DNA of 64,000 bases from Bradyrhizobium lablabi (GTDB lineage Bacteria; Pseudomonadota; Alphaproteobacteria; Rhizobiales; Xanthobacteraceae), in NCBI RefSeq assembly GCF_900141755.1, contig NZ_LT670844.1, forward strand, positions 4,960,001 to 5,024,000, given 5' to 3'. Position 1 is the first letter of the stretch, and each line of letters opens with the position of its first letter. This document shows positions 1 to 64,000 of this stretch, one piece after another. The notes below the pieces were generated by a model that did no database searches, was not told where the DNA came from, and worked only from the letters and a program-made list of their open reading frames with translations. The translations under genes and the position numbers were made by a program.

Positions 1-117
1 GGCTATTTCGCGCTGCTGCTGGCCGGTTTTGTCATCCTGCACGTCGTTGCCGCGCTCTATCACCACTTTGTCAGAATGGACGGGCTGTTCCGCCGGATGT
101 GGTTCGGGCGCCGTTGA
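1..117 (+). CDS. cytochrome b561 family protein, C-terminal fragment
   Basis: Open from the first base to a TGA at 115-117, giving the last 38 residues of a protein cut by the window edge. The fragment is a transmembrane helix with a histidine (LHVVAALYHHFVRMDG) followed by a basic tail (FRRMWFGRR). A histidine-bearing last helix followed by a YHH-x3-DG-x3-RM tail is characteristic of CybB-type cytochrome b561, a di-heme inner-membrane protein that passes electrons between quinol and periplasmic or membrane acceptors. The family call rests only on this tail. Confidence 0.7.
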   Translation, partial: GYFALLLAGFVILHVVAALYHHFVRMDGLFRRMWFGRR

Positions 118-220
118 AATGATCCCGCTGGCTTTGCGGACCTATGTTCAGGATCGATCTTGCATCACGTGAGCGGCTCTGTTGGGATGGATGCCGATAT
201 CCTTTCTCCCCGGAGGCCGC

Positions 221-844
221 ATGTCACGTCAGGTCGATTATTATTTTTCGCTGCAATCGCCGTGGGCCTATATCGGGCACAAAATGTTCCGGGACATCGC
301 GGCCACCTACGATATCAAAATCAACCACAAGCCGGTGGTGCTGGTCGATCTGTTCTCGGAGACCGGTGGTTTGCCGTTACTGAAGCGCCATCCGGTGCGG
401 CAGCGTTACCGGATGGTCGAGCTGCAGCGCTGGCGCGACAAGCGCGGCCTTAAGTTTCACCTTCAGCCGGCGAATTGGCCGTTCAATGCGCGGCTCGCCG
501 ACGGCGTGGTGATCGCGGCGCTCGAGGCGGGTCACGATCCCGATCCGTTTCTGCGCCGCGCCTTCCCGGCGGTGTGGGAAGACCAGCTCAATCTGGCCGA
601 CCCGGCGACGCTTGCGAAAATCGCTGACGATGCCGGGCTGCCCGGCAAAGCGCTGGTCGAGCGTTCGGGCTCGGACGAGATCAGCGCGGCCTATGAGCAA
701 AACCGGCAGGATGCGCTGGCGGCCGATGTGTTCGGCTCGCCGGTCTATGTGCTCGACGGCGAGGTATTCTGGGGACAGGACCGGATCGAATTGCTCGCGG
801 ACGCGTTGAAGTCCGGCCGTGCGCCCTATCGCTCGCAGGTGTAA
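221..844 (+). CDS. 2-hydroxychromene-2-carboxylate isomerase-like protein (DsbA/GST-kappa fold)
   Basis: 207 residues. The N-terminus VDYYFSLQSPWAYIG is the thioredoxin-fold strand plus S-P-W-A-Y loop of HCCA isomerases, where Ser replaces the redox Cys and glutathione is the cofactor. The C-terminal half has FGSPVYVLDGEVFWGQDRIELL, the family's closing motif (V-F-G-S/V-P, then F-W-G-Q-D-R). Family members isomerise 2-hydroxychromene-2-carboxylate in naphthalene degradation, but chromosomal copies in rhizobia usually stand alone and their substrate is unknown; no aromatic-degradation genes are nearby. I chose the ATG at 221 because GGAGG lies at 212-216; the upstream in-frame ATG at 182 has no such site and adds no family sequence. 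Confidence 0.85.
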   Translation: MSRQVDYYFSLQSPWAYIGHKMFRDIAATYDIKINHKPVVLVDLFSETGGLPLLKRHPVRQRYRMVELQRWRDKRGLKFHLQPANWPFNARLADGVVIAALEAGHDPDPFLRRAFPAVWEDQLNLADPATLAKIADDAGLPGKALVERSGSDEISAAYEQNRQDALAADVFGSPVYVLDGEVFWGQDRIELLADALKSGRAPYRSQV

Positions 845-889
845 GATCGGATGGGGGCTACGTTACCGGTTTTGAGGCGGAGCAATCCC

Positions 890-1411
890 ATGATGATATC
901 GCCCTCGAAATTCTCCACTTCCGTCGCGGCCGCCGCGATCGCTTTCTGTCTCGGCGGACTTGGCGCCGCGCTAGCGGAATCGACTGCGGACACCGAGAAC
1001 GGCCGCTACGCGCTGGCGGAGGTCAATGACGGCGTGATCAGGCTCGATACCCGCACCGGTGCGGTCTCGACCTGCAGCAACAACGGCACCGGCTGGGCCT
1101 GCTATGCCGTGCCCGACGAGCGCGCCGCGCTCGATACCGAAATCGGCCGGCTGCAGGCCGACAACGAAAAGCTGAAAGCCCAACTCGCGGCGCGCGAACC
1201 GACGGTGACCGGAAAGATCGACGAGCCGCTGCCGAAAACCGACTCCTTGAAAAAGCCCGAGCCGAAGATCGCCGAGGGCGAGCGCAAAATCGAAATCCCG
1301 CTGCCGAGCGACCGCGACATGGACCGCATGATGTCGTTCCTCGAGCAGGCGTGGCGGCGGCTGTTGGACATGGCCAACCGCGTGCAGAAGGATGTCTCGG
1401 GGAAGATTTGA
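890..1411 (+). CDS. small exported protein with coiled coil, unknown function
   Basis: 173 residues from the ATG at 890, which follows a purine-rich GAGGCGGAG. Residues 1 to about 30 form a Sec-type signal peptide (hydrophobic AAAIAFCLGGLGAALA). The mature N-terminus, NGRYALAEVNDGVIRLDTRT followed by Cys, Trp, Cys (TCSNNGTGWAC), looks like a small globular domain with one possible disulfide. It is followed by an acidic/basic coiled coil (DTEIGRLQADNEKLKAQLA) and a Pro/Lys-rich stretch ending in a predicted amphipathic helix (MSFLEQAWRRLLDMANRV). I do not recognise a named family. It resembles small periplasmic proteins found in many Bradyrhizobium genomes. It lies close behind the isomerase-like gene, and an inverted-repeat pair follows it. 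Confidence 0.75.
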   Translation: MMISPSKFSTSVAAAAIAFCLGGLGAALAESTADTENGRYALAEVNDGVIRLDTRTGAVSTCSNNGTGWACYAVPDERAALDTEIGRLQADNEKLKAQLAAREPTVTGKIDEPLPKTDSLKKPEPKIAEGERKIEIPLPSDRDMDRMMSFLEQAWRRLLDMANRVQKDVSGKI

Positions 1412-1437
1412 CACGGCGTTGTTGGACGCTTCCGCGC

Positions 1438-1554
1438 GTCGTCCCTGCGGAAAGCAGGGACCGATAGCCACCGCAGTGAGTTGTTGGAAAGCCGTCTAGC
1501 ACCAGCGCCAAATTGCGCCAGCACGGCGTATGGGTCCTGCTTTCGCAGGGACGA
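1438..1554. repeat. pair of facing hairpin repeats (family C)
   Basis: Two near-identical units face each other. The first, at 1438-1462, reads GTCGTCCCTGCGGAAAGC and on; the second, at 1533-1554, is its reverse complement with small changes. Each unit is a hairpin by itself (GTCCCTGC / GCAGGGAC stem, A-rich loop). Together they can fold the roughly 70 bases between them into a larger structure. This is the layout of a REP/BIME-type element. It occupies almost the whole gap between the coiled-coil gene and the YjbQ gene. Confidence 0.7.
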
Positions 1555-1572
1555 CGTATAGAGAGATAAATC

Positions 1573-2034
1573 GTGACTCCGACCTCGCGCTCTCCACTAT
1601 CCACTGTCAGCGCAGCCAGCATCGTGACCTCGCTGCTCACGATCCAGACGCCCGGGCGTGGTTTTGTCGATCTTACCGCCGAGGTCGCGAAATTTGTCCG
1701 TGACGCCGGCGCGCGTGAGGGCGCGGTGACGCTGTTCATCCGCCATACCTCGGCGTCGCTAACGATCCAGGAGAACGCCGATCCCACCGTGCTCGCGGAT
1801 CTGACGACGGCGCTCGATCGCCTCGCGCCGGAGCACGCCGGATGGCGCCACGACACCGAGGGTCCCGACGACATGCCCGCGCATGTCAAGACCATGCTGA
1901 CGGCGAGCTCGCTCCATGTCCCCGTGCTGAAAGGTGAACTCGCGCTGGGTACCTGGCAGGCGATCTACCTGATCGAGCATCGCTCGCGTCCGCATCGCCG
2001 CGAGATCGTGCTGCAATTTTTGGGGACCACTTAA
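1573..2034 (+). CDS. YjbQ/UPF0047 family protein
   Basis: 153 residues from a GTG start; a weak GAGAGA precedes it. It carries the family's core: TLFIRHTSASLTIQENADPT, then HDTEGPDDMPAHVKTMLTASSL and the C-terminal GTWQAIYLIEHRSRPHRREI. The conserved His, Asp and Glu residues in these motifs are those proposed to form the metal/phosphate site. E. coli YjbQ has weak thiamine-phosphate synthase activity in vitro, but the physiological role of the family is unsettled. Length matches the family (about 135-155). It is convergent with the transporter gene and separated from it by a strong terminator. Confidence 0.9.
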   Translation: MTPTSRSPLSTVSAASIVTSLLTIQTPGRGFVDLTAEVAKFVRDAGAREGAVTLFIRHTSASLTIQENADPTVLADLTTALDRLAPEHAGWRHDTEGPDDMPAHVKTMLTASSLHVPVLKGELALGTWQAIYLIEHRSRPHRREIVLQFLGTT

Positions 2035-2041
2035 AACAAAA

Positions 2042-2069
2042 CCGGCCGCGGAACGTGTCCCGCGGCCGG
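2042..2069 (-). terminator. rho-independent terminator of the MHS transporter gene
   Basis: Perfect 10-bp stem CCGGCCGCGG / CCGCGGCCGG with an 8-nt loop. Read on the minus strand it is followed by a T-rich tract (TTTTGTTTT), so it terminates the transporter gene that ends at 2116. On the plus strand it may also stop read-through from the YjbQ gene. A second GC hairpin at 2087-2108 lies just inside, after the transporter stop codon. Confidence 0.8.
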
Positions 2070-2115
2070 CGATCTGATGTAGCAACGCCGGCGGTTGTCG
2101 CCGCCGGCAAAACCG

Positions 2116-3780
2116 TCAGTTCGACCTGATGTCGACGTCCTTGGTTTCCGGCAGGAACAGGAAGCCGACCACCGCGGTGATCGATGCGAAGATGATCGGA
2201 TACCACAGGCCTGCGTAGATATCGCCGGTCGAGGCCACGATCGCGAACGCGGTCGCGGGCAACAATCCGCCGAACCAGCCGTTGCCGATGTGGTAGGGCA
2301 GCGACATCGAGGTGTAGCGGATCTTGGTCGGGAACAGTTCGACCAGCATCGCCGCGATCGGGCCGTACACCATGGTGACGAAGATCACCAGGATGAACAA
2401 CAGGCCGATGATTGCCGCGACCTGCGGACGGAAGATGTCGAACGGGTTCGACATCTTCACGATGCCGGCGTCGCCCGCTTTGGGATAGCCCGCCGCGGCA
2501 ACCGCTGCGGCGATGGCCGGGTTACCGGCTTTCGCATCGGCGTAGGGCACTTCCTTGTCATTCACCATCACCTTCACGCCGGAGCCTGCAGGGCCGTAGC
2601 TGGTCGTATACTTGACCGACGACGACGCCAGGAAGGCACGGGCGGTGTCGCAGGGTGCTGTGAACACGCGGGTGCCGACCGGGTTGAACAGATCGCCGCA
2701 GAGTGCGGGATCGGCGACGACCACGACCTTGCCCGCTTCGATCGCCTTTTCCAGCGCCGGGTTGGCGTTGGTCGTGATCAACCGGAAGATCGGGAAGAAC
2801 GTCAGCGCCGCGATCAGGCAACCGGAAAGGATGATCGGCTTGCGGCCGATCTTGTCCGACAGCGCGCCGAACACGATGAAGAAGCCGGTGCCGAACAGGA
2901 GCGACCATGCGATCAGGAGGTTCGCCGTATAGCCGTCGACCTTCAAGATCGATTGCAGGAAGAACAGCGCGTAAAACTGGCCAGTGTACCACACCACGCC
3001 CTGGCCCATGGTGCCGCCGAGCAGCGCGAGCAGGACGATCTTGCCGTTGCTCCAGTTGGCAAAAGCTTCGGTCAGCGGGGCCTTTGAGCTTTTGCCCTCG
3101 TCCTTCATCTTCTGGAACACCGGCGATTCGTTCAGCCGCAGCCGAATCCAGACCGATAAGCCCAGCAGGACGACCGACACCAGGAAGGGAACACGCCAGC
3201 CCCAGGCGGCGAAATCAGCTTCGCCGATCGCGGTGCGGGTGAACAGGATCACCAGCAACGACAGGAACAGGCCGAGCGTCGCCGTGGTCTGGATGAACGA
3301 GGTGTAATAGCCGCGTTTGCCCTGCGGCGCGTGCTCCGCCACATAGGTCGCGGCTCCGCCATACTCGCCGCCGAGTGCCAGACCTTGCGCCAGGCGCAAG
3401 GCAATCAAAATCACCGGCGCGGCAAAGCCGATCGTCGCCGCGTTGGGCAACAGGCCGACGATGAAGGTCGACAGACCCATGATCATGATGGTGACGAGGA
3501 AGGTGTATTTGCGTCCGACGATGTCGCCGATCCGTCCGAAAACGATGGCGCCGAACGGGCGCACCAGGAAGCCGGCGGCAAACGCCAGCAGCGCGAAGAT
3601 ATCGCGGGTTCCCGGCGGATAGGCCGAGAAGAATTGCGCGCCGATAATGGGGGCGAGCGATCCGTAAAGATAGAAATCATACCATTCGAAAACGGTACCG
3701 AGCGATGAAGCGAGAATGACGAAACGTTCGTCGTTCGTCATGCCGCCTGTTCTAGCTGGCGCTGCAACCATTGTGGACAT
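2116..3780 (-). CDS. MFS transporter of the metabolite:H+ symporter (MHS) type
   Basis: 554 residues, about 12 membrane helices. The N-terminal FEWYDFYLYG and the loop RPFGAIVFGRIGDIVGRKYT are the MHS/sugar-transporter signatures (acidic and aromatic TM1, G-R-x-G-D-x-x-G-R-K loop), and ALRLAQGLALGGEYGGAATY in TM4 matches ShiA/ProP/KgtP-type carriers. It should import an organic acid or similar solute with protons; the substrate cannot be read off. Unlike ProP or KgtP (about 430-500 residues), it carries a soluble insertion of roughly 115 residues between two C-terminal helices (around residues 335-450), containing two cysteines (ADPALCG and TAPCDTA). I chose the start at 3780 because GGGGAG lies upstream; an open extension to 3864 has no family sequence. 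It is divergent from the response-regulator gene. Confidence 0.88.
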   Translation of the reverse strand: MSTMVAAPARTGGMTNDERFVILASSLGTVFEWYDFYLYGSLAPIIGAQFFSAYPPGTRDIFALLAFAAGFLVRPFGAIVFGRIGDIVGRKYTFLVTIMIMGLSTFIVGLLPNAATIGFAAPVILIALRLAQGLALGGEYGGAATYVAEHAPQGKRGYYTSFIQTTATLGLFLSLLVILFTRTAIGEADFAAWGWRVPFLVSVVLLGLSVWIRLRLNESPVFQKMKDEGKSSKAPLTEAFANWSNGKIVLLALLGGTMGQGVVWYTGQFYALFFLQSILKVDGYTANLLIAWSLLFGTGFFIVFGALSDKIGRKPIILSGCLIAALTFFPIFRLITTNANPALEKAIEAGKVVVVADPALCGDLFNPVGTRVFTAPCDTARAFLASSSVKYTTSYGPAGSGVKVMVNDKEVPYADAKAGNPAIAAAVAAAGYPKAGDAGIVKMSNPFDIFRPQVAAIIGLLFILVIFVTMVYGPIAAMLVELFPTKIRYTSMSLPYHIGNGWFGGLLPATAFAIVASTGDIYAGLWYPIIFASITAVVGFLFLPETKDVDIRSN

Positions 3781-4139
3781 TTTGGATCGCTCCCCGGGAT
3801 CGTTGATGCAAAGCGTGTCCCATGCACCGGACTTTGCCGGGTTGACCCATGGGCTTCGCCTCACGGTAACATCGCCGTGAAACCTCTCCCAATAAGACTT
3901 TTGGCCCGCTCCGCTATATCATGAAGCTATGTGGCGAGGACACGACGCGCGTTCCCGCGCGATCGATGCCTGGCGATCCGACCTATTGCGACGCACAAAC
4001 CGGGTTAACCGCTTCGCGCGAAGGCGATATTGCGTGCTTGCAAGCGCTCGCCCGGCAGACGACAATTACCTTGAAAAACTCGCTTGGCAGGCCCCACAAA
4101 GCGGTCACGGGTTTGCCGCAACCGTTTTGCAAGAGATTG

Positions 4140-4814
4140 ATGACTGCCGCTGCCAACACCCGCCTCGTCATTGCCGATGACCATCCGCTGTTCCGCGACG
4201 CGTTGCGGCAGGCGGTGGCAAGCGTCGTGACCTCGGCGACGATCGACGAAGCGGGATCGTTCGAGGATTTGACCGCGCTGCTCGAACAGGATTCCGAGGT
4301 CGATCTGATCCTGCTCGATCTGGCCATGCCGGGGATCTCGGGCTTCTCGGGGCTGATCTATCTGCGCGCGCAATATCCGGCGATCCCGGTCGTCATCGTA
4401 TCCGCCAGCGACGATGTCGGCACCATCCGCAGGTCGCTGGATTTCGGCGCCTCCGGCTTCATCCCGAAGCGGTTCGGGGTCGAGACGCTGCGCGACGCGG
4501 TCGCGAAGGTGATGGACGGCGATGTCTGGGTGCCGCCGGATACCGATCTCTCTTCGGCTGCCGATCCGGACATGACACGGCTGCGCGACCGGCTGGTGAC
4601 GCTCACGCCGCAGCAGGTGAGGGTCTTGATGATGCTGTCGCAGGGGCTGCTCAACAAGCAGATCGCCTATGAGCTCGGCGTCTCGGAAGCAACCATCAAG
4701 GCCCACGTCTCGGCGATCCTGCAAAAGCTCGGGGTCGAGAGCCGGACGCAAGCCGTGATCGCGGCCGCGAAAATCGCCGGCGGCCAATGGCGGCAAGGCA
4801 CGCCGCCGGCGTAG
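4140..4814 (+). CDS. LuxR/NarL-type response regulator
   Basis: 224 residues. The receiver domain is at 8-125, with the acidic pair in VIADDHPLFRDAL, phospho-acceptor Asp60 (LILLDLAMPG) and conserved Lys110 (GFIPKRF). A LuxR-type HTH follows at about 155-215 (LTPQQVRVLMMLSQGLLNKQIAYELGVSEATIKAHV). I started at the ATG at 4140 because the open extension to 3921 is not receiver-like and AAGAGA precedes 4140. It is convergent with the hybrid histidine kinase at 4993-8502, so the two probably form one signalling pair. LuxR-type regulators next to sodium-symporter-linked kinases often regulate uptake or oxidation of organic acids and alcohols, but the target here is unknown. Confidence 0.9.
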   Translation: MTAAANTRLVIADDHPLFRDALRQAVASVVTSATIDEAGSFEDLTALLEQDSEVDLILLDLAMPGISGFSGLIYLRAQYPAIPVVIVSASDDVGTIRRSLDFGASGFIPKRFGVETLRDAVAKVMDGDVWVPPDTDLSSAADPDMTRLRDRLVTLTPQQVRVLMMLSQGLLNKQIAYELGVSEATIKAHVSAILQKLGVESRTQAVIAAAKIAGGQWRQGTPPA

Positions 4815-4833
4815 TAACGCTTGATGGTCGGTT

Positions 4834-4984
4834 CACCTCGCCCCGCTTGCGGGGAGAGGTCGGATTCGCGCGATAGCGCGAATCCGGGTGAGGGGGACGC
4901 TCCGTATGCGTTGTGCTTCCGTATTCGCGAATAGCAGCCCCTCACCCCAACCCTCTCCCCGCGAAGAGCGGGGCGAGGGAGAAG
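4834..4984. repeat. palindromic intergenic repeat, family A, copy 1
   Basis: About 150 bases made of nested hairpins: CCCCGCTTGCGGGG near the left end, a perfect 10-bp stem with 4-nt loop at 4862-4885 (GGATTCGCGC / GCGCGAATCC), and CCCTCTCCCCGC...GCGGGGCGAGGG at the right end. It fills the gap between two convergent genes, where it can serve as a bidirectional terminator. A near-identical copy in opposite orientation is at 13321-13470, and a diverged relative at 41638-41754. Confidence 0.85.
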
Positions 4985-4992
4985 CACAGTCC

Positions 4993-7900
4993 CTACTCCG
5001 CCGCCACCATCTGCTGCGTCCGCCACTGCCCGAGCAACGCCCGCAGCGACGCCGGTTTGACCGGCTTGTTGAGGACCGCGATGTTCTCCTCGCGGGCGGC
5101 GGCGCGCACATGCGGGCTGCGATCGGCGGTGATCAGGATCGCCGGAATGTTTTCCCCAAAACGACGGCGGATGTCGCGGATGGCGGCGACGCCGTTGCCG
5201 CGGTCGAGATGATAGTCGACCAGCAGGCCGGTCACTTCCGTGCCAGACGCCTCGATCGCCTCGATGGCGGCGTCTGGGTCGGCGACCGCGATGACCTCGG
5301 CGTCCCAGGCGGTCAGCAATGTCCTCATGCCGTCCAGGATCGCCGCATCATTCTCGATGCAAACGATCATCGAGCCGCTCATCGGCGTCCGCGACAACGG
5401 CGTCGCGGTAGTGACGGCCGCGGTATAGTTGATCGCTTTCGCGGTCGGTACCGTGACCGAGAAAGCCGAGCCGCCGCTGGCATTGGAGGCGATCGCGATG
5501 CCGTGGTTGAGGACGCGCGCCAGCCGCTCGACGATCGATAGCCCGAGCCCTAGGCCGCGCGCGATCCGCGCGCCCTGTTCGAGGCGATGAAACTCCTTGA
5601 AGATCTCGCCGCGCTTCTGCACGGGAATGCCGACGCCGGTGTCGTAGACGCCGATCTGCAGTGATTGGCCGCGGCGCCGGCAGCCGACCAGCACGCGGCC
5701 GTGCGGGGTATATTTGATGGCGTTGGAGATCAGGTTCTGCAACAACCGCCGCAGCAGCAGACGATCGGATTCCACCGGCAGCGAACAGGGCACGAAGGCC
5801 AGCTTCAATCCCTTGGCGCGCGCGATCGGCGCGAATTCGATCTCCAGCGACCGCATCAGGTCGCTCATCTTGAAGCTCGTGATCGCGGTCGACATCGCGC
5901 CGGCATCGAGCCGCGAGATGTCCAGGAGCGCGCCGAGGATTTCCTCGATCGCTTCCAAGGAATCGTTGATGTTCTCGACCAGCCGGGAGTCTTCGCCGCC
6001 GGATTGGCGTTCGACCAGGCTCGTCACATAGAGCCGCGCCGCGTTCAAAGGCTGCAAGATGTCGTGGCTGGCGGCGGCGAGAAAACGCGTCTTCGAGATG
6101 TTAGCATCTTCCGCGGTGCTCTTGGCCAGCGCCAGTTCAGAGTTCAGCCGCGTCAGCTCCTCGGTGCGGTCGCGCACCCGTTTCTCCAGCGTGGCATTGG
6201 CGCGTTCCAGTGCCTCGGCCGCCTCAAAGGAGGGGGTGACGTCGGTGAAGGTGATGACGAGGCCGCCGCCGGGCATCCGGTTGGTGCGTACTTCGATCAC
6301 CATGTGACGGTCCGGCAGCCGTTCCAGATAGGGCTCGCCTTCGGTGGTGTAGGCGTTAAGCCGCATTTCCATCAGCGCTTCGCTGTCGCCGAAGCCCGGC
6401 GGACTGATGGCGCCCATGAATTCAAGGATCTCCCTGAGCGGAATTCCGATTTGCACGAGGTGCGGCGGAAGTCCCAAAATTTCGCCGAATTGACGGTTGG
6501 AGCAGATCAGCTGCAGATCCGCATCGAACACCGCGATGCCCTGCCGCACATGGTTCAAGGCGGTCTGCAGCATCTCGCGATTGAAATGCAGCGCGGCGTG
6601 CGAATCATCCAGCAGCTTCAGCGCGGCCTTGGCGGAGACGGTCCGCTTGCGCAGCAATAGCGACATCACGAGCCGCGAGGACGCCGCCCCGATCGAGGAC
6701 GCGATCAGGTGCTCGGCATGCTGCAGCAGCTCGAAATCGGCCGGCGCTCCAGGCTCGAGGCTGGTGCGGTGCTGGGTGGCAAATGCCTCGAACGAAAGCC
6801 GGGCGCGTTCGGGGCCGAGATACTGCGCTACCGTGCTCTGGATGTCCTGCACCGTCACGGTGGTGCGCCAGCGCCGGAAGGTCGGCGCCATCGGCGCCAG
6901 CGCGCTCGGCACGAACAGGTCGGCCTGCAACCGTTCGATCGCGGATGGCTGGCGCGCCAGCGACAGCACGACATAGGTCAGCAGGTTGAGCGAGAGCGAC
7001 CACAATACGCCATGCAGCAGCGGCGGCAGATCGGCGCCGAACAGCGCCTGCGGACGCAGCGCCTCGATGCCGAACGGGCCGTGCTGCAACATCATCAACC
7101 CGGCGGTGTTGCCGTCGAGAAAGCTCGGCATAAACAGCGTGTAGGCCCACACCGCGCCGCCGACCAGCATGCCGCCGATAGCCCCGCGCGCGGTGGCGTT
7201 GCGCCAGACGAGGCCGCCGAAAAACGCCGGCGCGAGCTGGGCGATCGCCGCGAACGACAACAGGCCGATCGCCGCCAATTGCGTGTTGCCGAGCGCACGA
7301 TAGTAAAAATACGCCATCACCATGATGGCGAAAATCGCAAAGCGCCGAACTCTTAGCAGGAAGTCGCCAAAGTCCTTCTGGCCGGCACGCGATTGCGCGC
7401 CGCGCTGCAGCACCAGCGGCACCACGATATCGTTGGAAACCATGATCGAAAGCGCGACGCATTCGACGATCACCATGGCGGTCGCCGCCGACAGGCCGCC
7501 GACAAAGACGCCGACGCTGAGCAGCGGCGCGTTTGCCTCGATCGGCAGCGCCAGCACGTACATGTCGCTGTCGACCGCGCCGAACGGGAAGGTGATTAAC
7601 CCAGCGAGCGCGATCGGAATCACGAACAGATTGATGGCGATCAGATAGAGCGGAAACAGCCAGCGCGCCCGGCTCACTTCGGCATCCGAGGAATTCTCCA
7701 CCACGCTGACGTGAAACTGGCGCGGCACCAGCACGACCGCGCAGAACGACAACAGCACCATGGTGAGGAAATTGCCGATCGACGGCACGTAGTTGATGGC
7801 GCGCACCGCTTCCGGGGTCTTCATCGCGCGCTCGATCAATTCGACCGGCGTGAACATCCAGAACGTGACGAAGGCGCCGGCGGTGATGAACGCCACCAGC

Positions 7901-8502
7901 TTGACGATGGATTCGGTGGCGACCGCCAGCATCAGGCCGTGCTGATGTTCGGTCGCGTCGGTCTGGCGGGTCCCGAACAGCACCGCGAATACCGCCATCG
8001 CCAGCGTGACCATCAGTGCGATGTCGCCGATGATGGGAATGTGGGAGAAGTGCTGGTCTTCGCTCAGAATGGTTTCAAGCGAGGAAGCCACCGCCTTGAG
8101 CTGCAGCGCGATATAGGGAACCGATCCGATGATCGCGATCAGCGCCACGGTTGCGGCAACCGCCTGGCTCTTGCCGTAGCGCGCCGCGATGAAGTCGGCG
8201 ATCGAGGTGATGTTCTGCGATTTCGCCAATTGAATCACGCGGCGGAGCAGCGGCATGCAGAGCCCGATCATCAGGATCGGGCCGACATAGATCGCGAGAA
8301 AGTCGACGCTGGTGCGGGTGGCAAATCCGACCGAGCCGAAGAAGGTCCAGGAGGTGCAATAGATCGCCAGCGACAAGGGATAGATGAACGCACTGGCGCG
8401 GCCGCGCTGCATCGGCGAGAGGCGGTCGCCATAGCTCGCCACCAGGAACAGGAACCCGATGTAGCCGAACGCGGCCGCAATCACGGCCCAGTCGTGCAGC
8501 AT
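4993..8502 (-). CDS. hybrid sensor histidine kinase with sodium:solute-symporter-like input domain
   Basis: 1169 residues. Residues 1-515 form a 12-13 helix module of the SSS (sodium:solute symporter) type, with SWTFFGSVGFATRTSVDF and NITSIADFIAARYGKS, as in PutP-linked kinases such as CbrA. A helical linker and a PAS domain (about 640-760, IAVFDADLQLICSNRQFGEI) come next, then a coiled coil, HisKA with His813 (ASHDILQPLN), HATPase_c with Asn927 (LISNAIKYTP), DTGVGIP at 954-960 and the GLGLGLS G2 box, and a C-terminal receiver with Asp1096 (LLVDYHLD). It is membrane-bound and probably senses a solute or its transport, with an internal phosphorelay. Start at 8502 is supported by GGAGT upstream. 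It is convergent with the LuxR-type regulator and downstream of hemA on the same strand. Confidence 0.93.
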   Translation of the reverse strand: MLHDWAVIAAAFGYIGFLFLVASYGDRLSPMQRGRASAFIYPLSLAIYCTSWTFFGSVGFATRTSVDFLAIYVGPILMIGLCMPLLRRVIQLAKSQNITSIADFIAARYGKSQAVAATVALIAIIGSVPYIALQLKAVASSLETILSEDQHFSHIPIIGDIALMVTLAMAVFAVLFGTRQTDATEHQHGLMLAVATESIVKLVAFITAGAFVTFWMFTPVELIERAMKTPEAVRAINYVPSIGNFLTMVLLSFCAVVLVPRQFHVSVVENSSDAEVSRARWLFPLYLIAINLFVIPIALAGLITFPFGAVDSDMYVLALPIEANAPLLSVGVFVGGLSAATAMVIVECVALSIMVSNDIVVPLVLQRGAQSRAGQKDFGDFLLRVRRFAIFAIMVMAYFYYRALGNTQLAAIGLLSFAAIAQLAPAFFGGLVWRNATARGAIGGMLVGGAVWAYTLFMPSFLDGNTAGLMMLQHGPFGIEALRPQALFGADLPPLLHGVLWSLSLNLLTYVVLSLARQPSAIERLQADLFVPSALAPMAPTFRRWRTTVTVQDIQSTVAQYLGPERARLSFEAFATQHRTSLEPGAPADFELLQHAEHLIASSIGAASSRLVMSLLLRKRTVSAKAALKLLDDSHAALHFNREMLQTALNHVRQGIAVFDADLQLICSNRQFGEILGLPPHLVQIGIPLREILEFMGAISPPGFGDSEALMEMRLNAYTTEGEPYLERLPDRHMVIEVRTNRMPGGGLVITFTDVTPSFEAAEALERANATLEKRVRDRTEELTRLNSELALAKSTAEDANISKTRFLAAASHDILQPLNAARLYVTSLVERQSGGEDSRLVENINDSLEAIEEILGALLDISRLDAGAMSTAITSFKMSDLMRSLEIEFAPIARAKGLKLAFVPCSLPVESDRLLLRRLLQNLISNAIKYTPHGRVLVGCRRRGQSLQIGVYDTGVGIPVQKRGEIFKEFHRLEQGARIARGLGLGLSIVERLARVLNHGIAIASNASGGSAFSVTVPTAKAINYTAAVTTATPLSRTPMSGSMIVCIENDAAILDGMRTLLTAWDAEVIAVADPDAAIEAIEASGTEVTGLLVDYHLDRGNGVAAIRDIRRRFGENIPAILITADRSPHVRAAAREENIAVLNKPVKPASLRALLGQWRTQQMVAAE

Positions 8503-8638
8503 CGCTGCTTACTCCGTTAAACGTTAGGCGCGCCTTGATCGGCGCCGCGACAGAAGTCGCTGCATTAAGGAGTATAGCCGGATTGGACCGGCAACGCATT
8601 GTGCGCCGCCGTCCAAGAGCGGGATTTCGGGGTTAACG

Positions 8639-9868
8639 CTACTCGGCCGCCAGCGATTTCTGGTGCAACGGCAGGCCGAGACGTTCCCAGACCAGCACCA
8701 GCGCTTCGGCAAGCTGATCGATCAGGCCGTCGTCGTGATAGGGCGAGGGCGTGATGCGCAGCCGCTCGGTGCCTTTTGCGACCGTCGGATAGTTGATCGG
8801 CTGGATATAGATATGATGCTCTTCGAGCAGGATATCGCAGGCCCGCTTGCACTTTTCGGGGTCGCCGACGAACAGCGGCACGATATGGGTGTCGCTCGAC
8901 ATGACAGGCAGGCCGGCGGCGGTCAGGATCGCCTTGACCCGGGCGGCGCGATCCTGGTGGCGCTCGCGCTCCCAGTTCGAGATTTTGAGGTGCCGGATCG
9001 CAGCCGTCGCCGCCGAACAGATCGCCGGCGGCAGCGCGGTGGTGAAGATGAAACCGGGCGCATAGGAGCGCACCGCGTCGATGATATCGGAGCTGGCGGC
9101 GATATAGCCGCCGAGGCACCCGAACGCTTTCGCAAGCGTGCCTTCGAGAATATCGATGCGATGCATGACGCCGTCGCGCTCGGCGATGCCGCCGCCGCGC
9201 GGGCCATACATGCCGACCGCGTGAACCTCATCGACATAGGTCATCGCGCCATAACGCTCGGCGAGATCGCAGATCTTTGCGAGCGGCGCGATATCGCCGT
9301 CCATCGAATAAAGGCTCTCGCAGGCGATCAGTTTTGGCCGGTCTGGCCCCGCGGCGCGCAGCAACTCCTCCAGATGCGCCATGTCGCTGTGGCGGAACAC
9401 CTGGCGCTCGCAGCCGGACTGGCGGATGCCTTCGATCATCGAATTGTGGTTGAGCGCATCCGACAGGATCAGGCAGTTCGGAATCAACTTGCCGATGGTC
9501 GCAATGCCGGTCTGGTTCGAGACATAGCCTGAGGTGAACAGCAGCGAAGCTTGCTTGCCGTGCAGGTCGGCCAGTTCCTGCTCGAGCTGGACCAGCGGAT
9601 GATGGGTGCCGGCGATGTTGCGGGTGCCGCCGGCGCCGGTGCCGACGCGGGTCGCGGTCTCTACCATGGCGCCGACCACCTTGGGGTGCTGGCCCATGCC
9701 GAGATAGTCGTTGGAGCACCAGATCACGACGTTCTGCGGCCCCTTCGCCGAATGCCAGACCGCGTGGGGGAACCGTCCGGCGATGCGCTCGAGATCGGCA
9801 AACACGCGATAACGCCGCTCGTCATGCAGGCGGTTAAGGGCGGCACTGAAGAATTGGCTGTAATCCAT
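8639..9868 (-). CDS. hemA: 5-aminolevulinate synthase (C4 pathway)
   Basis: 409 residues, the full length of alphaproteobacterial ALAS. It condenses glycine with succinyl-CoA to 5-aminolevulinate, the first step of tetrapyrrole synthesis, in the cytoplasm with PLP. Features seen: [12 protein letters not shown] near the N-terminus, [16 protein letters not shown] (glycine-rich PLP/CoA region), the [10 protein letters not shown] motif with the PLP-binding Asp213, and the Schiff-base lysine Lys247 in [14 protein letters not shown]. The sequence is typical of the Bradyrhizobium enzyme. A FixK/FNR-type box lies 92 bases upstream of the start codon (9960-9973), pointing to induction under low oxygen. 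It is divergent from the RpiR regulator gene. Confidence 0.97.
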
Positions 9869-9959
9869 CGCAAGACCTGGAACGAAGCGTGAGGCCGGGG
9901 GGCGGCGCGAGCCCTTTTTAGAGCGTTTCCATCATTAATGTCGAGGAGGAAACAAGGTG

Positions 9960-9973
9960 TTGATCGGGATCAA
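9960..9973 (-). promoter_or_regulatory. FixK/FNR-type binding site upstream of hemA
   Basis: TTGATCGGGATCAA is a perfect 14-bp palindrome matching the FNR/FixK consensus TTGAT-N4-ATCAA. On the minus strand a -10-like element (CATTAAT, 9934-9940) begins 26 bases beyond the centre of the box. That places a likely start site about 40 bases from the centre, the spacing of a class II FNR/CRP activator. The hemA ATG follows about 60 bases later. The RpiR-type gene starts 134 bases away on the other side, so dual control is possible but less likely. Confidence 0.75.
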
Positions 9974-10107
9974 GTTTTGGTGCGCCCATCTAGCAATCCG
10001 ATCCTGCCTACGCACAGGGTCGGACGCGCCGGAACGATCCAAATGGATTAATTTACGGGTTTGTGAAACATCTGTTGCATATTTGGCGCTGATGGTTAAG
10101 ATCGGGC

Positions 10108-10998
10108 ATGGATCAGGGCCCGTTGACCGAGCAGATCATTAAGGCGTTCGACACCATGTCGGTCCAGCTTCAGGCCGGTGCCCGATACGTGCTCGACCGG
10201 CCTCGCGACGTGGCCCTGCTGTCGATGCGCGAGCAAGCGCGCCAGGCAGGCGTACAGCCCGCGACCATGACCCGCCTTGCCAAGCATCTCGGCATGGACG
10301 GCTATGACGACGTGCGCGAGCTCTATGCCGCGGCGGTGCGCGAGGGTGATCTCGGTTTCGCCGGCAAGGCCGGCGTCCAACTCGTCAGCCAGAAGCTGAA
10401 AGGCGACAAGGCGCTGGCCGCCGACATGTTGACGTCGATCGCCGGCCAGATCGAGCGCCTCGCAACCGCTGTCAGCCTCGAGCGTCTTGTCGCCGCGGCC
10501 AAGACGCTCGCTTCAGCGCGGCGGATCTACTGCCTCGGATTGCGATCGAGCCATTCGATCGCCTGGCATCTTCACTATGTGCTGACGCTGGTCGGTGACC
10601 GCTCGGTCCACATCGACGGGATTGCGGCAACCGGGGCCGATGTGCTCGCAAGGGCCACCAGCCGCGATGTTCTCCTTGTCGCAAGCGTGCTGCCGTATAC
10701 GCGCCTGACCGTGGAATTGGCGGAATACGCCGTCGAGCAGGGGATGGCCGTCGTCGCCATCACGGACAGCGAGGTCGCGCCGCTGGCGCAGATTGCGCAG
10801 CATGCCGTCGTCGTTCCGACCGACAGCCCCTCATTCTTTCACGCCATGTCGCCGGCCTTTGCGGTTGCCGAAGTGCTTGGCGCCGTCATCGCCGGGCGCG
10901 GTGGCGACGAGGCGCTCGCCACGCTCCGGCACACCGACGAGCACCTGGCGGCGCTCAATACCCATCTCAAGCCGAGAGGCGGCAAGAAACCGTCATGA
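10108..10998 (+). CDS. MurR/RpiR family transcriptional regulator
   Basis: 296 residues. The N-terminal HTH_6 domain spans 1-80 (ALLSMREQARQAGVQPATMTRLAKHLGMDGYDDV). The C-terminal SIS sugar-phosphate-isomerase fold spans about 125-260 (ARRIYCLGLRSSHSIAWHLHYVLTLVG, then SRDVLLVASVLPYTRLTVELAEYAVEQGMAVVAITD), where a small-molecule effector is expected to bind. It overlaps the aminotransferase start by 4 bases (ATGA), so it is the first gene of an operon that also encodes an aminotransferase and an amino-acid ABC transporter. Together these suggest it controls use of an amino compound rather than a sugar. RpiR proteins act as repressors or activators; which applies here cannot be told. Confidence 0.93.
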   Translation: MDQGPLTEQIIKAFDTMSVQLQAGARYVLDRPRDVALLSMREQARQAGVQPATMTRLAKHLGMDGYDDVRELYAAAVREGDLGFAGKAGVQLVSQKLKGDKALAADMLTSIAGQIERLATAVSLERLVAAAKTLASARRIYCLGLRSSHSIAWHLHYVLTLVGDRSVHIDGIAATGADVLARATSRDVLLVASVLPYTRLTVELAEYAVEQGMAVVAITDSEVAPLAQIAQHAVVVPTDSPSFFHAMSPAFAVAEVLGAVIAGRGGDEALATLRHTDEHLAALNTHLKPRGGKKPS

Positions 10999-12326
10999 CC
11001 CATATTCTTCACCGCTCCGCGAATGCCGTGATGCCGGTCGCAGTCGGCGGCAAAGGCATCGAACTGTTCGACCGCAATGGCAAGAGCTACCTCGATGCAT
11101 CCGGCGGCGCGGCGGTGTCCTGTCTCGGTCACGGTCACCCGGACGTGCTCGCGGCACTCCACCGCCAGCTCGATACCCTTGCCTATGCGCATACCGGCTT
11201 CTTCACGACCGAGATCGCCGAGAGACTGGCGGATCGTCTGGTCGAGGATGCCCCGCCGGGCCTCGACCATGTCTATCTGGTGAGCGGCGGATCGGAGGCA
11301 ATCGAGGCGGCGCTGAAGATGGCCCGGCAGTATTTTGTCGAGAAAGGCGAGAGCCAGCGCCGGCACATCATCGCACGGCGTCAAAGCTATCATGGCAACA
11401 CGCTGGGAGCGCTCGCAGCCGGCGGCAATGAATGGCGCCGCGCGCAGTTTCGCCCGCTGCTGATCGAAACCCACCATATCGACCCCTGCTATGCCTATCG
11501 CCAGCAGGAGGCGGGCGAGAGCGATGCCACCTATGCGGCGCGTGCCGCCCAGGCGCTGGAGGACAAGATCCTCGAACTCGGATCCGATCAGGTCATCGCC
11601 TTCGTGGCGGAGACCGTCGTCGGCGCGACCTTGGGCGCGGTGCCGCCGGTCGCCGATTATTTCAAGCGGATCCGCGCGATTTGCGATCGTTACGGCGTGC
11701 TGCTCATTCTCGACGAGGTGATGTGCGGCATGGGCCGCACCGGGACGCTGCACGCCTGCGAACAGGATGGCATCGCCCCTGACTTGATTGCGATCGCCAA
11801 GGGACTCGGCGGCGGCTATCAGCCGGTCGGGGCGGTCTTGCTCAGCAAGCAGATCTACGACGCCTTCTCCGGGGGCTCAGGCTTCTTCCAGCACGGCCAC
11901 ACTTATATGGGTCATCCGATGGCCGCCGCCGCAGGCCTCGCAGTGCAGGAGGTGATTCGCCGCGACGGCCTGCTTGCCAATGTGGTCGCCATGGGCGGCC
12001 ATCTGCAGCGGCGCCTGGAAGAGCGCTTTGCCAACCACCATCACGTCGGCGACATCCGCGGACGCGGCCTGTTCCGCGGCGTCGAGCTGGTTTCCGATGG
12101 CGACACCAAACAGCCCTTTGCTCCCGAGTTGAAGCTGAACGCGCTGATCAAGCGCGAAGCGATGGCGCGCGGCCTGATGGTCTACCCGATGGGTGGCACG
12201 ATCGACGGCGTCCGGGGAGACCATGTTCTGCTCGCTCCGCCGTTCATCGTGAACAGGGAGCAGGTGGATATGATCGTCGAACGTCTCGGCGATGCAGTCG
12301 ATGCGGCGGTCGCATCGGTCAGCTGA
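10995..12326 (+). CDS. class III PLP-dependent aminotransferase
   Basis: 443 residues, typical class III length. The N-terminus has GGAAVSCLGHGHPDV, then SGGSEAIEAALKMARQYF and SYHGNTLGAL. PLP ligands are Asp240 (LLILDEVMCGMGRTG) and Lys269 (DLIAIAKGLGGGYQP). The family uses omega-amino or 2-amino groups with pyruvate or 2-oxoglutarate (beta-alanine, GABA, diaminobutyrate, ornithine and similar). Being cotranscribed with an RpiR regulator and an amino-acid importer, it probably carries out the first catabolic step on the imported compound. The exact substrate cannot be assigned from sequence alone. Confidence 0.9.
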   Translation: MTHILHRSANAVMPVAVGGKGIELFDRNGKSYLDASGGAAVSCLGHGHPDVLAALHRQLDTLAYAHTGFFTTEIAERLADRLVEDAPPGLDHVYLVSGGSEAIEAALKMARQYFVEKGESQRRHIIARRQSYHGNTLGALAAGGNEWRRAQFRPLLIETHHIDPCYAYRQQEAGESDATYAARAAQALEDKILELGSDQVIAFVAETVVGATLGAVPPVADYFKRIRAICDRYGVLLILDEVMCGMGRTGTLHACEQDGIAPDLIAIAKGLGGGYQPVGAVLLSKQIYDAFSGGSGFFQHGHTYMGHPMAAAAGLAVQEVIRRDGLLANVVAMGGHLQRRLEERFANHHHVGDIRGRGLFRGVELVSDGDTKQPFAPELKLNALIKREAMARGLMVYPMGGTIDGVRGDHVLLAPPFIVNREQVDMIVERLGDAVDAAVASVS

Positions 12327-12385
12327 AGCCGGCGTGGAAGCGCGCCGGCCGAGAGGCGGAACTTTGGAAGAGGGATAGGATCACC

Positions 12386-13291
12386 ATGACGAAACTCGTC
12401 AGGGGCCTTGTGGCCTCATGTCTTCTGCTTGCTTTCAGCCCGCCACTCGCTTCGGCGCAAAGCCTCGGTCCGGCCTTACAGAAAATCAAGGATGCCGGCA
12501 CGATCACGATCGGCAACCGCGACTCCTCGGTGCCGTTTTCCTATCTGGATGACAATCAAAAGCCGATCGGCTTCTCGCTCGATCTCTGCAGTCTCGTCGT
12601 TGCCAAGGTGAAGGCGAGGCTCGGCTTGCCCGACCTGAAGACAGCCTACCAGGCCGTCAATTCATCGAACCGGATCCCCCTCGTCAAGAACGGGACCGTC
12701 GATATCGAATGTGGTTCGACCGCCAATACCATAGCGCGCCAGCAGGAGGTCGCTTACTCCGTGATTTTCTATGCGCCGCAGTTCAAATGGATCGCGCTGA
12801 AGTCGTCTGGCTTGAAGACGACCGACGATCTGAAAGGCAAGACGGTCGCCGTGACCCAGGGCACCAACACGGCGCAGTTCGTCGCCAAGCTCAACACCGA
12901 TAAAGGCCTCGGCATGAAGATCCTGCAGGGCAAGGATCACGCCGAATCCTTCCTCCTCGTCGACACCGGCCGTGCCTCGGCCTTCATGGAGGACGATATC
13001 CTTCTCGCCGGGCTGAAGGCGACTTCGGCAGCTCCCGACAATTTCGCGTTTCTTGCCGATGCGTTCCCGAGCGATCCCTACGGCGTGATGATGTCGAAGG
13101 GGGATCCCGAGTTCAAAAAGCTGGTCGATGATGCGCTGACGGAAGCGATGAAGTCGGGCCTCTACGACAAGCTCTACGCCAAATGGTTCGAAAGCCCGAT
13201 CCCGCCGAAGAACATCAATTTGAATTTCCCCCAATCCGACAAGCTCAAGGAATTGGTCAAGGTCCCGAGCGACAAGGCGAACGGCCAATGA
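12386..13291 (+). CDS. amino-acid ABC transporter, periplasmic binding protein (SBP family 3)
   Basis: 301 residues with a Sec signal peptide (residues 1-24, cleavage after ASA). The family-3 core follows: GTITIGNRDSSVPFSYLDDNQKPIGFSLDLC, then NRIPLVKNGTVDIECGSTANT and the DLKGKTVAVTQGTN hinge segment. It is most like the GltI/AatJ class that binds glutamate, aspartate and related amino acids. RBS-like GAAGAGGGATAGG lies just upstream. It is followed by a family-A palindromic repeat and then the two permeases and ATPase, so transcript level may drop after this gene, giving the binding protein in excess. Confidence 0.92.
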   Translation: MTKLVRGLVASCLLLAFSPPLASAQSLGPALQKIKDAGTITIGNRDSSVPFSYLDDNQKPIGFSLDLCSLVVAKVKARLGLPDLKTAYQAVNSSNRIPLVKNGTVDIECGSTANTIARQQEVAYSVIFYAPQFKWIALKSSGLKTTDDLKGKTVAVTQGTNTAQFVAKLNTDKGLGMKILQGKDHAESFLLVDTGRASAFMEDDILLAGLKATSAAPDNFAFLADAFPSDPYGVMMSKGDPEFKKLVDDALTEAMKSGLYDKLYAKWFESPIPPKNINLNFPQSDKLKELVKVPSDKANGQ

Positions 13292-13320
13292 CCGGTAAGA
13301 GGCGGAGCGTCGACCTATCC

Positions 13321-13470
13321 TTTCTCCCTCTCCCCGCTCTTCGCGGGGAGAGGGTTGGGGTGAGGGGCTGTCTCCACGAACGCGGAACCAGAACGTATGC
13401 GGAGACTCCCCCTCACCCGGATTCGCGCTGTCGCGCGAATCCGACCTCTCCCCGCAAGCGGGGCGAGGTG
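13321..13470. repeat. palindromic intergenic repeat, family A, copy 2
   Basis: Reverse-complement copy of the element at 4834-4984, sharing both ends (CCTCTCCCCGC and CACCTCGCCCCGC), the CCCCTCACC blocks and the GGATTCGCGC / GCGCGAATCC hairpin, with a diverged centre. It sits inside an operon, between the binding-protein gene and the first permease gene. There it could protect the upstream mRNA end or attenuate downstream transcription. Confidence 0.85.
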
Positions 13471-13521
13471 GATCCGAGCCGTGCGCCGGTTCAACTAGGT
13501 GCACCTTAGAAGGCGTCGCGG

Positions 13522-14250
13522 ATGTCGCTGCTGTTCGAACCGACACCCGACGGCGCAGGACGATATCTCGACTGGATCCTGAGCGGCCTCGGCTGGACGC
13601 TCTCGCTCGCGCTCGGTGCCTGGACCATCGCGCTTGTCGTGGGCACGCTTGTCGGCGTCGCGCGCACCTTGCCGAAAGGAATCCTTCCCAGGTTGGGGCG
13701 GGTATACGTCGAGGTCTTCAGGAACATTCCGCTGCTGGTGCAGATGTTCTTCTGGTACTTCATTCTGCCTGAGTTGCTGCCGGTTCGTGTCGGCATGGCG
13801 ATCAAGCAGATAGACCCGCCGTGGGGAAGTTTTGTCCCGGCCCTGATCTGCCTCGGTCTCTTCACCGCCGCCCGGATCGCCGAGCAAGTCCGTGCCGGGC
13901 TGCAGGCTCTGCCTCGCGGACAGATCCAGGCCGCCTCCGCGCTCGGCTTCGGCCGGGCCGGCATGTACCGCCTGATCCTTTTGCCCCAGGCGTTCCGGAT
14001 CATCCTGCCGACGCTCACCAACGAGTTCATGACCATCTTCAAGAACACCTCGGTGGCGCTGACGATCGGCCTCGTCGAACTGACGGCGACGGCGCGGGAG
14101 ATCAACGAAAATACCTTCCGCACCTTCGAGGCGTTCGGCGTGGTGACGATGGTCTACCTCGCGATCGCGCTGATCGCCTGGCAGATCATGCATCGCATTG
14201 AACGGGCCATGCGATCGCCGAGCTTTGCCAGCGGGAGTTCGCGGCCATGA
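13522..14250 (+). CDS. amino-acid ABC transporter permease (HisM/GltJ type)
   Basis: 242 residues with about five membrane helices. The HisMQ-type conserved cytoplasmic (EAA) loop is seen at AGLQALPRGQIQAASALGFGR, and the N-terminal FRNIPLLVQMFFWYF is the usual HEXCC-permease segment. It forms the membrane channel with the next gene product, with which it overlaps by 4 bases (ATGA). The C-terminal half (NEFMTIFKNTSVALTIGLVELTA) matches glutamate/aspartate transporters. It follows a palindromic repeat that separates it from the binding-protein gene. Confidence 0.92.
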   Translation: MSLLFEPTPDGAGRYLDWILSGLGWTLSLALGAWTIALVVGTLVGVARTLPKGILPRLGRVYVEVFRNIPLLVQMFFWYFILPELLPVRVGMAIKQIDPPWGSFVPALICLGLFTAARIAEQVRAGLQALPRGQIQAASALGFGRAGMYRLILLPQAFRIILPTLTNEFMTIFKNTSVALTIGLVELTATAREINENTFRTFEAFGVVTMVYLAIALIAWQIMHRIERAMRSPSFASGSSRP

Positions 14251-14933
14251 TGGTCGATCTCTCCGCGATCGCCGCGGCGCTGCCTTTTCTGCTGCAGGGA
14301 CTTTGGTTCACGGTGCAGATCACGCTGGTCGGCGTCACCGGCGGCATTGTTTTCGGAAGCCTGATTGCGGTCGCGCGATTGTCGCCGAACCCGCTGATCT
14401 CGACGCCGGCGACGGCCTATGTGAACCTGATGCGGTCGATCCCCCTGATCCTCGTGATCTTCTGGGTGTTCTTTCTGGTTCCCTGGGCGATCGGATGGGT
14501 GACCCGCTCTGGCCGACCGGTTGCGGTCGGCGCGTCGCTGACGATTTTCGTGACCTTCGTGCTGTTCGAGGCGGCCTATTACGCCGAGATCGTGCGCGCC
14601 GGTTTCCGCTCGATCTCGCCCGGACAATATTCGGCCTGCGATGCGCTCGGGCTCTCCAAATTCCATGCTTACGTTTACATCCTGTTTCCGCAGGCGATCC
14701 GCAACGTGCTGCCGATCCTGTTGACCCAGACCATCGTGCTGTTCCAGGACACCTCGCTGGTCTACGTCATTTCGGCAACTGATCTCCTGGGCGCCGCGAC
14801 CAAGATCGCGCAGCGCGACGGCCGGCTGGTCGAAATGTATCTGACCGTCGGCATCATCTATTTCGTGCTCTGTTACGCGGCTTCCCAGTTCGTCAAGGAG
14901 CTGCAGGGCCGTCTTGCTTACGGAGGGCGATGA
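14247..14933 (+). CDS. amino-acid ABC transporter permease (HisQ/GltK type)
   Basis: 228 residues with about five membrane helices; partner of the preceding permease. Conserved features are NLMRSIPLILVIFWVFFLVP, the EAA loop AGFRSISPGQYSACDALGLS, and the C-terminal FQDTSLVYVISATDLLGAA, close to GltK of the glutamate/aspartate importer. The gene begins within the end of the previous permease gene and overlaps the first possible start codon of the ATPase gene, so the three are translationally coupled. Confidence 0.93.
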   Translation: MMVDLSAIAAALPFLLQGLWFTVQITLVGVTGGIVFGSLIAVARLSPNPLISTPATAYVNLMRSIPLILVIFWVFFLVPWAIGWVTRSGRPVAVGASLTIFVTFVLFEAAYYAEIVRAGFRSISPGQYSACDALGLSKFHAYVYILFPQAIRNVLPILLTQTIVLFQDTSLVYVISATDLLGAATKIAQRDGRLVEMYLTVGIIYFVLCYAASQFVKELQGRLAYGGR

Positions 14934-15670
14934 TGATGATGATGATCGAGATCAGCAATGTTTCGAAGTCCTATGGCGCGTTCAAGGTGCTGAAGAATTG
15001 CTCCGCCAGCATCGGACGCGGCGAGGTCGTGGTGATCTGCGGGCCTTCCGGCTCCGGTAAAAGCACGCTGATCAAGACCGTGAACGGGCTCGAGGCGATC
15101 GACTCCGGGGAGATTAAGGTCGGCGGCTTTCGGCTGACGCCGGGCGTTACCAACGTCGCGGCGTTGCGCCGGTCGGTCGGGATGGTGTTTCAGAGTTTTG
15201 AGCTGTTTCCCCATCTGACTGTTTTGAGCAACGTCACCATCGCGCAAACCAAGGTGCTCAAGCGGTCGAAAGCTGCCGCCGAGGAGAAGGCGCGCTCCTT
15301 GCTCGAACGCGTCGGGCTATCCGCTCACATGACAAAACACCCGGCGCAATTATCGGGCGGACAGCAACAGCGCGTGGCGATTGCCCGCGCGCTGGCGCTC
15401 GATCCCGACGTTATGCTGTTTGACGAGCCGACCTCCGCGCTCGACCCGGAAATGGTCAACGAGGTTCTCGATGTGATGACCGGCCTTGCCCGCCAGGGCA
15501 TGACCATGGTTTGCGTCACCCACGAGATGGGCTTTGCGAGGGGCGTGGCGAACCGGATCCTGTTCATGGATGAGGGCGAGATTGTCGAAACCGCCGACGC
15601 GGCCAGGTTCTTCGACAATCCTCAATCAGACCGCGCCAGGAGCTTTCTGGCAAAGATTCTCAAGCATTGA
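14933..15670 (+). CDS. amino-acid ABC transporter ATP-binding protein (GltL/GlnQ type)
   Basis: About 245 residues. Walker A is GPSGSGKSTL, the signature LSGGQQQRVAIARA, and Walker B VMLFDEPTSALDPE, with the Q-loop in VGMVFQSFELFPHLT. It powers the importer formed by the three genes before it. The start is ambiguous: five consecutive ATG codons run from 14930 to 14944. GGAGG at 14922-14926 gives best spacing to the second (14933) or third. The first overlaps the stop codon of the permease gene. The gene closes the operon that begins with the RpiR regulator. Confidence 0.95.
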   Translation: MMMMIEISNVSKSYGAFKVLKNCSASIGRGEVVVICGPSGSGKSTLIKTVNGLEAIDSGEIKVGGFRLTPGVTNVAALRRSVGMVFQSFELFPHLTVLSNVTIAQTKVLKRSKAAAEEKARSLLERVGLSAHMTKHPAQLSGGQQQRVAIARALALDPDVMLFDEPTSALDPEMVNEVLDVMTGLARQGMTMVCVTHEMGFARGVANRILFMDEGEIVETADAARFFDNPQSDRARSFLAKILKH

Positions 15671-15753
15671 CCGCCGCTGGCGCGCGATTAACCGGCGCTT
15701 TACCATGTTTGCGGTACTTTTTTTGATCGAAGATTCCGATAAGGGCTCACCCT

Positions 15754-16242
15754 ATGGCGTTCGGCGCAAATCAGCAGCTCCGTGAGGACATATGGGATTA
15801 TAGATACAAGTCTTCGGCCGCCGAGAACGAAAACATATTGCGTTTTGACCAACCGGCCGCAAAGAACGCCGCAAGGGACTATGGCACAACGGCGCTCAAC
15901 CTGGTGCACCAGGCTGCCGAAATCTTCAGTGGCATGGAAAATCATGCGCGCGAAACGGAAGCTCGCGCCCAGTCGCTGTGCGAAGGTTTCGCCGAGAAAC
16001 TGCGACTTGCAGAAAAGCAAAGAGACGCCGCGGAGCGGGCGCGCCGCAAGGTCGTCAACGAACTCAATTGCAAGCTTCAAGATGTATCGAGAGCGCTGCA
16101 GCAGGCCCAATCGCGTATTGTGGCCGCGGAAGAACACGCGATCGCGGCCGAATTTCGCGCGCAAGCGGCCGAGGCCCAGCTTTACAAAGCCAATCGGGAA
16201 CTCGCAGCCGTTGAGGAGGCTATCCGCAAGCGGCTTCTCTAA
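15754..16242 (+). CDS. coiled-coil protein of unknown function
   Basis: 162 residues, soluble, no signal peptide or membrane helix. Residues about 60-155 are a long Ala/Glu/Arg-rich coiled coil (heptad-like EKQRDAAERARRKVVNEL, then EFRAQAAEAQLYKANREL). The N-terminal 50 residues are polar and aromatic (WDYRYKSSAAENENILRF). I recognise no domain name. Similar small proteins occur in Bradyrhizobium, but function is unknown. It stands alone between the amino-acid transporter operon and a convergent MBL hydrolase gene. Confidence 0.75.
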   Translation: MAFGANQQLREDIWDYRYKSSAAENENILRFDQPAAKNAARDYGTTALNLVHQAAEIFSGMENHARETEARAQSLCEGFAEKLRLAEKQRDAAERARRKVVNELNCKLQDVSRALQQAQSRIVAAEEHAIAAEFRAQAAEAQLYKANRELAAVEEAIRKRLL

Positions 16243-16252
16243 GCCTACGTCC

Positions 16253-17329
16253 TCACGTCGTCCGGAAACGCAGCACGCCGTCGGCTTCCTCGGCGGTCAG
16301 GCGGCCCTCGACCAGCATGTAGTTGACGTGGGCGATCAATTCGCCGGCGGCAAAGCCCATCTGGTGCACGTCGAGGACATGCTTATGAAACACCACCGGC
16401 ACCAGTTCCTTCGAGGTTTGCGGTACCTCGCGGCAGGCGTCGGCGATCAGCCGGCAGCGTTCCTCGTGATGGTCGGCCAATTGCTTGATGCGTGTCTTCA
16501 AGCCGTAGAACGGCACGCCGTGGCCGGGCAGCACGATGACGTCATAGGGCAGCGTGGTGGTGAGGCTCGCCAGCGACGCCAGATACTCGCCGAGCGAGTT
16601 CTGGTCGGGCTCGACCGCCCAGACGCTGACATTGGGCGAGATCTTGCTCAGCACCTGATCCGCAGAGAGGAATAATTTGTCGGCGGCGCAATACAGCATC
16701 ACCTGGTCCAGCGCATGGCCGCCGCCGGTGATCACTTTGAAGCGCCGCGTGCCGATCGAAATCTCGTCGCCATGGGAGATGCGGCGATAGGACGGCGGCA
16801 GGATCGAAACCCGCTTCAGATAATCCTGGCCGCGGCTGAGCAGATTGTCGGTCAGGTTCTCGTCCATGCCGTGACGGCGGAAGAACAGCCGCTGCGCGTT
16901 GCGGCGCTCTTCGGTGCCGCGGTTCTGATGATAGACCGACTGCAGATATTCGACCTGCGACATATAAAGCGGGCAGTCAAAGCGCTCGACGATCCACCCC
17001 GCCAGGCCGACATGGTCGGGATGCGAATGGGTCACGATCAGCCGCGTGATCTTGACGTGCTTGAGCGGGCCCTCGAACAGGGTGGTCCAGGCCGCGATCG
17101 ACTCCTCATTGCCAAAACCGGAATCCACCATCGCCCAGCCGTCGCCGTCGGCGAGCAGATAGATGTTCACGTGGTTGAGGCGGAACGGCAGTTTTAGGCG
17201 GACCCACAATACGCCGGGCCTCACCTCTACCACCTGATCGGGGCCGGGATGCTGTTCCCAGGGGTATCGCAGTGCCTCGGCCGAGGACTGAACCGTGTCT
17301 GTTTTCGAATGCATCGTTTCGCGTCGCAA
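16253..17329 (-). CDS. MBL-fold metallo-hydrolase
   Basis: 358 residues. Beta-lactamase fold with motif H101-S-H103-P-D105-H106 (IVTHSHPDHVGLAGWI), further metal ligands in VITGGGHALDQVM and FLSADQVL, and a C-terminal LPGHGVPF histidine. The two-metal site normally hydrolyses thioesters, phosphodiesters or lactones. The long C-terminal helical part (FHKHVLDVHQMGFAAGELIAHVNYM) is that of the GloB-like group fused to a winged-helix/BLACT segment. Start: TTG at 17329 has AGGAG 4 bases upstream; an in-frame ATG at 17314 is 19 bases from that site and is the alternative. No operon partner is evident. Confidence 0.88.
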   Translation of the reverse strand: MRRETMHSKTDTVQSSAEALRYPWEQHPGPDQVVEVRPGVLWVRLKLPFRLNHVNIYLLADGDGWAMVDSGFGNEESIAAWTTLFEGPLKHVKITRLIVTHSHPDHVGLAGWIVERFDCPLYMSQVEYLQSVYHQNRGTEERRNAQRLFFRRHGMDENLTDNLLSRGQDYLKRVSILPPSYRRISHGDEISIGTRRFKVITGGGHALDQVMLYCAADKLFLSADQVLSKISPNVSVWAVEPDQNSLGEYLASLASLTTTLPYDVIVLPGHGVPFYGLKTRIKQLADHHEERCRLIADACREVPQTSKELVPVVFHKHVLDVHQMGFAAGELIAHVNYMLVEGRLTAEEADGVLRFRTT

Positions 17330-17414
17330 TTTTCTCCTACCGGCTTAGCCGTACAATCGGCGCGGCGCCAGCCGAAAAAATAGCTGCGGCTCTGGGCAAA
17401 ACACATGGATGCCC

Positions 17415-17494
17415 GTCATTCCGGGGCGATGCGCAGCATCGAACCCGGAATCTCGAGATTCCGGGTCTGGTCCTTCGGACCATCCCGGAATGAC
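17415..17494. repeat. palindromic intergenic repeat, family B, copy 1
   Basis: Bounded by GTCATTCCGGG and its inverted copy CCCGGAATGAC. The centre is a perfect 24-base palindrome at 17443-17466 (core CCGGAATCTCGAGATTCCGG), followed by a small hairpin GGTCC-TTC-GGACC. Two further copies lie at 30516-30594 and 39098-39171. It sits in the gap between the divergently placed MBL hydrolase start and the chemoreceptor stop. Confidence 0.88.
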
Positions 17495-17522
17495 GGAGTC
17501 CGACGGCTTGTCGCTTACGCTA

Positions 17523-19670
17523 CTACGCAGCCCGAATATTCGACAGGAACGCGTCGATCTCCGAGCGCAGCACCTCGGCTTCGCGGCGCAGTGCGCCGGA
17601 GGCGCTCAGCACTTCGCCCGCGGCCGAGCCGGCCTCAGCGGAGGCGGTCGAGACGCCGACGATGTTGCTGGAAACCTCGGATGTGCCGCCGGCGGCGTGC
17701 TGGATATTGCGGGCGATCTCGCGCGTCGCCGCCCCCTGTTCCTCGACGGCCGCGGCAATCGCGGTGGTCACGTCGTTGATCTCGCCGATGGTCTGGCCGA
17801 TGTTCCTGATGGCGCCGACCGCCGAATTCGTCACCTGCTGCATATTGGCGATTTGCGAGCGGATTTCGTCGGTCGCCTTCGCGGTCTGGTTGGCGAGACT
17901 TTTCACTTCGGAGGCGACCACTGCAAAGCCGCGGCCCGCTTCGCCGGCGCGCGCCGCCTCGATGGTGGCGTTGAGCGCGAGCAGGTTGGTCTGCGAGGCG
18001 ATGGTCTGGATCAGATCGATCACGACGCTGATGCGGCCGGCGTTTTCGGCGAGCCCCTGCATGGTGGCGTCGGTGGCGCCGGCTTCGTCGACCGCCTTGC
18101 GGGCGATCTCCGCCGAAGTGACGACCTGACGGCTGATTTCGTTGATCGATGAGGATAGTTCCTCGGTGCCCGAGGACACCGTCTGCACGTTCACGGAAGC
18201 TTCCTCGGCGGCGGCCGCCACCGTATTGACCAGCGCGCTGGATTGATCGGCGGTCGAGGACATGGTTTGCGCGGTGGTCTCCATCGAGGTTGCGGATTTC
18301 TGCAGGCCGTCCAGCGCGCCGCGGACGGTTGCCTCGAATTCGACGATCCGCGCCTCCATCCGGGAGGCGCGTTCGGCCTTGGCGAGGCGATCCTTGTCCT
18401 GATCGGCGGAGAGCGCGCGGGCCTCGATCATGCTCTCGCGGAAAACCTGCAGCGAATTCGCCATCGAGGCGATCTCGTCGTGCTGGTGGCTCTGGTAGAT
18501 TTCCGATTCGAGGTCGCCGTCGGACAGAAGCTGCATCGAGCGTTGCAGGCTGCGGATCCGGCGCAGGATGTTGCCGCCGACGTAGAGCCAGACGAACAGC
18601 ACGGAGGCTACGAAAGTGAGGCCGCCGAGCGCCAGCATCACGGTCGTCGCCAGCGAGATATCCTTGCGCGCCTGCCAGGTCGAGGCGTCGGTCTCGCGCT
18701 GCACGCCGTCGACGAGCTGCTGCACGCTGATGCCGAGGCCGACATTGAGCTTGCGGGTCTCGTCGAGCACGATCTGGCCGTAATCATTGGCGTCGAGTTC
18801 CTTCTGGCGGACCTTGAAGACGCCGGTCTTGCCCTCGCCAAACGCCAGCAATTTCAGCGCCGCGTCGCTCAGCGCCTTGGTGCCGGCATTCTTCGGCAGG
18901 AGATCGAGGCTAACTTTGACGCGTTCTTTCGAGGCCTTGAATTCCTTTTCGATCGTATCCAGCGTTTCGCTGCCATTGGCCGAGAGGCCTGCGATCAATT
19001 CGGACGCCGTCAGATGGCCGCTTGCGATGACATTGCCGAGCTGCTCCACGGTGCGTGCGGCCTCCGCCGCGTCCTCAGGCGAAAGATTGGCGGAGCCGAG
19101 GATGGCGTTGATCTGGGTCTGGGAGTCCAGCATCGCCGGGCTCGCGGCGGCGACAAAGCCCGCCTGCGCGCCGCGTAGCGCTTCGTAAAGCTTCTCACGC
19201 TGGGCCGTGGCCGCGAGCCGTTCGCGCGCCGCCGAACCCAGGCTCGTGATGGTGTCGTCGATGTTCTTCACGGTCTCGGTAAGTGCGGCGACGACCGACT
19301 TGTCGGCGCCGAGCTCGATGATCTGGCCGAGCTTTTCCAGCGTGACCGCCTGGGTTTCCTTCATCTTCTTGGAGCGCTCGTTGAGCGCAGCCTCGCTGTC
19401 GGAGGAAAGCAGGGCCGGTCCCTGACTGGCAAGGCTCGCGCTCTGGGCCGAAAGCTGCAGGCTCGCCGCAAGGCGGGGGATGTCCCGTCCGCTGAGATCG
19501 ACCATGGTGCCGCCGAGATGGCGCAGCACCATCCCGGCGCCGGCGGAGATGACGATGGCCATGCCGGCGATCACGGCGAAGGCGGCAAACAGGCTGCCTC
19601 TGACACCCCATCGCGGTCGCAACAATCCCACCAGCCAGCCGAGTTTACCGATCGAAAATCGCCCCAACAT
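17523..19670 (-). CDS. methyl-accepting chemotaxis protein
   Basis: 715 residues. An N-terminal membrane helix lies at about 24-48 ([20 protein letters not shown]), then a periplasmic all-helical sensor of about 290 residues, a second membrane helix near 345-365, a HAMP domain ([20 protein letters not shown]) and the cytoplasmic signalling hairpin, whose tip reads [20 protein letters not shown]. It passes ligand signals to CheA/CheW. The large sensor is of the helical-bimodular or 4HB-like class, ligand unknown. No CheB/CheR pentapeptide tether is seen at the C-terminus (LSNIRAA). No che genes are in the window, so it is an orphan receptor. Confidence 0.93.
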
Positions 19671-19783
19671 GCCGTCCCCGCCCGCGAAAGTTGAATTTCG
19701 GGCGGCAGTATCGCGTTACCAGGTTAATAAAAAGTCGGGAAAATTCGATGCAGTTGGCGATTTTTGAGGGGCCTAAAAGCAAA

Positions 19784-19806
19784 AAGGCCGGCACGAGGCC
19801 GGCCTT
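19784..19806 (-). terminator. rho-independent terminator of the porin gene
   Basis: Stem AAGGCCGGC / GCCGGCCTT (9 bp) with a 5-nt loop, followed on the minus strand by TTTGCTTTT. It lies about 55 bases beyond the porin stop codon, after the AAGTACTGA repeats. Confidence 0.88.
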
Positions 19807-19822
19807 TCCGTCAGTTTCTGCT

Positions 19823-19868
19823 GGATCAGTACTTATCAGTACTTGGCTCAGTACTCGTCTCAGTACTT
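19823..19868 (-). repeat. tandem copies of the porin's last codons and stop
   Basis: On the minus strand the porin ends AAG-TAC-TGA (Lys-Tyr-stop). The same AAGTACTGA core recurs three more times just downstream as GAGTACTGA, AAGTACTGA and AAGTACTGA. The first three copies are spaced 12 bases apart, so they stay in frame. The array ends before the terminator hairpin. Confidence 0.85.
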
Positions 19869-20588
19869 GGCGACCACCGGGCCACCCCAGTTGAAGCGAT
19901 AGTTCAGGCCGGCCTTCACGACATGGTCGTCGGTGGTGAAGCTGCCGAACGGGACCAGAGCGGCCGGGGTGATGAACCGGCTGCTGCCGAAGTTGTAGTA
20001 CTGGTACTCGACCTTGGCCGACCAGTTCTGGGCGAACATGTATTCGATGCCGGCGCCGACGGTGTAGCCGTTCTTGTGGTCGCTATCGAACGCGAATGCG
20101 ATCGGAACGCCACCAAGCGCCACGGTCTCGTTGTTGTCCGAAAAGGCATAGCCGCCCTTCACGTAGAGCAGGGCCGGACCCCAGGTGTAGCCGACGCGGC
20201 CGGTGACCGAACCGAGACCGCGCTGGTTGTTGGTGTAAATGAAGCCACCCGGGAAGATGACGCCGTTGTTGTTGTTGGCAAGCCAGGAGTACTGGCCTTC
20301 GATACCGAGCACCCAATTGGGGGCGAACTGGTAGTCGGCGCCAACCTGCACGCCGCCGAGGAAGCGGCCGTTATTGTTGTTGCCAACGGCCAGACCGTTG
20401 AAATTGTTGTTGCTCGAGAACGCGCCGCCGAGATGACCGCCGATATAGAAACCGGTCCAGTTGTAGATCGGCTGAGCGACGTAGGGAGCCGCCTTGGCAT
20501 AGGGACGCGCCGCGAGATCGGCTGCGAGTGCTGGCACGGTCGCGCCGAGAGCGACGAGGGCCACAGTAGCAAGCAGGAACTTCTTCAT
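19860..20588 (-). CDS. outer-membrane beta-barrel protein (Omp31/Omp25-like porin family)
   Basis: 242 residues. Signal peptide MKKFLLATVALVALGATVPALA (cleaved after ALA), then the rhizobial outer-membrane signature YNWTGFYIGGHLGG and alternating strands typical of an 8-stranded barrel (WVLGIEGQYSWL, GSVTGRVGYTWGPALLYVKGGYAF, WSAKVEYQYYNFG). It ends in an aromatic residue (VVAKY), as needed for BAM recognition. The family holds abundant surface proteins in Brucella and Bradyrhizobium, often anchoring the envelope. I chose the start at 20588 because the signal peptide begins there and GGAGA lies upstream; the open extension to 20672 is not signal-like. It is monocistronic, with its own terminator. 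Confidence 0.93.
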   Translation of the reverse strand: MKKFLLATVALVALGATVPALAADLAARPYAKAAPYVAQPIYNWTGFYIGGHLGGAFSSNNNFNGLAVGNNNNGRFLGGVQVGADYQFAPNWVLGIEGQYSWLANNNNGVIFPGGFIYTNNQRGLGSVTGRVGYTWGPALLYVKGGYAFSDNNETVALGGVPIAFAFDSDHKNGYTVGAGIEYMFAQNWSAKVEYQYYNFGSSRFITPAALVPFGSFTTDDHVVKAGLNYRFNWGGPVVAKY

Positions 20589-20816
20589 TAGTATTTGTCT
20601 CCAACAGATTGTTTTTCGAGAGGCGCCGCGCCTCGGCGCCATCCATGGCGCGCAGATAGACAGCTTTTGCATAAAATGCTGTCACTCATCGGCCACACTC
20701 GCTGATAACCCAACCTGTTGGAGAACAACAACTTTCTGTGATTAATGACGCCTTAATGAAACCTAAAAGAAGCCTTAATTTTCGGCGGTCTCACCAGGCA
20801 AGCCCTAACATTTGAG
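20589..20816. other. intergenic region, porin promoter side
   Basis: 228 bases between the cyoD stop codon and the porin start, with both genes on the minus strand. It is clearly richer in A/T than its surroundings (for example AAACCTAAAAGAAGCCTTAA). It should hold the porin promoter and leader, which fits a highly expressed outer-membrane protein. I see no hairpin with a T-run that would end the cyo transcript, and no small gene. Confidence 0.5.
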
Positions 20817-21215
20817 CTACCGCTGCATCTGCATGATCTGATCCATCGGCATCATGTTGTGGTTCAGGTTCGCCATGATCCAGAGCGAACCGCCGATCAC
20901 CAGAAGCACGATCAGGACGCCGAAGGCCAGCGCCAAAACGTTATTGGTATTGTCGGGCCCGGTGGTGATGTGCAGGAAGAACACCAGATGCACGCCCATC
21001 TGCGCGATCGCCAGCACCACCAGCGCCACGGGAATGCTGGGCTGCCATACCAGATCGGTGCCCGCGACAAAGAAAGACGTCGCCGTCAGCAGAATGGCGA
21101 GCCCCAGCCCGACGAGATAGCCGAGTACCCGCGAAGCGATGCCGCCACCTTCGACGTATTCATCGCCGGGGGCGAGATCGGCTGCGTGGTCGAGTTGTTC
21201 GTGTCCGTTGCTCAT
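20817..21215 (-). CDS. cyoD: cytochrome o ubiquinol oxidase subunit IV
   Basis: 132 residues with three membrane helices after a polar N-terminus (SNGHEQLDHAADLAPGDEYVEG). CyoD-type motifs are IPVALVVLAIAQMGVHLVFFLHI and the final VLIVLLVIGGSLWIMANLNHNMM. It is an accessory membrane subunit needed for assembly of the bo3 oxidase. The ATG at 21215 overlaps the end of cyoC by 4 bases. A longer open frame to 21542 on the same strand is cyoC shadow. It is the last gene of cyoABCD. Confidence 0.94.
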   Translation of the reverse strand: MSNGHEQLDHAADLAPGDEYVEGGGIASRVLGYLVGLGLAILLTATSFFVAGTDLVWQPSIPVALVVLAIAQMGVHLVFFLHITTGPDNTNNVLALAFGVLIVLLVIGGSLWIMANLNHNMMPMDQIMQMQR

Positions 21216-21859
21216 GCGGCGCTTCCCAACAAATAGACGACGGTGAAGACGGCGATCCAGATGATGTCGAGGGCATGCCAGAACAGTGCGAAGCACAGGA
21301 TGCGGCGCAAAATGTCCGCCCGGAACCCCTTGGTGAAAACCTGGGCCATCATCGTCAATAGCCACAGGATGCCGGCCGAGACGTGCAGCCCGTGGCAGCC
21401 CACCAGCGTGAAGAACGCCGACAGGAACGCGCTGCGGGTCGGCCCGGCGCCGCGCGCAACCAGGCTGGCGAATTCCCGGCCTTCGATGGCGAGAAAGCCG
21501 AGGCCGAGAACGCAGGTCACGGCCATCGCAACCTGGAACCATTTTGCGCTTCGGGTATCGGCGGCGATCGAGGCGAGGCCGCAGGTAAAGCTCGATGCCA
21601 GCAGGAAGCCGGTTTCGATCGCAACATTGCGCAGGTCGAACAGCTCGCGCCCGCTCGGCCCGCCGGCCGTCTGCCCAAGCAGGACGGCATAGGTCGCGAA
21701 GAACGCCGAGAACATCACCATGTCGCTGAGGATGAAGATCCAGAAGCCGTAGCCGGTGACGATGCGCTTGGACGCCGGACCGCTATGCGCTGCCGCTAAC
21801 GCCATGCTCCCCAGTTGATGCGGGTCGCTGCCTGCATACGCCATCGTGGTGTCGGCCAT
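21212..21859 (-). CDS. cyoC: cytochrome o ubiquinol oxidase subunit III
   Basis: 215 residues with five membrane helices. It carries the heme-copper oxidase subunit III pattern (FWIFILSDMVMFSAFFATYAVL, GLHVSAGILWLLTMMAQVF, FWHALDIIWIAVFTVVYLLG), in the short CyoC form. It is a structural subunit of the quinol oxidase in the inner membrane. The ATG at 21859 overlaps the cyoB stop (TGATG), showing tight coupling; a GTG one codon earlier is possible. The N-terminal 30 residues are polar, as in other CyoC proteins. Confidence 0.94.
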   Translation of the reverse strand: MADTTMAYAGSDPHQLGSMALAAAHSGPASKRIVTGYGFWIFILSDMVMFSAFFATYAVLLGQTAGGPSGRELFDLRNVAIETGFLLASSFTCGLASIAADTRSAKWFQVAMAVTCVLGLGFLAIEGREFASLVARGAGPTRSAFLSAFFTLVGCHGLHVSAGILWLLTMMAQVFTKGFRADILRRILCFALFWHALDIIWIAVFTVVYLLGSAA

Positions 21860-23856
21860 CACGCGCTCTCCAGGCCGGCAAGCGCCCGCCGCTCGGCGAG
21901 ATTGGCGCGGTCGATGCGCGCGACTTCCGCCGCCGGGATGATGTATTCGTCATGGTCGCGCCAGGCGAACACGACGAACGTGGCGAAGGCGCCGATCGCG
22001 CCTACGGTGACCATCCACCAGATGTGCCAGATCAAGGCAAAGCCCATTACGGTCGCAAAGAACGCGCAAACGAATCCGGTCGGCGAATTGCGCGGCATCT
22101 CGATGTCCTGGTAGCGCGGCCCGCTGTGTTCGAGGTCCTGCCGCTTGGCGAGCGATTTCTGGTGCCAATAGGCGTCTTCGCCCTGCACGTCGGGCAGGAT
22201 GGCGAAGTTGAAAGCCGGCGGCGGCGAAGATGTCGCCCATTCCAGCGAGCGCCCGTGCCAGGGATCGCCGGTACGGTCGCGCAACTCTTCGCGGTGGCGG
22301 ATGCTGACGACGAGCTGCGCGATCTGAAATACGATACCGATCAGGATCAGCACGGCGCCGAACGCCGCCACGACCAGCCAGGGACGCCAGGCCGCGACGT
22401 CGTAATGCTGCATCCGCCGCGTCATGCCGAGAAAACCAAGCACGTAGAGCGGCATGAAGGCGACATAGAAGCCGATCAGCCAAAACCAGAACGCGGCTTT
22501 GCCAAGGCTGTCATGCAGGCGGAAGCCGAATGCCTTGGGAAACCAGTAGGTGTAGCCGGCGAACGCGCCGAACAGCACGCCGCCGATGATCACGTTGTGA
22601 AAATGCGCGATCAAAAACAGGCTGTTATGCAGCACGAAGTCGGCGGGCGGCACGGCGAGCAGCACGCCGGTGAGGCCGCCGATGATGAACGTCACCATGA
22701 AGCCGATCGACCACAGCATCGGCGTCTCAAAGCGAACTCGCCCGCCATACATGGTGAACAGCCAGTTGTAGATTTTCACGCCGGTCGGCACCGCGATGAT
22801 CATGCTGGCGATGCCGAAGATCGCGTTGACGTCGGGGCCGGCGCCCATGGTGAAGAAATGATGCAGCCACACCATGAACGAGATGACGCAGATCGCCATG
22901 GTCGCCAGCACCATCGAGCGGTAGCCGAACAGCGGCTTGCCGGAGAATGTCGAGACCACTTCCGAGAAAATGCCGAACGCCGGCAGCACCAGGATATAGA
23001 CCTCCGGATGGCCCCACGCCCAGATCAGGTTCATGAACATCATCATGTTGCCGCCGGCTTCGTTGGTGAAGAAATGAAAGCCGAAATAGCGGTCGAGGAT
23101 CAGCATCGCCAGCGTCGCGGTCAGGATCGGAAATGCCGCGACGATCAGCAGGTTTGTCGCAAGCGTGGTCCAGCAGAACATCGGCATGCGCAGATAGCTC
23201 ATGCCTCTGGTGCGCAGCTTGAGCACGGTGGTGACGAGATTGATGCCGGCGACCAGCGTACCGAGGCCGGAGATCTGCAGCGACCATAGATAATAGTCGA
23301 CGCCGACGCCGGGCGAATAGGTCAATTCCGACAGCGGCGGGAAGGGCAGCCAGCCGGTGCGCGCGAACTCGCCGACGATAAGCGAGATGTTGATCAATAA
23401 CGCGCCGGTGGCGGTGAGCCAGAAACCGACCGAATTGAGGGTCGGAAACGCCACGTCGCGAACGCCGAGCTGCAGCGGCACCACCAGATTCATCAAGCCG
23501 ATCACGAACGGCATCGCGACGAAGAAGATCATGATGGTGCCGTGGGCCGAAAAAATCTGGTTGAAATGCTCGGGCGGCAGATAGCCATTCGAATGATAGG
23601 CGATCGCCTGCTGCGAGCGCATCATGATGGCATCGGCAAAGCCGCGCAGCAGCATCACCATGGCGAGCAGCGTGTACATGACGCCAATGCGCTTGTGGTC
23701 GACGCTGGTGATCCATTCGTTCCAGAGATACGGCAGGTGGCCCTTTATGATGACCCAGGCGAGCACCGCGAGGATCGCGACGAGCACCACACTCGCCGAA
23801 ATCAATGGAATCGGTTGATCGATCGGAATCGCCGACCAACTCAGCTTACCGAGCAT
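21859..23856 (-). CDS. cyoB: cytochrome o ubiquinol oxidase subunit I
   Basis: 665 residues with about 15 membrane helices. It holds heme b, heme o3 and CuB, reducing oxygen to water with ubiquinol electrons and pumping protons. Key motifs seen: [17 protein letters not shown] (CuB His and cross-linked Tyr, typical HPEVY), [10 protein letters not shown] (two CuB His), [16 protein letters not shown] (heme His pair) and [18 protein letters not shown] near the low-spin heme ligand. The quinol-binding N-terminal extension is present. It starts inside the end of cyoA (11-base overlap). Confidence 0.97.
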
Positions 23857-24679
23857 CGCTTGCTCCGAGATATGATTGCGCGGATTCGGTGGTCAGTCGT
23901 GGCCCCGGGGCGGGCGGAATCTTTTGGGTCGCGATGGCGTCGAACAGGCGGGGATCGTCGAGTCGAAAGGTCGGCTTGTCAGGCACGAGCGACTGCTGGG
24001 CGAGTTTCCAGTAGCTGTCTGCGTTCAGAACCCGATCGCTGCGCGATGTGCTCCTCACCCAATCGGGAAACGCAAGTTGCGATACGACGTGAACGTCGAA
24101 CAACATCTCCGGAAAGCCGTCGCCGCTGAAATGCGCCGCGAGGCCCTGGAAGGTGCCTTCATTATCCGCGCGGAGATGCAGCCGGGTCACCATGCCGTTC
24201 ATGGTGTAGATCATGCTGCCGAACTGCGGAACGAAGAACGCGGTCATCACGCTGCCGGAGGTCAGTTCGAAGTGCAGCGGCGCACCGGCCGGCACGGTCA
24301 GTGTGTTGACGGTGGCGATCCGCTGATCCGGATAGATGAAGAGCCATTTCCAGTCGAGCGATACGACCTGGATCCTGACCGGACTTCCGGTGCCTTCAAC
24401 CGGCGTGGCGGGATCGAGCTGATGCGAGCCGATCCAGGCTACGCCGCCGAGCAGGATCACGGTAAGGGCCGGGATCGACCAGACGACCAGTTCGATACGC
24501 CCTGAATATTCCCAGTCCGGCCAGTAAAATGCCCTCGTGTTGGAGGCGCGAAAGTAGAAGGCAAAGCCGAAGATCGCGATGATGGTCGGCAGCACGATCG
24601 CCAGCATGATCGCGATCGAATCGATCAGGATGGTTGTTTGGGCGGCTCCGACCGGCCCTTGTGGATCAAGGATATTCAT
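23846..24679 (-). CDS. cyoA: cytochrome o ubiquinol oxidase subunit II
   Basis: 277 residues. Two N-terminal membrane helices ([20 protein letters not shown] and [19 protein letters not shown]) precede a periplasmic cupredoxin-like domain ([40 protein letters not shown]) that, as in quinol oxidases, lacks the CuA Cys ligands. Unlike E. coli CyoA it has no signal peptide or lipobox: an in-frame TGA lies about 60 bases upstream of the ATG and no start codon falls in between. It heads the cyoABCD operon; no cyoE (heme O synthase) follows in this window. Confidence 0.94.
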
Positions 24680-24851
24680 CGCCGCCCGCGATCGTTGAAC
24701 CGGTAACGATACCGCTGCCCGGTCGTTCCATGGTCGTCGTCAGATTGTATTTGCGCCGGACCGCTGCTGCGACCGGGCGAAGTCGCGTGTCCCTTTCACG
24801 TCACTTGAACTTCGTGAAGCCGATGTAGGTTAGCCGCTCAGCCGACACCAT

Positions 24852-24865
24852 TAAAATCAATTTTA
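24852..24865. promoter_or_regulatory. A/T-rich inverted repeat upstream of cyoA
   Basis: TAAAATCAATTTTA, an inverted repeat with a 2-base centre, lies in the 243-base gap between the TetR gene stop (24923) and the cyoA start (24679). It is the most A/T-rich stretch nearby and could be part of the cyo promoter or an operator. A smaller inverted repeat (CTTC-GT-GAAG) lies nearer cyoA. No exact FixK or Irr box is seen. Confidence 0.3.
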
Positions 24866-24922
24866 GAAAGCCTCGTCGTCCGGCCGCTTGAGCGCGGAAG
24901 TGCTTGCGACACCGCGAAGATT

Positions 24923-25585
24923 TCATTTCTTCAGTGGCGACGGCAGATGCTTGAGCGTCAGCGGCAAAAGCTGCTCGAGGATCGCCTGCTTGCCGCCACC
25001 GCCGCGTTCGGGCTTGCTGAGCTCGCCGCCGAAGGCGAGATGGCAATAGCCATGCACCATGGACCAGACCGCCATCAGCAACCCCTGCCCATCGGGGCTC
25101 AGCTCCCGATCCGGTGATGTGCCGGTGGCGGCGCGGATCGCGTCCTTGAGGATGCGGAACGATTCTTCCGAGACGCGCACGAATTCGGCATTGCCGTGGT
25201 CGTGCTTGTCGGTGCGGAACATGAGCTGGAAACGTGCCGGATATTTCAGCGCGAACCGCACATAGGCGGTGCCCTGCTCGGTGAGGCGCCGCATCGGATC
25301 CTCGCCGCCGCGCCGGTCGGCGGCCGCCAGCGCTTCTGCGAAATCGCGAAAGCCGAGCAGCGCCACTTCCGTCAAGAGCCCCTTGGCGTCCTTGAAATGG
25401 TGCGATGGGGCGGCCGGCGAGACGCCGACGCGGCGCGCCGCCTCGCGCAGCGTGAAACCCTCCACGCCGCGCTCGACGATGATCCGCTCCGCCGCGGCGA
25501 TCAGCTGACGGCGCAAATCGCCGTGATGATAGCTGGTCGGCTGCTTCGCCTTGCGCCGGCGAGGTTCTATCTTGACACTGTTCAA
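24923..25585 (-). CDS. TetR/AcrR family regulator
   Basis: 220 residues. The N-terminal TetR HTH at about 18-65 reads AAAERIIVERGVEGFTLREAARRVGVSPAAPSHHF, which belongs to the TetR_C_33 / WHG-domain type. The remaining part is the all-helical ligand domain. The start codon is TTG with GGGGA 5 bases upstream. It is divergent from a DUF2306 membrane protein, and the shared gap carries two ACACTGTT-type motifs, one overlapping its own first codons, which suggests autoregulation and control of the DUF2306-thioesterase pair. Confidence 0.9.
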   Translation of the reverse strand: MNSVKIEPRRRKAKQPTSYHHGDLRRQLIAAAERIIVERGVEGFTLREAARRVGVSPAAPSHHFKDAKGLLTEVALLGFRDFAEALAAADRRGGEDPMRRLTEQGTAYVRFALKYPARFQLMFRTDKHDHGNAEFVRVSEESFRILKDAIRAATGTSPDRELSPDGQGLLMAVWSMVHGYCHLAFGGELSKPERGGGGKQAILEQLLPLTLKHLPSPLKK

Positions 25586-25617
25586 ATCGTCCCCTAGCGT
25601 AACTGAACACTGTTAAG
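25572..25617. promoter_or_regulatory. two putative TetR operator sites
   Basis: TTGACACTGTTCAA (25572-25585) and CTGAACACTGTTAAG (25603-25617) share the core ACACTGTT, 32 bases apart, about three helical turns. The first covers the TetR start codon. Both are imperfect palindromes of the TGAACAnTGTTCA type. They lie in the divergent promoter region between the TetR gene and the DUF2306 gene. Confidence 0.5.
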
Positions 25618-25635
25618 ATCATAGCGGGCAATCGG

Positions 25636-26280
25636 ATGGTTGGAAAGTATCTGGCGCGGCCCGGCCTTGCCATCATGGCCCTGCTGGCCGCCGGCGTGGC
25701 GCTTTATTCGCTTCGTTATTACGGCGCGCTCACGGACCGCTGGCTCGACGTCGATCCGAAAATCCACGCCGTCATCACGCAGGTGCCGGTCCGGGCGCTG
25801 ACGCATATGCTGATCGCCCCGGTGGCGCTTCTGCTCGGACCGTTCCAGTTCTTTTCCCGACTTCGCGCGAAATATCCGAAAGTCCATCGCGGGTCGGGCC
25901 GCGTCTATGTCGCGGCTTGCGTGATCGCCGGTATTGGCGGGCTGGCCACGGCGCCCTCGGCGTCCGGCGGCCCGGTCGCGGGACTTGGCTTCGGCATTCT
26001 GGCGGTCTTGTGGGTCGCCACGACGCTGGGCGCCTGGCGCGCCGCGGTGCAGCGCCAATTCGCGCTGCATCGCCTTTTGATGCGCTTCAGCTATGCGATG
26101 ACCTTCGGCGCGGTGACCTTGCGCCTGCAAATTCCGATCGGGCTGGCGCTGGGATTTTCGGATTATTCGGCGATGTCGGTATGGCTCGCCTATACCTCCT
26201 GGGTGCCGAACGTGATCATCGTCGCGCTCTATTCGGTGACAGAGGCATTGCGCCGTCCGCTGGCACCTGCGACGGTTTGA
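25636..26280 (+). CDS. DUF2306 integral membrane protein
   Basis: 214 residues with six predicted membrane helices. The conserved family features are visible: FQFFSRLRAKYPKVHRGSGR after the second helix (the L/F-Q-F then H-R-x-x-G-R pattern) and RQFALHRLLMRFSYAM (the HR-x-x-M motif). The histidine/arginine pattern resembles membrane redox or quinone-linked proteins, but no function is established for DUF2306. It starts 50 bases from the divergent TetR gene and is followed by a thioesterase gene at a 35-base gap; the two are probably cotranscribed under TetR control. Confidence 0.85.
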   Translation: MVGKYLARPGLAIMALLAAGVALYSLRYYGALTDRWLDVDPKIHAVITQVPVRALTHMLIAPVALLLGPFQFFSRLRAKYPKVHRGSGRVYVAACVIAGIGGLATAPSASGGPVAGLGFGILAVLWVATTLGAWRAAVQRQFALHRLLMRFSYAMTFGAVTLRLQIPIGLALGFSDYSAMSVWLAYTSWVPNVIIVALYSVTEALRRPLAPATV

Positions 26281-26315
26281 TTTCCGCCGCAGGCAACGCC
26301 GGAAATAAGGACCCG

Positions 26316-26717
26316 ATGTCCGATCATTTGAACCAGATTCCGCCCGCCGCTGCGCTGCTCGGCCGGGAGGTCGTCGCGGCCGACAAGGACACCGGCGAAG
26401 TACGGGTGCGGTTCCTGGCGAAGCACGAATTCACCAACCGGCACGGCACCGTGCAGGGCGGGTTTCTGGCCGCCATGCTCGATGCCGCGACCGGAAATGC
26501 CGTCATGGCGATGCTGCCGCCGGAGCAGACGGCGGTTCACACCCGCCTGGATACGTCGTACTTGAAGCCCGCGCGGCCGGGACCACTCACCGCGGTGGCG
26601 CGGGTCCGCGAACGCGATGCGCGGAGCGCGAAGGTTGAAGCCGAGCTTCGCGATGATTCTGGCACCGTGGTCGCGACCGCCCGCGCCGAATTGCGCATCC
26701 TGCCGCGTGTTCGCTGA
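26316..26717 (+). CDS. PaaI-type hotdog thioesterase
   Basis: 133 residues. Hotdog fold with the PaaI/YbgC signature RHGTVQGGFLAAMLDAATG (the HG-G-x5-D element, where the Asp is the catalytic acid) followed by HTRLDTSYLKPARPGPLTAVA. It should hydrolyse acyl- or aryl-CoA thioesters as a cytoplasmic tetramer; the substrate is unknown. It lies just behind the DUF2306 membrane-protein gene, probably in the same TetR-controlled unit. Confidence 0.9.
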   Translation: MSDHLNQIPPAAALLGREVVAADKDTGEVRVRFLAKHEFTNRHGTVQGGFLAAMLDAATGNAVMAMLPPEQTAVHTRLDTSYLKPARPGPLTAVARVRERDARSAKVEAELRDDSGTVVATARAELRILPRVR

Positions 26718-26773
26718 GCGGCGTGCACGCAGCAAGTCTTGACTGGGTTTACAGGGTTTCCCGATTGAATAAA

Positions 26774-26848
26774 TGGTGCTGCCAGACAGGATTGAACTGT
26801 CGACCTCTCCATTACCAATGGAGTGCTCTACCACTGAGCTACGGCAGC
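26774..26848 (-). tRNA. tRNA-Thr (GGT)
   Basis: A full cloverleaf can be drawn on the minus strand: acceptor GCTGCCG / TGGCAGC, D-arm GCTCAGTGGTAGAGC, anticodon stem CTCCA / TGGAG with loop TTGGTAA (anticodon GGT at 26814-26816, reading ACC/ACU), T-arm with GTTCAATCC, and an encoded CCA end. 75 bases. It stands alone between the thioesterase gene and a gene-free stretch. Confidence 0.97.
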
Positions 26849-27203
26849 ATGCCCGGGATACGAGAATCGGCCGAAACGGCCCCTACAAGGCGGCCGATCC
26901 TTGCCACAAGGACCCCGCCGGCGCAAGCGCGCGGTCGGCGCACGCGGGCCTCAAAAAGCGACAAAATCAGCCCTAGACGCCGGTCAACGGCTCCTGCCGG
27001 CTAAGCGGGCCGGTCCGGTTCCCTTTTTTCCCGGCCGAGCAAGCCGGGGGCGCGTCGCCCGCGGATCGGCGATTGCACGAATGGCGAGCGAAACACAATA
27101 TGTCCCGCAAATAAGGGAGCCAGTTGGCTCCGATTGCCCGGGGCGACAAAGCGATGCCGTCGATCGGTTTAACCCGGTCCCCGGTCATATGAGCAGGTTC
27201 ACG
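26849..27203. other. gene-free stretch after tRNA-Thr
   Basis: 355 bases upstream of the tRNA-Thr gene (which points left). It should hold the tRNA promoter. The plus strand stays open across much of it (26901 onward), but the translation is low-complexity Arg/Ala/Gly (RRRKRAVGARG) and unlike protein. I see no convincing gene, hairpin terminator or att-like repeat. Confidence 0.5.
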
Positions 27204-27407
27204 ATGATGGATGAGAACGATAAGGACGACAGGCAAACCGGCGGGCATGCGAAAAATCCCCGAACCGATCGGCTGAAACTGGCATTGCGCGAAAATCTCA
27301 AGAGGCGAAAATCGCAGGCGCGGGCACGAAGCGATGTCACGATGGCGCCTTCCAATGATGATGACCTCCCACCACATGACGCCGGCGGAAAAAAGCCGGG
27401 CAAATAG
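27204..27407 (+). CDS. small basic protein, unknown function
   Basis: 67 residues from the ATG at 27204 (a second ATG follows at 27207; GAGCAGG precedes). The centre, KNPRTDRLKLALRENLKRRKSQARARS, is a strongly basic amphipathic helix with the R-L-K-x-A-L-R-E-N-L-K-R-R-K pattern seen in small conserved proteins of Rhizobiales. The ends are acidic and polar. Function is unknown; a nucleic-acid or ribosome-binding role is only a guess from charge. The frame is open back to 26901 but the extension looks non-coding. Confidence 0.65.
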   Translation: MMDENDKDDRQTGGHAKNPRTDRLKLALRENLKRRKSQARARSDVTMAPSNDDDLPPHDAGGKKPGK

Positions 27408-27459
27408 CCGGGTTTGGCCGGTGGCAGGTTTTGTTACGTTCTGATGGTGTGAGACGAAG

Positions 27460-29175
27460 ATGGGCGTGGACGGCGTGACTGGGAATAACACAGATGGCCG
27501 CGCGCCGCTCGCGGCCGCGTTTCCGCGTCGCGAGCAGACATTCCCGACGCTGACGCCGCAAGAGATCGAGCGGATGCGCCGGTTCGGCGAAGTCCGCCAT
27601 TACAAGAATGGCGAAAGGCTGTTCGAGACCGGCAAACCGGGACCCGGCATGTTCGTCCTGCTGTCCGGCCATGTCGCGATCACCCAGCGCGATGGCCTCG
27701 GGCATGTGACGCCTGTCATCGATCAGGGGCCGGGTCAGTTTCTCGCCGAAATCGGCCAGCTCTCGGGGCGCGTCGCGCTGGTCGACGGCCATGCCGAGGG
27801 CGACGTCGAGACGCTGTTGATCCCGCCGGAGCGGTTGCGCGCGCTTCTCGTCGCCGAGGCCGATCTCGGCGAGCGCATCATGCGCGCGCTGATCCTGCGC
27901 CGGGTCAATTTGATTCAGGGCGGCGTCGGCGGCCCGGTGCTGATCGGACCGTCGAATTCCAGCGGCGTCGTCCGCCTGCAGAGCTTCCTCACCCGCAACG
28001 GCTTTCCGCATCACCTGCTCGACAAGGATAGCGATCGCGACGCCGCCGAGCTGATTGCCCGTTATTCGCCGTCCCCCACCGATTGGCCGCTGGCGGTGAT
28101 CGCCGACGGCGCCGTGCTGCGCAATCCGAGCGAGACCGAGCTTGCCCGCGCGCTCGGCATGATCGGCGGTCCGGCCGGCAACAGGATCTACGACGCGGCG
28201 ATCGTCGGCTGCGGCCCGGCGGGGCTTGCGACCGCGGTGTATGCGGCTTCCGAAGGGCTCTCGGTGGTGGTGCTGGACGCGCGCGCCTATGGCGGCCAAG
28301 CCGGCGCCAGCGCGCGTATCGAAAATTATCTGGGCTTCCCGACAGGAATCTCGGGGCAGGCGCTGGCCGGCCGTGCCTTCAGCCAGGCCCAAAAATTCGG
28401 CGCCGATATCATGATTCCGATCACGGCGAAGTCGCTCGATTGCTCGCGCAGCGATGGCGCGTTTGCGCTGGCGCTCGATGGCGGCGATACGGTACGCGCC
28501 CGCTCGGTAGTGGTCGCGAGCGGCGCGCGCTATCGGCGGCCCGAAATCCAAAACCTCGAAAAATTCGAAGGCCGCGGCGTCTGGTATTGGGCCTCCCCGG
28601 TCGAGGCGCGGCTATGCGCGGAACAGGAGATCGCCCTCGTCGGCGGCGGCAATTCCGCCGGCCAGGCCGCGGTATTTCTGTCGGGCCACGCCAGGAAGGT
28701 CCACATGGTGATCCGCGGCGGCGGCCTCGGCGCCAGCATGTCGCGCTATCTGATCGAGCGCATCGAGGCGACGCCGAATATCGAACTGGTGTTCCACACC
28801 GAGGTGGTCGGGCTCGAGGGCAGGGACGACGTGTCGCTCGAGCGCGTGCGCTGGCGCAGCCGCCTGTCCGGTGAGGAGAGCTCGGCCGAGATCCGCAATC
28901 TGTTTCTGTTTGCCGGCGCCGATCCCGCCACCGGCTGGCTCGACGGCTGCGGCGTCACGCTCGATCGCGGAGGTTTTGTCGTCACCGGCGCGCAGTCCGA
29001 ACAGAATCAAGGGCGGCTGGTGGCGCCGCTGGAAACCTCGGTGCCCGGCGTGTTCGCGGTCGGCGACGTGCGCTCGGGATCGGTCAAGCGCGTCGGCGGC
29101 GCGATCGGCGAGGGCGCGCAGGTGGTGGCGGCGCTGCATGGCTTCCTTGGTGACGCCGCAAAGCCGGCGTTATAG
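27460..29175 (+). CDS. cNMP-binding / thioredoxin-fold / thioredoxin-reductase-like fusion, redox cysteines replaced
   Basis: 571 residues in three parts. Residues 28-150: cyclic-nucleotide-binding domain (FETGKPGPGMFVLLSGHVAI, FLAEIGQLSGR). 157-235: thioredoxin/glutaredoxin-type fold (PVLIGPSNSSGVVRLQSFL, WPLAVIADG) with S-N-S-S where a CxxC would be. 243-571: thioredoxin-reductase fold with FAD site YDAAIVGCGPAGLATAV, NADPH site ALVGGGNSAGQAA and a C-terminal GVFAVGDVRSGSVKRV. At the place of the reductase's CATC (after FEGRGVWY) it has W377-A-S-P380, so no dithiol exchange is possible there. It is therefore likely an NAD(P)H:FAD oxidoreductase using another acceptor, perhaps regulated by cNMP. 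EthD and UBP zinc-finger genes follow within 50 bases. Confidence 0.9.
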   Translation: MGVDGVTGNNTDGRAPLAAAFPRREQTFPTLTPQEIERMRRFGEVRHYKNGERLFETGKPGPGMFVLLSGHVAITQRDGLGHVTPVIDQGPGQFLAEIGQLSGRVALVDGHAEGDVETLLIPPERLRALLVAEADLGERIMRALILRRVNLIQGGVGGPVLIGPSNSSGVVRLQSFLTRNGFPHHLLDKDSDRDAAELIARYSPSPTDWPLAVIADGAVLRNPSETELARALGMIGGPAGNRIYDAAIVGCGPAGLATAVYAASEGLSVVVLDARAYGGQAGASARIENYLGFPTGISGQALAGRAFSQAQKFGADIMIPITAKSLDCSRSDGAFALALDGGDTVRARSVVVASGARYRRPEIQNLEKFEGRGVWYWASPVEARLCAEQEIALVGGGNSAGQAAVFLSGHARKVHMVIRGGGLGASMSRYLIERIEATPNIELVFHTEVVGLEGRDDVSLERVRWRSRLSGEESSAEIRNLFLFAGADPATGWLDGCGVTLDRGGFVVTGAQSEQNQGRLVAPLETSVPGVFAVGDVRSGSVKRVGGAIGEGAQVVAALHGFLGDAAKPAL

Positions 29176-29220
29176 TAAGCGCGTCATAACAAGACTGGTT
29201 ACTGCAAAGGGAGAAACGCC

Positions 29221-29529
29221 ATGGCTGACGTCGTCGTGCTGTACAAGACGCCAAAAGATCCGGCTGCTTTCGACAAATATTATGCCGAGACTCACATCCC
29301 GCTCGCGAAGAAGATGCCTGGCCTGCGAAAATTTCAGGTCAGTCGGGGACCGGTTGCGACGCCTGCCGGGCCGTCCGGCATCCATCTGATCGCAACATTG
29401 ACCTTTGACAGCATGGCCGCCGTCCAGAACGCCTTCGGCAGCGCCGAGGGCAAAGCCACCGCGGCGGATGTGCCAAAATTTGCCACCGGCGGCGCGGACA
29501 TCATGTTCTCCGACACCAAGGACGTCTGA
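29221..29529 (+). CDS. EthD family protein
   Basis: 102 residues, dimeric ferredoxin-like alpha/beta barrel. The EthD pattern is clear: VVLYKTPKDPAAFDKYYAET, HIPLAKKMPGLRKFQVS, then IATLTFDSMAAVQNAFGSAEG. EthD proteins were named from an ether-degradation cluster, and most members, like this one, have no assigned substrate. It starts 45 bases after the cNMP-reductase fusion, with AAAGGGAGAAA upstream as ribosome site, and is followed 5 bases later by the UBP zinc-finger gene, so the three look like one operon. Confidence 0.9.
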   Translation: MADVVVLYKTPKDPAAFDKYYAETHIPLAKKMPGLRKFQVSRGPVATPAGPSGIHLIATLTFDSMAAVQNAFGSAEGKATAADVPKFATGGADIMFSDTKDV

Positions 29530-29534
29530 CGCCG

Positions 29535-29843
29535 TTGGCAAAAGGCTGTACCCACATCAGTGGCATTCGCACTGTCACGCCGAGCGCGCTCGGCTGCGAG
29601 GAATGCCTGAAGATCGGCAGCGCGTGGCTGCATCTGCGGATCTGCCGCAGTTGCGGCCACGTCGGCTGCTGCGATGATTCCCCCCACAAGCACGCGACCA
29701 AGCATTTCCGCGCCACCCAGCATCCGATCATCGAGGGCTACGATCCGCCGGAAGGATGGGGCTGGTGTTACGTTGACAAAGTGTTGTTCGATTTGTCGAA
29801 CCGAAAGACTCCACACAACGGTCCGATCCCGCGCTACGATTGA
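29535..29843 (+). CDS. UBP-type zinc-finger protein
   Basis: 102 residues from a TTG start 5 bases after the EthD stop. It is almost entirely one ZnF-UBP domain: CTHI near the N-terminus, GCEECLKIGSAWLHLRICRSC, GHVGCCDDSPHKHATKHF and QHPIIEGYDPPEGWGWCYVD. All expected Cys/His zinc ligands are present (C-x-H, CxxC, CxxC, C, H-x-H and H). In eukaryotes this domain binds the C-terminus of ubiquitin. In bacteria it occurs as a stand-alone protein of unknown partner. Its close coupling to the redox fusion gene suggests a shared task. Confidence 0.9.
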   Translation: MAKGCTHISGIRTVTPSALGCEECLKIGSAWLHLRICRSCGHVGCCDDSPHKHATKHFRATQHPIIEGYDPPEGWGWCYVDKVLFDLSNRKTPHNGPIPRYD

Positions 29844-30018
29844 AGGGTTGTGTGGCCCGTTGTCATAGATTGTGACAGCGCTGCAAATAACTTGAGCATC
29901 GCGCGCATTCTTGATTGGTGCCGCTTGCCTGAATTGGCGTTCATGTTCGCGCGCATGTGGCAATTTCCGGAACGGAGTCGTAGCATCACATTCGCCATCT
30001 TAAATGGGGGAGCGCGTC

Positions 30019-30510
30019 ATGGTCCTTGGTATGAGTTTGTCTGCATTCACACTCTTGCACGTCATCATCAGTCTGATCGCCATCGTTGCCGGCATTATCG
30101 TCATGTTCGGTATGCTTGGCTCCAACCGGACGCCGGGCTTGACGGCGATATTCCTGCTGTTCACGATTTTGACCAGCGCCACCGGCTTCCTGTTTCCGTT
30201 CGAGAAATTGCTGCCGTCGCACATGATCGGCATCTTGTCATTGGTGCTGCTGGCGATCGCCTGCATCGCGCTCTACGCCATGAAGCTCGAAGGCGCGTGG
30301 CGCTGGATCTATGCGGTGACGGCGCTGCTTTCGCTCTACTTCAACGTCTTCGTGCTGGTGATCCAGAGCTTCCTCAAGATACCGGCGCTGACCGCGCTGG
30401 CGCCGGGTAACCCGCCGTCCGGACCGGTGTTCGCTGTGGTCCAGGGGATCGTGCTGGTGTTTTTCATCCTCATGATCATCGGCGCGATCAGGCGGTTCCG
30501 GCCGGTTTAG
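30019..30510 (+). CDS. four-helix integral membrane protein, unknown function
   Basis: 163 residues, nearly all hydrophobic, with four to five predicted helices (LLHVIISLIAIVAGIIVMFG, LTAIFLLFTILTSATGFLF, MIGILSLVLLAIACIALY, VFAVVQGIVLVFFILMIIGA). A conserved-looking H-x-x-G/S pattern and charged residues at helix ends are visible, but no named domain. Homologues annotated hypothetical are common in Bradyrhizobium. I chose the ATG at 30019 because GGGGAG at 30007-30012 has proper spacing. A family-B repeat separates it from the hydrolase gene downstream. Confidence 0.8.
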   Translation: MVLGMSLSAFTLLHVIISLIAIVAGIIVMFGMLGSNRTPGLTAIFLLFTILTSATGFLFPFEKLLPSHMIGILSLVLLAIACIALYAMKLEGAWRWIYAVTALLSLYFNVFVLVIQSFLKIPALTALAPGNPPSGPVFAVVQGIVLVFFILMIIGAIRRFRPV

Positions 30511-30515
30511 TTTTC

Positions 30516-30594
30516 GTCATTCCGGGACACGCGCCAGCGTGGACCCGGAATCTCGAGATTCCGGGTTCGACGCATTGCGTCGCCCCGGAATGAC
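30516..30594. repeat. palindromic intergenic repeat, family B, copy 2
   Basis: Same layout as the copy at 17415: outer GTCATTCCGGG / CCCGGAATGAC arms and the identical 24-base central palindrome at 30543-30566. The right-hand inner hairpin differs (GACGC-ATT-GCGTC instead of GGTCC-TTC-GGACC), with both arms changed together. It begins just after the membrane-protein stop codon and ends 25 bases before the hydrolase ATG. Confidence 0.88.
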
Positions 30595-30618
30595 AGCATT
30601 CACAAAGGAGTACGCGCC

Positions 30619-31443
30619 ATGGCGAGGATCAAGACCAAAGACGGTATCGAAATCTATTACAAGGACTGGGGCTCGGGTCAGCCGATGGTGTTCTCGCATG
30701 GCTGGCCGCTCTCGGCCGATGATTGGGACACGCAGATGCTGTTCTTCCTTCATCACGGCTATCGCGTCATCGCCCATGACCGCCGCGGCCACGGCCGCTC
30801 CAGCCAAACCGGCGATGGCCATGACATGGATCACTATGCCGACGACCTTGCGGCCTTGACAGCGCATCTCGATCTGAAGAATGCCGTTCACGTCGGCCAT
30901 TCCACCGGCGGCGGCGAGGTGGTGCATTATCTTGGACGGCACGGCGAAAGCCGCGTGGCAAAGGCCGCCATCATCAGCGCGGTGCCGCCATTGATGGTGA
31001 AGACACCGGCCAATCCCGGCGGCCTCCCCAAGGAAGTCTTCGACGGACTTCAGGCGCAGCTCGCCGCCAACCGCTCGCAATTTTATCGCGACCTTCCGGC
31101 GGGACCGTTCTACGGCTACAACCGGCCGGGCGCCAAGGCATCAGAGGCCATCATCCAGAATTGGTGGCGCCAGGGCATGATGGGCGGCGCGAAAGCGCAT
31201 TACGACGGCATCGTCGCCTTCTCGCAGACCGATTTCACCGACGACCTCAAGAAGATCACCGTGCCCGTCCTGGTGATGCATGGCGACGACGATCAAATTG
31301 TTCCTTATGCCGACGCGGGGCCGTTGTCGGCCAAGCTTCTGAAGAACGGGACGCTGAAGACCTACAAGGGTTTTCCGCACGGCATGCCCACCACGGAAGC
31401 GGCCACGATCAACGCGGACCTCTTGGCGTTCATCAAGGGATAA
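30619..31443 (+). CDS. alpha/beta hydrolase of the cofactor-free haloperoxidase/arylesterase type
   Basis: 274 residues. Catalytic triad Ser95 (VGHSTGGGE), Asp225 ([10 protein letters not shown]) and His254 (GFPHGMP). The oxyanion region [12 protein letters not shown] and [16 protein letters not shown] are those of the non-heme chloroperoxidase family (CpoF-like), which hydrolyses esters and with peracid can halogenate. Cytoplasmic, no signal peptide. GGAG lies 8-10 bases upstream of the ATG. It is convergent with a TetR-type gene 25 bases beyond its stop. Confidence 0.93.
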
Positions 31444-31468
31444 TTCCGGCGGCGCGACAGACGGGCGA

Positions 31469-32113
31469 TCAATCCAGGATCGCCCGTATCGCGGCGAAGG
31501 TTCGCTTCACCAGAGCTTCCGGTTTTTCGCACCCGCCGTCGTCGGCCCAAAACTCGGCGCCGATCCGCATCGCACCTGTCGTGATCATGGCGACCAGCCG
31601 GGCCTGAAGCTCTTCCGTTTCATGATCCGCCCGCTTGCCAAGCGCCTCCGCCAGGGCGCGCTCAAGCTTCTCGTATTTCACCTGATCGCGTGCCTGCAAG
31701 GCCGGATTGTCGCGCTTGAGCCGCGCCATCGCAATTGCTTCGCCGGGCTTAAGCTGCCTGACCGTCGCGAGGATCGCGTTCTCGGCGGCCGCGAGCATGG
31801 ATTCGCTGGCCGGCCGCGCGGCGACCGCGGCGATCAGCGCCGCTGTGCTCCCCTCCTGCCACGCGAAGACGACGTCTTCCTTCGAGGCAAAATAGTGAAA
31901 GAAACTGCGGCGCGAAACGTCGGCGGCGGCCGCGATGTCGTCGAGCGTGGTTGCCTCAAAACCGCGCTCGAGAAACAGCGCCATCGCCGCCTGCGTCAAA
32001 CGCTCGCGGGTTTGCTGCCGCTTGCGCTGCCGCAGGCCGGGGGCTGCCGGCAACGCGGCCTTGCCGGCTTTCTGCTTTGCTATCCTGGACTTAACCCATT
32101 CGCGCGTGCTCAC
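31469..32113 (-). CDS. TetR family regulator
   Basis: 214 residues. The HTH at about 33-80 reads RERLTQAAMALFLERGFEATTLDDIAAAADVSRRSFFHYF, with the TetR recognition helix. The helical ligand domain contains a MftR-type C-terminal pattern. It is divergent from the SDR gene, and the intervening 100 bases carry a perfect 13-base palindrome (32147-32159). The SDR and NAD(P)-binding genes are its probable targets, along with its own promoter. Confidence 0.92.
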   Translation of the reverse strand: MSTREWVKSRIAKQKAGKAALPAAPGLRQRKRQQTRERLTQAAMALFLERGFEATTLDDIAAAADVSRRSFFHYFASKEDVVFAWQEGSTAALIAAVAARPASESMLAAAENAILATVRQLKPGEAIAMARLKRDNPALQARDQVKYEKLERALAEALGKRADHETEELQARLVAMITTGAMRIGAEFWADDGGCEKPEALVKRTFAAIRAILD

Positions 32114-32146
32114 CGGATTCTCTCAATTTTTCACCCCTTGCAAACT

Positions 32147-32159
32147 TGCACTGAGTGCA
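32147..32159. promoter_or_regulatory. putative TetR operator palindrome
   Basis: TGCACTGAGTGCA is a perfect palindrome around a central G. It lies 34 bases from the TetR start codon and 55 bases before the SDR ATG, exactly where an operator controlling both divergent promoters would be expected. Confidence 0.6.
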
Positions 32160-32213
32160 CATTTAGGCCGTGCCGAAGCCATCCGCAAACGAATCGAGCC
32201 CGGAGATATAAGC

Positions 32214-33152
32214 ATGACCGACTGGACCACTGCAGACATTCCGTCCCTGAATGGCAGGACCGCCGTGATTACCGGCGCCACCGGCGGCCTCGGCTACGAG
32301 ACCGCGCTGGCGCTCGCCGGCGCCGGTGCACAGGTGGTGCTGACCGGCCGCAATGACGCCAAGGGTCGCGACGCCCTGCAGACAATTCGCAGTCAAGTTC
32401 CGAATGCCAGGATTGTCTACGAAAACCTCGATCTGGGCAGCCTTGTGTCGGTGGTCGATTTCGCGAAGCGCTTCGCGGCCGCGCATCGGTCGCTCGATCT
32501 GTTGATCAACAATGCCGGCGTGATGGCGTTGCCACAGCGGCAGACCACCGCCGACGGTTTCGAGATGCAGTTCGGCACAAACTATCTAGGCCATTATGCG
32601 CTCACCGCCCATCTGCTTCCCTCGCTTCGTCGCGGCAATCAGCCCCGCGTGGTCAACCTCTCCAGCCTCACGCATCGATCGGGCTCGATCGATTTTGGCG
32701 ATCTGCAGGGCACGCGGTCCTATTCTCCTCGGAAGGCGTACTCCCAGTCGAAGCTGGCGATGCTGATGTTTGCGCTCGAGCTTCAACGCCGCAGCGATGC
32801 GAGCGGATGGGGATTGATGAGCAACGCCGCGCATCCCGGTTACGCGCGAACCGACCTGATCGCCAACGGTCCGGATGCCGGCGGCTTGGTGGGGCTGCTC
32901 AACAGGTTTCTCCAGCCCGCGCTCAGTCAATCGGCCGCCGAAGGCGCGCTGCCCACCCTGTTTGCCGCGACATCGCCGGACGCGAAGCCGGCCGGCTATT
33001 ATGGCCCGAACGGGTTCTACGAGTTGAAGGGGCCGCCGGTTCCGGCGAAGATCATGCCGCAAGCGAAGGACGCCGCGGTTGCGGCACAGCTCTGGGATGT
33101 CTCCGCCCTGTTGACCGGATTATCGTTCGCGCAGATCGTGGCCGCTGCCTGA
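32214..33152 (+). CDS. short-chain dehydrogenase/reductase (SDR)
   Basis: 312 residues. Rossmann motif TGATGGLG (20-27), NNAG at 99-102, catalytic Ser151, Tyr176 and Lys180 (YSQSK). The length and the C-terminal tail (GYYGPNGFYELKGPPVPAKI) place it with the retinol-dehydrogenase/WW-oxidoreductase-like long SDRs, acting on lipophilic alcohols or ketones with NADP(H); the exact substrate is unknown. ATG at 32214 has CCGGAG upstream; a longer open frame upstream belongs to the TetR region. It is divergent from the TetR gene and forms an operon with the next gene. Confidence 0.92.
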   Translation: MTDWTTADIPSLNGRTAVITGATGGLGYETALALAGAGAQVVLTGRNDAKGRDALQTIRSQVPNARIVYENLDLGSLVSVVDFAKRFAAAHRSLDLLINNAGVMALPQRQTTADGFEMQFGTNYLGHYALTAHLLPSLRRGNQPRVVNLSSLTHRSGSIDFGDLQGTRSYSPRKAYSQSKLAMLMFALELQRRSDASGWGLMSNAAHPGYARTDLIANGPDAGGLVGLLNRFLQPALSQSAAEGALPTLFAATSPDAKPAGYYGPNGFYELKGPPVPAKIMPQAKDAAVAAQLWDVSALLTGLSFAQIVAAA

Positions 33153-33184
33153 ACGTGCAAGGCAGCGTGAGAGCTGGAAATCTT

Positions 33185-33844
33185 ATGAAAGTCATCCTGT
33201 TTGGCGCGACCGGCATGGTCGGGCAGGGCGTCTTGCGCGAATGCTTGCGCGACGCTGATGTCGAAAGCGTGCTGGCGGTCGGGCGCAGCCCGACCGGACA
33301 ACGGCACGCCAAGCTGAACGAAATCGCGCACGATAATTTTCTGGATTATTCCGCGATTGAATCACGGCTTACGGGTTACGACGCCTGTTTCTTCTGCCTT
33401 GGCGTCTCCTCGGCCGGCATGGACGAGCAGCGCTACCGGCATCTGACCTATGACATCACTCTTGCCGCGGCGAGAACGCTGGCAAAACTCAATCCGCAAA
33501 TGGTGTTCGTCTATGTCACGGGCCGCGGCACCGACTCAAGCGAACAAGGCCGCTTGATGTGGGCCCGGGTGAAAGGCAAGACCGAAAACGATCTTTTGAA
33601 ATTGCCGTTCAGGGCAGCCTTTATGTTTCGCCCCGCCGGCATCCAGCCGCTGCACGGCATCCGGTCGAAGACCGCCTGGTATCAGGCGGTCTATGTGATC
33701 GCCGCACCGCTACTGACGCTGCTCAATCGGATCGCGCCGAAATACATGACCACGACCGAGCAGGTCGGTCGCGCCATGATCAAGGTGGCGCGGGACGGTT
33801 TTCCGAAGCCGGTGCTGGAGAGCGAGGATATCCATCGCCTCTAG
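33185..33844 (+). CDS. NAD(P)-binding protein of the HTATIP2/epimerase type
   Basis: 219 residues. N-terminal Rossmann motif VILFGATGMVGQGVLRECL, then CFFCLGVSSAGMDEQRYRHLTYDITLAAA and FVYVTGRGTDSSEQG-type segments of the atypical SDR (SDR_a5, HTATIP2-like) group. The catalytic Tyr is not obvious, so an NADPH-sensing or minor reductase role is possible. It lies 32 bases behind the SDR gene on the same strand, probably under the same TetR operator. The C-terminus (MTTTEQVGRAMIKVARDGFPKPVLES) fits family length. Confidence 0.85.
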   Translation: MKVILFGATGMVGQGVLRECLRDADVESVLAVGRSPTGQRHAKLNEIAHDNFLDYSAIESRLTGYDACFFCLGVSSAGMDEQRYRHLTYDITLAAARTLAKLNPQMVFVYVTGRGTDSSEQGRLMWARVKGKTENDLLKLPFRAAFMFRPAGIQPLHGIRSKTAWYQAVYVIAAPLLTLLNRIAPKYMTTTEQVGRAMIKVARDGFPKPVLESEDIHRL

Positions 33845-33956
33845 GCGTCATTCCCTGGTGCAAACAAAACGAGCATTGTTGCGCTGCAATGGCCCGCACC
33901 ATCTGCGCTCCCGGGAGAATCCGGTTGCAAGGGAAAAGCTCAGGCCTAAGATCGAA

Positions 33957-33985
33957 AAAAGCCCCAACGCGTCATTGGGCGAAAT
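33957..33985 (-). terminator. minus-strand terminator-like hairpin without an assigned gene
   Basis: Read on the minus strand: GCCCAATGACGCGTTGGGGC followed by TTTTTTC. This is a good rho-independent shape. All protein genes on both sides (SDR pair and sugar-binding protein) run on the plus strand, so no gene is known to end here. It may finish an antisense or small RNA starting within the next gene's leader, or be fortuitous. Confidence 0.45.
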
Positions 33986-34051
33986 GTCGGATCGATAAAG
34001 GTTTGGCGGCGCCGCCTGCCGATGGCCGGGCGGCGCGACAGGGAGGTCGCG

Positions 34052-35356
34052 ATGACCAAGAAGGCGCGTGCATTGTCGGCGCAATCGCGCCGGCAGTTCT
34101 TGAAAGCTACGGCAATCGGTGTGGCAGGGGCAGCGCTGGGCGTACGCCCTGGTCTGAGTGCACCGAAGACCATGTCGATCATGCACGAAAATTCATTCAT
34201 CAAGACGTTTGATGAATATTTCCAGAAGACCCTTCTCCCGGCCTACGAAAAGCTCACCGGCGTCAAGATCAAGTACGAATTGGTCAGCGTCGGTGGCCTG
34301 CAGACGCGCGTCACCACCGTGGCGGAGACCGGAACCGGTCCGGACATGACGCTGAATTTCTTCAACTGGCCGTTCCTCTACGACGAGAAGTACGTCGATG
34401 TCGGCGATATTGCCGAGGAGGCCGGCAAGAAAAATGGCGGCTGGCATGACGCGGCCAAAGAGGCCGTCGTCGTCAATGGCAAGTGGAAGGCGGTCCCGTT
34501 CGGCAATGTCGGCCAGCTGATGAACTGGCGCACCGACTGGTTCAAGGAGGCGGGTTACGACAAATTTCCCGAGACCTGGGACGGGCTTTTGGAGGCCGGC
34601 ATCAAGCTGAAGGCCAATGGCCACCCGTTCGGCTTCGAGCTCGGCCACGGCTTTGGCGACAACCACGGCTGGCTCTATCCATTGCTGTGGTCCTATGGCG
34701 GGCGCGAGGTCGAGCCCGACGGCAAGACGGTGGTCATTGATTCTGCCGAGACGGCCCGCGCCGTCGATTTTGGCCGCACGTTTTTCCAGAAGACCATGCT
34801 CGAGGACGTGCTCGGCTGGACCGATCCCAACAACAACAAGGCGTATTTGAGCGGACAAATATCCTGCACCAACAACGCCGAAAGCATTTTGTGGGCGGCG
34901 AAGCGTGACTTTCCGGAGATTGCCGCAGCCACCGACCAGTCGCTCAATCCGAAGGGGCCGACCGGCCAGCGCTTCCACATTCTGGCGCCGTGGAGCCATT
35001 CGATCTTCACCCACACCCCGGATCAGCAGGCCGCGAAGGATTTTCTGCGCTGGTTGATGGAGCCTCCGCAGGTCGGCGGCTGGTATGCCTCGGCCGACAG
35101 CTATTACGCCCCGTTCCTGCACGCTTTCGACGACGCGCCGTTGTGGCACGTCGAGCCGCGCAACATCCCCTACCGCGACTCGCTCGCCACCTCGCATCTG
35201 CCGGGCTGGCCGGCGCCGGTCAGCCGGGCCTCGTCCGAGAGCGTCGCCAAATACGTCGTCGTCGACATGTTCGCCAAGGCGTGCGCCGGCAAGTCCACCA
35301 GGGAGGTGATCGCCGACGCCAACGCGCAGCTGAAGCAGATCTACCGGCCCGCCTGA
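34052..35356 (+). CDS. sugar-type ABC transporter binding protein (SBP family 1), Tat-exported
   Basis: 434 residues. The N-terminus carries a twin-arginine signal, SRRQFLKATAIGVAGAALG, so the protein is exported folded. The rest is a family-1 binding protein (PDMTLNFFNWPFLYDEKYVDV, NWRTDWFKEAGYDKFPETWDGLL, GQISCTNNAESILWAA, and the C-terminal SGYASADSYY-like WYASADSYYAPFLHAF). Likely ligands are oligosaccharides, glycerol phosphate or related polyols. GGGAGGT at 34041-34047 supports the start at 34052. It heads an operon with two permeases. Confidence 0.92.
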   Translation: MTKKARALSAQSRRQFLKATAIGVAGAALGVRPGLSAPKTMSIMHENSFIKTFDEYFQKTLLPAYEKLTGVKIKYELVSVGGLQTRVTTVAETGTGPDMTLNFFNWPFLYDEKYVDVGDIAEEAGKKNGGWHDAAKEAVVVNGKWKAVPFGNVGQLMNWRTDWFKEAGYDKFPETWDGLLEAGIKLKANGHPFGFELGHGFGDNHGWLYPLLWSYGGREVEPDGKTVVIDSAETARAVDFGRTFFQKTMLEDVLGWTDPNNNKAYLSGQISCTNNAESILWAAKRDFPEIAAATDQSLNPKGPTGQRFHILAPWSHSIFTHTPDQQAAKDFLRWLMEPPQVGGWYASADSYYAPFLHAFDDAPLWHVEPRNIPYRDSLATSHLPGWPAPVSRASSESVAKYVVVDMFAKACAGKSTREVIADANAQLKQIYRPA

Positions 35357-35359
35357 CAC

Positions 35360-36292
35360 ATGTCGGCGCATAGCGAACCGATACCGCTTCGGGCAACTCG
35401 CCGGCGCCTGCTGCCGGCACTGCGTGACTGGTCCGAGCGCGAGGAGGTCTTCAGCCTATTGATGATCTTGCCGCCGATGGCCTTCCTGGTCGCGCTGGTC
35501 GGCTATCCCTTCATCTACGGCATCGTGCTCAGCCTTGAGAATCGCCCCGTCGCCCAGCCCGGCACCTTTATCGGGCTTGGTAACTTCGTCACCAATTTCC
35601 ATGATCCGACCTTCTGGCAGGTGGTCCAAAACACCTTCGTCTACACCGCCGCGGCGACGTTGCTGAAAATGGTGGGTGGCCTTGGGCTTGCATTGGTGAT
35701 GAACCAGGCATTCCGCATGAAGAACCTGGTGCGCGCGGTGCTGCTGCTGCCGTTCATCGTGCCGACCGTGCTGTCGACTATCGCCTGGATGTGGATCCTC
35801 GATCCCTCCTTCAGCGTGATCAATTGGCTGTTGGTGCATGGCGGGCTCGCCGAGCGCGGCCCCTCCTGGCTCGGCAATCCGGCTCTCGCCATGACGTCGC
35901 TCATCGTGGTCAATACCTGGCGGGGGCTACCCTTCTACGCCATCACGCTGCTCGCCGGGCTGCAGACGATCCCGCCCGAACTCTACGAGGCCGCGACCAT
36001 CGACGGCGCCGGCGCGTTCGATCGCTTCCGCTATGTCACTCTGCCGCTGCTCAAGCCGGTCGTCTTCATCGTCACCATGTTTTCGCTGATCTTTACGTTT
36101 TCCGACTTCCAGCTGGTCTATGTGCTGACGCGCGGGGGTCCTGCCAACGCCACGCATTTGTTTGCGACCTACGCCTTCGACATCGCCATGAGCGGCGGAC
36201 AGTTCGGTCTCGGCGCCTCGGTCGCGCTCGCCATGCTGCCGCCGCTGGCGCTTCTGATCATTGCGCTGGCGCTGTACCTGAGGAGAGCGTGA
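35360..36292 (+). CDS. sugar-type ABC transporter permease (MalF/UgpA type)
   Basis: 310 residues with six membrane helices. The N-terminal helix (MILPPMAFLVALVGYPFIYGIVLS) is followed by NFVTNFHDPTFWQVVQNTFVYT, and the conserved cytoplasmic EAA loop is ELYEAATIDGAGAFDRFRYVTLP. It forms half of the sugar channel. It starts 4 bases after the binding-protein stop and overlaps the next permease by one base (TGATG). Confidence 0.93.
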   Translation: MSAHSEPIPLRATRRRLLPALRDWSEREEVFSLLMILPPMAFLVALVGYPFIYGIVLSLENRPVAQPGTFIGLGNFVTNFHDPTFWQVVQNTFVYTAAATLLKMVGGLGLALVMNQAFRMKNLVRAVLLLPFIVPTVLSTIAWMWILDPSFSVINWLLVHGGLAERGPSWLGNPALAMTSLIVVNTWRGLPFYAITLLAGLQTIPPELYEAATIDGAGAFDRFRYVTLPLLKPVVFIVTMFSLIFTFSDFQLVYVLTRGGPANATHLFATYAFDIAMSGGQFGLGASVALAMLPPLALLIIALALYLRRA

Positions 36293-37134
36293 TGGTCGAG
36301 GACGGCGGCTGGCGGGTGCGCGCGCTGCGGCTGTGGCTGCCGCTCGGCTTCTTTCTGATCTTCGCGCTGTTTCCGTTCTATTGGATGGCGATCACCTCGC
36401 TCAAGCCGAACCAGGAGCTGTACAACCCCCAGCTCATGCCCCTGATCGTGCGCCATCCCACGCTCAAGCACTATGTCGACCTGCTCGCCGAGACGGATTT
36501 TTTGGTCTGGACCTGGAACACGATGCTGGTGGCGACGGTCTCGACCGCGATCTCGCTGGTGTTCGGCGTCATGCTGGCCTATCCGCTGGCGCGCATGAAT
36601 TTTCCCGGCAGCGCCCTGGTCTCGTTTGCGGTGTCGGCGACCTATCTCGTCCCGCAGCCGCTATTGTTCATTCCGATGGCCGAGATCATCGAGCGGATGG
36701 GGCTCGGTAATACGCTCACCTCGGTCATCCTGACCTATCCGACCTTGCTGATCCCATTCTGCGCCTGGCTCCTGATGGGCTACTTCAAGAGCGTCCCGCG
36801 TGAATTGGAAGACGCCGCGCGCATCGACGGCGCGAGCCGCCTGCAGACGATGTTCCTGGTGTTCCTGCCGCTGTGTAAGCCGGGATTCATCTCGGCCGGC
36901 ATTTTCGCGTTCACGCTTGCGCAGAACGAGTTCCTCTATGCGCTGATCTTCCTGACCGACACTTCGGTCCGCACCGTGCCGGTCGGCGCCATCGCCGAAT
37001 TGATCCGGGGCGACGTCTTCTATTGGGGGCAACTGATGGCGGCGGCGCTGCTCGGCTCGATCCCGGTTGCGATCATCTATTCATTCTTCGTCGAGCACTA
37101 TGTCGCCGGCCTGACCGCCGGGGCGGTGAAATGA
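36292..37134 (+). CDS. sugar-type ABC transporter permease (MalG/UgpE type)
   Basis: 280 residues with six membrane helices. The EAA loop is ELEDAARIDGASRLQTMFLVFLP, and the N-terminal WMAITSLKPNQELY and C-terminal FFVEHYVAGLTAGAVK are typical of MalG-type subunits. AGGAGA at 36281-36286 supports the ATG at 36292; an open frame extends upstream to 35791 but is out of phase with the MalF-type gene. No ATP-binding gene follows: the next gene is murA, so the transporter must borrow a shared ATPase such as a MsmK/UgpC-type protein. Confidence 0.93.
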   Translation: MVEDGGWRVRALRLWLPLGFFLIFALFPFYWMAITSLKPNQELYNPQLMPLIVRHPTLKHYVDLLAETDFLVWTWNTMLVATVSTAISLVFGVMLAYPLARMNFPGSALVSFAVSATYLVPQPLLFIPMAEIIERMGLGNTLTSVILTYPTLLIPFCAWLLMGYFKSVPRELEDAARIDGASRLQTMFLVFLPLCKPGFISAGIFAFTLAQNEFLYALIFLTDTSVRTVPVGAIAELIRGDVFYWGQLMAAALLGSIPVAIIYSFFVEHYVAGLTAGAVK

Positions 37135-37254
37135 CGGGCGAAACAGCCTAATCCGGCCCCAACCCCATGAAATAGCCGCAAATTTCACGCTTTTGCCATG
37201 TCGGGCCCGTTGGCCCTATAGTTCGGGGCGTAGCAGAAAAGTGGGGGAAGCGGC

Positions 37255-38544
37255 ATGGATCGCATTCGCATTGTCGGCGGCAACAAGCTCAACGGCATCA
37301 TTCCGATTTCGGGGGCGAAGAATGCCGCGCTGCCGCTGATGATCGCGGGGCTGTTGAGTGAGGACACGCTCATTCTCGACAATGTGCCGCGGCTTGCCGA
37401 CGTCGCCCAGTTGCAGCGCATTCTCGGCAATCATGGAGTCGACATCATGTCGGCCGGAAAGCGCCCGGGCGACCATGAATATCAGGGCCAGACCCTGCAC
37501 ATTTCGGCGGCTGACATCATCGATACCACCGCGCCGTACGAGCTGGTCTCGCGGATGCGCGCCAGTTTCTGGGTGATCGCCCCTCTCGTGGCGCGGATGC
37601 ATGAGGCCAAGGTCTCGCTGCCCGGCGGCTGCGCCATCGGGACCCGGCCGGTGGATTTGCTGATCATGGCGCTGGAAAAACTCGGCGCCGAGATGACCAT
37701 CGACGGCGGCTATGTGATCGCGAAAGCGCCCGGCGGTCTCAAGGGCGCCAATATCGATTTCCCCAAGGTGACGGTGAGCGGCACCCATGTCGCGCTGATG
37801 GCGGCGACCTTGGCAAAAGGCACCACCGTGATCACCAATGCCGCCTGCGAGCCGGAGATCGTCGATGTCGCCGATTGCCTGAACAAGATGGGCGCGCGCA
37901 TCGCAGGCGCCGGCACGACCCGCATCGTGGTCGAGGGCGTGACAAAACTTCGCGGCGCGCGCCACACCGTGCTGCCGGATCGCATCGAAACCGGCACCTA
38001 TGCGATGGCGGTGGCGATGACCGGCGGCGACGTGCAGCTCGCCGGCGCCCGGCCCGAGCTGTTGCAATCGGCGCTCGACGTGCTGACGCAGGCGGGTGCG
38101 ATCATCTCCGTCAACAATGAGGGCATTCGGGTGGCGCGCAACGGCGCTGGGATCAGGCCGGTGACGGTTTCGACCGCTCCGTTTCCGGGCTTTCCGACCG
38201 ACCTGCAGGCGCAGCTGATGTCGCTGATGGCCTGCGCCGACGGCTCTTCCCACATCACCGAGACGATTTTCGAAAACCGTTTCATGCATGTGCAGGAACT
38301 GGCGCGGTTCGGCGCGCGGATCAGTCTCGACGGTGAAACCGCCACCATCGAGGGCATCAAGAAATTGCGCGGCGCACCGGTCATGGCGACTGATTTGCGC
38401 GCCTCGGTGTCGCTGGTGATCGCGGGGCTCGCCGCCGAGGGCGAGACCATGGTCAACCGCGTTTATCACCTCGACCGCGGCTTTGAGCGGCTCGAGGACA
38501 AATTGTCCGCCTGCGGCGCGACCATCGAGCGCATCAGCGGATAG
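37255..38544 (+). CDS. murA: UDP-N-acetylglucosamine 1-carboxyvinyltransferase
   Basis: 429 residues. MurA transfers enolpyruvate from PEP to UDP-GlcNAc, the first committed step of peptidoglycan synthesis, in the cytoplasm. Features seen: N-terminal [22 protein letters not shown], the catalytic loop Cys126 ([18 protein letters not shown], with GTRPVDLL), and the C-terminal [18 protein letters not shown]. Cys126 is the residue attacked by fosfomycin in sensitive enzymes. It is followed by DUF2948 and hisD, the conserved rhizobial order. Confidence 0.97.
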
Positions 38545-38566
38545 GTCTTGCGATGATCCAAACTTC

Positions 38567-38635
38567 GCGTATTCCGCAAAAGCATGCCCTCGGACTTGAT
38601 CCGAGGGTGGTACCGGTTTTGCGATAAGAATACGC
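38567..38635. repeat. intergenic palindromic element (family D-like)
   Basis: Outer arms GCGTATT / AATACGC enclose CCGCAAAA / TTTTGCG and an inner hairpin at 38587-38607 (CCCTCGGA / TCCGAGGG, 5-nt loop). A block TACCGGTTTT resembles the ACCGGTTTT block of the element at 41025-41094. It lies in the murA-DUF2948 gap and could attenuate read-through from murA. Confidence 0.6.
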
Positions 38636-38655
38636 GCAAACCCAAGGTGTGATCG

Positions 38656-39090
38656 GTGGCGCCCCAGCTCAAATTGATCGCGCTGGATTCCGATGATCTC
38701 GCCGTCATTTCGGCGCACGTGCAGGAAGCCCGCGTGCACGCCTCCGACATCATCTGGCGGGAGGCCGAAAAGCGCCTGGTGGTCGGCATGCGCCGGCTGG
38801 ACTGGGAGCAGACGCTATCAGGCGAAACCGCCCCGCGCCGCCTGATCGCCGCGCTGCGCTTCGACCGGGTGCTGTCGTGCAAGTCGCGCAACATCGATTG
38901 CGGGGCGCCGGATGCAGCACTCGAACTCGTCGGAATCGAGTTTTATCCCGGCGAATCGCCAAGCGGCTGTGCGCTTCTGATGTTCAGCGATGGCGGCGCA
39001 TTGCGGCTCGACGTCGAGTGCCTGGAATGCGAATTGACCGATTTGGGTGCGGACGATCTCGGGATATCCAGTCCGGGTGAGGGCACCTGA
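38656..39090 (+). CDS. DUF2948 family protein
   Basis: 144 residues from a GTG start. The family pattern is visible: LKLIALDSDDLAVISAHVQEARV, RRLIAALRFDRVLSCKSRNID and the C-terminal GGALRLDVECLECELTDLG. It is a small soluble protein of unknown function, found almost only in alphaproteobacteria and nearly always between murA and hisD, as here. That position is its best-supported property and suggests a link to envelope or housekeeping metabolism, but nothing direct. Confidence 0.9.
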   Translation: MAPQLKLIALDSDDLAVISAHVQEARVHASDIIWREAEKRLVVGMRRLDWEQTLSGETAPRRLIAALRFDRVLSCKSRNIDCGAPDAALELVGIEFYPGESPSGCALLMFSDGGALRLDVECLECELTDLGADDLGISSPGEGT

Positions 39091-39097
39091 ATGGCAT

Positions 39098-39171
39098 GTC
39101 ATTCCGGGGCGCGCAGCGAACCCGGAATCTCGAGATTCCGGGTCTGGTCCTGCGGACCATCCCGGAATGAC
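39098..39171. repeat. palindromic intergenic repeat, family B, copy 3
   Basis: Outer GTCATTCCGGG / CCCGGAATGAC arms, the same 24-base central palindrome at 39120-39143, and inner hairpin GGTCC-TGC-GGACC. It sits between the DUF2948 stop and the hisD start, inside a conserved gene order. Confidence 0.88.
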
Positions 39172-39236
39172 GGGGTTCTAGGGTTGACGGCGGTTTGTGG
39201 CCGCGCCATTGAGCAGTGACCCGCCGGAAAGCCATC

Positions 39237-40532
39237 ATGCCCGTTCGCCTCGACCATAGCAGCCCCGATTTTATCAAGCGATTCCAGGCCTTGCTCGCGG
39301 CCAAGCGCGAGGTATCGGCCGATATCGAGAGCGCGACCCGCGCCATCGTCGATGACGTCGCCGCGCGCGGCGATGCGGCGCTGATCGAGGCGACGAAGAA
39401 ATTCGACCGGCTCGATCTTGCGCCCGGAGGCTTGCGCATCACCGCCGGTGAGATCGACGCCGCGGTGAAGGCCTGCGACGCCAAGACCATCGATGCGCTC
39501 AAATTCGCGCGCGACCGCATCGAGCTGTTTCATCAAAGGCAGTTACCAAAGGACGAGCACTTCACCGATCCGCTCGGCGTCGAGCTCGGCTGGCGCTGGA
39601 GCGCGATCGAGGCGGTCGGGCTTTACGTGCCGGGCGGCACCGCGGCCTACCCATCCTCGGTGCTGATGAACGCCGTGCCCGCCAAGGTCGCGGGGGTTAC
39701 GCGGGTGGTGATGGTGGTGCCGTCGCCGGACGGCAAGCTCAATCCGCTGGTATTGGCCGCGGCCCATCTCGGCGGCGTGTCCGAAATCTATCGTGTCGGC
39801 GGCGCACAGGCGGTGGCGGCACTGGCCTACGGCACCGCGACCATTGCGCCGGTGGCAAAGATCGTCGGCCCGGGCAACGCCTATGTCGCCGCCGCAAAAC
39901 GGCTGGTGTTCGGCAAGGTCGGCATCGACATGATCGCCGGCCCCTCGGAGGTGCTGGTCATTGCCGATCAAACCGGCAATGCCGGCTGGATCGCGGCGGA
40001 TTTGCTGGCGCAGGCCGAGCACGACGTCAACGCGCAGTCGATCCTGATCACGGATAATCGCGCGCTGGCCGACGATGTCGAGCGCGCGGTAGAGGCGCAA
40101 CTTGCAACCTTGCCCCGCGCCGATATCGCCCGCGCCTCGTGGAACGATTTCGGCGCGATCATCCTTGTAAAGCATCTCGACGAGGCCGCGGAACTGGCAA
40201 ACGCCATCGCCGCCGAGCATCTCGAGATCATGACGTCGGCGCCCGAAGCGCTTTCCGCAAAAATCCGCAATGCCGGCGCGATCTTCCTCGGCGCTCATAC
40301 GCCTGAAGCGATCGGCGATTATGTCGGCGGCTCCAACCACGTGCTGCCGACCGCGCGTTCGGCGCGGTTTTCTTCCGGCCTCGGCGTGCTCGATTTCATG
40401 AAGCGGACCTCGATCCTGAAATGCGGGCCGGACCAGTTGCGCGCGCTGGGAGAAGCGGCGATGACGCTGGGCCAGGCCGAAGGCCTGGATGCACATGCGC
40501 GCTCGATCGGGCTGCGCCTCAACCTGCCATGA
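39237..40532 (+). CDS. hisD: histidinol dehydrogenase
   Basis: 431 residues. The zinc enzyme oxidises L-histidinol to L-histidine in two NAD+-dependent steps, the end of histidine synthesis. Seen: [24 protein letters not shown], the [15 protein letters not shown] loop, [14 protein letters not shown], zinc/substrate residues in LLAQAEHD (Gln and His) and EHLEIM, and C-terminal [20 protein letters not shown]. The ATG at 39237 has GGAAAG upstream; an alternative start at 39216 adds seven residues. It overlaps the UPF0262 gene by 4 bases. Confidence 0.97.
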
Positions 40533-41023
40533 ACAGGCCGCCGCCAGACGAGGATGCGCAGAACCGCATTGTCGCGGTGACGCTCGACGAGGAATCGATC
40601 GGGCGCTCCGGCCCCGACATCGAGCACGAGCGTGCGATCGCGATCTACGATTTGGTCGAACAGAATCTGTTCGCGCCGGAGGGCGCCGGCAACGGGCCGT
40701 TCACGCTGCACCTCGGCATCACCGGCAACCGGCTGATGTTCGATATCCGCCGCGAGGACGGCACGCCGGTGGTGGCGCATCTGTTGTCGCTGACGCCGTT
40801 CCGGCGGATCGTGAAGGACTATTTCATGATCTGCGACAGCTATTACCAGGCGATCCGCACCGCTACCCCGGACAAGATCGAGGCCATCGACATGGGCCGC
40901 CGCGGCATCCACGACGAAGGCTCGCGCACGCTGCAGGAGCGGCTGAAAGGCAAGGTGCGGGTCGATTTTGAAACGTCCCGCCGGCTGTTCACGCTGATCA
41001 CTGTCTTGCATTGGAAGGGCTAG
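40529..41023 (+). CDS. UPF0262 family protein
   Basis: 164 residues, soluble. Matches the UPF0262 pattern: [70 protein letters not shown] and the C-terminal [14 protein letters not shown]. The function is unknown. Across alphaproteobacteria it follows hisD and precedes a low-molecular-weight phosphatase, as here. The ATG overlaps the hisD stop (ATGA), so the two are translationally coupled. Confidence 0.92.
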
Positions 41024-41024
41024 C

Positions 41025-41094
41025 GCGCATGATCCCGACCCGAAGGGCCGCGTTAGCGCAAAGTGGGAACCGGTTTTCGGACCAGATCATGCGC
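41025..41094. repeat. intergenic palindromic element, family D
   Basis: Arms GCGCATGATC (41025-41034) and GATCATGCGC (41085-41094) enclose a spacer containing AAGTGGGAACCGGTTTT. The element type with GCATGATC arms and a GGGAACCGGTTTTC centre is familiar from many rhizobial genomes. It begins immediately after the UPF0262 stop codon and ends 22 bases before the phosphatase start. Confidence 0.75.
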
Positions 41095-41116
41095 AAAACA
41101 AAGGACGCGTGAGCGC

Positions 41117-41584
41117 ATGGAGGCGCCTTCGCGCGCGCGCAACCCCCAGGCCGTGCTGTTTGCATGCGGCCTGAACAGCGTGCGCTCACCGATGGCGGCA
41201 AGCCTTTTGCAGCAGATGTTCCCGCACGCGCTTTATGTGAAATCCGCAGGCGTCCGGAAGGGCGAGCTCGATCCGTTCGCGGTCGCGGTGATGGCCGAAT
41301 TGGGCCAGGATATTTCCAGCCATAAGCCGACCACCTTCGAGGAGCTGGAGGATTGGGAGGGGCTCAATTTCGACCTCATCATCACCCTGTCGCCGGAGGC
41401 GCATCACAAGGCGCTGGAACTGACGCGGACGCTGGCGGCCGATGTCGAATACTGGCCGACCCATGATCCGACCGGCACCGACGGCAATCGCGAGCAGAAG
41501 CTTCAAGCGTACCGCGAGGTCTGCGACACCCTGTCGATGCGCATCCGCAAGCGTTTTGCCAAGGCCAGTGCGGCAAGCGGATGA
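41117..41584 (+). CDS. low-molecular-weight protein-tyrosine-phosphatase-like protein
   Basis: 155 residues. The P-loop C17-G-L-N-S-V-R23-S is the C(X)5R-S motif of low-molecular-weight phosphatases and related arsenate reductases. The general-acid Asp is in WPTHDPTG. No extra redox Cys pair typical of ArsC is seen, so a phosphatase is more likely than an arsenate reductase. ATG at 41117 is preferred; the frame extends to 41063 through the family-D repeat and is not family-like there. It keeps the conserved place between UPF0262 and maf. Confidence 0.88.
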   Translation: MEAPSRARNPQAVLFACGLNSVRSPMAASLLQQMFPHALYVKSAGVRKGELDPFAVAVMAELGQDISSHKPTTFEELEDWEGLNFDLIITLSPEAHHKALELTRTLAADVEYWPTHDPTGTDGNREQKLQAYREVCDTLSMRIRKRFAKASAASG

Positions 41585-41637
41585 TAGGCGGTTGATGAAT
41601 CTTTTATGTCGTCTCCGCGAAGGCGGGCACGGATCTT

Positions 41638-41754
41638 CCCTCTCCCGCTTGCGGGGGAGGGTGCTGAGCAAAGCGAGGCGGGTGGGGGCTCTCTCCGCGA
41701 ATCCCATTGCGGAGAGAGCCCCCACCCCAACCCTCCCCCGCAAGCGGGAGAGGG
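41638..41754. repeat. large double-hairpin repeat (family A relative)
   Basis: Outer arms at 41638-41661 and 41731-41754 are perfect 24-base inverted copies (beginning CCCTCTCCCGCTTGCGG). An inner pair at 41682-41698 and 41709-41725 (GTGGGGGCTCTCTCCGC and its complement) is also perfect, with a 10-base loop. It shares CACCCCAACCCTC and GCTTGCGGGG blocks with family A. It fills most of the 321-base gap (41585-41905) between the phosphatase gene and maf; no gene is seen in that gap. Confidence 0.88.
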
Positions 41755-41905
41755 GGTGTACCGAGCATCCATGTAGTTTCATGTCATCTTTACGAAAGCA
41801 CCGCGTACACGCGGACACGACTAAGACCGGTTGTCTCTGGGAATGCCTTCCGATAGGTTCCGCGCGCATTCCCGCCCGATTCCCTCAAGCCAGCAAAAAA
41901 TCCGC

Positions 41906-42529
41906 ATGCTAGGCCGTCCCAAATTCGTACTTGCTTCCGGTTCGCCGCGGCGCCTTTCCCTGCTCAACCAGGCCGGCATCGAGCCCGATGCACTGCGCCC
42001 GGCCGATGTCGATGAGACCCCGCGGCGGGGCGAGTTGCCGCGCGCCTGCGCCAATAGGCTCGCCCGCGCCAAGGCCGACGCCGCACTCAAATCCGTGCAC
42101 CTCGATGACGAGTTGCGCGGCGCCTTCATCCTCGCCGCCGACACTGTGGTCGCGGTCGGCCGCCGCATCCTGCCCAAGGCCAATCTGGTCGACGAGGCCT
42201 CGCAATGCCTGCGGATGTTGTCGGGGCGCAACCACAGAGTCTACACCGCGATCTGCCTGGTGACGCCGAAGGAGGCGTTCCGCCAGCGCCTGGTTGAAAC
42301 CCGCGTGCGCTTCAAGCGCTTGAGCGAGGACGACATCCAGGCCTATATCGGTTCCGGCGAATGGCGCGGCAAGGCCGGCGGCTACGCCGTGCAGGGCATC
42401 GCCGGATCCTTCGTGGTCAAGATGGTCGGCTCCTATTCCAATGTCGTCGGCCTGCCGCTCTATGAGTCGGTGACGCTGCTCGGCGGCGAGGGTTTTCCGA
42501 TCCGCTTCGGCTGGTTGAATGCCAGCTAA
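41906..42529 (+). CDS. maf: Maf-type nucleoside triphosphate pyrophosphatase
   Basis: 207 residues. It begins with [18 protein letters not shown], the Maf substrate loop (S-x-S-P-R-R), then [17 protein letters not shown] with the catalytic Asp of AADT, and [16 protein letters not shown] and [10 protein letters not shown]. Maf proteins hydrolyse dTTP/UTP or modified nucleotides to monophosphates, removing non-canonical bases. An extended frame begins at 41831, but family sequence starts at 41906. It overlaps yacG by 11 bases. Confidence 0.95.
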
Positions 42530-42749
42530 GCCACCAAAGGGCGCCGGCCCGGGCAAGGCGGCGGCCAAGGGGGCCGCCAAAGGAGCGGCCAGGCGATCGG
42601 CCAAGAAGTGCCCGATCTGCGGCAAGCCGGCCAACGAGGTTTCGAAGCCATTTTGTTCCGAGCGCTGCCGCGATGTCGATCTGAACCGCTGGCTGTCGGG
42701 GTCGTACTCCATCCCGAGCCGTGAGGACGAGGACGACGACGGCGAATAG
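42519..42749 (+). CDS. yacG: DNA gyrase inhibitor YacG
   Basis: 76 residues. A basic Ala/Lys/Gly-rich N-terminus is followed by the four-Cys zinc site C31PIC34 and FC46SERC50, then the [16 protein letters not shown] tail. In E. coli the protein binds GyrB and inhibits gyrase; a housekeeping regulatory role is assumed. Rhizobial members carry the same Lys/Ala-rich extension. It overlaps the end of maf and is followed by tRNA-Phe 134 bases later. Confidence 0.95.
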
Positions 42750-42883
42750 GCACGATTTTTCAGCAATTTAGCGGTAGCGCGAAGTAAGGCCGCGCCTCGC
42801 GTAGCCGAAGGCGAAGCGAGGTGGACACAGCCGCCCGACCTCTCTATAAACCGCCCGCTTCCCCGGCCTTGGGCCCGCGAAGT

Positions 42884-42959
42884 GCCCAGGTAGCTCAGTT
42901 GGTAGAGCATGCGACTGAAAATCGCAGTGTCGGTGGTTCGATCCCGCCCCTGGGCACCA
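42884..42959 (+). tRNA. tRNA-Phe (GAA)
   Basis: Complete cloverleaf: acceptor GCCCAGG / CCTGGGC, D-arm GCTCAGTTGGTAGAGC, anticodon stem TGCGA / TCGCA with loop CTGAAAA (anticodon GAA at 42917-42919), T-arm GTTCGATCC, encoded CCA at 42957-42959. 76 bases. Gene content changes in character downstream of its 3' end. Confidence 0.98.
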
Positions 42960-43223
42960 TTCCTGAACAGATTTACGAGCCCTCGGCATGGATTGGCCTT
43001 CGGGTCCGAAGGTGGACCTGATACTGCCGTTTGAACCGACGGCGTTTGCATACATGAACGGCAAAGTCATCGAGGCAACTAAAGAGCTCGCGCACAGCGT
43101 TACAGCGAGAAAGTTTTTGCGAGTCGGCATAACCTTCTCCCCGTGTTACAATCCCTGTCCAAAACTGCCGGGTTGTGGAGTAACTTGACCTTCGAGCGCT
43201 CTCCTTTACCCGCCCAGGTTATG
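42960..43223. other. gene-poor stretch downstream of tRNA-Phe
   Basis: 264 bases between the tRNA 3' end and the HdeD stop. It contains a hairpin at 42998-43013 (CCTTCGG-GT-CCGAAGG) that could end the tRNA transcript. A 66-codon open frame (42988-43188) has no ribosome site and no recognisable content, so I do not call it. Tyrosine-recombinase islands often begin at such tRNA 3' ends, but I see no integrase here. Confidence 0.5.
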
Positions 43224-43787
43224 TTACGTTGGTCTCGCGGCGGGTTGCCATGCGTATGTCAACCACGCCAAACCGTGAGATATCAGGTCGACGCCGAGGA
43301 GAAATCCGAGCACCCAGAGACCTGTCATCGGGAATCCCGACAGAATGACGAGGCCGGCCAGAACTCCGAACGCTCCCGACAGCAGCATGATCCAGCCGGC
43401 AGATCGCCAGTGGCTGAAACCGAGCAAGATTCGAACGAAGCCGGATATCAGGAGCAGCAGTCCGAGGATATAAGTGAGGATTAAAGCGCTCGCGACAGGC
43501 TGGCTTACGACGACAACGCCTAACGCGATGTACAGAACGCCGAGCAGCACCTGCCACACAAATCCTCCCCATCCCTTGGTCCAGAACGCGTGGATGATTT
43601 CGAAGGCGCCCGCCGCGATCGCCATCGTGCCGATGAATATCGTGCTGATAACGGTAACAAGCACGACGTCACCCAACACCAGGAATCCGGCCAGGATCAT
43701 TACAATTCCGAGTAGAACGCAGACCCAAAGGGGTGGCGGGGACAAGTTATCGGCGTGCAAACCCGGACGGCTGTCATAGGTGGTCAT
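43224..43787 (-). CDS. HdeD family membrane protein
   Basis: 187 residues with six membrane helices in three repeated pairs (VCVLLGIVMILAGFLVLGDV, GFVWQVLLGVLYIALGVVVV, AGWIMLLSGAFGVLAGLVIL). The L-L-G-x2-x-I-x2-G-x2 helix pairs and HAFWTKGWGGFVWQVL are characteristic of HdeD, which is linked to acid resistance at high cell density in E. coli; in other bacteria the role is unproven. AGGAGGAC 5 bases upstream fixes the start. The ATG overlaps the stop of a small membrane-protein gene (ATGA). Confidence 0.9.
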   Translation of the reverse strand: MTTYDSRPGLHADNLSPPPLWVCVLLGIVMILAGFLVLGDVVLVTVISTIFIGTMAIAAGAFEIIHAFWTKGWGGFVWQVLLGVLYIALGVVVVSQPVASALILTYILGLLLLISGFVRILLGFSHWRSAGWIMLLSGAFGVLAGLVILSGFPMTGLWVLGFLLGVDLISHGLAWLTYAWQPAARPT

Positions 43788-43990
43788 ATCGTCCTCCTCA
43801 ATTTGGAGCCAATGGGAGGTGAGCGGCGTCGCGGCTCGAGGCTCGGGCAATTGAACGGGCTGTTGTCGGAAAGCTGGCGACGTTGTTGCTTGAGCTTGCT
43901 TATATAGGCGGTCCCCAGCCCAAGCAGGATCACCGCCAGCAATAAGCTCAAGACGAAAATCAGCATGGTTCGCCAGCTGAACTTGTGCAT
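43784..43990 (-). CDS. small single-helix membrane protein, unknown function
   Basis: 68 residues. One membrane helix at about 8-28 (TMLIFVLSLLLAVILLGLGT), then a basic tail (KLKQQRRQLSD and RRRSPPIGSKLRR), which predicts an N-out or N-in single-pass protein with the charged tail in the cytoplasm. The stop overlaps the HdeD start (ATGA), so the two are translationally coupled, which supports it being real. The ribosome site is weak (GGACG). A longer frame from a TTG at 44026 exists. Confidence 0.55.
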   Translation of the reverse strand: MHKFSWRTMLIFVLSLLLAVILLGLGTAYISKLKQQRRQLSDNSPFNCPSLEPRRRSPPIGSKLRRTI

Positions 43991-44153
43991 CAAATCGTCC
44001 AAACGAAACCCGCCGCCAGGGATCAACTGGCGGGCTTCGCCTTTCAGAGTAAAACGCGGCTTTCTTTGTGCTTCGTGCCCTCACAATGCTCGTTCGCAGG
44101 AACCTGCGGTATCAGGTGATTACCTTAGCGTTCGAAAGGGAATCACCTCAGCC

Positions 44154-44372
44154 ATGGAAACCATCCACTTCAGGCCCCGTCCGGCGATACATTTCTGCGT
44201 CGATTTTGAGCCGATCGACGTGAACCTTGATGATGAGTCTCGTGGCATCGACCTTGGAAAAGCGGGAATTCGCAAGGAGTACACATACGTTCAATTCTTA
44301 AGCATTTGTCACTGGACACCCGCACCTTTCGAACTATTGGAAGGCGATGCGATACTTTTTCCATATCTTTGA
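44154..44372 (+). CDS. possible small protein, unknown
   Basis: 72 residues from an ATG at 44154 (AAGGGA lies 12 bases upstream, rather far). No recognised domain: it is rich in aromatic and acidic residues (HFCVDFEPIDVNLDDESRG). It overlaps the DUF6894 gene by 26 bases. The frame is open back to 43965 through sequence that looks non-coding. It could be a real orphan gene or a chance frame. Confidence 0.35.
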   Translation: METIHFRPRPAIHFCVDFEPIDVNLDDESRGIDLGKAGIRKEYTYVQFLSICHWTPAPFELLEGDAILFPYL

Positions 44373-44550
44373 TGGTCCGAAAGCTTTTCCCGATGAGGAC
44401 GGAAACAGACTTTCGAGTCCTGAACTGGCGATACGTCAGGCCAAGGTCCTTGCTGCCGAGTTGAGCAAGGCTGGCGAGTTCTGCCGGTCAAATTTGGTGT
44501 TCGTGTTGGATGAGAAGGGCAACAACATCTTCAGATGTTGGGCCGTATGA
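44347..44550 (+). CDS. DUF6894 family small protein
   Basis: 67 residues. It begins MRYFFHIFDGPKAFPDEDGN, the family hallmark (R-Y-F-F-H-x-x-D-G, D-x-x-G), and continues LSSPELAIRQAKVLAAELSK, also as in the family. Such proteins are very numerous in Bradyrhizobium and Methylobacterium; their function is unknown. AAGGCG precedes the ATG. Base composition here is visibly less G/C-rich than in the housekeeping block. Confidence 0.85.
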   Translation: MRYFFHIFDGPKAFPDEDGNRLSSPELAIRQAKVLAAELSKAGEFCRSNLVFVLDEKGNNIFRCWAV

Positions 44551-44616
44551 AAAAAGGGAAGAAGGCCCAATCGTCCACCCACGCGATCTGCACCCATGAT
44601 TAGTCCGCGAGGCTTA

Positions 44617-44650
44617 GGGTAAAACCCGATGGCAAGTGGGGTTTTATCCC
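44617..44650. other. inverted repeat before the patatin gene
   Basis: GGGTAAAACCC (44617-44627) and GGGTTTTATCCC (44639-44650) form a hairpin with one bulge and an 11-base loop, ending 37 bases before the patatin start. It lacks a T-run on either strand, so an operator or mRNA structure is as likely as a terminator. Confidence 0.4.
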
Positions 44651-44687
44651 GCTAGGTTTAACACTCGCAACAGTCCATGAGGGTGTG

Positions 44688-45740
44688 ATGGAAACCGTCC
44701 CTTCGGATGCCTCGGCGAGATTTGACCGCGAGACCGTTTTGGTCGATCTCGCCCTGCAAGGCGGCGGCTCGCACGGCGCCTTTACGTGGGGCGTGCTCGA
44801 TCGGCTTCTCGAGGAACCCTGGCTACGGATCGACGGCATCTCGGGCACCTCTGCGGGCGCGATGAATGCGGTGGTGTTGGTCGACGGCTATGAAAAGGAT
44901 GGATCCAAGGGCGCGAAGGCTGCGCTTGAAGATTTCTGGCGGCGCGTCTCGCATTCCGCCCGGTTCAGCCCGATCCGGCGTAGCCCTTTGGATATTCTCT
45001 TGGGCAGATGGACGTTGGACAACTCGCCGTTCTTCGTTGCTTTCGACCTGGCAGCGCGTTTGTTCTCGCCTTATGATTTGAACCCGCGAGGCGCTAATCC
45101 GTTACGTGATATCCTTGCCGAATGCGTCGACTTTGAGCGGGCGGCAAAATCTCCAATCCGTTTGTTCGTGACCGCGACTAACGTTCGCACCGGCCGGGGC
45201 CGCGTATTCCGAAACGGTGAGCTCACGCCGGACGTGCTGCTTGCGTCCGCCTGCCTGCCGACGCTGTTTCAGGCCATCGAGATCGACGGCGAGGCCTATT
45301 GGGATGGCGGCTACTCCGGCAATCCGACCATTACCCCATTGATACGCGAGTGCGCATCGCACGATACGTTGCTCGTTGCGGTCAACCCCGTCGAGCGCCA
45401 GGGCACACCGCGTTCGGCGCGCGAGATCCTCGACCGTTTGAACGAGGTTTCCTTCAATGCCACCCTGTTGAAGGAATTGCGTATGATTGCCTTGTTGCGC
45501 CATGTCGCTGATGTCGGCACAGGCGAGGGCGCTCTATGGGCGGGAATGCGTATTCATCTGATCTCGAGTGAAACCATCGACAAGCTCGGAGCGTCTTCCA
45601 AGTTCAATGCGGAATGGGACTTTCTAAGCATGTTGCGGGACGAGGGCCGTCGTAGCGCGGAATCCTTTCTGACGGCGCATCATGCGAGTATTGGCAAGCA
45701 CTCCACGATCAATCTGGACGTTCTCCTGGAACAGGTCTGA
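44688..45740 (+). CDS. patatin-like phospholipase
   Basis: 350 residues. Patatin core: oxyanion loop LQGGGSHGAFTWGVL, nucleophile Ser55 in ISGTSAGAMN, and catalytic-dyad Asp206 in YWDGGYSGNP, so the active site is complete. The C-terminal part (about 230-350) matches the DUF3734-type extension found in rhizobial and pseudomonad patatins that sit near 3-hydroxybutyrate genes. It is expected to hydrolyse lipid acyl esters, possibly polyhydroxybutyrate-related. ATG at 44688 with TGAGGG upstream; a GTG one codon earlier is possible. The GntP permease gene follows by 4 bases. Confidence 0.9.
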   Translation: METVPSDASARFDRETVLVDLALQGGGSHGAFTWGVLDRLLEEPWLRIDGISGTSAGAMNAVVLVDGYEKDGSKGAKAALEDFWRRVSHSARFSPIRRSPLDILLGRWTLDNSPFFVAFDLAARLFSPYDLNPRGANPLRDILAECVDFERAAKSPIRLFVTATNVRTGRGRVFRNGELTPDVLLASACLPTLFQAIEIDGEAYWDGGYSGNPTITPLIRECASHDTLLVAVNPVERQGTPRSAREILDRLNEVSFNATLLKELRMIALLRHVADVGTGEGALWAGMRIHLISSETIDKLGASSKFNAEWDFLSMLRDEGRRSAESFLTAHHASIGKHSTINLDVLLEQV

Positions 45741-45744
45741 TGTC

Positions 45745-47196
45745 ATGGGCCTTCTAGGCATTCTCCTTGCGTTGGGGCTGCTTGTCTGGCTGGCTTATCG
45801 CGGATGGAGCGTGCTCCTGTTGGCTCCTGCGGCCGCACTTATCGCTGCTGCCATTTCTCGGGAGCCGTTGCTCGCCCATTGGACGCAAACCTTCATGGGC
45901 AGCGCGGCGCAGTTCCTCGCGCAATTCTTCCCGCTGTTCCTGCTCGGCGCGCTGTTCGGCAAGCTCATGGACGACAGCGGTTCGGTCGAAGCCATCGCAG
46001 GCTTCATGACCGAGCGACTGGGTGCGCGCCGCGCGATACTGGCGGTGGTGCTTGCGGGTGCGCTGGTGACGTATGGGGGCGTCAGCCTGTTTGTTGCCTT
46101 CTTCGTTTTGGCGCCGATGGCGCAGGCGCTTTTTCAGGCCGCCGATATTCCGCGGCGGCTGATGCCGGCGGCGATCGCGCTCGGCACCTCGACGTTCACG
46201 ATGACCGCTTTCCCCGGCACGCCCGCCATTCAGAACGCGATTCCGATGCCATTTTTCGGCACCACACCCTTTGCTGCACCTGGCCTCGGCATTATCGCTT
46301 CAGCAATCATGCTGGGATTTGGATTGTGGTGGCTCGCCCGTTCCGAAGCCGCCGCTCGGCGAAAAGGCGAAGGCTATGGCAGCACCGATATTGCGCCCCG
46401 CATAGCTGCCGATGATCCGATCATTCGAGAGCGAGCGACGACCGCACGCGAATTCGATCCCGCCGAGATCAGCCACGGCCGACACGGCAACACCCTGGTG
46501 CCGATCGGTTTTGCCGTGCTGCCGCTGGTTGTTGTCGTGAGTGTCAATCTCCTGATGTCGCTCGTCATTCTGCCGCGTCTGGACTTTTCCTTTCTGGCGG
46601 AGCCGCGCTGGGGCGCTACGTCATTGTCTGCCGTTGCGGGTGTATGGTCGGTGGTGGTGGCACTCGCGACCGCGATCCTTACGCTTATCCTTGTCAATCG
46701 TCAGAGGTTACCGACGTTGCGCGAGAGCATGGATGCCGGCGCCAACGCCTCCGTCTTGCCGGCGTTCAGCGTCGCCAGCCTCGTGGGCTTCGGCGCCGTC
46801 GTCGCGATGCTGCCCGCGTTTGCGATGGTGCGTCAATGGGTGCTTTCAATTGGAGGCGGGCCGTTGGTCTCGCTCGCGATGGCGACTAACGTACTGGCCG
46901 CCCTGACCGGTTCGGCTTCGGGTGGCATGACGATCGCGCTCGATGCGCTCGGCGACACCTATATGCGCATAGCCGCGGAGCAAGGCATCGATCCCGCGTT
47001 GATGCACCGGGTAGCCGCAATTGGCTCCGGTACCCTTGACAGCTTGCCGCACAATGGTGCGGTCGTGACATTGCTCGCCGTCTGTGGCTCGACGCATCGC
47101 GAGAGTTATCTCGATATCGTCATGGTTGGGATTGTCAGCGCACTCGTCGCCCTCGTGGCGGTCATTGTCCTGGGCTCGACGTTTGGCTCTTTCTAA
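45745..47196 (+). CDS. GntP family permease
   Basis: 483 residues with about 12-13 membrane helices. Family features are the N-terminal helix (MGLLGILLALGLLVWLAYRGW), FLLGALFGKLMDDSGSVEAIAGFM, AFPGTPAIQNAIPMPFFGT, and GSASGGMTIALDALGD with LDSLPHNGAVVTLLAVCG near the end. Members carry gluconate or other organic acids; several in proteobacteria transport D-3-hydroxybutyrate. Coupling to a patatin of the polyhydroxybutyrate-associated type makes a short hydroxy acid the best guess. No dehydrogenase gene is next to it. Confidence 0.92.
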   Translation: MGLLGILLALGLLVWLAYRGWSVLLLAPAAALIAAAISREPLLAHWTQTFMGSAAQFLAQFFPLFLLGALFGKLMDDSGSVEAIAGFMTERLGARRAILAVVLAGALVTYGGVSLFVAFFVLAPMAQALFQAADIPRRLMPAAIALGTSTFTMTAFPGTPAIQNAIPMPFFGTTPFAAPGLGIIASAIMLGFGLWWLARSEAAARRKGEGYGSTDIAPRIAADDPIIRERATTAREFDPAEISHGRHGNTLVPIGFAVLPLVVVVSVNLLMSLVILPRLDFSFLAEPRWGATSLSAVAGVWSVVVALATAILTLILVNRQRLPTLRESMDAGANASVLPAFSVASLVGFGAVVAMLPAFAMVRQWVLSIGGGPLVSLAMATNVLAALTGSASGGMTIALDALGDTYMRIAAEQGIDPALMHRVAAIGSGTLDSLPHNGAVVTLLAVCGSTHRESYLDIVMVGIVSALVALVAVIVLGSTFGSF

Positions 47197-47221
47197 AACG
47201 ATGCGAGCGCATACGTCGGTC

Positions 47222-47602
47222 CTAATGCACCAAACGCGCTCTTAGGCCCGCGTATTCTTTCTCCGAAATCGATCCGGCCGATTTTAATCGGTCAAGTTTT
47301 TCGATCTCGTCGGCGGCGCTGAAGCCCACGAACTGGCGCAAATTATCTTGGGCCTGCTTGACTTGGGCTTGATTGCGCTCGGCCATGCCCCGCCCCTGCG
47401 TGAGGAGGTATGCGAAAATGCCGACATAGGGCAGGATGATGAGCAGGATCACCCAACCTACCTTGCCTACTCCAGACACGTCATGGCGACGAAAAAGATC
47501 GCTCGCGACGATGATGAACAACCAGAACCATAGCACAAACATGAACACGGCGAATGCGTCGGCCACGAAATTGGTGAACGTGAAACCACCCTGAAATAAC
47601 AT
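47222..47602 (-). CDS. SHOCT and PLD-nuclease-N-terminal domain membrane protein
   Basis: 126 residues. Two membrane helices (FAVFMFVLWFWLFIIVASDLF and VGWVILLIILPYVGIFAYLL) form the PLDc_N-like module, with FRRHDVSGVGKVGW between them. The C-terminus, DEIEKLDRLKSAGSISEKEYAGLRARL, is a SHOCT motif, a short helical oligomerisation segment. Function is unknown; such proteins are common near transporters and stress genes. It is convergent with the GntP gene, whose stop lies 26 bases away. Confidence 0.88.
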   Translation of the reverse strand: MLFQGGFTFTNFVADAFAVFMFVLWFWLFIIVASDLFRRHDVSGVGKVGWVILLIILPYVGIFAYLLTQGRGMAERNQAQVKQAQDNLRQFVGFSAADEIEKLDRLKSAGSISEKEYAGLRARLVH

Positions 47603-47806
47603 TATCGTTCTCCATTTTCCCGGAATCGCGCACGCATCGCAGCGTACTTTCGATCGCCGCCGTCAGCAGCCGACGACAAGGAACGCACGGCCTGCCGGGT
47701 GATGCTAACGTCTGGCACGCGAAAGTTGATCCGAAAAAACCCTGAGATGCCCGGATGGATACCCTGATCGTTTACGCGGAGCGGAGACGCGATTCTGCGG
47801 ATCGTC

Positions 47807-49438
47807 TTACCGCGCGAATACCGCCGTACCTAACGCGATGATCAGTATCAGCAACGACATGGCGGCCGCCGGCCACTGACGAAGAGCACTGTCCATCCGC
47901 TCGAGCGTCTTACCCCACACAACAGCCACCCGTATGCCAACATCTATTGCCACCGCAACGTCTCCCTCTGGAACGCGTGGCAACCAACGCGCCCAACGCC
48001 ACAGCGCAATCGCAAGTACGGCGCCCAGCAAAACGGGCCAAAGCGCCTTCCATAGGACCGCAGGAGCAAGCGGGTCGGGCAGCGTTCCGCTCGGGACCGT
48101 CAGATATAGCGCCCACGGCACCACGAGCGAAACCGCAGCGGTCGCCAGCCAGGGCCAGACAAGTCCGACGGCCGCTGTCGCCTCCGGGTCTTGTGACGCC
48201 GTTTTCGCAAGGCTGCGCAAGAACTGCAGCATCAGCAGCGTCGTGCCGACAGCGGACAGCGTTGCAATCTTGCTCGCGATACTATCTCCCAGCAGTCCGT
48301 CGGCTACGAGTTTCGCCAAAGCGCCGCCAGTAAATGGGAGCCCGCCGAGGCCCACCGCAATGATTGCCACGGGCAGAAGCATCGGCCATAGGCGTCGGCT
48401 GCCGGTCGCGGCGATGACGCCCACGGACAGGAACAGCGCACCTTTGACCAGGACGTGGTGCGCGGCATAGAAAGCCGCTGCCAGTGCGGCGCGGTCATCT
48501 CCAGCGAGCATTCCCATGCCAATGACCGCGACGATGAATCCCATCTGGCTCACGCTCGAATACGCCAACACGACCTTGGGGTTGTGTTGCGTGATTCCAA
48601 TCACAACGCCGTAGATCGCGGCGAAGAGTCCTGCGGCTGCGAGTGCCGTACCCCAATCGGGCAGTGCGGTTTCAAGGGGTAGAAAGCGGATCATTCCAAG
48701 GATGCTTGCCTTGACAACCGCACCGCTCAGCACAGCGGAAGCAGGCGTCGGCGCCGCTGCATATGCCAGTGGCATCCAGAAGTGGAATGGCACGAGGCCC
48801 GCCTTCATGCCCAGGCCGGCTATCAACAGGGCGAGGATCAGATCGCGTTGAGGCGAGGTCGGCAACGCCGCCGCGGCATCACGCATCAACAGGCTATCCC
48901 CCGGGATTTGCGCGGCCAGCAGCACGAACGCCATCAGCAGGAATGCTTCCGCCAGCAGCGCGAGCCCGATATAAACCGCGCCGGCGCGCCATGCACGGGG
49001 CGTTTCGTGGTGGATGACGAGTCCGCAGGCTCCGAGGGTGAGCAGCGCAAGAAGAAAATAGAAACTCACCATGTCGGCGGCCAGAAATACGCCGAGGCAG
49101 CCGGTCAGCGTCATCAACCAGCACACCACGAATCGCCCGCGGTTTGGCCGGCCCTGCATATACTGCAAGGCGTAAGCACCCGATGTGATCCACAACAGCG
49201 CCGCAACGCCAAGCAGCACGGCTCCGGGAAGGTCGAGGGCGAAAGTCAGGTGCAGGCGTGTTGAACCTAAGATCAGCGCGGTATCGTGAGTAGCAAGTAA
49301 CACGGCGGCAAGCGCCGGGATCGGGGCGAACGTGAGGCACGAAGGCATCCGGTTCAGCGCGCGCGGCCAGAGGCATGCCAGCAGCATGCCGAGTGGGACG
49401 ACGATGACGCTAGCCAGTAATGTCCTTGTCTCGATCAT
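47807..49438 (-). CDS. second proton-antiporter-like subunit of the Mrp cluster (NuoL/MrpA-D type)
   Basis: 543 residues with about 14 membrane helices. The proton-translocating core is clear: GLGMKAGLVPFHFWMPLAYAAAPTPASAVLSG with Lys212, and VVLAYSSVSQMGFIVAVIGMG. Aligned to the neighbouring MrpD (LYVALELLTF with Glu155), this protein reads FYFLLALLTL, placing Ala131 at the TM5 Glu that is essential in MrpA, MrpD and NuoL/M/N. One half-channel may thus be altered or inactive. It is the last gene of the seven-gene operon and takes the place of the large N-terminal part of MrpA. It starts 4 bases inside the mrpD end. Confidence 0.88.
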   Translation of the reverse strand: MIETRTLLASVIVVPLGMLLACLWPRALNRMPSCLTFAPIPALAAVLLATHDTALILGSTRLHLTFALDLPGAVLLGVAALLWITSGAYALQYMQGRPNRGRFVVCWLMTLTGCLGVFLAADMVSFYFLLALLTLGACGLVIHHETPRAWRAGAVYIGLALLAEAFLLMAFVLLAAQIPGDSLLMRDAAAALPTSPQRDLILALLIAGLGMKAGLVPFHFWMPLAYAAAPTPASAVLSGAVVKASILGMIRFLPLETALPDWGTALAAAGLFAAIYGVVIGITQHNPKVVLAYSSVSQMGFIVAVIGMGMLAGDDRAALAAAFYAAHHVLVKGALFLSVGVIAATGSRRLWPMLLPVAIIAVGLGGLPFTGGALAKLVADGLLGDSIASKIATLSAVGTTLLMLQFLRSLAKTASQDPEATAAVGLVWPWLATAAVSLVVPWALYLTVPSGTLPDPLAPAVLWKALWPVLLGAVLAIALWRWARWLPRVPEGDVAVAIDVGIRVAVVWGKTLERMDSALRQWPAAAMSLLILIIALGTAVFAR

Positions 49439-50967
49439 CGCGGCATACCCGTCAATGCCTCCGGGCGGCCAACCTGAAAAACATCGACGGGGCCGAGCGC
49501 GACGAAACCTAGTAACAGCGACGTCAGCGCCAGCGCCAGCGCAGCCGCCTCTTGATACCGCGGCACGACTATGCGCAACTTAAGCGGCTCCCGCGCTGGT
49601 ACGAGCGCGCGCGCGAGCACGATGAACATATAGCCGCTCGTGAAGAGGCCTCCCGCGAGCATCACCATCGCCCACCACCATTGACCGGTTGCGACGGCCG
49701 CCTCGAGCAACAGCCATTTCGCCAGAAAGCCGCCACTTGGTGGCAACCCGATCAGGGACACTCCGCCGAGCGCGAACGCGAAGATCGTCATCGGAAGCGC
49801 GCGTGCGATCCCTCCAAGCTCGGCGATCCGATCATGCCCAAGCGCCGCGTAGATGAGTCCAGCGGCCATGAACATGGCCGCCTTCGCCGTCGCGTGCGAG
49901 ATCGCCTGAAGCATGCCGCCGGTCAAAGCGCCGCTACTCTGGAGCTGTGTCTGCGCCGTGTCGAAGGCGAGCGGAAACATCAGGAACAGGTAACCGATCT
50001 GCGCGACCGTCGAATAGGCGATCAGGAGCTTGAGTCGCTCCTGTCGCAGTGCGACGACGCTGCCGAATACAATTGCCGCCGCCCCAAGCGCACCGAAGAT
50101 TTGCGCGCCGGCTGGACCGAGCATCCCCGGCATGACGTCGAACCAGAGCCGTACGACGAGGAAGAACGATCCCTTCACCACCACTCCCGACAGAACCGCG
50201 CTGGCGGCCGCCGGCGCACCGGCGTGGGCCGGCGGAAGCCAAAGATGCAGTGGAAAGAGCGCGGTCTTGGCGAAGAGTCCGACAGTCATCAGCGCGGCAG
50301 CAACGAGTGTCGCGGGCTCCATATGAACTCGATGAGACAACAGAACAATGTCGAGCGTCGCATAACTGCCGTACAGCAGTGCCGTTCCAACCAGATAGAG
50401 AATCGAGCCGAGCAGAGCGAAGAGCAGATACCGCAGGGCGGCCTGCAGTGTCTCCGCGCGGCCATCGAGAGAGACCAGCGGTACCGCGGCAAAGGTGAGG
50501 AGCTCGAGCGCGACGTATAAGGTGAACAGATCTCCGCCCAGAAACACCATATTCATTGCGCCCCAGATCGCCATCAGCAGTATCCAGAACGCGAACGGTG
50601 CGCGGATTTCGACCGACCCCGCAGCAGTACCGAAGTCCGCATGGGCAAACACGCCGACGGCGCAGATCACGATCGCCATCGTTACCATCATCGCCGCCGA
50701 AAGTCCGTCGGCCCGCAACGCAATGCCGAGCGGGGGCGTCCAATCCCCGACGATGTATATCAGCCGGTGGCCGCTTCGCCATACGTCGGCGAAGATGACA
50801 AATGCGATGGCGAGACCGCACGGCAGAAGAACGAAGACTATCCTTTCAACGTACCGCCCGCCGAAGGCCAACGACAACAGAACGCCCGCGACCGGCAATA
50901 CGATCGCCAGAACAAGGAGAGCTCCATCTTTCGTCGTCACGTCGGGCAAGAGGGTTGCGTCCGGCAT
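49435..50967 (-). CDS. mnhD: Na+/H+ antiporter subunit D (Mrp type)
   Basis: 510 residues with 14 membrane helices. Conserved elements: TM5 Glu155 in LYVALELLTF, TM7 Lys234 in GLFAKTALFPLHLWLPPAHA, TM8 region SAVLSGVVVKGSFF, and LLIAYSTVAQIGYLF with Lys in the preceding loop. MrpD is one of the two ion-translocating subunits, moving protons against Na+ or other monovalent cations. It overlaps the MrpC end by one base and is followed with a 4-base overlap by a second antiporter-like subunit. Confidence 0.94.
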   Translation of the reverse strand: MPDATLLPDVTTKDGALLVLAIVLPVAGVLLSLAFGGRYVERIVFVLLPCGLAIAFVIFADVWRSGHRLIYIVGDWTPPLGIALRADGLSAAMMVTMAIVICAVGVFAHADFGTAAGSVEIRAPFAFWILLMAIWGAMNMVFLGGDLFTLYVALELLTFAAVPLVSLDGRAETLQAALRYLLFALLGSILYLVGTALLYGSYATLDIVLLSHRVHMEPATLVAAALMTVGLFAKTALFPLHLWLPPAHAGAPAAASAVLSGVVVKGSFFLVVRLWFDVMPGMLGPAGAQIFGALGAAAIVFGSVVALRQERLKLLIAYSTVAQIGYLFLMFPLAFDTAQTQLQSSGALTGGMLQAISHATAKAAMFMAAGLIYAALGHDRIAELGGIARALPMTIFAFALGGVSLIGLPPSGGFLAKWLLLEAAVATGQWWWAMVMLAGGLFTSGYMFIVLARALVPAREPLKLRIVVPRYQEAAALALALTSLLLGFVALGPVDVFQVGRPEALTGMPR

Positions 50968-51308
50968 CAGGAATTGCCTCTGTCCGTACTTGTGCCTCCG
51001 GAACTATCGGAGCTGAGCGTGGCTCGGCCGGTTTCTTGCAAAAGCCGCAGCATCAGTGCGATAGCCATGGCGGTAGCCGCGAAGGCAACCACAATCGCGG
51101 TAATGACCATCGCCTGAGGAACCGGATCACCCCCGAGACCAGCCGCGGCGGCCCTCCTGGCTATGACGCCGAACAGCAGAAACACGCCGCTCCCCAGCAG
51201 GTTGAATGCCAGTATCTTGCGCAGCGGCTCGGGATTTGTGATGAGCCCGTACAATCCAAGGCCCGCCAGCGCCGCACCGCATAGCCCGAACAACGTTGCA
51301 GCGTTCAT
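50967..51308 (-). CDS. mnhC: Na+/H+ antiporter subunit C (Mrp type, NuoK homologue)
   Basis: 113 residues with three membrane helices. NuoK-like pattern: LFGLCGAALAGLGLYGLI, then KILAFNLLGSGVFLLFGVIA (the L-G-x-x-x-L-x-G helix) and GDPVPQAMVITAIVVAFAATA, which has the DP-x-PQAL-V-L-T-A-I-V motif of MrpC. It is essential for antiporter assembly in known systems. The start at 51308 overlaps the end of the MrpB-like gene by 4 bases. Confidence 0.94.
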   Translation of the reverse strand: MNAATLFGLCGAALAGLGLYGLITNPEPLRKILAFNLLGSGVFLLFGVIARRAAAAGLGGDPVPQAMVITAIVVAFAATAMAIALMLRLLQETGRATLSSDSSGGTSTDRGNS

Positions 51309-52246
51309 TGGTGCCGCGCCCGTTCTGGCGGGCCCGCGGCCAGCAGGCCCAGTGCTACACCGATCGAAAGTGTCAAAGCGGCCTCCACCGCGACAATCAT
51401 CGGCTTGGCGTAACCTGACGGGTAAGCAAGAAAGGCGTTCGCCCACACCAGGCCGGCGAGCCCGATAGCAAGGAAGATCACCGGCCCGACGACGAGTAGC
51501 AGGCGTAGCCAAGGCTGACTGATCGAAGGTACACTCTCCAGGCCAGCGATCATGACAAGGAGCCACATCGCGGCTAAGACCGTGCCGCCTTGAAAGGCGC
51601 CCCCCGGCTCGTTCGCACCGACCCAGCACATATAGATTGCCACCACTATTCCCACCGGTGGTAGAAGTTGAGCAAGAAAAGTCAGCGTAGTGTTTCGTTG
51701 CGCATAGACACGCAGCCCCGGTATTCCGCCCCACACGCTGTCCGGCGCCAACGACCAGACGCCGAGCAAGGCGAGCAGCAAGACCACTTTTTCGAGCAAC
51801 GTGTCGAGCGCGCGGTAAACGAACAGAACGCCGGCGACGGGATTGCCGAGGCCAGTCTGCGCCAGGTTCTCCATCACTGTCGGGGCGAGGGTGGGAGTAA
51901 CTTCGGGCGGCAGTAGTATCGCGGTTGCGAGGCCTGCCGCGATCAGGGCGCACAATACTCCCGCCGCAAGACGAGTTGGCAGGCTGGTCGGGATGCCGTT
52001 ACCCTTGGAAAAGCGCTGGCGTGCGGCCGCACCGAGCATCAACAAGCCGGTCATTCCACCGCCGATCGCCGCTTCGGTCAGCGCTACATCTACGGCAGCG
52101 AGCCTGACCCAGGCGATGGCCATCAGAAGCCCATAAACGACGAACGCGATAGCGGCCGCAAAGGCCTCGCGCACGGCAATCGTCGCAGCACCGATTCCGA
52201 GGATCAGGACGACAAGACCGATATCGAAAAAAGACAAAAGGATCAT
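51305..52246 (-). CDS. fused DUF4040 (MrpA C-terminal) and MrpB-type subunit
   Basis: 313 residues in two parts. The N-terminal part (1-90, LVVLILGIGAATIAVREAFAA and AAVDVALTEAAIGGGMTGLL) matches DUF4040/MbhD, the piece at the C-terminal end of MrpA. The C-terminal part (about 130-313, NPVAGVLFVYRALDTLLEKVVLLLALLGVW and GANEPGGAFQGGTVLAAMWLLV) matches MnhB, with its P-G-G-x-F-Q-G motif. In most Mrp operons these are on separate proteins or within MrpA, so this is a rearranged version. The ATG at 52246 overlaps the mnhG stop (ATGA). Confidence 0.88.
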   Translation of the reverse strand: MILLSFFDIGLVVLILGIGAATIAVREAFAAAIAFVVYGLLMAIAWVRLAAVDVALTEAAIGGGMTGLLMLGAAARQRFSKGNGIPTSLPTRLAAGVLCALIAAGLATAILLPPEVTPTLAPTVMENLAQTGLGNPVAGVLFVYRALDTLLEKVVLLLALLGVWSLAPDSVWGGIPGLRVYAQRNTTLTFLAQLLPPVGIVVAIYMCWVGANEPGGAFQGGTVLAAMWLLVMIAGLESVPSISQPWLRLLLVVGPVIFLAIGLAGLVWANAFLAYPSGYAKPMIVAVEAALTLSIGVALGLLAAGPPERARHQ

Positions 52247-52536
52247 CCCCGTGGTCCGTGTTGTCGAACGGCGCCTGCCATGAGCTGGGCAACAATCGCG
52301 CCGGACAATTGGACGAGCAGCCAAATGCTGACCAGCTTGAGCCCGCCGAGTAGTCCATTGGCATGTGGCAACAGCCCAAGAACGACAAGGCCAAGGCCAA
52401 GATTGTCCACCTTGGTCAGCGCGTGCAGACGCGTTAGCGAGTCCGGGAAGCGGAGCAAACCAACCGTACCCGCCAGAAAGAAGAACGCACCCGCCGAGAC
52501 CGCGGAAACGGTGAAGATGTTAAACACAAGGTTCAT
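52243..52536 (-). CDS. mnhG: Na+/H+ antiporter subunit G (Mrp type)
   Basis: 97 residues with three membrane helices. MnhG pattern: AGAFFFLAGTVGLLRFPDSLTRLHALTKVDNLG (G-x-x-x-R-x-P-D-x-x-x-R-x-H-A-x-x-x), followed by LLGGLKLVSIWLLVQLSGAI. It is a small accessory subunit. The gene overlaps mnhF by 4 bases and the MrpB-like gene by 4. Confidence 0.93.
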   Translation of the reverse strand: MNLVFNIFTVSAVSAGAFFFLAGTVGLLRFPDSLTRLHALTKVDNLGLGLVVLGLLPHANGLLGGLKLVSIWLLVQLSGAIVAQLMAGAVRQHGPRG

Positions 52537-52820
52537 CCGCCGCTCGTTGCCTTTGGGATCTCGCTCTCGGAATCGGACGCGTTTCTGACGAACGCGACTG
52601 CCGCGAATGCGGCAAACAGCGCCAACATCAATGCAACATCCACGATCGGCGACGTTTCGGTCGCCGCGGCCAGCAAAAGAAGTATAGCGACGCCACCCGT
52701 GCCCAATAGCTGCGCCACCATCATGTGGTCGACCTCGGCCGGGCGCTGAAGAATGACAAACAAACCGAGCGCGACCATCGTCAGCACGAAACCCGCGGCT
52801 CCGAACAGGAAGCTAGTCAT
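52533..52820 (-). CDS. mnhF: Na+/H+ antiporter subunit F (Mrp type)
   Basis: 95 residues with three membrane helices: VLTMVALGLFVILQRPAEVD, MMVAQLLGTGGVAILLLLA and PIVDVALMLALFAAFAAVAF. The D-x-A-L-x-L-A-L-x-x-x-x-x-x-x-A sequence of the last helix is the clearest family trait. It is a small accessory subunit, overlapping mnhE by 8 bases and mnhG by 4. Confidence 0.9.
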   Translation of the reverse strand: MTSFLFGAAGFVLTMVALGLFVILQRPAEVDHMMVAQLLGTGGVAILLLLAAATETSPIVDVALMLALFAAFAAVAFVRNASDSESEIPKATSGG

Positions 52821-53355
52821 TGCGCTGTACCCCTCCGAGTGTCTGCGTGCATAGGGTTTCCTCCGCGGCCAACTGCTCGACCACCGGCTGCGTTATATCG
52901 AGACAATGGATGGACAGCCCGTCGCCTTCCGCGGATCCGCACGGAAGCGTGCCCGGCAGCAAACTCACTATTGCGCAGAAGGTATTTCTCCTTGTGCCCG
53001 GCGGCAGGTGCGTTTGATAGATCACGAAGCCGGGCCGCAACGGCAGCCGAGGATCAAGCGCCCGCCAGGCGACGTCTATCCCGGCACCAATTGATTGACG
53101 CAGAAAGTGCAGTACGAGTTCGGCAAGCTTGATGGGACGCAGTTTCCATTGCTTCGCCGGCATCAGGCGCAGACTGGCCCAGGTTGCCGCGACAGCAGCT
53201 ACCGACCCGGCCGCGAGATCGGCAGAGTCGGCGTCAGTTAGCACCAGCCAGAAGCCAAAAAATACGGCAGCGCGGGAAATCGCACCCGCGAGGGCACCGC
53301 CCGGATTTTTCACGAGCGGCCCCACGCGCCTGCTTCGTTCCTCCAACGGGTTCAT
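52813..53355 (-). CDS. mnhE: Na+/H+ antiporter subunit E (Mrp type)
   Basis: 180 residues. Two to three N-terminal membrane helices (RAAVFFGFWLVLTDADSADLAAGSVAAVAATWASL), then the MnhE cytoplasmic core LAELVLHFLRQSIGAGIDVAWRALDP, GFVIYQTHLPPGTRRNTFCAIVSLLPGTLPCG and a C-terminal HCLD. The G-T-x-R-x-x-x-A-x-x-x-x-x-P-G-T motif is typical. First gene of the antiporter operon; the start at 53355 is preceded by GGAGGTTGGTAGGG. A longer frame to 53406 is possible but not needed. Confidence 0.92.
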   Translation of the reverse strand: MNPLEERSRRVGPLVKNPGGALAGAISRAAVFFGFWLVLTDADSADLAAGSVAAVAATWASLRLMPAKQWKLRPIKLAELVLHFLRQSIGAGIDVAWRALDPRLPLRPGFVIYQTHLPPGTRRNTFCAIVSLLPGTLPCGSAEGDGLSIHCLDITQPVVEQLAAEETLCTQTLGGVQRND

Positions 53356-53510
53356 TGACCCTACCAACCTCCGTATTGTTCGATCCAGCGGCACGCCTTC
53401 GCACACCCGCTGCCGGGATCAACACCAACTCACTTGGCGAGCATCAGGAGGCGGCCCTCAGGTTGCCGTTGCCTTCTTATCAACAGGCATAGCGTTCAAA
53501 CGGTCCGCCG

Positions 53511-53768
53511 CTAGTGGCTGCTCCCTCCGCTTCTCCTGGATTTGCTTTTTCCTTTTGAACTGGGGGCAGGTTGCGGGGATTGTTCGGCAGCCAGGGGATG
53601 CTCGGGGATCTGAAGGCGATTGGTGCGGACGTCGTCCCGAATTGCATCGGTGTCCATCCTCGTACCGCGTTCGACGGAATCGCGCGGCTCGGCGGTGACG
53701 GCCGACGCCGCGCATAATCCGATTGTTGCACCGACCAACATGACCAGGCGTTTCATGATCGTTTTCAT
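53511..53768 (-). CDS. small secreted protein, unknown function
   Basis: 85 residues. Signal peptide MKTIMKRLVMLVGATIGLCAASAVTA, then a short hydrophilic mature part with many charged residues and a Lys/Ser-rich end (SSKGKSKSRRSGGSSH). I recognise no domain. AGAGGA lies 7 bases before the ATG at 53768. The gene follows the beta-barrel gene by 10 bases, so the two are probably cotranscribed. It lies 155 bases upstream of the antiporter operon on the same strand. Confidence 0.65.
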   Translation of the reverse strand: MKTIMKRLVMLVGATIGLCAASAVTAEPRDSVERGTRMDTDAIRDDVRTNRLQIPEHPLAAEQSPQPAPSSKGKSKSRRSGGSSH

Positions 53769-53778
53769 GGCCATTCCT

Positions 53779-54591
53779 CTAAAAAGCGAAGTCGAGTCTC
53801 GGGCCTATCTGCCAATCCGTGTAGTGACGCAAGGCAACGTTCGATGTTCGCGCTTCGTAAAGCACGTTGCTGGTAAGCGATATATTGCTGGCAATATTGT
53901 ATTTAAGTCCAAGAGTCGCGGAGTAGATTTGATCTTTACGGCCGGTGTTGAGGCCGTCGGTGAACCAAAATGCTTCGATCAGCGGCGTGCTGACAATCGA
54001 CCATTTCGGATTGAGCTTGACTTCGATTCCGACCAACGCATCGAAACGCCAGCGGCGAGCCTCCGCTAGGTCAGAAAATCGGTAGGTGAGCAGCACGAGC
54101 GGCGAGAGTGTCACATTGTCAAACTGGAAGTCGCGCGTGACCGAACCCATCACATCGTTGGAAGTGAACGCAAGATCGCGGTAGATGCCGTCGAAATCAT
54201 ATCTGTTTTCGTAAGTGGCGGTTATCCTCCAGCCGTATAGATTCTCGGTCAGCCGCGCCCCCAAGCGTGCGATCGCGGCATTGCCGTCATGCTCGGTTGC
54301 AAAAGATTCGAACTGTGTTCGAGCATAGATGCGGTACGACAAATCGGGCGACAAATTGCCGTCCAGCCTCACACTCACGTCAGGCTCATAAAAGAAGTCG
54401 CGACGCCGGTCGTCCCGGCTGAACAGCGCGTTCTCGGTATACGTTGGAGAGACGGATCCAACGACGCTCCAGGAAGGCGCGGTCGGAGCGAACGCAACCG
54501 GCTTGAATTCGGTCAGATCTAGGTCGGCGGCAAAAGCTCCGCTCGCGCTGAAAAATCCGAAAATCGGCAACAGAGCTCTAGATCCGCGCAT
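53779..54591 (-). CDS. outer-membrane beta-barrel protein, unknown substrate
   Basis: 270 residues. Signal peptide MRGSRALLPIFGFFSASGAFA, then a strongly alternating beta pattern (WSVVGSVSPTYTENAL, LSYRIYARTQFESFA, WRITATYENRYDF, WSIVSTPLIEAFWF) and a C-terminal phenylalanine (RLDFAF), the BAM recognition signature. About 12 strands are likely. It is unlike the Omp31-type porin at 19860-20588. I cannot name a family. The small secreted-protein gene follows directly, suggesting a functional pair. Confidence 0.8.
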   Translation of the reverse strand: MRGSRALLPIFGFFSASGAFAADLDLTEFKPVAFAPTAPSWSVVGSVSPTYTENALFSRDDRRRDFFYEPDVSVRLDGNLSPDLSYRIYARTQFESFATEHDGNAAIARLGARLTENLYGWRITATYENRYDFDGIYRDLAFTSNDVMGSVTRDFQFDNVTLSPLVLLTYRFSDLAEARRWRFDALVGIEVKLNPKWSIVSTPLIEAFWFTDGLNTGRKDQIYSATLGLKYNIASNISLTSNVLYEARTSNVALRHYTDWQIGPRLDFAF

Positions 54592-54832
54592 TGGAATCTC
54601 CCACGGAGTCTTTGTCCATTGGCCGGAGCTCGTTCAGGCTACGCCCGCATTGTCACTTGTCAAGAAACCGCTCAACCAGCATTGAAATAGCTCGATGGCG
54701 TTGCAAACAAATCACACGCTCTCACTTCGCGGCAGGCGGTAGAGCGCGCGGAACCTTGTCGACGCGCCGACTCACGATTTGATTCGGGTCCGAACGCAGC
54801 CGTCGCTGGCCGAGCGAGCGTTGTCGAACGGC

Positions 54833-56095
54833 CTAGTAGTCCACCGCATCGCGGATAATCGGACAGGTCATGCAGTGACCGCCACCGCGGCCGCGGCCGA
54901 GTTCGGCACCAACGATCGTGACGACCTCGATGCCTTCCTTGCGCAGCAGAGTATTCGTATATGTGTTCCGGTCGTAGGCGAAGACAACACCCGGAGACGC
55001 ACAAACAAGATTTGCGCCGCTATCCCATTGCGTCCGCTCGCGCATATAAGCATTGCCGCCGGTCTCGACCACGCGCAGCTTCTTGAGGCCAAGTGCATCG
55101 GCTATCACCTCGACGAACGGCTTGTCGTCCTTGCGCAACTCAACTCCGCCCGACTTGTTGCTCGGCCGGTATGAAAACGCGGTGATGTTGTTCACGATGT
55201 CGGGATAGAGCAGAACACAGTCGCGGTCGGCGAATGTGAAGACTGTATCCAGATGCATCGCCGCGCGGAGCTTGGGCATCGCCGCCACAATGACCCGCTC
55301 TACCGCGCCTTTTTCAAATAGCGCGGCTGCGAGTTGGCTGATGGCCTGGCGCGAGGTGCGCTCGCTCAAGCCGATCAGCACATTGCCCTTGCCGATCGGC
55401 ATGACATCGCCGCCCTCGAGCGTGGCGAGGCCATGGTCCTGTGTCGGATCACCCCACCAAACGTTGACTTTGCCGGCGAAGTCGGGATGAAACTTGTAGA
55501 TGGCTGTGGTCAGGATAGGTTCTTCGTGCCGCGCGGGCCAATAAAGCGAGTTGAGGGTGACGCCGCCATAGATCCAGCACGTGGTGTCCCGCGTATACAG
55601 CGTATTGGGAAGGGGAGGCAGCAGGTATTCAGTCATGCCCGCGGCCTCGCGGACAAGTTTGAGCATGTCGCCGCCGTGAGCGTCGGGAAAGTCCAGGGTC
55701 GATAAGCCGCCAATCAGGGTTTCGGCGAGTTCGCGGGGCTGCAGGCCATCGAGATAGCCGCGGATCTCATCGACCAGACCAAGGCCCACCTGATTGGGCA
55801 CAACTTGATTGTCGAGAATCCACTTCTTGGCTTCGGGGATAGCGACCGTCTCCGTGAGCAGGTTATGCATCTCGACCACTTCGACGCCGCGATCGCGCAT
55901 CTTTTGGACGAAATCGAAATGGTCCCGCTTGGCGTTGTCCACCCACAAGACGTCGTCAAATAACAAAGTGTCGCAGTTGGAGGGCGTCAGGCGTTGATGA
56001 GCACGTCCCGGCGCGCACACCATAACCTTGCGCAGCTGACCGACCTCTGAGTGAACGCCGAAGGGGACTGACGATCTGAGATTTGCTTCTGCCAT
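54833..56095 (-). CDS. arcA: arginine deiminase
   Basis: 420 residues. It hydrolyses L-arginine to citrulline and ammonia, the first step of the ADI pathway, which raises cytoplasmic pH and can yield ATP. Catalytic Cys408 is in [10 protein letters not shown]. Other family motifs are [43 protein letters not shown] (catalytic His and Asp) and [11 protein letters not shown]. Start at MAEANLRSS (56095); an open frame to 56188 is outside the family. The antiporter gene lies 14 bases upstream. No carbamoyltransferase (arcB) or carbamate kinase (arcC) is in the window. Confidence 0.96.
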
Positions 56096-56109
56096 GAGAT
56101 CCGCCTTGC

Positions 56110-57540
56110 CTAGATGGTGATGTAGCCGGTCGCCAGCCCGTGGATGCCAACCGCCGCGCCGATCAGCGCGACGGCGAAGATGACCCATTCCACCGCGGTG
56201 AAGAGCTGCTTTTTCTGCTCCCGCTTCGCCCAGATGTAGAGCACGGTGCCGGGCCCGTAGAGGATCGCCGAGAGCAGCAGGAACTTCATCCCGGCGGCAT
56301 AGAGCAGGAACAGGGTATAGATCACTGCGAGACCGGCGATGATCAGATCCCGCGTGCGCTCCTCTGGCCGCGTTCCGTAGGTTTCGCCGCGCCTGGCCAT
56401 CAGGAATCCGTATGCCGCGACGAGGAAGAACGGAATCAGCGCCATCACGCTGGTCAGATTCAACATCAGCGAGAACGCGTCATTGGACCAAAAGGTGCTG
56501 ATGACGAAAAGCTGAACGATGATGTTGGTCATCCATAGCGCAGCCGCCGGCACTTTGTTCTGGTTCTCGGTTGCGAAAACCTTCGGCATGTCCTTGGTCT
56601 TTGCAGCTACCGAGAGTACCTCGGCGCAAATCAGGGACCATGCGAGATAAGCGCCTAGCACCGAGACGATCAAACCGGCACTGACGAAGACTGCGCCCCA
56701 GTGCCCGACCACGGCCTCCAGCACCGTTGCCATCGACGGCTGACGCATGCCGGCAACGTCGGCGCGGGTGAGAGCGGCGTATGGCAGCATGGTGACCAGC
56801 ACCATCAGGGTCGTTACGCCGAGAAAGCCAAAAATGGTCGCCGTGCCGACGTCGGAACGTTCTTTGGCATAGCGCGAATACACGCTCGCACCCTCGATCC
56901 CGAGGAAGACGAACACCGTAACGAGCATCGTCGCGCGGATCTGGTCGAACAGGCTGGCGGGCGGCATGCCTTCGCCGCCCCAGAAGTTCGCGCGGAACAG
57001 ATTGGCCTTGAACGCGAAAATCAGGAGTACGATGAAAACCAGGATAGGGACGATCTTTGCGATCGTGACGACGGTATTGATAGCGGCAGCCTGCTGGACT
57101 CCCCGCAGGATCATGAAGTGAAAGAGCCAAATTCCGATCGAGGCGACGACGATCGCCGTAACCGTGTTGCCATCCCCGAAGATCGGAAAGAACGCGCCGA
57201 GCGTTGACTTGATCAGAACCCAATACGAAACGTTGCCGATGCAACTACCGACCCAGTAGCCGAGCGCCGACAAAAAACCGGGATAGTCGCCGAACCCGGC
57301 CTTGGCATAGGCGTAGACGCCGGCGTCCAGATCGGGTTTGCGTTCGGCGAGCGCCTGAAACACGCGGGCCAGCATGTACATGCCGCCTCCCGCGATGCAC
57401 CACGCAATGATGGCGCCAAAGGGCCCGGTCGCGAGCGCGAAGGTTCGCGGCAACGAAAAAATGCCCGAGCCCACCATTGACCCGACCACCATCGCGGTCA
57501 GGGCGAACAAAGAAAGCTTCTGTGCCGGCTGCGACGTCAT
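56110..57540 (-). CDS. arcD: arginine:ornithine antiporter-like APC transporter
   Basis: 476 residues with about 13 membrane helices. APC-superfamily start [19 protein letters not shown] (G-x-G-x-G loop of TM1) and [20 protein letters not shown] in TM3, then [21 protein letters not shown] (TM6) and [22 protein letters not shown], as in ArcD/LysI-type basic amino-acid antiporters. It exchanges arginine for ornithine or a related product, feeding arginine deiminase encoded immediately downstream. GAGG precedes the ATG at 57540; the frame is open to 57555. Confidence 0.93.
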
Positions 57541-57653
57541 ATCGAACCTCAGCAATGCCAGCCAGCGAAAACCCTTGTGGTTCGGGTGTGGCCCTGAGTG
57601 ACGCTAAATCGGCTACAATTCGAGCGGAGTTGCAGCCGCATCACGACGCTGCT

Positions 57654-57908
57654 TTAGGGTCGGATTCCCATTCGCCCGGCACAATCGTGATAGGCCGACG
57701 AACCTCTCACGTTTCTCTCTGTAGTTGCACCAGGGTTCGTTACAAGGACGGCCGACGCCGCTTCATTGGCTTGCCTGAAACACTCCGCTCGTTTGGCTTC
57801 GAGTGCTTGGCTTGATCGGCTCGCAGCCGCCGCTTCGGAAATTGACAACCCAAGAAGCGCGGGAACAAGCAGGGCTAATGCAAATCGTGCGTTCGGATTC
57901 TGCATCAT
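57654..57908 (-). CDS. small secreted protein, unknown function
   Basis: 84 residues. Signal peptide MMQNPNARFALALLVPALLGLSISEAAAA, then a short mature protein with two cysteines (RAECFRQANEAA and HDCAGRMGIRP) that could form one disulfide. Similar short secreted proteins with C-x-x-x-A-N-x-x-A and H-x-C-x-x-x-x-G patterns are frequent in Bradyrhizobium. AAGGAGGCG directly before the double ATG supports it. It lies upstream of arcD on the same strand, with a 113-base gap. Confidence 0.75.
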   Translation of the reverse strand: MMQNPNARFALALLVPALLGLSISEAAAASRSSQALEAKRAECFRQANEAASAVLVTNPGATTERNVRGSSAYHDCAGRMGIRP

Positions 57909-58103
57909 CGCCTCCTTTTTTAGAAAGGCATAGTGCACCTTTAGAATGTGCCGCGATATCGGGTGATCACCTAGTTGAAGACGTGGAATTACCCCTATCG
58001 CGGAATGCGAAAAGCTATCCCGGCCGTGAATTTGAAGACATTTGAAGAAAGCCGCTCTCTTGTTTCGATCTTTGAAGATTTCGATCGATGCAAGACGCGG
58101 GCG

Positions 58104-58154
58104 CGATCTTGCATTTTGGGCGAGCTTGCATTTTGCGCGAGCTTGCATCTTTGC
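58104..58154. repeat. three 17-base tandem repeats
   Basis: Three adjoining units: CGATCTTGCATTTTGGG, CGAGCTTGCATTTTGCG and CGAGCTTGCATCTTTGC. They end 4 bases before the stop codon of the RND pump gene, so they form its immediate 3' flank. Each contains the TTGCAT core. Confidence 0.8.
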
Positions 58155-58158
58155 ATGA

Positions 58159-61100
58159 CTATGCCGAACTGGACGAAGCATCCGGCGATGCTTCGTTTCC
58201 CTTGAACCAGGCAACATACAATGTGGGCAGAAAGATCAGCGTCAAAATCGTCGCGACCAACAAACCTCCCATAATTGCAAAGGCCATCGGTCCCCAGAAC
58301 ACCGTCGGAGCAATCGGTATCATACCGAGAACGGTGGATACAGCCGTCAGCATGATGGGGCGGAAACGGGAGCTGCTGGCATCGATGGCGGCTTCCCAAG
58401 CATTTTTTCCCTGGGAACGCTCCGCCTCGATCTGACCGATCAAGATCACCGCATTCTTGGTAATCATGCCCAGCAGCGCCAGGATGCCCAGGATTGCAAC
58501 GAAGCCCAGCGGTCTGCCAGAAACCAGGAGCGCCGCGACGACACCGATCAGGCCGAGAGGCGCTACGCTGAGGACCAGGAACAATCGTTGGAAGCTTTGT
58601 AACTGGACCATGAGGACGGTGAACATGATGAGCAACATGACCGGTACAACGGCGATGACGGAAGCCTGCGATTTCTTGCTCTCTTCTACAGTCCCGCCAA
58701 CAACGATATTATACGATGGCGGAAGGGTCTTTATCAGGGTTTCCACCAAGGGTGAAAGCGAGGTCACTACCGTCTCCGGCAGGGCTCCCGCGACGATGTC
58801 GGCTTGCACGGTCAGGGTCGGAACGCGGTCGCGCCGCCAGATCAAGGGATATTCCTGCTCATATTCGAAGGTCGCAAACTGACTGAGCGGAACCGTTTGC
58901 CCACCGGGCAACGGCACTTGCAGGGTGCGCAGAGTGGAAAGCGAGACGCGCTGCTCATCCGTCGCACGTGCGATGACGTCGACCAAAAAGATATCGTCGC
59001 GCACTTGGGTAACGGCGGTGCCGGATATGACGGTATTCAGAACATTGGCTAGTGCTTGCGAGCTGAGGCCCAGCAAGCGCGCCTCATCCTGGTCGACACG
59101 AATGCGCACCTGCCGGGCGGGCTCGATCCAGTCAAAATTGACCTTTTCGGCTTTGGGATTGGTTGCGATGATCTGGGCGAGCTTGAGAGCAATGGCACGA
59201 ACCTGATCTACGTCGGGACCACTGACGCGATATTGCAGAGGCCATCCGACCGGAGGCCCAAGTTCAAGTGGGTAAACCCGCGAAATTGCGCTTGGAAGCT
59301 GTTCTGCCAGGATTTCTTCCAGCTTCAGACGAAGACGCTCGCGGGCCGCGACGTCCTTTGCAACAATTACGCCTTGGGTGAAAAAATTGTTGGGTAACTG
59401 GACGTTGAGTGGCAGATAGAAGCGAATAGCGCCGCGGCCCACATAAGTGCTCCAGCGCGAGACATCTGGATCGCCCTTCAGAGCAGCATCAAGGCGTTGC
59501 GCCGCGGATTCGCTGGCATAGATCGACGCATTCTGCGGCAGACTGAGGTCAACGAGCAACTCCGGACGATCCGAGGACGGAAAGAATTGCCGGGGTATCA
59601 GCGGAAGCGCGAGAAAGGACGCGACGAAGAGGGCCAACGAAGCGAAAATTGTTACCCATTTCCCTCGCATCGCAAGCGTGAGGAAATCCCGATACCATTG
59701 GTAAATCCTGCCGGGACTGGCGGCCTTTGCCGCCTTCGGTGGAGTGAGAATGACGACACCCAGCAGCGGCGCAAAGATGACCGCAACGAACCAGGACACG
59801 ATCAGTGCGATGCTGACCACCGCGAAGAGCGAGAATGTGTATTCTCCCGCTGAACTGGCAGCAAAGCCGACCGGGACAAAACCTGCGATCGTTACCAGCG
59901 TTCCCGCCAGCATGGCGAACGCGTAGGTCCGGAACGCGTAGGTCGCGGCCTCGACCTTGTCGTCGCCTTCCGCCAATCGATTGAGCGTGGCGTCCGTAGT
60001 CGTCATCGCGTCGTCGACGAGCAACGCGAGGGCAATGATAAGTGCGCCGAGCGATATTCGCTGCATATCGATGCCCGCCATTTTCATGGTCGGAAAAACG
60101 ATGGCCAGCGTCAACGGAATGGAAAGTGCGATGATCAAGCCGGGGCGGACACCGAGACTGATGAAGCTCACCGCGAGAATAATCGCGATCGCTTGCAGCA
60201 GCGACGTCATGAATTCGGAGATGGCGCCGTCGACGGTGACGGCCTGGTCGGCGATTAATTTCGGCTCGATGCCGATAGGCAGGTCCGCCGTGATCCGCGC
60301 CATCAATTGCTTGATGTTCGCGCCCAGAGCAAGAATGTCACCGCCTTCTCGCATGGCGATCGCAAGTCCGATCGCCGGTTCGCCATTCACACGAAAAAGT
60401 GGCTGTGGCGGGTCGGAGTAATCGCGCCGTACTTGCGCGATATCGCTAAGGCGGAGCATCCGTCCGCCGGCGACGAAATTGGTGTTCGCGACATCCTGTT
60501 CGGACAGAAATGCGCCTGAAACCCGCACCGAAAGACTTTCATCGCCGGTTTGAATCGTGCCGGCCGGCCGTACGATGTTCTGCGCTTGCAGCGCGGCAAT
60601 CAGTGCAGATCGGTCGATCCCCAGGCTGGCGAGTTCCTTCATCGAGAATTCGACAAAGATCTTCTCGTCTTGGGTTCCCAGCAGTTCGATTTTTGATACG
60701 TCAGGCACAAGCAGCAGCTGCGAGCGGATATCCTCCACACGGTCACGCAGTTCGCGGTGCGTGAAGCCATCGCTTGTAAAGCCATAGATGATCCCGAACG
60801 TATCGCCGAAATCATCATTGAAGCCGGGCCCAATAATTCCTGCCGGCAGTGTGCTCCGGATATCGCCGACGTTCTTGCGAACCTGATACCAGGTGTCGGA
60901 AACGTCTTTTGCGCTCGCGCTGCCCTTCAGGTTGACAAAGATTGTCGTGACGCCGGCACGCGTGAAGCTGCGCAGAAAATCCAGGTGAGGGGTCTCTTGC
61001 AGTTTGCGCTCGAGCCGTTCAGTGACCTGCTTGAGCGTCTCCTCAACGGTCGCTCCGGGCCAAGCCGCCTGAACTACCATGGTTTTAATGATGAAGGCAG

Positions 61101-61221
61101 GATCCTCGCTGCGGCCAAGTCGGAAATAGGACAAAACCCCCGCGATGACAGCAACAATCATGATATAGGCGACGAGCGAGCGGTTTTTGAGCGCCCATTC
61201 GGAAAGATTGAGCCCCGTCAT
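58159..61221 (-). CDS. RND efflux transporter, inner-membrane pump subunit
   Basis: 1020 residues, full length for a proton-driven HAE1-type pump with 12 membrane helices and two large periplasmic loops. The TM4 proton-relay pair Asp403-Asp404 is in LIIALALLVDDAMTTTDA. The N-terminal NRSLVAYIMIVAVIAGVLSYF and SEDPAFIIKTMVVQAAWPGATVEET match the AcrB/MexB-like subgroup with ExbD-like short loops (YhiV/CusA relatives less likely, no Met triad seen). It exports drugs or toxic solutes with the adaptor encoded just upstream. No outer-membrane channel gene is in the window. Confidence 0.94.
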   Translation of the reverse strand: MTGLNLSEWALKNRSLVAYIMIVAVIAGVLSYFRLGRSEDPAFIIKTMVVQAAWPGATVEETLKQVTERLERKLQETPHLDFLRSFTRAGVTTIFVNLKGSASAKDVSDTWYQVRKNVGDIRSTLPAGIIGPGFNDDFGDTFGIIYGFTSDGFTHRELRDRVEDIRSQLLLVPDVSKIELLGTQDEKIFVEFSMKELASLGIDRSALIAALQAQNIVRPAGTIQTGDESLSVRVSGAFLSEQDVANTNFVAGGRMLRLSDIAQVRRDYSDPPQPLFRVNGEPAIGLAIAMREGGDILALGANIKQLMARITADLPIGIEPKLIADQAVTVDGAISEFMTSLLQAIAIILAVSFISLGVRPGLIIALSIPLTLAIVFPTMKMAGIDMQRISLGALIIALALLVDDAMTTTDATLNRLAEGDDKVEAATYAFRTYAFAMLAGTLVTIAGFVPVGFAASSAGEYTFSLFAVVSIALIVSWFVAVIFAPLLGVVILTPPKAAKAASPGRIYQWYRDFLTLAMRGKWVTIFASLALFVASFLALPLIPRQFFPSSDRPELLVDLSLPQNASIYASESAAQRLDAALKGDPDVSRWSTYVGRGAIRFYLPLNVQLPNNFFTQGVIVAKDVAARERLRLKLEEILAEQLPSAISRVYPLELGPPVGWPLQYRVSGPDVDQVRAIALKLAQIIATNPKAEKVNFDWIEPARQVRIRVDQDEARLLGLSSQALANVLNTVISGTAVTQVRDDIFLVDVIARATDEQRVSLSTLRTLQVPLPGGQTVPLSQFATFEYEQEYPLIWRRDRVPTLTVQADIVAGALPETVVTSLSPLVETLIKTLPPSYNIVVGGTVEESKKSQASVIAVVPVMLLIMFTVLMVQLQSFQRLFLVLSVAPLGLIGVVAALLVSGRPLGFVAILGILALLGMITKNAVILIGQIEAERSQGKNAWEAAIDASSSRFRPIMLTAVSTVLGMIPIAPTVFWGPMAFAIMGGLLVATILTLIFLPTLYVAWFKGNEASPDASSSSA

Positions 61222-62327
61222 GGCTCTGACCCGAGCACGCGAATCTTCTGGCCCGGGTGGAGCGCCTGAACACCCGCCGTGACTACGATTTCGCCGGTGT
61301 CGAGTCCCTGGGAAACGACGACCCGCGCCTGGTCAAAGCGCAACACGTCGACGTTTCGGATTGAAACCGTATGGGTCGATGGATCGACAATCCATACCGC
61401 CGGCTGTTGATTGATCTTCGTTAATGCCGTTGCCGGTATCTCGATGATCGGTCCGGCGTCGGTTTCCACGCGCCCGACCACGGTCGCCCCGAGTCGCATT
61501 GCCAGCGGAGGGTCAGTCAAGCCGACTTTGACCTCGAAGGTTCGGGTTACAGGATTGGCTTGGGCGGCGACCTCGCGGATACGTCCGGAGGCAGTCACCG
61601 AGGGATCGTCCGTCAGGCTGACGGTGATCCGGGGATCGGCAGGTGCTGATCGAAGGAACTGGGCCGGAATGTCGAAAATGGCATCGCGACCGTCTTTCCG
61701 CGCAAGCCTGGCGATCATTTGCCCCGCCTGAACAACTTCCCCCGCGCCAGGACCTATTGCGGTTATTATCCCCGGCGCATCGGCCTTGAGCTCGGTGAAG
61801 CTTACCAAATCATGTGCGGTATGTAGCTGGGCTTCGGCTGCATCTACTTGCGATTGAGCGGTTTGTTGCGCCTGCGTCGCGACATCGAAATTGGCCCGCG
61901 TCGTCCATCCCTGTGCCAGAAGCGTCTCCTGGCGTTCGAAATGATTGCGCGCCTGCGTTAATTGCCCCTGAGCGGCCGCAAGACCTGCCTGCGCCTGCCG
62001 CAGCGCGTTCAACTCGTTCTGTGGTTCAAGTCGTGCCATTATTTGCCCGGGTTCCACCCGGTCCCCGAGCTTGCCGCTGCTTTCCAATAGCCGCCCGGAA
62101 ATTCGAAACGCCACGCTCACTTCATCTTCAGCCTCGATACGGCCTGTAAATGTAACTTGCTGACCGCCCTCACGTTTCTGAACGGTTGTCGTCCGAGCTG
62201 GACGGGCTGCCGGAGCTGCGGTGTCTGTCTCTCTCTGGCAGGCCGCGAGCAGCAATACCGGCGCAATTGTCATGAGCGCCATCATAAGCATTCGATATAA
62301 TGTCGTCTGGTCGGCGCGCATGGGCAT
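61218..62327 (-). CDS. RND efflux periplasmic adaptor (membrane-fusion lipoprotein)
   Basis: 369 residues. Signal with lipobox LLLAAC (lipid-attached Cys30). Order: biotinyl-lipoyl half, helical hairpin (NALRQAQAGLAAAQGQLTQARNHFERQETL, QTAQSQVDAAEAQLHTAHDLV), second lipoyl half (DAPGIITAIGPGAGEVVQAG), beta-barrel and membrane-proximal domains (TALTKINQQPAVWIVD). It links the pump to an outer-membrane channel. It overlaps the pump gene by 4 bases (ATGA). The operon starts 466 bases from the divergent sensor-kinase gene, its likely regulator. Confidence 0.93.
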   Translation of the reverse strand: MPMRADQTTLYRMLMMALMTIAPVLLLAACQRETDTAAPAARPARTTTVQKREGGQQVTFTGRIEAEDEVSVAFRISGRLLESSGKLGDRVEPGQIMARLEPQNELNALRQAQAGLAAAQGQLTQARNHFERQETLLAQGWTTRANFDVATQAQQTAQSQVDAAEAQLHTAHDLVSFTELKADAPGIITAIGPGAGEVVQAGQMIARLARKDGRDAIFDIPAQFLRSAPADPRITVSLTDDPSVTASGRIREVAAQANPVTRTFEVKVGLTDPPLAMRLGATVVGRVETDAGPIIEIPATALTKINQQPAVWIVDPSTHTVSIRNVDVLRFDQARVVVSQGLDTGEIVVTAGVQALHPGQKIRVLGSEP

Positions 62328-62793
62328 GACGGAACCTTCGATGAGAGCTGCAGATCGCTCGGCCTGCAGATATCCTCGCCAAATGCGACCTGCGCCCCAA
62401 CCCGCATTTGTTTATAGGGGCGCCGCAGTTCGTCAGCGAAATACACCGATCACCGTCGAGTATTTTCGATCGGAAGATCATCTTCCGCTATCAGTAAATG
62501 TACTGAGCGCGCTGATGTATTCCCGGATAGAAGTGTGTACCCGAAATCCGCCCGCAGCGGTCGTGCCCAGCGGCTGAAATGCTGCTGCCGAGACATCATC
62601 ACGCGCGGCGGAAAGCGCTTCAATCCTCATCCGGTTGATTTAGCGAAATGTTGAAACTTGATTCAATGAAAACGAATTCTCGACATGTTACTTGACGGGG
62701 ATTTCACTAAGGGTATTTACTACCGCAATCGACCTAAGGGAGAGTGAGCAGTTTCATACACCGTGCCATCTGAGAAAAATCGGGCAAGAGCCA
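62328..62793. other. divergent regulatory region, RND operon / sensor kinase
   Basis: 466 bases without a convincing gene. An inverted repeat TTGAA-ACTTGA-TTCAA lies at 62651-62666. A promoter-like TTGACG at 62692-62697 with TATTTA 16 bases further (62714-62719) points toward the kinase gene. The rest is less G/C-rich than coding sequence. A reading frame open from 62692 joins the kinase gene, so the true kinase start could lie upstream of 62794. Confidence 0.5.
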
Positions 62794-63987
62794 ATGATGA
62801 AGGCACACAAAGCTCGCATAAACGGATCGCACCGAGTTGACGGATCGTACCGAGTTCCCGGTCGGAAATGGCCAAGGATGGCTTCGGAAGAAGCGTGCGA
62901 TAAGCTCTACTGGATGCATGCTCCGGAATTTCTTTTTCGAATGCGAGCCTCGCATACAGGGCGATTTGTCTACGAGAGCATAAATCCGGCTTTCGAACGC
63001 TTGCTTGGAACCTCGTCCGAGAACATCCGCGATAAAGCCGTTTCGGACTGCATGAGTGCCGGAGACGCGAAATCCATTTGCGCATCCTGCGACGCGTGTC
63101 TTGCTGACGGAGAGCCGGTTCGTTGCCGGCATCGCCTTGCTCTCGGCGGACCGCAACGAAACTTTGAGACGACGGTCGCTCCCGTCCGTGATCCCGTAAG
63201 CGGCAGCATAGTCAGGCTGGTTGGCAGCCACCGAGCCATCAAAGAGGGGCGCGATGCTGTCGAGACTGCCACAAGACGAGTCTCGGCGAATCGCAGCGTC
63301 CGGCTGTTATCGCTTCAGGAAGAGGTACAGCAGCGGATTGCATCTGACCTTCATGATTCGACTTGCCAACATTTGATTGCTGCCAGCTTGAATGTAATGC
63401 GGATGAGGCGCGCGATACACGATGCCGGCCATGCGGATACCGCCGAAAGCCTCTGCGACGAAGTCGATGCGTCGATCGATCAGGCGCTCAGGGAAATCCG
63501 GGCCTTTACCTACCTATTGCATCCGAAAAATCTGCTCGCCGACGGACTGAAGATTACCATCGAACAGTTCGTAGACGGATTTTCAGCGCGCACTTCATTG
63601 AAGGTTGACGTTGAGATCGCTCCCGAGGTCGATGAGCTGTCATACGAGGGGCAGCGCTCGGTGCTGAGAGTTATTCAAGAAGCCCTTACGAATGTTTTTC
63701 GTCATGCGAAAGCAACAGAGGTGAAGATCGCGCTGGAAGCTACCGACACGCATTTCAAGCTTCGGATTAGTGACAACGGCCGCGGCATGCTGGTCGGCCA
63801 GGCGAGATCGGGCCCCAAGGCGATGTCGTTTGGTGTCGGAATTCCCGCTATGAGAGTCAGGTTGCAGCAGATGGGAGGGGCTCTCGAAATCCGCTCTTCT
63901 TCGGCAACGGAACGCCGAGGTACGACGTTGTGTGCGGTAATTCCGCATTCTCTCCCGCGTAAGGGAACGCGTTGCCAACAGCATTAA
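62794..63987 (+). CDS. PAS-containing NarL-type sensor histidine kinase
   Basis: About 397 residues. A PAS-like domain spans 40-150 (FLFRMRASHTGRFVYESINPAFERLLG). Its middle carries a run of cysteines: Cys86, Cys96, Cys99, Cys102 and Cys111 (CASCDACLADGEPVRC). HisKA_3 follows with His187 (RIASDLHDSTCQHL), then HATPase_c (VIQEALTNVFRHAKATEVKI, ISDNGRGM). No membrane helix is seen, so it is a soluble sensor. The Cys cluster suggests metal or redox sensing. The start is uncertain (ATG at 62794 or 62797; open to 62692). The partner response regulator is beyond the window end. Confidence 0.88.
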   Translation: MMKAHKARINGSHRVDGSYRVPGRKWPRMASEEACDKLYWMHAPEFLFRMRASHTGRFVYESINPAFERLLGTSSENIRDKAVSDCMSAGDAKSICASCDACLADGEPVRCRHRLALGGPQRNFETTVAPVRDPVSGSIVRLVGSHRAIKEGRDAVETATRRVSANRSVRLLSLQEEVQQRIASDLHDSTCQHLIAASLNVMRMRRAIHDAGHADTAESLCDEVDASIDQALREIRAFTYLLHPKNLLADGLKITIEQFVDGFSARTSLKVDVEIAPEVDELSYEGQRSVLRVIQEALTNVFRHAKATEVKIALEATDTHFKLRISDNGRGMLVGQARSGPKAMSFGVGIPAMRVRLQQMGGALEIRSSSATERRGTTLCAVIPHSLPRKGTRCQQH

Positions 63988-64000
63988 AAGTCCGCCAGGC

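Follow-up and report, generated by a model that had tools for sequence, protein, structure and literature searches.

Organization of the mrp operon

The window analysed is a stretch of 64,000 nucleotides from the soil bacterium Bradyrhizobium lablabi (GCF_900141755.1, NZ_LT670844.1, positions 4,960,001-5,024,000 of the forward strand). On its minus strand, from position 53355 to 47807, lies a tight operon of seven open reading frames (orfs), each overlapping its successor, in the order E-F-G-B'-C-D-D2, where B' is a fusion of MbhD and MnhB domains. The products match Pfam families above the gathering score—MNHE, MrpF_PhaF, PhaG_MnhG_YufB, MbhD and MnhB (in a single protein), Oxidored_q2, and Proton_antipo_M (twice)—and the window also carries genes for an RND efflux pump. 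The features are:

52813..53355, minus strand: MrpE (PF01899, 82.4 bits; matches 6u8y_A and 7qru_E)
52533..52820, minus strand: MrpF (PF04066, 29.1 bits)
52243..52536, minus strand: MrpG (PF03334, 74.7 bits; matches 7qru_G and 6z16_G)
51305..52246, minus strand: B', MbhD-like then MbhE-like, fused with MrpB (PF13244 and PF04039)
50967..51308, minus strand: MrpC, NuoK-like (PF00420, 63.9 bits; matches 6u8y_G and 6z16_C)
49435..50967, minus strand: MrpD, with normal TM5 Glu and TM7 Lys (PF00361, 180 bits)
47807..49438, minus strand: D2, putative separate distal antiporter module of MrpA-N/NuoL fold, lacking the TM5 Glu (PF00361, 113 bits)
49046..49048, minus strand: D2 Ala131 codon, at the TM5 Glu position (Ala, Ser or Thr in 83/83 rows with a letter)
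48947..48949, minus strand: D2 Glu164 codon in TM6, candidate replacement acid (Glu in 85/85)
48803..48805, minus strand: D2 Lys212 codon in TM7 (Lys in 85/85)
58159..61221, minus strand: RND efflux permease (NCBIfam RND models, all under their cut-offs)
61218..62327, minus strand: RND periplasmic adaptor (TIGR01730, 216.5 bits, above cut-off; searched as 61221-62330)

Both the orfs and the Pfam matches agree with the gene order given in the preliminary description of this DNA, the part named there as 'DUF4040' being PF13244 (MbhD). By family models the Mrp/CPA3 set is complete, with E, F, G, MrpB, MrpC and the C-terminal (MbhD) domain of MrpA all present. The antiporter and MbhD domains, which MrpA combines in a single polypeptide, sit here in separate genes. 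The large MrpA had been described as absent, and no TIGR00940 match at E ≤ 1e-100 was found in the genome; its seven PF00361 places are otherwise assigned, to NuoL, NuoM, NuoN, two subunits of a Hyf-like cluster, D and D2 (the Nuo and Hyf names were assigned by reading the genes). The reported fusion of the C-terminal piece of MrpA to MrpB is borne out by the two Pfam domains of B', which can be aligned with positions 610-919 of NF009288, an MrpA model of 954 residues (61.4 bits, under the model cut-off), and the antiporter part is, as had also been proposed, a separate subunit, D2, with its own gene. No other Mrp set was found in this genome, and neither a riboswitch nor any other RNA was recognized near the operon at Rfam gathering scores, the window showing two tRNAs only.

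Residue exchange in D2

D2 has Ala at residue 131, where the TM5 Glu is expected, and retains Lys212 on TM7, as had been noted from the sequence; the same alignment column holds the TM5 Glu in the solved MbhH, MrpD, MrpA and MbsH' chains compared. Because Ala is present in all 121 close D2 rows (the window's own among them), it is neither chance nor a sequencing error. In a wider set of 85 D2 rows from several phyla (84 of them distinct, L015 and L045 being one locus), the position is Ala in 56, Ser in 18 and Thr in 9, i.e. one of these three in 83/83 rows with a letter; the two gaps are contigs cut off so that residue 131 is missing. Pseudogene decay is ruled out along with sequencing error by the invariance of the residue pattern over the 121 close and 85 wider rows.

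Glu164, on TM6, is present in 85/85 D2 rows. The preliminary description had taken the TM5 acid as lost, which holds at residue 131, but the acid is not simply missing: the invariant Glu164 is a strong candidate substitute. Another acid taking over at the site had been named there as evidence that would refute the reading; the wide alignment comes near to this, although the acid is on the next helix and not at the site itself. Fourteen genomes were matched, of which 12 were new (including G455) and two—the window's own and G036—had already been counted, and all 12 new D2 sequences show the same pattern at 131 and 164. The other charges along the axis of D2 are likewise invariant or nearly so in the 85 rows: Lys212 (85/85), Lys243 (83/85), His328 (85/85), Lys332 (85/85) and Lys376 (84, with one gap). 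The MrpD partners encoded at these loci have the TM5 acid in 85/85 D rows, and the pairing of TM7 Lys with TM5 Glu, taken as a feature of every large subunit, is thus found in D and not in D2.

In an alignment of 227 antiporter-like subunits, 225 rows carry a carboxylate at either 131 or 164 but not at both; the exceptions are the NuoL of the same genome, which has both acids, and one gapped row. One D2 row is gapped at 131, the 59 rows classed as 'other' include partial NuoM/NuoN duplicates, and one of five D2-family rows (L121) repeats L078. Judged from these alignments, loss of the TM5 acid is old and family-wide. To judge from the tree, the exchange seems to have happened once, long ago, and the numerous D2 sequences are therefore not independent.

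Probable correspondence of Glu164 with the TM6 Asp of NuoL

The Glu164 column is Asp in 25/25 NuoL sequences (E. coli Asp178), all of which also have Glu at 131 and Arg at 161 in D2 numbering. MrpA sequences have Glu at 131 in 15/16 and Gly at 164 in 16/16; in the exception, L197, the TM5 residue is Gly, and this row is gapped there in the alignment and has a profile match without the N-terminus. The reading frames of both sets (25 NuoL and 16 MrpA rows, none missing) were picked by profile. Five solved homologues (6cfw_H, 7qru_D, 6z16_A, 7qru_A and 6u8y_X) have the TM5 Glu, and Ser, Gly or Ala at the TM6 site.

The TM6 acid lies 33 residues from the TM5 site in D2 and 34 in two NuoL sequences. 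When D2 is compared by profile with a single NuoL sequence, a gap of eight residues opens around TM5 and TM6 and places Glu164 off the NuoL Asp, and comparison with one MrpA sets a Gly-rich stretch opposite the Glu164 region. The MAFFT alignments favour Glu164 as the equivalent of the NuoL Asp, as does its distance from the TM5 residue, despite the gap in the profile comparison. In E. coli NuoL the distance between K229 and D178 is 3.3 Å according to PMC13324432, i.e. Asp178 is near the TM7 Lys, and because Glu164 aligns with Asp178 the Lys/acid pair of D2 has probably been re-sited rather than lost. Of the double ion pair of NuoL—TM5 Glu, TM6 Arg and TM6 Asp—D2 has the TM6 acid only.

Fold and phylogeny of D2

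The AlphaFold2 model of D2 has a mean pLDDT of 88.7. In structure comparison every listed entry has either a NuoL/ND5 or an MrpA chain as its best match, and the fold matches residues 1 to about 586-615 of MrpA in 7d3u_A and 7qru_A; the Foldseek ranking mixes MrpA, MrpD and NuoL, with two MrpD chains among the top four. In sequence D2 is closest, among solved chains, to MbhH and MrpD, and the label 'D-like' given earlier is appropriate in that sense; it does not fit these best structural chains, nor the tree, where D2 forms its own clade outside both MrpD and MrpA (39 rows, SH-aLRT 100).

Residues of the proposed cation path

Acids of the cation path in the C-terminal part of MrpA and in MrpB have counterparts in B': Glu58 (77/77 letters), Asp148 and Glu152, and Glu288 (the last three in 78/78 rows). 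Glu58 and Asp148/Glu152 were equated with E706 and D792/E796 of 6z16 by motif and spacing, and Glu288 presumably corresponds to Asp121 of B. pseudofirmus. MrpF has Gln37, conserved as Gln in 70/75 aligned family rows, where Anoxybacillus flavithermus MrpF carries Asp35 of the proposed cation path, as placed by a weak phmmer alignment to 6z16_F (E 0.27). In MrpC, His37 and His40 (A. flavithermus numbering) are replaced by Ser40, which varies in the family, and Phe43 (77/78); the full His pair is likewise absent from 6cfw_G and 6u8y_G. Neither MrpF Asp35, with the weak alignment of MrpF in mind, nor the MrpC His pair is therefore found here, and by comparison of sequences some of the proposed cation-path residues are retained and some are not.

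Relationship to known Mrp systems

Group 3 Mrp systems are defined, in PMC8415708, by lacking mrpA and having mrpD once or more, an example being the stand-alone mrpEFGBB'CD of Pyrococcus furiosus. The Bradyrhizobium operon, with mrpA absent and mrpD present, falls within this definition, and since the fold of D2 is closest to those of NuoL and MrpA, we regard the system as a dissected Mrp that belongs with the Group 3 type already published. It shares with P. furiosus the initial E-F-G, the separation of the MbhD/E-like part from the antiporter part, and C followed by D. The Bradyrhizobium operon differs in adding a second module of MrpA-N/NuoL fold (D2), in which the TM5 Glu is missing and a TM6 Glu is present, and in having the C-terminal part of MrpA and MrpB as one protein.

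MrpA of Groups 1 and 2 (A. flavithermus 6z16, B. pseudofirmus 7qru, Dietzia 7d3u) is one polypeptide, whereas its Bradyrhizobium counterpart is two, D2 matching the fold of the antiporter half and B' the C-terminal part. That MrpA has a Glu on TM5, which is Glu140 in B. pseudofirmus, and carries Gly in the TM6 column, in contrast to Ala131 and Glu164 of D2. NuoL/ND5 of complex I keeps TM5 Glu144 and Arg175 as well as the TM6 acid; D2 has neither, and its TM6 acid is Glu instead of Asp. Irregular Mrp layouts are described elsewhere, such as mrpFGBCDDAE of Microbacterium (PMC5703873).

Proposed mechanism

We consider it likely that the operon encodes a cation/proton antiporter of Mrp type (CPA3) which is complete although dissected, and in which D2 is probably active through Glu164 and Lys212. 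MrpA is split: the antiporter half stands alone as D2, and the C-terminal half is joined to MrpB. D2 is predicted to be a proton-conducting module and not a dead one, with Lys212 of TM7 paired with Glu164 of TM6 in place of the usual TM5 Glu. Glu164 lies at the site of Asp178, which in NuoL is the second carboxylate of the double ion pair; D2 would thus keep a form of the NuoL TM6 acid, without the TM5 Glu or the bridging Arg. MrpD, with its normal pair, may be the coupling subunit adjoining a cation path in B', C, E, F and G. The analysis establishes the gene content, the division of MrpA, the exchange of residues across the family and the fold class of the predicted model; the Glu164-Lys212 ion pair, proton conduction, and cation antiport with its direction are what we infer.

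Mechanisms put forward for Mrp and complex I in the literature consulted hinge on the pair of TM5 Glu and TM7 Lys. No description of an exchange of the acid from TM5 to TM6 was found in the open full-text literature. A whole family with its acid on TM6, at the site of the second NuoL acid, may serve as a natural experiment that tells apart what each of the two carboxylates of NuoL does, and the D2 family offers a natural test, accessible to mutation, of proton movement in Mrp-type machines and respiratory complex I.

Linkage to an RND efflux pump

An orthologous RND pump is present near 42 of the 80 scanned D2 loci, as against 0/15 other Mrp loci; these counts are lower bounds, since a locus stops some 9 kb away from the match or where its contig runs out. 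With further D2 loci (4/5 with RND), and with L121 repeating L078, the combined figure is 45/84. Among the 42, the pump is upstream on the same strand in 27 and on the opposite strand in nine, and downstream in four, while two loci lack the upstream part; in 13 of the 27 same-strand upstream cases about 50-160 bases separate the end of the RND match from the estimated start of mrpE. In a 60-genome sample all five D2 genomes, the window's own included, have RND upstream of mrpE and in the same orientation. Three loci (L016-L018, from G031, G015 and G025) scored 0/3, their stretches starting too late to include the RND genes found there otherwise; L015 (G036) was left out of every group in the tally, and at L152 the adaptor alone is visible, near the edge. 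No description of RND-Mrp linkage was found in the open full-text literature.

The linkage points to a possible physiological partner for these antiporters. The complex could work with the RND pump, supplying or balancing its proton gradient or being co-regulated with it, the main role being export under ionic stress. The recurrence at D2 loci and its absence from the 15 other Mrp loci speak for this role, but we think it rather doubtful as the main one: the evidence is of linkage only, about half of the scanned loci have no RND in the fetched stretch, and arcD, arcA and a porin-like gene stand between RND and mrp in the window. The pump is also absent at 9/9 early-branching D2 loci and at the three-antiporter locus L120, and RND and D2 identities correlate overall (Spearman 0.53, 861 pairs). 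A role with the pump is compatible with, rather than opposed to, the dissected antiporter.

The two modules differ partly in history, to judge from their identities: the Bradyrhizobium RND is nearer to that of Hyphomicrobium (80%, versus 64% for Variovorax) and its D2 nearer to that of Variovorax (60%, versus 50% for Hyphomicrobium). A broader scheme, put forward tentatively and as something less than an even prospect, is that D2 is a separate old branch with proton gating by a TM6 carboxylate and would be the distal module of a dissected Mrp that ancestrally had three antiporter-like subunits, as in complex I, antiporter and specific RND pump forming a physiological unit in one large sub-branch.

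Alternative roles for D2 and the operon

D2 might instead be a proton-inactive, structural distal subunit: one proton channel would have gone with the TM5 Glu, the complex running on MrpD alone at a changed stoichiometry and Glu164 serving folding or assembly. The TM5 Glu/TM7 Lys pair is termed conserved or strictly conserved in such subunits (PMC9568556 and PMC9802314), and HycC of E. coli formate hydrogenlyase (FHL) is, like D2, an antiporter-like subunit with a broken pair, although the reverse one: its TM7 Lys is gone and its TM5 Glu remains. The E135A substitution in HycC causes no significant loss of H2 production (PMC9474812), and such pairs can therefore be dispensable. Functional decay should not, however, leave the other axis charges invariant or nearly so together with an intramembrane Glu164 in every row, and we regard an inactive D2 as unlikely.

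That the operon is not a stand-alone antiporter but the ion-pumping arm of a complex driven by redox or other energy, as in MBH and MBS, with its partner encoded elsewhere, is highly improbable: the Mrp parts of MBH and MBS have a similar split layout (PMC8415708) and this genome has a Hyf-like (hydrogenase-4-like) cluster, but that cluster is about 0.6 Mb from the operon and comes with antiporter-like subunits of its own, and a redox gene was seen neither among the recurrent neighbours at 85 loci (the commonest clusters, several named by eye, with antisense frames included and the clusters used for named genes only) nor among the window genes run through family models. The likeness to hydrogenase- and respiratory-complex-linked sets suggested in the preliminary description is accordingly not reflected in the named neighbours, among which it is the RND pump that recurs.

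Gene content of the Mrp operon

The seven genes of the operon lie in the window as follows.

53355-47807, minus strand: E-F-G-B'-C-D-D2, with overlapping gene ends

By Pfam these are, in order, MNHE, MrpF, MnhG, MbhD plus MnhB, NuoK-like MrpC and two Proton_antipo_M proteins, namely D (MrpD) and D2, a second D-like antiporter subunit. B' (313 residues) carries its MbhD and MnhB domains (Pfam) in a single protein, most of which matches an MrpA model of 954 residues (its positions 610-919), with a score below the model cut-off. PF00361 occurs at seven places in the genome (7.91 Mb, one contig): in D and D2, in NuoL, M and N, and in two proteins of a Hyf-like cluster. As all seven are thereby accounted for, the genome has a single Mrp set and no MrpA, the latter in agreement with the preliminary description, in which MrpA was absent and its C-terminal piece joined to MrpB. 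Judged from its sequence, the operon most likely encodes a cation antiporter that is driven by protons and in which MrpA is dissected.

Glu58 of B' is present in 77/77 letters, and Asp148, Glu152 and Glu288 in 78/78 each; from motif and spacing we infer that these are the counterparts of MrpA-C and MrpB acids that are shown or proposed to be essential (PMC7419157, PMC9568556). The MrpF Asp35 site is Gln37 here (Gln in 70/75 rows), and the MrpC His37 and His40 sites are Ser40 (variable) and Phe43 (77/78).

An acid exchange between TM5 and TM6 of D2

It had been proposed that D2 has lost the TM5 Glu and kept the TM7 Lys, and both points are upheld. Ala131 occupies the site of the TM5 Glu in the solved MbhH, MrpD, MrpA and MbsH' and is present in 121/121 close D2 rows (window counted in), and Lys212 of TM7 is invariant in 85 D2 rows. 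These 85 rows (84 distinct) comprise 80 named genome loci from a scan of the best 80 of 237 relatives, four other relatives' loci, and the window; residue 131 is Ala in 56, Ser in 18 and Thr in 9, with two rows cut off. Named hosts among the best 80 of 237 include Bradyrhizobium, Tardiphaga, Variovorax, Paraburkholderia, Lysobacter, Dyella, Aeromonas popoffii, Candidatus Contendobacter, Methylococcaceae, Hyphomicrobium, Xanthobacter, Myxococcaceae, Fimbriimonadaceae, Chthoniobacterales and Rubrobacter.

Alignment with wide homologues shows no other acid at residue 131 of D2, and a candidate replacement one helix further on (residues 147-177 of the predicted model), where Glu164 is invariant in the 85 rows. 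His328 and Lys332 are likewise invariant, Lys243 is found in 83/85 and Lys376 in 84/85 (one gap). Residue 380, in the TM12 region, is Lys in 73/85 and Asp in 11 (window among them), with 1 gap.

The sequence comparisons indicate that this TM5/TM6 exchange is specific to the D2 family. Across an alignment of 227 rows, D from the same loci (85 rows) carries Glu/Asp (84/1) at 131 and Ser/Gly/Ala at 164. A further 59 rows cover Nuo, Hyf, MrpA and other Mrp layouts: Glu occupies 131 in 54 of them, and the remaining five are D2 family members with Glu164, one repeating a scan locus. The genome's own NuoL has Asp at 164 plus Glu at 131. Over all 227 rows, the acid is on TM5 alone in 138 and on TM6 alone in 87; one row has both, one has a gap, and none has neither. 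A D2 profile matched 14/398 Pseudomonadota genomes at E<=1e-85, and the newly seen D2s, which include matches down to 293 bits, carry Glu164 together with Ala/Ser at 131 in 12/12. D2 would most likely form the distal module, with Glu164-Lys212 standing in for the TM5-TM7 pair.

Comparison with NuoL and MrpA

With frames chosen by profile, NuoL has Glu 131, Arg 161 and Asp 164 in 25/25; the 20 NuoL aligned earlier, when some frames were wrong, show the same picture. MrpA has Gly at 164 in 16/16 and Glu at 131 in 15/16, the single row with Gly at 131 being a match without its N-terminus. The Arg-x-x-Asp of E. coli NuoL is Arg175/Asp178 in the numbering of PMC13324432, which reports K229 and D178 3.3 A apart and a double ion pair that involves E144 and R175. 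Glu164 aligns with the Asp of this motif; D2 thus retains an acidic residue at the position of Asp178, the other acid is lost, and Leu/Val/Ile takes the Arg place. The spacing from the TM5 site to the TM6 acid is nearly equal (33 and 34 residues), which supports the alignment; hhalign of D2 against one NuoL did not support the equivalence of Glu164 and the NuoL Asp.

Mrp sets without mrpA are already known as Group 3 (PMC8415708, PMC5703873). Searches of the open full-text literature gave no description of the D2 family, of the residue exchange in it or of a link to RND; the D2-type set thus appears to be new within a known class, and is of real interest for the complex I field.

RND pump and other neighbours

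The operon is accompanied in the window by the following features.

58159-62327, minus strand: RND efflux permease and periplasmic adaptor; the RND subfamily has no NCBIfam name
54833-57555, minus strand: arcA (arginine deiminase) and arcD-like arginine/ornithine-type antiporter, lying between RND and Mrp genes
44685-47196, plus strand: patatin-like protein (assigned by eye) and GntP-like permease
43224-44084, minus strand: protein that by eye resembles HdeD-type acid-resistance membrane proteins
26777-26848, minus strand, and 42884-42956, plus strand: two tRNA genes (Rfam)

The window-type RND is tied to D2-type Mrp across Alpha-, Beta- and Gammaproteobacteria. Linked permeases are 63-93% identical to that of the window, and the relatives' other RND pumps 43-53%. 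An ortholog was found in at least 42/80 scan loci (best 80 of 237 relatives; short stretches around each match) and in 4/5 further D2 loci (L120-L124, L121 repeating L078), and in 0/9 early-branching D2 loci and 0/15 non-D2 Mrp loci. With the repeat removed, RND is present at 45/84 D2 loci versus 0/15 (Fisher p 4.2e-5, uncorrected for kinship). It lies upstream on the same strand in 27 of the 42 scan loci, upstream on the other strand in 9 and downstream in 4, the other 2 being without the upstream part; in 13 of the 27, ~50-160 bases separate the end of the RND match from the estimated mrpE start. Five of 60 sampled genomes have D2 at E<=1e-40 (our own, G015, G025, G031 and G036), all five with an RND ortholog upstream of mrpE on the same strand, ~0.9-5.2 kb off; six others have RND at 77-84% identity without D2.

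Over 861 pairs, RND identity correlates with D2 identity (Spearman 0.53), with some relatives ranked differently: the Bradyrhizobium RND is 80% identical to that of Hyphomicrobium and 64% to that of Variovorax, and its D2 50% and 60%, respectively. Since the two rank relatives differently, their sequences suggest that they may have been joined more than once, or have swapped partners.

Among the best 80 of 237, arcA is near 13/80 and arcD near 8/80 D2 scan loci (0/15 other Mrp loci); this is possibly a pH-homeostasis cluster. Patatin-like genes are near 23/80 and GntP-like genes near 20/80 of the same loci (0/15 other Mrp loci).

Variation among D2 loci

The complete seven-gene set is present at 75/85 D2 places, and nine incomplete ones lie at contig ends. 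In Bradyrhizobium sp. URHD0069 (L022, 9001-10569) a lone D2, its start possibly cut, lies mid-contig with the rest of the operon missing. One or more extra D genes occur in Crenalkalicoccus (L073) and Rubrobacter MAGs (L093, L095, L098), and D2 of L035 is split over two frames. The early-branching loci L143-L151 carry D-D-D2, a run of three antiporter-like subunits that recalls NuoN-M-L. Another MrpA-less order, E-F-G, two B-type, C, D, D, a gap and a third D-like protein, is seen at L109-L112, L114-L119 and L125; this third protein is more distant than the D genes before it, and contributes most of the 8/59 further rows in which the TM7 Lys is Asn.
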